In this document: positions 1-21,515 of the stretch, piece after piece
How positions within the stretch are numbered: position 1 is the first letter of the stretch
How the letters are laid out: each line of letters starts with the position of its first letter
Assembly: GCA_035528375.1 (NCBI GenBank)
Contig: DATKYS010000077.1
Location: 1 to 21,515 of the forward strand
Direction of reading: 5' to 3'
Length of the DNA: 21,515 nucleotides
DNA from: a bacterium
GTDB taxonomy: Bacteria > RBG-13-66-14
The notes under the pieces: generated by a model
The model's input: only the letters and a program-made list of their open reading frames with translations
Told to the model about the DNA's origin: nothing
The model's database searches: none
Translations under genes and position numbers: made by a program

Positions 1-331
1 GGGGCGGCCCCCCTCTCCCTCCGGGAGCGGCGCGCCGACGGGGATGGGGGTGAGGGCCACCTTATTAAAAACGCGGCGGGGTTAGGAAACCCCGCCCCAC
101 GTCCATCGGATTGAACCCATAGGGGCGACCGGTAGGACGAGTCCTCCACGGTCGCCAGCGGTCCCCCTCACACCTTTTGGGGGGAGGCTTGCCTACGGGC
201 TAGGGGTGAGGGTCGGGGCGGCCCCCCTCTCCCTCCGGGAGCGGCGCGCCGACGGGGATGGGGGTGAGGGCCACCTTATTAAAAACGCGGCGGGGTTAGG
301 AAACCCCGCCCCACGTCCATCGGATTGAACC
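1..331. repeat. 117-bp exact direct repeat, two copies (1-117 and 215-331)
   Basis: Bases 1-117 recur without a mismatch at 215-331, an offset of 214 bp. Copy 1 begins at the window edge, so the repeat may extend further left. Each copy carries a GC-rich hairpin with 9-bp arms GGCGGGGTT / AACCCCGCC and an AGGA loop (75-96 and 289-310), preceded by an AT-rich CTTATTAAAAAC stretch. The DNA following each copy is also related (a TAGGGGCGACC-like motif). This suggests a partly decayed tandem duplication of a roughly 214-bp unit. I see no gene in 1-358. Confidence 0.95.
124..156. repeat. Palindromic element with nested hairpin (GGCGACC...GGTCGCC family)
   Basis: Arms GGCGACC (124-130) and GGTCGCC (150-156) enclose a second inverted repeat, AGGAC (134-138) and GTCCT (141-145). 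It belongs to the same GGGGCGACC...GGTCGCC family as the elements at 11291-11346 and 19673-19730. A further imperfect pair, CCCTCAC (165-171) and GTGAGGG (206-212), follows it. Confidence 0.7.
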
Positions 332-358
332 GTAGGGACGACCGTCCGCGACCGGGTG

Positions 359-387
359 TGGACATCCGCCCCGTCGGGTACTAAAAT
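359..387 (+). promoter_or_regulatory. Sigma70-like promoter of the lipoprotein gene
   Basis: A -35 hexamer TGGACA (359-364, 5 of 6 to TTGACA) is separated by exactly 17 bp from a -10 hexamer TAAAAT (382-387, 5 of 6 to TATAAT). Transcription would start near 394, giving a leader of about 37 nt to the ATG at 431. The promoter lies just downstream of the second 117-bp repeat. It overlaps the alternative upstream ATG at 356, which argues against that start. Confidence 0.65.
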
Positions 388-430
388 GAAAAATCTGCAC
401 ATCAAGCCCTGCCAACCGGGGGAGAGCGCG

Positions 431-1012
431 ATGAAAAAACTGTCGTTGGTGATTGCCTGTGCGACCGTCTTCATTCTCTTCGGCTGCTTCGACGAGGCCG
501 AGGGCCAGGGCCCCGGCTTCTCGCCACCGGAGGGGAGCTACGATGAAGGCTACAATCAGGGGTTCAAGGAAGGCTACCAGATGGGGTACTCGGACGGCTT
601 CTCGGCCGGCGGCGGCTCGTCGGGCGGCGGAGAATACTCCGGCGGCGGCGAAGAGGTGGACTTCGACGACACGGAGCCCGAGGATGTCACCCTCGGCCCC
701 GCGCCGGACAAGATCGTCCAGCAGTTCGTGGACAACTTCAAGGCCAGAAACGAGGCCCAGTGCAAGGCCCTCTTCGCCAAGGATTCGCCGCAACTGAATA
801 CCTGGGACTCGGACTGGGACCAGATGCAGAGCGCCAACTGGAGCAACTGGAAGACCCCCACGCTCCACGAGAGCGAGGGGGGCAAGGCGCGGGTCACCGT
901 CAAGTGCAGCGTGGCGTCCTTCCTCGGCTCCTCGGACGTGAGGATTTTCATAGACCTGGTCACCCGCGACAACTACTGGAAAATCTACGAGATCCAGTAC
1001 TCGAGCTACTAG
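431..1012 (+). CDS. Putative lipoprotein with Gly-every-fourth-residue segment and NTF2-like C-terminal region
   Basis: The product has 193 residues. A lipoprotein signal peptide is visible: MKK, a hydrophobic core, and the lipobox LFGC with the lipidated Cys at 19. Residues 37-57 have glycine every fourth residue, mostly preceded or followed by Tyr/Phe (YDEGYNQGFKEGYQMGYSDG), a pattern seen in Yae1-type GxxxG repeat segments. A Gly/Ser-rich linker follows (about 60-74), then an acidic stretch. The C-terminal region (about 90-193, starting DKIVQQFVDNFKARN and ending with a WKIYEIQY strand) looks like a small NTF2/SnoaL-type alpha+beta domain; that is a weak pattern judgement. I chose ATG 431 because it has a GGGGGAGAG Shine-Dalgarno site and the signal peptide starts there. 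The function is unknown. It converges on the hydrogenase operon and shares its terminator. Confidence 0.85.
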   Translation: MKKLSLVIACATVFILFGCFDEAEGQGPGFSPPEGSYDEGYNQGFKEGYQMGYSDGFSAGGGSSGGGEYSGGGEEVDFDDTEPEDVTLGPAPDKIVQQFVDNFKARNEAQCKALFAKDSPQLNTWDSDWDQMQSANWSNWKTPTLHESEGGKARVTVKCSVASFLGSSDVRIFIDLVTRDNYWKIYEIQYSSY

Positions 1013-1028
1013 GCTCGGGATTTGTGCT

Positions 1029-1060
1029 AAAAAAACGGGGCCCCGCGGCCCCGCTTTTTT
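1029..1060. terminator. Bidirectional intrinsic terminator
   Basis: A stem CGGGGCC (1036-1042) / GGCCCCG (1047-1053) with a CCGC loop is flanked by an A-tract (1029-1035) on the left and a T-tract (1055-1060) on the right. It therefore works as a rho-independent terminator in both directions. It lies between the plus-strand lipoprotein gene and the minus-strand hydrogenase operon and would end both. Confidence 0.9.
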
Positions 1061-1074
1061 AATGAACGAAAAGG

Positions 1075-1539
1075 TCACCCGGCGAGCTCCCGATAAATCC
1101 CCTCCACAATGGCAGGCAGCGCGGCGGCGAGCGCCGGGGAGAGCCCCTCGCCGAAAGTGAACGGATCGGGCGCCTCGACGGCGTAGATGCGTATCTCCTC
1201 GGGCATGTCGAGACCCAGGCGGCGGCCCAGCTCCAGCCCCTCGAAGACGCCGAAGCGGTGGCTGGACTGGGGCAGCTCGCCGGAAATTTCCGACGGAGCG
1301 TCGAGACGGTACCAGTCGCCGGGCTTTCCGTCGTCGGTCTGGACGGCGTCGATGATAATCGCGCGGTCGAAGCCGACCAGAAGCTCCATGAGCTCGATTC
1401 CCGCCACGGAGGCCTCGCGGAGCACCGCATTCGGGTCGGCGAGGCGGGCGTGGAGCGCGCGGGCGACGAGGATGCCCACGGCGTCGTCGGTCATCAGGGG
1501 GTTGCCGAGGCCGAGGATGATGGTGCGTTTAGCGGCCAT
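1075..1539 (-). CDS. [NiFe]-hydrogenase maturation protease (HyaD/HycI family)
   Basis: This 154-residue protein is the endopeptidase that trims the C-terminal tail of the hydrogenase large subunit after nickel insertion. The family signature is clear: the N-terminal GLGNPLMTDDAVG motif (metal-binding acidic residue at Asp18 or Asp19), a second Asp in AIIIDAV (Asp64), and the His of QSSHRFG (His94). The length is normal for the family. It is the last gene of the minus-strand operon, 309 bp downstream of mvhA, whose product keeps an uncleaved C-terminal extension and is the obvious substrate. The ATG at 1539 has a GGGAG Shine-Dalgarno site. The exact subfamily name cannot be fixed from sequence alone, so no symbol is given. 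Confidence 0.93.
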   Translation of the reverse strand: MAAKRTIILGLGNPLMTDDAVGILVARALHARLADPNAVLREASVAGIELMELLVGFDRAIIIDAVQTDDGKPGDWYRLDAPSEISGELPQSSHRFGVFEGLELGRRLGLDMPEEIRIYAVEAPDPFTFGEGLSPALAAALPAIVEGIYRELAG

Positions 1540-1619
1540 GATTCTCCCGGGCGGTGCGTCGCCCCGGAATTATAGCCGATTTCGCCGCCGGATGGTGTGG
1601 AACGTTGGTTTATCGTCCT

Positions 1620-1687
1620 CGTAGGGGCTGACCGACGGCGAGCCGTTTAGGTCGGCCCGCGGGCGGACCTGAAGGTCCGCCCCTACG
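1620..1687. repeat. Palindromic element CGTAGGGGC...GCCCCTACG with internal hairpin
   Basis: Outer arms CGTAGGGGC (1620-1628) and GCCCCTACG (1679-1687) are exact reverse complements. Inside is a perfect 9-bp hairpin, GGGCGGACC (1661-1669) / GGTCCGCCC (1674-1682), with a TGAA loop. It sits in the gap between mvhA and the maturation protease gene. Related elements occur at 11291-11346 and 19673-19730. It looks like a dispersed palindromic repeat; any function in RNA processing is unknown. Confidence 0.8.
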
Positions 1688-1706
1688 TCATCGCAACCAT
1701 TGAAAC

Positions 1707-1728
1707 GGCGGGGACTAACGTCCCCGCC
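1707..1728. repeat. Perfect 9-bp hairpin (GGCGGGGAC / GTCCCCGCC)
   Basis: Arms 1707-1715 and 1720-1728 are exact reverse complements with a TAAC loop. The design matches the hairpin inside the 117-bp repeat at the start of the window (same GGCGGGG core, 9-bp stem, 4-nt loop). There is no U-tract on the minus-strand RNA, so it is not a classical terminator. Confidence 0.75.
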
Positions 1729-1762
1729 ACGCTAACATTCCCTGCCTTGACCCTCACCCTAA

Positions 1763-1785
1763 CCCTCTCCCTAGAAGGGAGAGGG
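1763..1785. repeat. Perfect 10-bp hairpin (CCCTCTCCCT / AGGGAGAGGG)
   Basis: Arms 1763-1772 and 1776-1785 are exact reverse complements with an AGA loop. The flanking CCCTCACCCTAA resembles the GGGTGAGGG and CCCTCTCCCT motifs at 1-60 and 201-260. It is the third strong hairpin within 170 bp and lies between mvhA and its processing protease gene on the transcript. Confidence 0.75.
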
Positions 1786-1807
1786 GATATACCAGCCCCC
1801 CCCCCGG

Positions 1808-1849
1808 CCACCTTACCAGCCCCTCGACCGGCCCACCTTACCAGCCCCT
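1808..1849. repeat. 17-bp direct repeat abutting the mvhA stop codon
   Basis: CCACCTTACCAGCCCCT occurs at 1808-1824 and again at 1833-1849, a 25-bp period. The second copy ends on the first base of the mvhA stop codon (reverse complement of TTA at 1849-1851). A partial third ACCAGCCCC lies just further left. This is one of several gaps where direct repeats touch a gene's 3' end. Confidence 0.85.
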
Positions 1850-3312
1850 TAGCCGTCGCGGCGGACGGTCTGGACCAGCTCGCCGTCGGGGCCGTAAATG
1901 TTCGCGATGAGCGGCGTGTGCCCCAGGGCGTGCGTGGCGCAGGCGTGGCACGGGTCGTAGGGCCGGAAGGCCATCTCGACCATGTTCAGCAGGCCGTCGT
2001 CCACCTTGCCGCCCTTTATCACGGCCTTGGCCGCCTTCTCCACGCTCATGGCCATGGGGGCGGCGTTGTGGTTGGTGGCCACGATGAGGTTGACCCGCGT
2101 GAGGATGCCGTCGGGGTCGGTCCAGTAGTGGTGGATGAGCGTCCCGCGCGGCGCCTCGACGATGCCGACGCCCTCGACCGGGGTCTTGGTCGGGAGGTTG
2201 CGGATGTCGTCGGAGGTGATTTCGTCGTCGGAGAGGAGTGTGACCATCTCCTCGGCGGCCTGGAGCGCCTCGACGAGGCGGGCCCAGTGGAAGGCCAGGG
2301 TGTTGTGGGCCGGCTTGCCGCCCAGGGTGGCGAAGAACTTCTCGTAGTGCTCCTGGGCCTTGGGGGTGCGCATGCCCTCGGAGGCGTTGAGGCGGGCCAG
2401 CGGGGCCACGCGGAAGACGCCGGAGTCGGGGCCGTCAACGAAGCCCTTCCAGCCGACTTTTTTCAGGAAGGGGAAGGTGATGTAGCTCCACGGCTCCACG
2501 TGCTCGGAGATGTATTCGGTGTACTCGTGCGGCTCGAAGAGGGCGACCTCCTTGCCGTCCGGGTCCACGACGCGCAGCCGCCGCTCGTAGAAGTCCACCT
2601 TCTTGTTATCGTCCACCAGGCCCATGTAGTAGGTCTTGTGGGTGTAGCCCTCGGAGAGGATGAGGTCCACGTAGGCCTCGTTGGCCAGGACGATGTCGTC
2701 GAAGGCCGCCAGGGCGAACTCGGCGAAGCCGACGGCCTCCTTGGCCACGGCGAGGAACTGCTGGCGCTCCTCCTCGTCTATGCCGCGGGAGACACCTCCG
2801 GGGAGGCCGAAGACGGGGTGGATCACCTTGCCGCCGATGGTCTGGATGATGTTGCGGGTCTCGCGGCGGATTTTGATGAGCTTGCCGGCGATCTCGAGGC
2901 CGACCTTGCCGATGACGCCGAGGATGTTGCGCTCGGCGGCGGGGGCGGTAGGGCCGACGATGAAGTCGGGCCCGCCCAGGTAGAAGAAGTGGAGGTTGTG
3001 GTCCTCGAAGGTGAAGGCGTTGTAGACCAGCCGACGGATGAGCCAGGCCGCCCGGGTCGGCTCCACCCCCCACAGGTCGTCCAGGCACTTGGTGGAGGCC
3101 GTGTGGTGGGCGGTGGGGCAGACGCCGCAGATGCGCTCGGTTATGCGGGGCATCTCCTCGGAGGGGCGCCCGATGCAGAAGGTCTCGAAGCCCCGGATCT
3201 CGGGCACCTGGAAGAAGGCCCGCTCGACGTCCCCGGCGTCGTTCAGGAAGATTTCTATCTTGCCGTGGCCCTCGAGGCGGGTGATCGGATTGATGGTGAC
3301 CCTTGTGCTCAT
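1849..3312 (-). CDS. mvhA: [NiFe]-hydrogenase large subunit, group 3c (MvhA)
   Basis: This is the 487-residue catalytic subunit that splits H2 at the NiFe centre in the cytoplasm. The N-terminal ligand motif RICGVCPTAH is at 60-69 (Cys62, Cys65, His69). The C-terminal motif DPCHACATH is at 453-461 (Cys455, Cys458, His461). A 26-residue tail after His461 is the expected propeptide for the maturation protease encoded just downstream. No selenocysteine codon replaces the ligands. It overlaps mvhG by 1 nt (TAATG), so the two subunits are translationally coupled. A GGAGTGAGGG Shine-Dalgarno site sits inside the end of mvhG. Group 3c is assigned from the MvhD/MvhG/HdrA neighbours and sequence style. 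A formate-linked or F420-linked relative is less likely because no fdh or frhB gene is in the window. Confidence 0.96.
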   Translation of the reverse strand: MSTRVTINPITRLEGHGKIEIFLNDAGDVERAFFQVPEIRGFETFCIGRPSEEMPRITERICGVCPTAHHTASTKCLDDLWGVEPTRAAWLIRRLVYNAFTFEDHNLHFFYLGGPDFIVGPTAPAAERNILGVIGKVGLEIAGKLIKIRRETRNIIQTIGGKVIHPVFGLPGGVSRGIDEEERQQFLAVAKEAVGFAEFALAAFDDIVLANEAYVDLILSEGYTHKTYYMGLVDDNKKVDFYERRLRVVDPDGKEVALFEPHEYTEYISEHVEPWSYITFPFLKKVGWKGFVDGPDSGVFRVAPLARLNASEGMRTPKAQEHYEKFFATLGGKPAHNTLAFHWARLVEALQAAEEMVTLLSDDEITSDDIRNLPTKTPVEGVGIVEAPRGTLIHHYWTDPDGILTRVNLIVATNHNAAPMAMSVEKAAKAVIKGGKVDDGLLNMVEMAFRPYDPCHACATHALGHTPLIANIYGPDGELVQTVRRDG

Positions 3313-4286
3313 TATCCCTCACTCCTTGGAAGCCCGCGCTTGAGGATCGAGCTGGGCAGGCTGAATCGGTAAAGGGTTCCGGCCGGGTCCACCAAAGCGG
3401 CGGCGGCCGCGGCCGCGTCTTCCTCCGTCTGGGCGCTCCCGGCGGAGGCGATGGCCGACAGGAGCTTGGTCCCCTGATCCAGGGCCTCGGGCGGCGGTCC
3501 GAAGCAGCCGCGGCAGGGCATGTTGGCGCGGATGCAGCGCTCGCCGCAACCGCCCCGCGTCGCCGGCCCCATGCAGACGAAGCCCTGCGCCAGGTAGCAC
3601 TCCTCGGGGTCGGGCTGGCTGGTGGCCACCCGCTTGAACTCGCCGATGGTGATCTTCTCCGGCTTGGTCTCGTTCAGGGGGCAGGTCTCGCAGAGCGACT
3701 TCGAAGGCGCCAGGACCGACCCCTTGGGCGGCAGCTCCCCCTTGAGGATGGCCAGAACGGCGTCCATGATCAGGTTCGGCGGGGGCGCGCACCCCGGGAG
3801 GTAGTAGTCAACGTCTATCACCTCGTCGAGCCGCTTGACGCTGTTCCACACCGCGGGCAGCTCGAGGTCGTAGCCGTCAACGTTGGAGTGGGTCTGGGGC
3901 CGGACCTTGTCCGGGTTGTCCACGGTGACCGAGGTCTCGTACTTGTTGCGGAAGACGTCCTCGGCGGTGGAGAGGTTGACCAGGCCGGGGATGCCGCCCA
4001 GGTGGGAGCAGGAGCCGAAGGCCACGACGAGGCCGCTCTTTTCGCGCAGGAGCTTGACCCACTCCTCGTGCTCGGAGAGGCGGACCGCGCCGTTGATGAA
4101 GCTGACGGCTATCTCGCCGGGCTTCCAGGCTTGGGCGTCCTTGAGCTTGAAGTCCAGGGCCACCGGCCACAGGGCGATGTCCACGGCCTCGACGACCTTG
4201 AGGATGTCCTCGGCCAGGTCCACGACCGCCTCCTCGCATCCGCCGCACGCGCCGCACCAGTAAAACGCTACCTTGGGCTTTGCCAT
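3312..4286 (-). CDS. mvhG: [NiFe]-hydrogenase small subunit (MvhG)
   Basis: This 324-residue iron-sulfur subunit carries electrons from the NiFe site of MvhA towards MvhD. The N-terminal WCGACGGCEE motif (Cys11, Cys14), GSCSH (Cys93) and PGCAPP (Cys166) make up the proximal-cluster ligands. The C-terminal part has CETC (199-202) and a run of cysteines at 230, 238, 247, 251, 258 and 261 for further [4Fe-4S] clusters. No Tat signal is present, which fits a cytoplasmic enzyme. The start at 4286 was chosen because homology begins there (MAKPKVAFYWCGACGG) and a GGGAAGG site lies 9 nt upstream. The open frame continues upstream only as non-homologous sequence in the mvhD gap. The stop overlaps the mvhA start by one base. 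Confidence 0.95.
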   Translation of the reverse strand: MAKPKVAFYWCGACGGCEEAVVDLAEDILKVVEAVDIALWPVALDFKLKDAQAWKPGEIAVSFINGAVRLSEHEEWVKLLREKSGLVVAFGSCSHLGGIPGLVNLSTAEDVFRNKYETSVTVDNPDKVRPQTHSNVDGYDLELPAVWNSVKRLDEVIDVDYYLPGCAPPPNLIMDAVLAILKGELPPKGSVLAPSKSLCETCPLNETKPEKITIGEFKRVATSQPDPEECYLAQGFVCMGPATRGGCGERCIRANMPCRGCFGPPPEALDQGTKLLSAIASAGSAQTEEDAAAAAAALVDPAGTLYRFSLPSSILKRGLPRSEG

Positions 4287-4325
4287 CTTATCGAACCTTC
4301 CCGATCCCTCCCGGGGGAGGGCTGT

Positions 4326-4421
4326 GGTTTCTTCCAAAAAGCTCTGCGACGCACCTGAAGAGCCGGTCGAACTACGGGATTCACAAGCCACGGTTTCCGC
4401 CACAAATCTCCGCGACCCATC
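4326..4421. repeat. Degenerate 30-bp direct repeat in the mvhD-mvhG gap
   Basis: Segments 4326-4355 and 4392-4421 (66 bp apart) align at about 23 of 30 positions, both starting GGTTTC and sharing CCA, CTC and GCGAC blocks. The 152-bp gap holds no other recognisable feature. The significance was not tested. Confidence 0.5.
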
Positions 4422-4438
4422 GCACCGGGCGGCGGCGC

Positions 4439-4885
4439 CTAGGTCACCGCTTCGTTGATGGCCCGGGTCCGCTCGGTCCAGTTCAGCGGCCCCAGCTCCT
4501 TGATCCGGGCGGTCATGTCCCGGATGGTGTCGGCGAAGAGGTTGCCCTCCGAGGCGGAAATCCAGCGCAGCCAGACGCGGTCGGGCTCGATGCCGAACTG
4601 CCCCAGGAGCTTTACCAGCATCGGGTAGCGGCGCATGGTCCGGTAGTTGCCCACGTCGTAGTGGCAGTCGCCGGGGTGGCAGCCGCCGATGAGCACACCG
4701 TCGGCGCCGTCGGCGAAGGCCTGGACGATGAAGGTGGGGTCCACGCGGCCGGAGCACATGACCTTGATCGCGGTGAGGTTGGGCGGATACTTTATCCGGC
4801 TGATGCCCGCCAGGTCCGCGCCGGTGTAAGTGCACCAGCGGCAGAGGAACCCCACCAGCTTGGGCTCGAAGCTCTCGTCAGCCAT
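4439..4885 (-). CDS. mvhD: MvhD, [2Fe-2S] electron-transfer subunit linking hydrogenase to HdrA
   Basis: This 148-residue protein has the MvhD/VhuD cysteine pattern: FLCRWCTYTGAD (Cys15, Cys18), VMCSGRVDP (Cys44) and GGCHPGDCHY (Cys69, Cys74). In methanogens this subunit carries one [2Fe-2S] cluster and bridges the hydrogenase MvhAG to HdrA. The position here, directly between an hdrA gene and mvhG/mvhA, is the expected one. The ATG at 4885 has a GGGAG site about 8 nt upstream. The start is 446 bp from the hdrA stop. No fused HdrA or MetV tail is seen; the length is standard. Confidence 0.95.
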   Translation of the reverse strand: MADESFEPKLVGFLCRWCTYTGADLAGISRIKYPPNLTAIKVMCSGRVDPTFIVQAFADGADGVLIGGCHPGDCHYDVGNYRTMRRYPMLVKLLGQFGIEPDRVWLRWISASEGNLFADTIRDMTARIKELGPLNWTERTRAINEAVT

Positions 4886-4978
4886 ACTTTGACTCCCGGT
4901 GCAGTTGACGGGAATGGTATCCCGGTAATCCGCTCTTTGATTAAACTCCGCTGCCGACAGTACCCGCCCCCGCCTGTA

Positions 4979-5300
4979 ACGCGCCCCTAACCGCCGGGGG
5001 CAGAGGGTGGCGGCGTTCGTGAAATCGCTCCCGGCCTTTAACGCCCGCTCTCAACCTGCGGGGACCGCCCGATTCGCGGGGAGGCGACGTGCGCGAAATC
5101 GCTCCCGGTCTTTAACGCCCGCTCTCAACCTGCGGGGACCGCTTGGGTTGAAAATCTTCCGCCGGGGACCGCCCGATGCACGGGGGGCCGGCGTGTGCGT
5201 GATCTTTCCTTTTTCTTAACGCCCACCGACGGGGACCGGCGGACCCGACCCATTCCCTTACGCGCCCCCGAGCGACGGGGACTCGTCTACTCCCAAGCAC
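4979..5300. repeat. Drifting direct repeats in the hdrA-mvhD gap (74-bp period core)
   Basis: The 446-bp gap is filled with related units. Bases 5021-5068 recur at 5095-5142 with a single mismatch (48 bp, 74-bp period). Shorter GGGGACC-type words recur at 5164, 5231 and 5277, often after an AACGCCC word (5040, 5114, 5218). The words resemble the 3' end of the adjacent hdrA gene (GCGACTGGGACCGCC at 5336-5350). I see no gene and no clear promoter for mvhD here; a short CGGGA...TCCCG dyad lies at 4909-4924. Confidence 0.85.
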
Positions 5301-5331
5301 TTCCCCTGCGCTCCATACCGGCCCCCCGCCG

Positions 5332-8300
5332 CTAGGCGACTGGGACCGCCGGGGGGACATCCATGGGGATCTCGGCGAGCATGCCCTCGACCTCGGCCAG
5401 AATCTGCACGTCCTCGTATCCCTGCTGGCCGGCGGCGCCGGAGGGGCAGCCCGCCACGCAGGTCCCGCAGCCCTTGCACAGCTCCTCGGTCACCACGGAG
5501 ACCTTCTTTTCGGCGTCGAAGGTGATGGCGAGGTAGGGGCAGTTCTGGATGCAGAGCTTGCAGCCGCTGCAGAGGTCCTCGTCTATGGCGGCCTTTATGG
5601 GCTCGAGGACGACCTTGCCCTTGTCGAGGAGGGAGAGTGCCGCCGCGGCCGCCGCCGCGCCCTGGGCCACCGAGTCGGGGATGTCCTTGGGCCCCTGGCA
5701 CGCGCCGGCGATGAACACGCCGTCCGTGGCAGTGTCCACCGGGGCCAGCTTGGGGTGCTTCTCCAGGAAGAACTGGCCCTGCATGCAGGAGAGGTGGAGG
5801 GTCTTGGCGACCTTGTCGGCGTCGGCCCGGGGCTTCAAGCCGCCGGAGAGGATGACCATGTCCACCGGGATGCGCCGGGTTCCGCCCAGGAGGGTGTCCT
5901 CGGCGACGACCACCAGCCGGCCCTTCTCCTCGGGGCCCTCCCAGGCGTCCGTCACCTCGGCCGCCTTGCCGCGGATGAAGTGCACACCCTCGGCGAGCAG
6001 GCGCTTGTAGAACTCCTCGTAGCCCTTGCCGAAGGCGCGCATGTCTATGTAGAAGTCGTAAACCTCGGCCGAGGTGTGATCCCTGACCAGGTAGGCGAAT
6101 TTCAGCGAGTACATGCAGCAGACGCGGGAGCACCAGGCGTTGTGGTTCTCGTCACGGCTGCCGATGCAGTGGAGGATGGCCACCGCTTTCGGCTCGCGGC
6201 CGTCGGCGGTCAGGATGTGCCCCTCGGTGTACCCGCTGGCGTTGCAGAGCCGCTCGAACTCCAGGCCGGTGAGCACGTCGGGGAAGCGCTCCCAGCCGAA
6301 CTGCGGCGTCTCGCGCACGTCGAAGGGCTCGAAGCCGGTGGCGACGATGATGGCGCCGACGTCCACCTCGCGGATGGTGTCGGTCATCCGGTGGTCTATG
6401 GCCTTGGCCTCGCACTTGGTCTCGCAGAGGCGGCACTCGGAGCAGACGGAGCAGTTCAGGCAGCGCAGGACCTCGGCGGTGACCATCTCCTCGTCGAGGC
6501 CGGTGTTCACCTCATCGAAGGTCGCCAGGCGCTCCGGCATGGGCAGGCTCGGCATCCGGACGCGGGGACGGAGGACGCGGGCCTCGCGGACCGGGGCCCT
6601 CTCCGGCTCGGGGAGAATCCGTCCCTCGGCCAGGTCCACGCCGCGGATGAAGCGGTCCGCCGATTCGGCGGCGCGGTGGGCGTCGGCGATGGCCTCGACG
6701 ATGGAGGCCGGCCCGCGCACCAGGTCGCCGGCGGCGAAGACGCCGTCCTTGTTGGTGGCCCCCGTGACCGGGTCCACCACCACCGAGCCCCAGGAGCTGG
6801 TCGTCAGGCCCCATTTTTTATAGACCTCGACGTCGGCGGTCTGGCCGATGGCCGTTATCATGGAGTCCGCGTCGGTCTCGAACTCGGAGCCCTCGATGGG
6901 GACGGGGCGGCGGCGGCCCGAGGAGTCGGGCGCGCCGAGCTCCATGCGGATGCACCGCAGGACCAGCCGGCCGTCGTCGCCGCGACGCAGGCTCACCGGG
7001 GCGGTGAGGAACTCGAAGCGGACCCCCTCCTCTTTGGCCTCTTCGATTTCGGTCGGCTCGGCGGGCATCTCCCGCTCGGTGCGGCGGTAGAAGCAGTGGA
7101 CGGAATCGGCGTCCAGGCGCAGGGCGGTGCGGGCCACGTCCATGGCCACGTTTCCGCCGCCGACGACGACGACTTTCTGGCCCAGGTCGGGGCGGCCGCC
7201 GCGGTTGACCTGCTCCAGCACGTCCATGCCGAAAAAGACGCCCTCGGACTCGATGCCGGGGATGGGCATTTTCGTGCTCACGGTGGCGCCGGTGGCCACA
7301 ATGACCGCCTTATAGCCGCCGGAGAGGAGGCCGTCCAGGGTGACGTCCCTGCCGAGGGCCGTGCCGGTCTCGACCTCGAAGCCCCACTTCCTGACGTTGG
7401 CGATCTCGCGGTCAATGACCGCCTCGGGGAGGCGGAAGTGGGGGATGTGGCTGCGCATGACGCCGCCGAGCTTCTCCGCCGAATCGAAGAGGGTGACCTG
7501 GAGGCCGAGCTTCCGCAGGTCCTGCGCGGCGGTGAGGCCGGCGGGACCGCCGCCCACCACGGCCACCTTCTCGGGACGCTCCTCGGCGGGGAGCTCGGGG
7601 GCGTACTCGGCGCCCGAGGAGACCTCCCAGTCGGCCAGGAAACGCTTGACGGCGGCGATGGAGAGCGGCTGGTCAACCTCGCCGCGGTTGCAGTCCTTCT
7701 CGCAGGGGTGGTTGCAGACGCGCCCGAGGATGCCGGGGAACGGCACCCGCTCACGGGCCAGGGCCAGGCCCTCGGCGAACTTGCCCACCGAGGCCAGGGC
7801 CACGTAGCCGTGGGCGTTGCAGTCCGCGGGGCAGGCGATCTTGCAGGGCGACACGCCCTGTTTGTCTATGGTGAAGGTGTTGGGCACGGCCTGGGGGAAG
7901 AGGCGGTAGACGGCCTTCCGGTCGGCGTGGCCCTGCTCGAACTCGTTGGGGACCGCGACGGGGCAGACCTGGGTGCAGTCGGAGCAGCCGGTGCAGTCCT
8001 TGGTGACGTAGCCGGCCTTTTGGCGGACCTTGACCTTGAAGTTGCCCACGTAACCCGCGACCTCTTCCACCTCGGAGTAGGTGAGGAGCTCGATGTTGGG
8101 GTGCTGGCCCACGGAGACCATCTTCGGGGTGAGGATGCAGGCCGCGCAGTCCATGGTGGGGAAGGTCTTGTCGAACATGGCCATGTGGCCGCCGATGGAG
8201 GGCTCCTTCTCGACGAGGTAAACCTTCCGCTGCGCCTCGGCGAGCCTGAGCGCGGCCTCGATGCCGGCGATCCCCGCCCCCACGACCATGGCGTCGGGGT

Positions 8301-8733
8301 GAACCGGGACCTCTTTCTCTTCGAGGGACCGGTGGCGGCTCACGCGGAGCACCGCGGCGCGGATGAGACGCTTGGCCTTCTCCGTCGCCCGGACCGTGTC
8401 GTCGTGCACCCAGGAACAGTGCTCCCGGATGTTGGTCATCTGGAAGAGGTAGGGGTTCATCCCCGCGTCTTCCACCGCCCCGCGGAAGGTGACCTCGTGC
8501 ATCAGCGGCGAGCAGGAGGAGACCACCACGCGGTTCAGCTTGAACTCCTCGATGTCCTTCTGTATGAGCTCCTGACCGGGCTCGGAGCACATGTACTTGT
8601 ACTCTTTGGCCACGACGACGCCGGGCAGGCCGGCGGCGAACCGGGCCACCGCCTCCACGTCCACCACGTGCGAGATGTTGGTCCCGCAGCGGCAGACGTA
8701 GACGCCTATCCGTTCCTTGCCGTTGTCGCTCAT
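5332..8733 (-). CDS. hdrA: HdrA with an internal GltD-type NAD(P)H oxidoreductase domain
   Basis: This 1133-residue protein is the flavin bifurcation subunit with an extra flavoprotein domain inside. Residues 1-260 are the HdrA N-terminal half: VCRCG (14-17), YMCS, SSCSP, the FAD motif VGAGIAGIEA (151-160), GGHMA, DCAAC, and a ferredoxin motif CTGCSDCTQVC (247-257). Residues about 296-745 are a GltD/NfnB-like module: cysteines at 297, 301, 305 and 340, 344, 348, a first Rossmann motif VVGGGPAG (392-399), a second VVGGGNVAMD with FYRRTEREMP (548-557), and FAAGD. Next comes a Cys cluster CLNCSVCSECRLCETKC (758-774). Residues about 790-1113 are the HdrA C-terminal half: IIVATG, CSRVCCMYSLKFA, VFIAGACQGPKDIPDSVAQG, and two ferredoxin motifs at 1055-1065 and 1086-1096. 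The ATG has an AGAGGG site. The GltD FYRR motif suggests NADP(H); this is inference. Confidence 0.93.
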   Translation of the reverse strand: MSDNGKERIGVYVCRCGTNISHVVDVEAVARFAAGLPGVVVAKEYKYMCSEPGQELIQKDIEEFKLNRVVVSSCSPLMHEVTFRGAVEDAGMNPYLFQMTNIREHCSWVHDDTVRATEKAKRLIRAAVLRVSRHRSLEEKEVPVHPDAMVVGAGIAGIEAALRLAEAQRKVYLVEKEPSIGGHMAMFDKTFPTMDCAACILTPKMVSVGQHPNIELLTYSEVEEVAGYVGNFKVKVRQKAGYVTKDCTGCSDCTQVCPVAVPNEFEQGHADRKAVYRLFPQAVPNTFTIDKQGVSPCKIACPADCNAHGYVALASVGKFAEGLALARERVPFPGILGRVCNHPCEKDCNRGEVDQPLSIAAVKRFLADWEVSSGAEYAPELPAEERPEKVAVVGGGPAGLTAAQDLRKLGLQVTLFDSAEKLGGVMRSHIPHFRLPEAVIDREIANVRKWGFEVETGTALGRDVTLDGLLSGGYKAVIVATGATVSTKMPIPGIESEGVFFGMDVLEQVNRGGRPDLGQKVVVVGGGNVAMDVARTALRLDADSVHCFYRRTEREMPAEPTEIEEAKEEGVRFEFLTAPVSLRRGDDGRLVLRCIRMELGAPDSSGRRRPVPIEGSEFETDADSMITAIGQTADVEVYKKWGLTTSSWGSVVVDPVTGATNKDGVFAAGDLVRGPASIVEAIADAHRAAESADRFIRGVDLAEGRILPEPERAPVREARVLRPRVRMPSLPMPERLATFDEVNTGLDEEMVTAEVLRCLNCSVCSECRLCETKCEAKAIDHRMTDTIREVDVGAIIVATGFEPFDVRETPQFGWERFPDVLTGLEFERLCNASGYTEGHILTADGREPKAVAILHCIGSRDENHNAWCSRVCCMYSLKFAYLVRDHTSAEVYDFYIDMRAFGKGYEEFYKRLLAEGVHFIRGKAAEVTDAWEGPEEKGRLVVVAEDTLLGGTRRIPVDMVILSGGLKPRADADKVAKTLHLSCMQGQFFLEKHPKLAPVDTATDGVFIAGACQGPKDIPDSVAQGAAAAAAALSLLDKGKVVLEPIKAAIDEDLCSGCKLCIQNCPYLAITFDAEKKVSVVTEELCKGCGTCVAGCPSGAAGQQGYEDVQILAEVEGMLAEIPMDVPPAVPVA

Positions 8734-8999
8734 CGGTTCAACCCTCTGGGAGATCGGTAGGTTTGACGCTCACCGGAACGTTGATAAAAATTTTTTGGAG
8801 CCGGTCTTTCACGGGAAACCGCGCGCTTCCGAAGGGCGGTCTTCCGATCCGGACGGTCGCTTCCGGGTTTACTTCCCTCTCATCTCGATTGACGCACCCG
8901 AGGCGGACGGGCCGTTTCGCCGCGCACCAGAGCGTTACTTCCGGGTCCGCACTACGCTCGACCCCGACGGTCGTCGTTATCGGGGATCGGAGCTTCGAC
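8734..8999. other. Non-coding gap with an AT-rich patch upstream of hdrA
   Basis: No convincing gene is present. The hdrA Shine-Dalgarno site (reverse complement near 8741-8750) is clear. An AT-rich patch, GATAAAAATTTTTTGG (8783-8798), stands out in very GC-rich DNA. It lies about 50-65 bp upstream of the hdrA start and could be part of a promoter, but I find no convincing -35/-10 pair on the minus strand. Confidence 0.4.
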
Positions 9000-9304
9000 A
9001 CTCACCCCCCGGCCCCGTGGGTCACAGTCACCAAGACGTGATTGACCTCGTGGCGCCCCAACTCACCCCCCGGTCCCGTGGGTCACAGGCCCTTGACCCC
9101 GCAGGGCGTATCCGGCCATTAACTCACCCCCCGGCCCCGTGGGTCACAGGCCATCTGTGGTCTAGCCCGGTCGGATGCTCCAACCCGCCCCCCGGCCCCG
9201 TGTGATTACACGCCCACACGGTATTCCAGAGCGGCCACCCGCTACCCACCCCTCGGCCCCCCCGCCGATGCCGTCTCAGTCGGGAGCGGAATCCTGTCGG
9301 CCGG
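9000..9304. repeat. Repeat array with exact 61-bp period, five units, last two degenerate
   Basis: A 28-bp word beginning ACTCACCCCCCGG and ending GTGGGTCACAG occurs at 9000-9027, 9061-9088 (one mismatch) and 9122-9149. Degenerate copies start at 9183 (about 19 of 28 matches) and 9244 (about 15 of 28). The starts are exactly 61 bp apart throughout. The 33-bp stretches between copies differ from each other. The word has an imperfect dyad (CT..ACCC / GGGT..AG). The geometry recalls a short CRISPR array, but no cas gene is present and similar drifting repeats fill other gaps of this window, so I keep the neutral type. Confidence 0.85.
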
Positions 9305-9345
9305 AAAAATCCCCGCTGACGCCCGCTCTATCGGGAGCGGCTTCC
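9267..9345. repeat. Degenerate 28-bp direct repeat, 51-bp period
   Basis: Segments 9267-9294 and 9318-9345 match at 21 of 28 positions, sharing the block TCGGGAGCGG. They overlap the tail of the 61-bp array and continue the repetitive character of the 717-bp gap up to the next gene's 3' end. Bases 9346-9450 show no gene. Confidence 0.65.
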
Positions 9346-9450
9346 TTACCGCCGCGAAACCCCTCTCTCCGCCGATCCGCTCGACGGGGCTACGGGCGCA
9401 ACGATAACGCACGAATATCAACCGCCCCGCCGACCCGCGTCCGGGACGAC

Positions 9451-11220
9451 CTACAGGCGCAGCATGCCGCCCAACTCGGCGTAGATCTGCGTGTCCGAGT
9501 AGTGCCTCTGGCGGGAGGCTCCGGAGGGGCAGCCGGCCACGCAGGTGCCGCAGCCCTTGCACAGCACGCTGTTGACCACGGAGACCTTCTTCTCCGCGTC
9601 GTAGGAAATCGCCGTGTAGGGGCAGTTCTGGATGCAGTACCGGCAGCCGGAGCAGAGCTCCTCGTCAATGACCGAGGTGATTGGCTCGATGGCGACCTGG
9701 CCCTGGCCGATGAGTGAGAGGGCCTCGGCGGCGGCGGCGGCTCCCTGGGCCACGGAGTCCGGGATGTCCTTGGGCCCCTGGCAGGCGCCGGCGATGAACA
9801 CGCCGTCGGTGGTGGTGGCCACGGGGGCCAGCTTGGGGTGCATCTCCTGGAAGAAGCCCTGGCTGCCGCAGCCGATGCCCACGATGCGGCGCACCTCCTC
9901 GGCGTCGGAGCGCGCCTCCAGGGCGGTGGAGAGGATGACCATGTCCACCGGCACCTCGCGCGTGACGCCCAGAAGGGTGTCCTCGGCGACCACCTTGAGC
10001 CTGTCGCCGGCCGGCGTGACCTCGGCGGCCTTGCCGCGGATGAAGTGCACACCCTCGGAAAGCAGGCGCTTGTAGAACTCCTCGTAACCCTTGCCGAAGG
10101 CGCGTATGTCTATGTAGAAGCAGTAGACCTCGGCGTCGGTGTGCTCCTTGACCAGGTGGGCGAATTTCAGGGAGTACATGCAGCAGACGCGGGAGCAGTA
10201 GGAATGGTACCGCTCGTCGCGGGAGCCGATGCAGTGGAGGATGGCGATGGCCTCGGGCGTGCGGCCGTCCTCGAGCTCGATGTGGCCGCCGGTCATGCCG
10301 TCGGCCCGGGCCATGAACTCGAACTCCATGCCGGTGATGACGTTGGGCAGCCGGCGGTAACCCAGGGCGGGGATGACCGAGGGGTCGAAGACCTGCATCC
10401 CGGTGGCGACGATTATCGTCCCCACATCGAGCCGGACCTCCTCGTCGGTGGAGTCGAGGCTCACGGCGTCCTTGCCGCAGGCCTCCTCGCAGATGCGGCA
10501 GGCGTCAACGGCGTTGCCGGCGGCGCTCTGCCGGAAGTGGATGCAGTCATCCTCGTAGACCGTGGGCACGTTGGGGACCATCTGCTTGGTGACGAAGCGC
10601 ACGGCCGAGTTGGAGGCCAGTGAGAGCTCGGGGTGGATGACCTTGCGGCCGTAACGGTCGTAGACCCTGGCCGAGCCTGTGGGGCAGATGCTGGAGCAGG
10701 AGCCGCAGGCGATGCAGTCCGGCGAGAGCGCGTCGTAGGGCGCCGAGACGTAGCTCCTGGAGCCGCGCTCGTTGATGGCGATGGCGAAGGCCTTTACCCG
10801 CTCCTGGCAGATGCGCGTGCAGAGTCCGCAGAGGATGCAGCGGTTCGCGAGGGCCTCCTCGGTGGGCTCGCCGAAGCGCCTGGGGTCGGCCCCGTACTCC
10901 GCCCCCAGCTCCTGGAGGCGTTCCACGGACGGGGCCTTGGCCAGCAGGAGCTCGAGGGTGAACTTCCGGGACCGGCGCACGTCCCCGTCGCCGGTGACGA
11001 CGTTCATCCCCTCGGTCGCCACCAGGTTGCAGGAGGTGGTCAGCTTGGCGCCGTCGCCCTCGCCGACCTTGACCGTGCACATCCGGCATCCGGCGTAGGG
11101 CTCGAGGAAATCGGAGTAGCACAGGGTCGGGATGTCTATCTCCAGGGCCCTGGCCGCCGCCAGGACGGTCGTACCCTCCTCGACCTCCACGCTCTGCCCG
11201 TCTACGGTCAGCTTAACCAT
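9451..11220 (-). CDS. NuoG/HoxU-like iron-sulfur protein fused to the C-terminal half of HdrA
   Basis: This 589-residue fusion has two parts. The N-terminal part has a plant-type [2Fe-2S] domain (Cys34, Cys45, Cys48, Cys64) and two [4Fe-4S] motifs, CILCGLCTRIC (128-138) and CIACGSCSSIC (169-179), as in HoxU, NuoG and HydA. The His-x3-Cys ligand set that normally lies between them is missing; the segment reads LLLAKAPSVERLQELG. After a linker with cysteines at 226, 241, 244 and 248, residues about 264-575 match the HdrA C-terminal half: IIVATG, LHCIGSRDE, CSRVCCMYSLKFAHLV, FIAGACQGPKDIPDSVAQG, and two ferredoxin motifs (523-533, 554-564). The dinucleotide-binding first half of the HdrA FAD domain is absent. 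It probably receives electrons from NuoF and joins a separate HdrA N-terminal half. An AAAGGATG site precedes the ATG. Confidence 0.9.
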   Translation of the reverse strand: MVKLTVDGQSVEVEEGTTVLAAARALEIDIPTLCYSDFLEPYAGCRMCTVKVGEGDGAKLTTSCNLVATEGMNVVTGDGDVRRSRKFTLELLLAKAPSVERLQELGAEYGADPRRFGEPTEEALANRCILCGLCTRICQERVKAFAIAINERGSRSYVSAPYDALSPDCIACGSCSSICPTGSARVYDRYGRKVIHPELSLASNSAVRFVTKQMVPNVPTVYEDDCIHFRQSAAGNAVDACRICEEACGKDAVSLDSTDEEVRLDVGTIIVATGMQVFDPSVIPALGYRRLPNVITGMEFEFMARADGMTGGHIELEDGRTPEAIAILHCIGSRDERYHSYCSRVCCMYSLKFAHLVKEHTDAEVYCFYIDIRAFGKGYEEFYKRLLSEGVHFIRGKAAEVTPAGDRLKVVAEDTLLGVTREVPVDMVILSTALEARSDAEEVRRIVGIGCGSQGFFQEMHPKLAPVATTTDGVFIAGACQGPKDIPDSVAQGAAAAAEALSLIGQGQVAIEPITSVIDEELCSGCRYCIQNCPYTAISYDAEKKVSVVNSVLCKGCGTCVAGCPSGASRQRHYSDTQIYAELGGMLRL

Positions 11221-11290
11221 GAGATCATCCTTTCGGTGGAGACAAGGGGGGCCGCCGGGCCGTTACTCCGCTTCACTATTCGCGGTCTCT

Positions 11291-11346
11291 CGTAGGGGCG
11301 ACCCTCTGCGGTCGCCCGCGGGCAGGGACAGAGCCCCGCCCCTACG
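11291..11346. repeat. Palindromic element CGTAGGGGC...GCCCCTACG
   Basis: Outer arms CGTAGGGGC (11291-11299) and GCCCCTACG (11338-11346) are exact reverse complements. An internal hairpin GGGCGACC (11296-11303) / GGTCGCCC (11310-11317) has a CTCTGC loop. The element sits in the 157-bp gap between the NuoF-GltD and NuoG-HdrA genes and belongs to the same family as 1620-1687 and 19673-19730. Confidence 0.8.
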
Positions 11347-11377
11347 GCTCGGTTAAACCCCTCGCCCCCTTCTCCGA

Positions 11378-14300
11378 CTAACGGCGTTCTTCTTCCTCGG
11401 CCTCGTGCTCCCAGCGCCAGTCGCAGCGCAGGCACCTCTTGGCCTCGTTGACGGCGGCGGCCTCGTCGAGGACGAGCTCGACCGACTCGAAGTTCTCGAT
11501 CCTACGGGCAACCGGCTGCAGGGGCGTCTCGGGACGGTTGACGATGGTCTCGACCTCCTCGGCCGTCATCTCGTAGGGCTCGACGTGTGCCACGGGCTTC
11601 GTCAGGGTGTACTCGGGGGTCATGTCGCCGCCCCGCAGGTAGCGGTCCATGTACTTGGCGGCCAGCTTCCCGTGCCCCATGGCGTCGGTGGCGAAGTAGG
11701 GCCCGGCGACGACGTCGCCCCCGGCGAACACGCCGGGCACGTCGGTCATCATGGTGCCGGGGTCCGCCTCGAGGGTGTTCCTCGGGGTGAGCTTGAAGCC
11801 GTCGGGGAGGAAGGCGAGGTCCGGCTTCTGGTTGACGGCCGGGAAGAGGTTGTCGAGCTCGACGGTGAACTCGGTGCCCTCGAGGACCACCGGCTCGCGC
11901 CAGCCGGTGGGGTCCACGCCCCGCATCTCCACCCGCCGCAGCTCGAGCGCCTTCAGGCGCCCCTTCTCGGCGATGATTCTCGAGGGCGCGCAGAGGTAGA
12001 CCACCTCGATCCCCTCGTCCAGGCCGGCCTGTACCTCCAGCTCGTCGGCGGGAATCTCGAAGTGGGTCCGGTTGTAGAAGACGGTGACCTGGAGGGCGCC
12101 GAGGCGCCGGGCGGCCCGGGCGGCGTCCAGGGCGGTGTTGGTGCCGCCGATGATGCCCACCCGCTCGCCGACGGTGGTCCGGCCCCCGACGTTGACCTCC
12201 CGGAGGAATTCGATGGCGTCCTGGACGCCCTCCACCTCCTCGCCGGGCAGGCCCAGCGGGATGCCGGCGTGGGCGCCGGTGGCGACGAAGACGGCCTTGT
12301 AATCCCGGCGCAGGTCATCGAAGGCGATGTCTTTGCCGATCATTACGCCGGTCTTGATCTCCACGCCGATCCGGCGGACCCGCTCGACCTCCCGGGCGAT
12401 GAGCTCGCGGGGGAGGCGGTAGGCCGGGATGCCGGAGTAGAGCATCCCGCCGGCGACGGCGTCGGCCTCGAAGACGGTGACCCGGTAGCCCAGGCGGGCC
12501 AGGTCCCAGGCGCAGCTCAACCCGGCGGGTCCGGCCCCGATGACGGCGACGGGCTCGAGGTTGCCCGCCCCCTTGGGCGGCGCGTAGTCCTTGCCGTGCT
12601 TCTCCAGGACGAACCGCTTGAGGGCCCGGATGGAGATGGGGTCGGCCACGTTCCCCGTGGTGCAGCGGAACTCGCAGGGGTGCGGGCAGATGCGGGAGAG
12701 GATGCCGGGGAAGGGCGTGGCCCGGTAGATGATGTCCAGCGCCTTGTCGAACTTGCCCAGGGCGATGTAGGCGATGTAGCTCGGGGCGTCCATGCCCACC
12801 GGACAGGTGTGGTGGCAGGGGGCCGAGACCATTCTCTTGCACACCGACCCGGGGCACTTCTTGTACTTGATGTGGGAGTCGTAGTCCTCGCGGTAGTAGC
12901 GCAGGGTGGTCAGGAGCGGGTTGGGCGCCGTCTGGCCCAGGCCGCACAGCGAGTTCTGTTTGACGAAGGTGCCCAGGTCCTCCAGGAGCTCCAGGTCCCC
13001 CTCCTCGCCCTCGCCCCGGGAGATTTTCTCCAGAATCGCCAGCATGTGGGGGAGGCCCTCGCGGCAGGGGGTGCACTTGCCGCAGGATTCTTCCTTGGTG
13101 AAGGAGAGGAAGTACTTCGCCATGTCCACCATGCAGGTGTGCTCGTCCATGACGATCATGCTGCCGGAGCCCATCATGGAGCCGGCCTCGCTGAGGCGGT
13201 CGAAGTCCACGGGGATGTTGAGGAGCTTGGCGGGCAGGCAGCCGCCGGACGGTCCGCCGGTCTGGACCCCCTTGAACTCGCGCCAGCGGGTGATGCCGCC
13301 GCCCATGCGGAACACGAGGTCCCAGAGCGGCGTGCCCATCGGCACCTCGATGAGCCCGGTGTTCTTGATGTTGCCCACCAGGGAGAAGACTTTGGTCCCC
13401 TTGCTCCCCGGGGATCCGATGGAGCTGAACCAGTCGGCGCCGCGGCTGAGGATGACCGGGATGTTGGCCCAGGTCTCCACGTTGTTGATGATGGTGGGCT
13501 TGCCCCAGAGGCCGGAAATGGCGGGGTATGGGGGCCGGGGGCGCGGGGTGCCGCGCTGGCCCTCGATGTAGAAGATGAGGGCGGTCTCCTCGCCGCAGAC
13601 GAAGGCGCCGGCGCCCTGGACCACGTGGATGTCGAAGTTTAGGCCGGTACCCAGGATGTCGGAGCCCAGCACACCGTACTCGCGCAGGACGGCGACGGAC
13701 TCGAGGAGGAAGCGGCGGACGCGGGGGTAGTCGCTGCCCACGTAGATGTAGGCGTCGGAGACGTTCCCGATGGCGTAGGCGCCGATGATCATGCCCTCGA
13801 GGACCGAGTACGGGTCGCCCTCGAGGACTGAGCGGTCCATGTAGGCGCCGGGGTCGCCCTCGCTGGCGTTGCAGACGATGTGCTTCACGCCGCCGGGCGC
13901 CCCGCGGGCTATCTTCCACTTGCGTCCGGTGGGGAATCCGCCGCCGCCGCGACCGCGCAGACCCGAGGCCAGGACCGCCTCGATGACCTCCTCGGGTTTC
14001 ATGGTGGTCAGGACCTTGTGGAGAGTGTAGAGCCCGCCGCGGGCCACGTACTCCTGGAGGCTCACCGGCTTGATGTAGCCGCAGTTGCGGGTCGCGATGC
14101 GGAGCTGCCCCTTGAAGAATCCCACGTCCTCCATGAGCGGCACGTTTTTATACTCCCCGTTGCCGCCGGAGACGTCGTAGGCGACGCGCTCGTCGTTGAG
14201 GACGATGTGCTCGCCCTCCAGGCGGAAGAGGGCCCAGTCCTCGATGACGCGCCCCTCCTTCACCGCCCGCAGGAGCTCGTCCACCCTGTCCTCGGTGATG

Positions 14301-14566
14301 TTCCCGTAGACGACGCGGGGCCGTCCGGGGACCCAGACGTCCACCAGCGGCTCCATCTGGCAGAAGCCGTAGCAGCCCGAGTCCTCGACGACGATGTCCA
14401 GCCCCTCGCGCTCGGCCCCCTCGATGAGCCGCCGGGCGACGTCGAGCGCCCCGTTGGCGATGCCGCAGGTGGAAGAGCCGACGGAAATCCGTATCCTGTC
14501 GGGATAGAGGGATTCACGGCCCTTTTTCTTCAGGTCGTCGAGATCCTTGACGCTCGTAATCCTCAT
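11378..14566 (-). CDS. nuoF: NuoF-type NADH:acceptor flavoprotein fused to a GltD domain
   Basis: The product has 1062 residues. The N-terminal thioredoxin-like domain has STCGIA (Cys34) and SGCYGFC (Cys65, Cys69), as in long NuoF/HydB proteins. The NuoF core has the FMN/NADH motif RGRGGGGFPTGRKW (204-217), NASEGDPGAYMDR, GAGAFVCGEETAL, PTIINNVET, an SLBB-type segment, and the N3 [4Fe-4S] ligands SCGKCTPC (Cys495, 498, 501) with LCGLG (Cys541). The C-terminal 2x[4Fe-4S] ferredoxin of HydB is replaced after KCPGSVCKRMVSAP by a GltD module: Cys584, 588, 627, 631, 635, Rossmann motifs VIGAGPAG (674-681) and IIGGTNTALD, and FAGGD. It ends in RCLRC. The second Rossmann domain reads FYNRTHFE instead of the usual YRRT, so its pyridine nucleotide preference is doubtful. 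I chose ATG 14566 (AAGGTG site, 34 bp after nuoE) over 14614, which would overlap nuoE. Confidence 0.92.
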   Translation of the reverse strand: MRITSVKDLDDLKKKGRESLYPDRIRISVGSSTCGIANGALDVARRLIEGAEREGLDIVVEDSGCYGFCQMEPLVDVWVPGRPRVVYGNITEDRVDELLRAVKEGRVIEDWALFRLEGEHIVLNDERVAYDVSGGNGEYKNVPLMEDVGFFKGQLRIATRNCGYIKPVSLQEYVARGGLYTLHKVLTTMKPEEVIEAVLASGLRGRGGGGFPTGRKWKIARGAPGGVKHIVCNASEGDPGAYMDRSVLEGDPYSVLEGMIIGAYAIGNVSDAYIYVGSDYPRVRRFLLESVAVLREYGVLGSDILGTGLNFDIHVVQGAGAFVCGEETALIFYIEGQRGTPRPRPPYPAISGLWGKPTIINNVETWANIPVILSRGADWFSSIGSPGSKGTKVFSLVGNIKNTGLIEVPMGTPLWDLVFRMGGGITRWREFKGVQTGGPSGGCLPAKLLNIPVDFDRLSEAGSMMGSGSMIVMDEHTCMVDMAKYFLSFTKEESCGKCTPCREGLPHMLAILEKISRGEGEEGDLELLEDLGTFVKQNSLCGLGQTAPNPLLTTLRYYREDYDSHIKYKKCPGSVCKRMVSAPCHHTCPVGMDAPSYIAYIALGKFDKALDIIYRATPFPGILSRICPHPCEFRCTTGNVADPISIRALKRFVLEKHGKDYAPPKGAGNLEPVAVIGAGPAGLSCAWDLARLGYRVTVFEADAVAGGMLYSGIPAYRLPRELIAREVERVRRIGVEIKTGVMIGKDIAFDDLRRDYKAVFVATGAHAGIPLGLPGEEVEGVQDAIEFLREVNVGGRTTVGERVGIIGGTNTALDAARAARRLGALQVTVFYNRTHFEIPADELEVQAGLDEGIEVVYLCAPSRIIAEKGRLKALELRRVEMRGVDPTGWREPVVLEGTEFTVELDNLFPAVNQKPDLAFLPDGFKLTPRNTLEADPGTMMTDVPGVFAGGDVVAGPYFATDAMGHGKLAAKYMDRYLRGGDMTPEYTLTKPVAHVEPYEMTAEEVETIVNRPETPLQPVARRIENFESVELVLDEAAAVNEAKRCLRCDWRWEHEAEEEERR

Positions 14567-14600
14567 ATTCTTCACCTTGATTGTTCCCGACCTGGGAGGG

Positions 14601-15095
14601 TCAGACGTTTGCACTGTCGGCCCTCCTCAGGGCGCCGATGACTTCCCGGACCTTTGATTTGGTGACGTGGCCGTAGAACTTGTCCCGCTTGGTGATGACG
14701 GGCCCCAGGGCGCACGCGCCGAGGCAGTGCACCTCCTCCAGGGAGAAGGCGCCGTCCTCGGTGACCTCGCCGGGCCCGATACCCAGCTCGCGCTTCAGGT
14801 CGTCCAGCACGAACATGGAACCGCGGACCATGCAGGCCGTGCCGACGCAGCACCGGATGTGGTTGCGTCCCTTGGGCTCCAGGGAGATGGCCGAGTAGAA
14901 AGTGGCCAGGCTGTAGATGACGCTTATGGGGACCCCGGTCTCGCGGACGATGAACTCCACGGCTTCCCGGGGCAGGTAGTAGTAGACGTCCTGGACCCCG
15001 AGCAAAAGCGCGATGAGGGTCAACTCGCCCCGGTTGTAGTTATCAATGAGGGGCCGGGCGAGCTCCAGATCCAGCTTGATCGTGTCCTTATGCAC
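14601..15095 (-). CDS. nuoE: NuoE-like [2Fe-2S] thioredoxin-fold subunit
   Basis: This 164-residue protein is the 24-kDa-type partner of NuoF. The ligands CVGTAC (Cys83, Cys88) and CLGAC (Cys124, Cys128) give the C-x4-C...C-x3-C pattern, and the helical N-terminal part with VPISVIYSLATFY is typical. The start is GTG at 15095; no ATG lies nearby and homology begins at once. The Shine-Dalgarno-like AAAGGAC upstream lies inside one copy of the local direct repeat. It is followed after 34 bp by the NuoF-GltD gene. The normal role is to pass electrons from, or buffer, the NuoF FMN site in NADH oxidation or NAD+ reduction. Confidence 0.95.
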   Translation of the reverse strand: MHKDTIKLDLELARPLIDNYNRGELTLIALLLGVQDVYYYLPREAVEFIVRETGVPISVIYSLATFYSAISLEPKGRNHIRCCVGTACMVRGSMFVLDDLKRELGIGPGEVTEDGAFSLEEVHCLGACALGPVITKRDKFYGHVTKSKVREVIGALRRADSANV

Positions 15096-15104
15096 TTTCG
15101 TGTC

Positions 15105-15269
15105 CTTTCGCGGAGGGTCCGACGATCGGCCCCTTCAAGTCCTTTCGCGGAGGGTCGTCCACGCGCCTATGAGCGGCCCCTTCCAGCCCTTTCGCGGAGT
15201 GGCGCGCCTCTGAGACGAGCGTCACGCCGATGAGCGGCCCCTTCCAGCCCCCTCGCGGATTGGCGCGCC
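15105..15269. repeat. Direct repeats in the HdrA(N)-nuoE gap, abutting the HdrA(N) stop
   Basis: A CTTTCGCGGA word occurs at 15105, 15142 and 15189, with a diverged copy at 15250. A longer 39-bp unit (15170-15208 and 15231-15269, a few mismatches) contains GAGCGGCCCCTTCCAGCCC and GGCGCGCC; its period is 61 bp. The last copy ends directly at the HdrA(N) stop codon (15270-15272). On the minus strand each word reads as CGCGAAAGG, and the copy nearest nuoE supplies its Shine-Dalgarno-like sequence. Confidence 0.85.
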
Positions 15270-16148
15270 CTAGGCCCGGGGCGCCACGGGGACCTTCGCC
15301 TCGGACGGGTCCTTCTCGTTTATCAGCCGGCCGCCGATCTCCACGACCTTCAGATCGGGGTAGATGACCGCCGGGCAAGCCGCCACGCAGTCGCCGCAGG
15401 AGTTGCACAGCGCGGTGTCCACGTGCCGGGCCTTCTTCCTGACCGTCACCGTGAAGTTGCCCACGTAGCCGTCCACCTTGGTGACCTCGGACCAGGTCAG
15501 AAGCTCGATGTTGGGGTGGATGCCCACGTCCACCATCTTGGGCGTCAGGATGCAGGCGGCGCAGTCCAGGGTGGGGAAGGTCTTGTCGAAGAAGGCCATG
15601 TGTCCGCCCACCGAGGGCTCCTTCTCCACCAGGTAGACCTTCTGACCGGCTATTGCGCACTTGAGGGCGGCCTCGATGCCGGCGATTCCGGCGCCGATGA
15701 CCAGGACCGCCGGGTTCACGTCCACCTTCTCCGGGAAGAGCTCCTCCTGGTTGGAGACCCGGAAGACCTCGGCGGCTATCAGGCGCTTGGCCTTCTCCGT
15801 CGCCCGGGCCTTGTCCGTGTGGACCCAGGAGACCTGCTCCCGGATGTTGGCCATGGCGAACAGGTAGGGGTTTATCCCCGCCTCGGCCACCGTGCGGCGG
15901 AAGGTGCGCTCGTGCATCAGGGGCGAGCAGGAGGAGACCACCACGTGGGTGAGGTGCAGCTCCTCGATGTCCTTCTGGATGAGTGCCTGCCCCGGATCGG
16001 AGCACATGTACTGGTAGTGCCGGGCCACGCGCACGCCGGGCAGGGTGCCGGCGTACTCGGCCACCGCCTTGACGTCCACCGTCTGCGAGATGTTGGAGCC
16101 GCAGTGGCAGACGTACACGCCTATTCTTTTGCTGCCGTTTTCGCTCAT
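15270..16148 (-). CDS. hdrA: HdrA N-terminal half only (split HdrA)
   Basis: The product has 292 residues and contains just the first part of HdrA: VCHCG (14-17), YMCS (Cys49), SSCSP (Cys74), the FAD motif IGAGIAGIEA (151-160), GGHMA, DCAAC, and a ferredoxin motif CNSCGDCVAAC (248-258). Residues 8-258 align without gaps to the start of the intact HdrA-GltD protein. It then ends with a short tail (KVPVAPRA) and a TAG stop. The downstream DNA holds repeats, not a frame-shifted remainder, so this looks like a genuine split and not a sequencing error. The missing C-terminal half is fused to the NuoG-like protein two genes on, so the two may build one FAD site together; this is inference. I chose ATG 16148 because homology starts there. 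The frame runs back to 16277 without similarity. Confidence 0.9.
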   Translation of the reverse strand: MSENGSKRIGVYVCHCGSNISQTVDVKAVAEYAGTLPGVRVARHYQYMCSDPGQALIQKDIEELHLTHVVVSSCSPLMHERTFRRTVAEAGINPYLFAMANIREQVSWVHTDKARATEKAKRLIAAEVFRVSNQEELFPEKVDVNPAVLVIGAGIAGIEAALKCAIAGQKVYLVEKEPSVGGHMAFFDKTFPTLDCAACILTPKMVDVGIHPNIELLTWSEVTKVDGYVGNFTVTVRKKARHVDTALCNSCGDCVAACPAVIYPDLKVVEIGGRLINEKDPSEAKVPVAPRA

Positions 16149-16254
16149 ATTCCGTACCCCGTGGGGCTCAGGCTTTCGCGCCTCACCCCTGGTCTGGAGG
16201 GACGGCACACGGCGTTGCCGCCCTGCTGTTGTCATCGCTCTTCCCGCGGTTCCT

Positions 16255-17133
16255 TTACGGAAGGACGGCCTCGGCATGGGTGAGGCTGTCTTTCAGCATG
16301 AGCTCCTTGGGGGTGAGCCCCAGAGCCCGGCCCATGAGCTGGGTGAAGTACAGCACCGGTATCTGCACGTCCTCGCCGAGGTGGCGGCTGACCTTTTTCT
16401 GGTAGGACTCCAGGGTCACGTGGCACAGGGAGCAGGCGGTGACGATGCAGTCCGCCCCGGAGTCCTTGGCGTTCTTCAAGAGCTTGCCGACCAGGGTGCG
16501 GCCGACGTGAGGCTGGGTGGTCATCAGGATGCCGCCGCAGCACTTGGACTTGAGGGGGAAGTTCACCGGCTCGGCGCCCGTCCAGGCCACCAGGTCGTCC
16601 AGGGTGTGGGGCCACTCCTCGTCGTCGAACTCGCCGTAGGGGCGGCCGATCTGGCAGCCGTAGTACGGGGCGACCTTGAGGCCGGTCAGGGGCGTCGTAA
16701 CCGCCGCCCGGACCCGCTCCTCGCCGACGTCGTTGGCCAGGACGTCCAGAACGTGGCGCACGTTGACCTTGCCCGAGTACGTCAGGCCGCCGGTGGCCAG
16801 GGCCTCGTTAATGTCCTCGCGGAGCTTGGGGTTCGAGGCGATGTACTTCTTGGCCTTGGCCAGGATGACGTAGCATCCGCTGCAGCTCGTGACGATGTCG
16901 GGCCGGCCGGTCTTCTCCGCCAGGGCCAGGTTGCGGGCCGAGAGGACGAAGGCCTTCCGCGCGTCAATGGCGATATAGTTGGAGGCGCCGCAGCAGTTCC
17001 AGTCCTCGAGCTCCACCAGCTCGATCCCGAGCTTCCGGGTCACGCCCCTGACCGAGGCGTCGTACGCCCGGCTGGTCGTCGTCTGCGAGCAGCCCGGGTA
17101 GTACGTGTATTGGATACCGTTAGGGACGGCCAT
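16255..17133 (-). CDS. hdrB: HdrB, catalytic CCG-domain subunit of heterodisulfide reductase-like complex
   Basis: The 292-residue protein has two CCG domains. The first has YYPGC (Cys15), NCCGAS (Cys47, Cys48) and CSGC (Cys84, Cys87). The second has YYGCQ (Cys160), KCCGG (Cys198, Cys199) and CSLC (Cys234, Cys237). In methanogens the two CCG domains bind noncubane [4Fe-4S] clusters that reduce CoM-S-S-CoB. Bacterial homologues act on other, mostly unknown, acceptors. No methanogenesis gene is in the window, so the substrate here is open. It starts 3 bp after the hdrC stop, so the two genes are co-translated. The length is typical for the family. Confidence 0.94.
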   Translation of the reverse strand: MAVPNGIQYTYYPGCSQTTTSRAYDASVRGVTRKLGIELVELEDWNCCGASNYIAIDARKAFVLSARNLALAEKTGRPDIVTSCSGCYVILAKAKKYIASNPKLREDINEALATGGLTYSGKVNVRHVLDVLANDVGEERVRAAVTTPLTGLKVAPYYGCQIGRPYGEFDDEEWPHTLDDLVAWTGAEPVNFPLKSKCCGGILMTTQPHVGRTLVGKLLKNAKDSGADCIVTACSLCHVTLESYQKKVSRHLGEDVQIPVLYFTQLMGRALGLTPKELMLKDSLTHAEAVLP

Positions 17134-17136
17134 CGT

Positions 17137-17712
17137 CTATTTCCTTTCCTCCATAACGGCCATCATCTTCTGAAGGCCTTTGATGCCCTTTATCTTGTGC
17201 GCCCCCAGATCCAGACGGCCCCTGACCAACATCTTCGAGGCGAAACCGAGCTGACCCAGGGCTTTGAAGATGCCCGTGCGGAAGTAGAACTTCAGCATGA
17301 GCAGGAACTCCGCGGAGAGGCCGTACTTGTCTATGATGGAGTTGAAGGCGGTGGCCAGCTCGTGCCCCTTCTTGATCCGCGGGATGATGCCCTCGTCCTC
17401 GCCCAGCCGCTTGAGCTGGTACATGATGTCGGTCCAGGGGATGCCGGCGGGGCATCGCACCGTGCAGGAGTAGCACGAGGCGCACAGCCACACGGAATTG
17501 CTCACCAGCACCTCGTGGATGATGTCGGCGCGCAGGGCCGCCACTATCTGCCGCGGGGTGAAATCCATGGCGTAGCCGGTCGGGCAGGAGGCCGAACAGG
17601 TGCCGCACTGGATGCACATGTTGACCTTGTCCCCGTTGGGGATGAGCATCACCTCTTCCAGGAATTTCCTGGTCAGCTCCCGGCCCTCTACCTTGCCGTC
17701 TATAACCCGCAT
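17137..17712 (-). CDS. hdrC: HdrC, two-[4Fe-4S] ferredoxin-like subunit
   Basis: The 191-residue protein has two classical ferredoxin motifs, CIQCGTCSASCP (Cys33, 36, 39, 43) and CASCYSCTVRCP (Cys77, 80, 83, 87), followed by a helical C-terminal region. HdrC carries electrons from HdrA to HdrB. It is the first gene of the minus-strand operon. The Shine-Dalgarno site GGAGG is strong, about 8 nt before the ATG. The upstream 630 bp holds a promoter (18056-18084) and a Rex-like operator (17820-17837). The last residues are basic (KMMAVMEERK) and the length is usual. Confidence 0.95.
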   Translation of the reverse strand: MRVIDGKVEGRELTRKFLEEVMLIPNGDKVNMCIQCGTCSASCPTGYAMDFTPRQIVAALRADIIHEVLVSNSVWLCASCYSCTVRCPAGIPWTDIMYQLKRLGEDEGIIPRIKKGHELATAFNSIIDKYGLSAEFLLMLKFYFRTGIFKALGQLGFASKMLVRGRLDLGAHKIKGIKGLQKMMAVMEERK

Positions 17713-17802
17713 CGGTTTTCCTCCGTCAACTGGAATCAGCCGCGCCGGGGGGCCGATTGACCCGTATGGAAAGAGCTAAGGGTTCGGCAAAAACGGATAG
17801 TG

Positions 17803-17837
17803 ATTATGCGCAAACGATAATGTGAAATAATTCTCAA
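17803..17837. promoter_or_regulatory. Rex-like operator and neighbouring dyad upstream of hdrC
   Basis: Bases 17820-17837 read ATGTGAA-ATAA-TTCTCAA. This matches the Rex consensus TTGTGAA-N4-TTCACAA at 12 of 14 arm positions. Rex is a repressor that senses the NADH/NAD+ ratio, which would suit an operon encoding NADH-linked enzymes. It lies about 110 bp upstream of the hdrC start, inside the predicted leader. Adjacent bases 17803-17807 (ATTAT) and 17817-17821 (ATAAT) form another small inverted repeat. The assignment rests on pattern alone. Confidence 0.45.
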
Positions 17838-17854
17838 ACTGGACGCGAAGAAAG

Positions 17855-17880
17855 GGGACAAAGAACCGCTCTTTTCTCCC
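17855..17880. other. Interrupted hairpin in the hdrC leader
   Basis: Arms GGGA (17855-17858) / TCCC (17877-17880) and AAAGA (17860-17864) / TCTTT (17870-17874) form a two-part stem around a 5-nt loop. There is no U-tract behind it on the minus-strand RNA, so it is not a plain terminator. A role in leader RNA is possible but unsupported. Confidence 0.35.
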
Positions 17881-18055
17881 TCGTTCAATCCCCGCACCCG
17901 GCCGCGAAGCAGCTCCGGTCAAACGTAACGGCGGCAGCCGTGTCGAGAGGTTCTCTCAGGTGACGTGGAAACCCGAAGAGATTATTACCGGGCCGGTGGA
18001 AAGTCAAGCTAGACGGGGTATCAATACAGCCCAATACTTACATTTTCCGGACGGA

Positions 18056-18084
18056 ATAATAGCACATTCGTCGGTGCGGTTCAA
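18056..18084 (-). promoter_or_regulatory. Sigma70-like promoter for the hdr-nuo-mvh operon
   Basis: On the minus strand, TTGAAC (reverse complement of 18079-18084) is followed after exactly 17 bp by TATTAT (18056-18061), with an extended -10 TG one base before it. Transcription would start near 18049 and give a leader of about 335 nt before hdrC. The surrounding DNA is AT-richer than the rest of the window. The remaining part of the gap (17880-18343) holds no gene I can support. Confidence 0.6.
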
Positions 18085-18343
18085 CGGTTAATCCGCGGAT
18101 ACTTCGTCTCAATTTTACCGCCGGTCCCGGCGTGATGAACGACCGTCCCTCCCGCCGCGCTCCAGCGGAATCCGGACCGCCCCTGCTCCGACGCCTCCCC
18201 TTCACAGTCCCGCATCCCCAAACTAACTGACCCCACGCTCGGAGCGACCGCCCCCTCTGCACGGGAATCTCCACCCCCCGACCGGCCGGTAGTCGGTCCC
18301 TCCAGGAAGACCCCCCCACCGCCCCCCAACCCGACCGGCCCCC

Positions 18344-18934
18344 TTATTCGGGGATGAGGCCCGAGAATCCCAGGAAGGCCACGGACATGAGCCCGGCGGT
18401 GATGAAGGCGATGGGCAGCCCACGCAGGGGTATCGGGACGTTGCCCACCTCCATCCGCTCGCGCAGTCCCGCCATCAGAAGGAGCGCCAGGGTGAAGCCC
18501 ACCCCCGCCCCCACGGCGTGCACCACGGACTGGAAGAAATCGAAGCCGGAGTCAATGTTGAGGACCGTGACGCCCAGGACGGCGCAGTTGGTGGTGATCA
18601 GGGGCAGGAAGATGCCCAGCGCCCGGTACAGGCTGGGCAGGGACTTCTGCATGATGATTTCCACCGTCTGCACCAGGCTGGCGATGACCAGGATGAAGAA
18701 GATGGTCCGCATCCAGGCCAGATCCAGGGGGATGAGGATGAAGTAGTAGATGAGCCAGGTGACCACCGCGGCGAGGAACATGACGAATATTACCGCCATG
18801 CCCATGCCGAATGCGGAGTCGGTCTGCTTGGAGACGCCGAGGTAGGGGCAGAGGCCCAGGTAGCGCATGAGGACGAAGTTGTTGACCAGTACCGCGCCGA
18901 TGAAGAGGAGAATGAGCTGGACGCCGTAACTCAT
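18344..18934 (-). CDS. rnfA: RnfA, membrane subunit of the Rnf complex
   Basis: This 196-residue, highly hydrophobic protein has about six membrane segments. [18 protein letters not shown] (Cys29 of LGLCP) and [10 protein letters not shown] (Cys117) are the conserved cysteines that, with the pair in RnfE, hold the iron-sulfur centre inside the membrane. Rnf moves electrons between ferredoxin and NAD+ while pumping Na+ or H+. It overlaps rnfE by 4 bp (ATGA). No rnfB follows it; the next 630 bp are non-coding and then hdrC begins, so rnfA is the last gene of its cluster here. No U-tract terminator was found after it. Confidence 0.96.
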
Positions 18935-19596
18935 GCCGCCTCCCTGGTGGTCTCGGTGAGCCTTTGCCGCTCGGTGAGAAGGTCGTCGGGGGTTCCGACG
19001 CCCTTCATTTTTTTACGCCGGCGCCGCCAGGTGAAGTAGCCCATCATGAGGCCGATGGTGATGAAGGCGCCCGGGGAGAGAATCATTATCGTGGCCGGCT
19101 CGAAGTCGGACCCGAAGACGGAGAAGCCCAGGAAGGTCCCGAAGCCCAGGACCTCGCGGATGGTGGCGATGATGAACAGGGCGTAGGTGAAGCCGAGGCC
19201 CATCCCCAGGCCGTCCATGAACGACCGGCCCACGGTGTTCTTCTGGGCGTAGGCCTCGGCCCGGCCCAGGATGATGCAGTTGACCACGATGAGCGGGATG
19301 AAGATGCCCAGCGCCTCGGAGAGGGGCGGCAGGTACGCCTTCATCATCAGCTCCACGATGACCACGAAGGTGGCGATGATGACGATGAAGATGGGGATGC
19401 GGATGCGCTTGGGGACGAGCTTGCGAACGAGGGCGATGATGACGTTGGAGCAGACCAGGACGAAGGTCGCCGCCAGGCCCATCCCCAGGCCCTTCTCCAC
19501 CAGGCTGGAGACGGCCAGCGTCGGGCACAGGCCCAGCGCCAGCACGAATACCGGGTTTTCCCGGAAGAACCCCTTGGTGAACTCCTTTACGGACAA
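18931..19596 (-). CDS. rnfE: RnfE, membrane subunit of the Rnf complex
   Basis: This 221-residue protein is a paralogue of RnfA with inverted topology in the family. [21 protein letters not shown] (Cys24) and [13 protein letters not shown] (Cys107) are the signature regions. The C-terminus is a charged cytoplasmic tail ([11 protein letters not shown]). The start codon is TTG at 19596, preceded by a GAGGAG site. The nearby ATG at 19609 is in another frame and gives no homology. The stop overlaps the rnfA start by 4 bp. The gap to rnfG (304 bp) is unusually long for an Rnf cluster. Confidence 0.94.
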
Positions 19597-19672
19597 GGCT
19601 GCTCCTCATTTAAGGAGGTGTTGCTCAACGTGGCCGTCTGTAGGGTCGGAGGTCCGTCCCCTTTAATCCCCC

Positions 19673-19730
19673 CCGTAGGGACGGGGCTACGTCCCCGTCC
19701 GCGGGCGACCGTGGACGGTCGCCCCTACGG
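19673..19730. repeat. Palindromic element CCGTAGGG...CCCCTACGG
   Basis: The outer arms are imperfect (19673-19680 and 19722-19730). Inside are GACGGGG / CCCCGTC (starting near 19680) and a perfect 10-bp hairpin GGGCGACCGT (19703-19712) / ACGGTCGCCC (19715-19724). It interrupts the rnfG-rnfE gap and belongs to the same family as 1620-1687 and 11291-11346. Confidence 0.75.
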
Positions 19731-19850
19731 CTCCGCACCCGAGGCCGCATCTACCCGACGGCTGCCGGGTTCCGACGATTCCCCGCCGCCCCATCGGCCC
19801 CCCGGCCGCTTCACGGTTCCGGCATCCGCGCGACGACCTATAGCCATCCC

Positions 19851-19900
19851 TCAACCAGCACTCCGTCCCCCAACCAGCCCCCCAACCTATCGGCCCAACC
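19851..19900. repeat. Short CAACC repeats abutting the rnfG stop codon
   Basis: CAACCAGC words start at 19852 and 19871, then weaker CAACC words at 19883 and 19896 run up to the rnfG stop codon (19901-19903). Spacing varies from 12 to 19 bp. The remainder of the 304-bp gap (19597-19672, 19731-19850) shows no gene. Confidence 0.6.
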
Positions 19901-20554
19901 CTAGCGGGGGATGTCGGTGCGGGCCAGGAAGGCGGTCACGCCCTCGCGCACGCCGTCGGTGAAGGCGCGGCTGGTGATGGTGGCGCCGGTGATGGCGGCG
20001 ACCTGATCGAGCGCGGGATCGGCGACGGCGCCCTTCACCAGTTCCAGCCCGTCGGCGTGGAGGCCCAGGTACTGGGCCTGGAACCAGGGAGCCGGCGGCG
20101 GACCCGCGGGGCCCGCGTTATCGGAAAAGAGCCCCCCGATGGCGGTCCACAGCGTCCCCTCGATACGAATCTCGTTGACCCGCTCCCCCAGGCCCGGGGT
20201 CTCGCCCTGCTTGAGGACGCTGGTGCCGGTGATGACCCCGTTCGGGGTGAAACCGGCCATGATTTCCAGGGTCGAGGCGAAGCCCTTGCCGTAGCAGACG
20301 ACGGCGTATCCGAGGACCTTCCCGGAGGCGTCGCCGGCGACGAAGTAGTCCGGGACCTCTAGGCCGCCCTCGGTCTTGGTGACGGCCTCGGTGAAGGCGG
20401 GGTCGGCCCCCTCGGGGAGGACCAGCGCCACGGCGTCGAGGACCTTGGCCCGCTCCTGGGCCGCGATGGTGTCCTTGGTCATCGAGTAGACCAGGCCCAG
20501 CGCCGCGGCCATCACCGCCGTCACGATGAAGAGGGTTGCGCCCAGTTTAAGCAC
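19901..20554 (-). CDS. rnfG: RnfG, covalent-FMN subunit of the Rnf complex
   Basis: The 217-residue protein has one N-terminal membrane helix (LGATLFIVTAVMAAALGLVY) and a periplasmic FMN-binding domain. The flavinylation motif ITGATITS is at 188-195, with Thr194 the expected FMN attachment site. QGETPGLGE (116-124) is the other family signature. Start is GTG at 20554 with a strong AAGGAGGG site. It overlaps the end of rnfD by 8 bp, as is common in rnf operons. An ApbE-type flavin transferase would be needed for modification and is not in the window. Confidence 0.95.
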   Translation of the reverse strand: MLKLGATLFIVTAVMAAALGLVYSMTKDTIAAQERAKVLDAVALVLPEGADPAFTEAVTKTEGGLEVPDYFVAGDASGKVLGYAVVCYGKGFASTLEIMAGFTPNGVITGTSVLKQGETPGLGERVNEIRIEGTLWTAIGGLFSDNAGPAGPPPAPWFQAQYLGLHADGLELVKGAVADPALDQVAAITGATITSRAFTDGVREGVTAFLARTDIPR

Positions 20555-21515
20555 GGCCGGCCCTCCTTTCCCCGAAGAATTTCGGTACGGTGAAGCGGTC
20601 CACCAGCGGCACGGCGGCGTTCATCAACAGGATCGAGTAGCTCACGCCCTCGGGGTATCCGCCCCAGAGGCGTATCACCGAGGCCAGGATGCCGCACCCG
20701 ACGCCGAAAATCCATCGCCCCTTCCTCGTCACCGGGCTGGTGACCATGTCGGTGGCCATGAAGAGCGCCCCGAGCATCAGCCCGCCCGCCAGGAGGTGGA
20801 AGAGCCCCGTCCACACGCCGCCCACCCAGCCGAAGACCGTCATGAACACGGCCACGGTGGCCAGGTAGCCGACGGGTATGCGCCAGTCCGCGATGCCCTT
20901 TATCACGAGTATCAGGGCGCCGATCAAGAGGAGGACGGCGCCGGTCTCGCCGATGCAGCCGCCGACGTTTCCCAGGGCGAGCTTGCCGAGGCCCCCGGCC
21001 CCGGTGAGCTGGGCCACGACGGCCTTGGCCTGGGCGAGCGCCTCGGGTGTGGCGGCGGGATTGGAGAATGCGGCCGCGGCGTCCTTCATCACCGCCAGGG
21101 GCGTCGCCGTGGACACCGCGTCCACCGTCGTGCCGGAAAGGTTCGCCAGGTGCGGAAGCGCCCGGGCGCCCTCGGCGTGGGAGTACCAGTCCGTGGTCAT
21201 GTGCACCGGCCAGGCCGCCAGCAGCACCGCCCGACCGATGAGCGCCGGGTTGAACAGGTTGTACCCCAGCCCGCCGAAGACCTGCTTGGCGATGGCGATG
21301 GCCGCGAAGCTGCCCACCACCGGCATCCACCACGGCACGTAGTACGGGAGGTTGAAGGCCAGCAGGACCCCGGTCACCACCGCCGAGCCGTCCATGACGG
21401 TCACCGGCTTCTTGGTGACGAGCTGGATGACCGCCTCGAAGACCACGGCGCTCACCGCGGCGACGGCGACGAGCATCAGCGACCGCCAGCCCTGGAACCA
21501 CACCGCCCCCGCCAG
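20547..21515 (-). CDS. rnfD: RnfD, covalent-FMN membrane subunit (N-terminus cut by window edge)
   Basis: At least 322 residues are visible and the frame is open to the window end; in-frame residues precede the apparent GTG at 21503, so the true start lies outside. It is a multi-spanning membrane protein. GYNLFNPALIGRAVLLAAWP and VSTATPLAVMK are family regions; the Thr of TATP is the expected FMN attachment residue, where many RnfD/NqrB proteins have SGATP. The C-terminal part, WTGLFHLLAGGLMLGALFMATDMVTSPVTRKG, is characteristic. rnfC and rnfB are expected further upstream, outside the window. The stop overlaps the rnfG start by 8 bp. Confidence 0.95.
   Translation of the reverse strand: MAGAVWFQGWRSLMLVAVAAVSAVVFEAVIQLVTKKPVTVMDGSAVVTGVLLAFNLPYYVPWWMPVVGSFAAIAIAKQVFGGLGYNLFNPALIGRAVLLAAWPVHMTTDWYSHAEGARALPHLANLSGTTVDAVSTATPLAVMKDAAAAFSNPAATPEALAQAKAVVAQLTGAGGLGKLALGNVGGCIGETGAVLLLIGALILVIKGIADWRIPVGYLATVAVFMTVFGWVGGVWTGLFHLLAGGLMLGALFMATDMVTSPVTRKGRWIFGVGCGILASVIRLWGGYPEGVSYSILLMNAAVPLVDRFTVPKFFGERRAGRA

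Follow-up and report, generated by a model that had tools for sequence, protein, structure and literature searches.

An HdrA encoded in two halves around NuoEFG genes in a bacterial HdrABC-MvhADG operon

Gene content of the locus

The window analyzed here spans all 21,515 bases of contig C77, one of 144 contigs in a draft genome of 2.6 Mb. On its minus strand it carries, in order, rnfD (partial), rnfG, rnfE, rnfA, hdrC, hdrB, a stand-alone gene for the N-terminal half of HdrA, nuoE, nuoF fused to gltD, and a nuoG-like gene fused to the C-terminal half of hdrA (Table 1). A gap of 717 bp separates this series from an intact gene of the order HdrA-GltD-HdrA, which is followed, after a further 446 bp, by mvhD, mvhG, mvhA and hycI. 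The HdrABC-MvhADG set (hdrA, hdrB, hdrC, mvhA, mvhD and mvhG) is thus complete in the window on one strand. Judged from its sequence, mvhD-mvhG-mvhA-hycI is a [NiFe] hydrogenase of the HdrABC-MvhADG type, which a preliminary description of this DNA had not included. The intact HdrA gene is flanked by GC-rich, repeat-rich gaps (8734-9450, and on the side of 5005-5142, where a 74-bp unit is present 1.9 times). Upstream on the same strand, rnfA, rnfE, rnfG and probably rnfD occupy 18344-21513, rnfD being called from its position beside rnfG; rnfB lies on another contig (C110). Rfam and tRNA searches of the window gave no matches.

Table 1. Features of the window, with the sequence evidence for each assignment
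Feature	Position	Strand	Evidence
hdrC	17137..17712	-	HdrC model TIGR03290 (E 9e-23); Fer4_8
hdrB, two CCG domains	16255..17133	-	PF02754 (E 9e-29); TIGR03288 (E 7e-62)
Stand-alone HdrA N-half, 292 aa	15270..16148	-	HdrA2 model positions 1-259 (E 5e-108)
nuoE, [2Fe-2S] thioredoxin-like	14601..15095	-	PF01257 (E 3e-42)
NuoF part of NuoF-GltD	12824..14614, likely start 14566	-	Nuo51 and NADH_4Fe-4S domains; NuoF (E 3e-134)
GltD part of NuoF-GltD fusion	11378..12823	-	Fer4_20 and Pyr_redox_2; motif table; ends RCLRC
NuoG-like part of NuoG-HdrA(C)	10651..11220	-	Fer2_4 (E 3e-17); [2Fe-2S] and 2x[4Fe-4S] motifs
HdrA C-half of NuoG-HdrA(C) fusion	9451..10650	-	HdrA2 model positions 241-637 (E 7e-120)
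Intact type III HdrA, 1133 aa	5332..8733	-	N-half ~8733-7879, GltD ~7866-6440, C-half ~6439-5332; domain models
mvhD	4439..4885	-	PF02662 (E 6e-51)
mvhG, [NiFe] hydrogenase small subunit	3312..4286	-	PF01058 (E 2e-21); start at MAKPKVAF
mvhA, [NiFe] hydrogenase large subunit	1849..3312	-	PF00374 (E 5e-36); CGVC and CxxC motifs present
hycI-type hydrogenase maturation protease	1075..1539	-	PF01750 (E 2e-8)

The preliminary description had assigned the order HdrA N-half, GltD, HdrA C-half to the 1133-aa protein, and domain models confirmed this. It had also placed the same modules in separate genes upstream (an N-half alone at 15270-16148, GltD on NuoF, and a C-half on a NuoG-like protein); these coordinates and module calls hold. 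The breakpoints do coincide with the edges of GltD, at a site inside the inserted ferredoxin domain of HdrA, and both GltD modules end in the RCLxC motif that had been pointed out (RCLRC at nt 11437 and RCLNC at nt 6465).

The stand-alone N-half contains the N-terminal domain, the GxGxxG FAD motif (nt 15695) and the first motif of the inserted ferredoxin domain (nt 15407). The ATG at 16148 was taken as its start because the frame is closed just upstream in a close relative (L047). The NuoG-HdrA(C) fusion (9451-11220) is a protein of 589 aa. Its NuoG-like part, which carries motifs for two [4Fe-4S] clusters and one [2Fe-2S] cluster, runs straight into the inserted ferredoxin domain, and its HdrA C-half carries the second inserted-ferredoxin motif, the bifurcation Lys and Glu, the FAD segment GPKDIPD and the C-terminal 2x[4Fe-4S] domain. 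The best solved relative of the window NuoF is 7t2r_B, over residues 47-597.

Distribution of the split hdrA gene

In a sample of 386 diverse genomes, mostly one or two per family, the full-length NuoG-HdrA(C) fusion was found in 17, that is, the window genome and at least 16 others. These comprise 10 of the 14 Coatesbacteria-phylum genomes sampled and seven genomes outside the phylum, the latter at 40-54% identity. Candidatus Coatesbacteria RBG_13_66_14 encodes a protein 93% identical to the 589-aa one, which places the source of the window among the relatives of Coatesbacteria. When the 386 genomes were searched with the N-half, short stand-alone frames appeared in exactly the same 17 genomes; elsewhere the N-half was part of a long HdrA, except for two short frames at contig ends. 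Many of the other HdrA frames in this search (~830-860 aa) have one in-frame TGA, possibly encoding selenocysteine (e.g., G010:C19:10810-11586).

For a draft genome in 144 contigs, an assembly error or frameshift splitting one gene had to be considered. The preliminary description had suggested looking for the same gene order in relatives. The split order recurs in 17 genomes, among which G012 and G013 are each assembled as a single contig; this excludes such an artefact, and we give this explanation practically no weight.

The operons take three forms. Form 1 is hdrC-hdrB-hdrA(intact)-mvhD-mvhG-mvhA-hycI (L082, L084, L086, L089 and L090). L085 resembles it, except that no match of its own was obtained for hdrB, perhaps because the gene is joined to hdrC. 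Form 2 is otherwise the same operon with GltD inside HdrA (type III; L060 and L081). Form 3 is hdrC-hdrB-hdrA(N)-nuoE-nuoF-nuoG/hdrA(C)-mvhD-mvhG-mvhA (L049-L053, L055, L056 and L076-L078); at several of these loci a gene or two is fragmentary, beyond the stretch analyzed or missed by the module search, the last chiefly in the case of mvhG. At L054, ~3 kb lie between the N-half and nuoE, which counts against the explanation favored below. L057, L079 and L080, in three genomes, carry the N-half and NuoE as one fused protein. These fusions, the NuoG/C-half fusion and the operon forms together indicate that the nuoEFG genes sit inside hdrA, with each half fused to a NuoEFG subunit in at least some genomes. 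Because most split operons have no intact HdrA alongside, the halves occupy the HdrA slot of an otherwise ordinary HdrABC-MvhADG operon. In the window genus (G001-G003 as well) and in G007, the split form and a type III HdrA stand side by side. At L058, one 1086-aa protein (8904-12161) joins NuoG to an HdrA C-part and to another set of HdrA N- and C-parts, and a shortened N-half stands separately upstream.

Residues and models of the two halves

The HdrA of the split operons is not one continuous polypeptide, being encoded by two genes with nuoE and nuoF between them. Both products align to the same solved HdrA (8rvu), the N-half to residues 12-266 and the C-half to residues 303-651. Invariant in the split sets are the N-terminal cysteines, the glycines of the FAD Rossmann motif (GxGxxG), the ribose-binding acid, the equivalents of E356 and K409, and all cysteines of the inserted and C-terminal ferredoxin domains. 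The tested residues are invariant in 16 of 17 N-halves, the exception being the shortened N-half of L058, and in 18 of 18 C-halves. The Glu356 and Lys409 equivalents are 53 residues apart in the split C-halves, as in the reference (spacing from PMC12054007).

Modeled alone, the N-half is confidently predicted to about residue 240 and superposes on residues 2-240 of 5odc (Z 24.5), with a disordered ferredoxin tail. The C-half model matches residues 260-643 of 5odh (Z ~26), though loosely (rmsd near 10 over the whole length), because the model does not fix how the parts of the C-half lie relative to one another. Confidence in the C-half modeled alone is lowest at residues 187-218 and 459-513, and the latter region contains the invariant FAD-binding segment. 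This low confidence fits a missing N-half partner, but an alignment of only 18 sequences is shallow and may be part of the cause. In the model, the NuoG part superposes on 9bov_A (Z 19.8, rmsd 2.5 over 188 residues) and also matches 9mqx_A. Foldseek on the whole 589-aa model gave poor rmsd values owing to the low confidence of the HdrA part; VIA-align on the confident parts gave a clearer result. In a typical 2x[4Fe-4S] fold, each motif lends its last cysteine to the other cluster. Were the split HdrA to share ligands in this way, both chains would be required for each cluster of its inserted domain.

The halves might nevertheless stay apart in the cell, the N-half having a docking or regulatory role and NuoG-HdrA(C) being only an electron relay with a function of its own, and bifurcation being left to another HdrA; many split genomes do hold other HdrA proteins elsewhere. 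We regard this as improbable, since the motifs of one FAD site are invariant across two polypeptides, and since the halves co-occur without exception in 17 genomes and are, in most split operons, the only HdrA beside hdrBC and mvhADG. The same observations, together with the N-half/NuoE fusions and the complementary ranges of the single-chain models, support what the preliminary description had proposed, namely a second HdrA-type unit in which two polypeptides, separated by NADH modules, would together restore the FAD domain.

Origin of the GltD modules and exchange of the HdrA halves

The window NuoF lacks the C-terminal 2x[4Fe-4S] ferredoxin domain; its Zn-linker runs directly into GltD. Seven of the split operons examined (L050, L057, L058, L076 and L078-L080) have the ordinary NuoF ferredoxin tail and are without GltD. 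The preliminary description had proposed a phylogeny of the two GltD domains of the window. At 42% identity to each other, they do not come out as sisters in the tree, where the NuoF-GltD modules form one group (support 83/68) apart from the type III GltD. The NuoF-linked GltD of the window (11378-12823) has kept the FAD motif and, like that of G001, lost the usual NADPH motifs: GGTNTA stands in place of GGGNxA and YNRTHFEIPA in place of YRRTxxEMPA. The type III GltD of the window, in contrast, retains the NADPH motifs. Two NuoF-GltD proteins of ~1060 aa, encoded away from the split operon (L106 in G012 and L108 in G007), are the nearest kin of the operon NuoF-GltD group.

These results bear on the earlier reading of the split form as an "exploded" HdrA-GltD-HdrA. 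Descent of the split operon by decay or dispersal of a type III protein would account for the identical module order and cut site. However, the GltD modules share 42% identity and are not sisters, several split operons have no GltD, the proteins of L106 and L108 are closer to the operon NuoF-GltD than the type III GltD is, and GltD takes the place of the NuoF ferredoxin tail. Such a descent is therefore very unlikely. The colinear order is better explained by the entry of two different cassettes into the same HdrA site than by one protein having been taken apart, and the shared RCLxC ending is not counted as common descent because the GltD modules are not sisters.

The trees of the N-halves and C-halves are incongruent in part, and a single clade is rejected for the C-halves of the main split set (p 0.0007). 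L057, L079 and L080 group with the intact HdrA of L064 in both trees. The split C-half of G007 groups with its own type III copy, which, together with the incomplete congruence, indicates that halves have been exchanged. The incomplete congruence counts against the assembly proposed below. A single origin of all split forms was rejected for the N-halves (p 0.005) and for the C-halves (p 1.5e-6). Two or more origins of the split, or else an exchange of pieces between copies, would account for this. Exchange also extends to the insert: between the type III HdrA of the window (5332-8733) and that of G003 (L048:2786-6196), the HdrA halves are 80-87% identical and GltD only 46%, indicating that the GltD insert was swapped as a cassette within the genus.

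Proposed assembly and electron route

Gene order, fusion, residue conservation and co-occurrence, along with the single-chain models, point to an HdrABC-MvhADG complex in which hdrA is cut within the inserted ferredoxin domain and the gap is filled by the genes of the NADH-oxidizing NuoE-NuoF-NuoG module. The free N-half and the NuoG-fused C-half would reassemble into one HdrA. We hold this explanation to be the probable one, with appreciable room for doubt. The N-half would provide the Rossmann motif, the C-half the bifurcation Lys/Glu and the segment closing over the FAD, and both together the inserted ferredoxin domain. The FAD of the assembled HdrA would exchange electrons with H2 via MvhA-MvhG-MvhD, with HdrC-HdrB as the high-potential side (probably serving a disulfide-type acceptor), and with NAD(H) through NuoG and NuoF.

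According to cryo-EM work (PMC12350162), electrons leave HdrA at its inserted ferredoxin domain, which is also where polyferredoxin docks. As this exit domain is the split site and NuoG runs into it, we infer a route from NuoF-FMN through NuoG and the inserted ferredoxin to the HdrA FAD. The position of the cut would tie the NADH module covalently to the reported low-potential exit. In type III HdrA, electrons from the nucleotide have been suggested to enter at the inserted-ferredoxin site as mid-potential donor (PMC12054007), and by analogy this could hold for the split HdrA too. The data do not settle which way electrons flow, and the flow is probably reversible; of the possible reactions, we favor one in which H2 and NAD(H) would be coupled to the HdrB acceptor. 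In principle, H2 can reduce NAD+ without any bifurcation, and the physiological sense of the split complex is for this reason not obvious.

In the window genus, a further feature may be added to the reassembled HdrA. The operon has one hdrBC and one mvhADG set for two HdrA equivalents, HdrABC is dimeric in the solved complexes (PMC12350162), and the same gene pairing is found in G001-G003 and G007. The split and type III HdrA could thus form the unequal halves of the usual HdrA dimer, sharing HdrBC and MvhADG. Such an asymmetric dimer, with an NADH port on the split HdrA and an NADPH port on the type III HdrA, would be one machine balancing H2, NADH, NADPH and a disulfide-type acceptor. The retention of NADPH motifs in the type III GltD and their loss from the NuoF-linked GltD fit this division of labor. 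On the other hand, another hdrCB pair is present on contig C40, and we advance the asymmetric dimer only tentatively, as the less likely state of affairs. The pairing is in any case not needed for function, since most other genomes have the split form without an adjacent type III HdrA.

If the reassembly of the two halves is correct, a bifurcating FAD site would be composed of two polypeptides, with an NADH module permanently wired into the low-potential exit of HdrA. This exit would then be an evolutionary cassette site: empty in type I, filled by GltD in type III, with GltD swapped within a genus, and filled by the NuoEFG set in the split form. Because the partner of the port is fixed covalently here, the split form would offer a natural way to tell which electrons pass through which HdrA port. 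Genome annotation that proceeds gene by gene would miss split HdrA proteins.

Comparison with known systems

The preliminary description had known of no described complex with exactly this arrangement. For the split form this stands: no description of a split HdrA or a NuoG-HdrA fusion was found in the literature searched, the HdrA-module review of Appel et al. 2021 lying outside the search. The intact form, however, is already published as type III HdrA (PMC12054007).

A comparable combination of modules is seen in class II benzoyl-CoA reductase BamB-I (PMC13328260), in which the HdrA/HdrBC-like BamE and BamD occur with the NuoEFG-like BamGHI. The part of that report considered here describes no split HdrA or NuoG-HdrA fusion, and the partner in the window is a [NiFe] hydrogenase instead; BamB/BamC tungsten subunits were absent from the scanned window proteins.

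The HdrABC-MvhADG complexes of methanogens (5odc, 8rvu) and the corresponding bacterial operons resemble the window system in subunits, order of parts, and FAD and cluster residues. They differ in that the window-type HdrA consists of two polypeptides, with nuoE, nuoF and nuoG between and the C-half fused to NuoG. The 1133-aa protein of the window belongs to type III HdrA, in which GltD is inserted at the inserted-ferredoxin site (PMC12054007) and which has been reported with mvhADG in Bathyarchaeota (PMC12054007). In the split form this site holds NuoEFG, not GltD, and the polypeptide is broken.

Compared with the Bfu family and HydB, the window NuoF has the same N-terminal thioredoxin-like, FMN and [4Fe-4S] domains. 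The redox cofactors of the Bfu family, including the C-terminal ferredoxin clusters, have been described as constant (PMC9304861; PMC10482914). The BfuB ferredoxin tail (clusters B3 and B4) is kept in other split operons, whereas it is replaced by GltD in the window. The Stn transhydrogenase carries GltD on its NuoG-like subunit (PMC10482914); in the window, GltD is on NuoF and NuoG is fused to HdrA(C). Unlike in Bfu, HydABC and Stn, the window NuoG leads into HdrA and not into a hydrogenase, formate dehydrogenase or GltD domain. The HdrA split by an NADH module is a real arrangement and a variant of the HdrABC-MvhADG and Bfu kinds.
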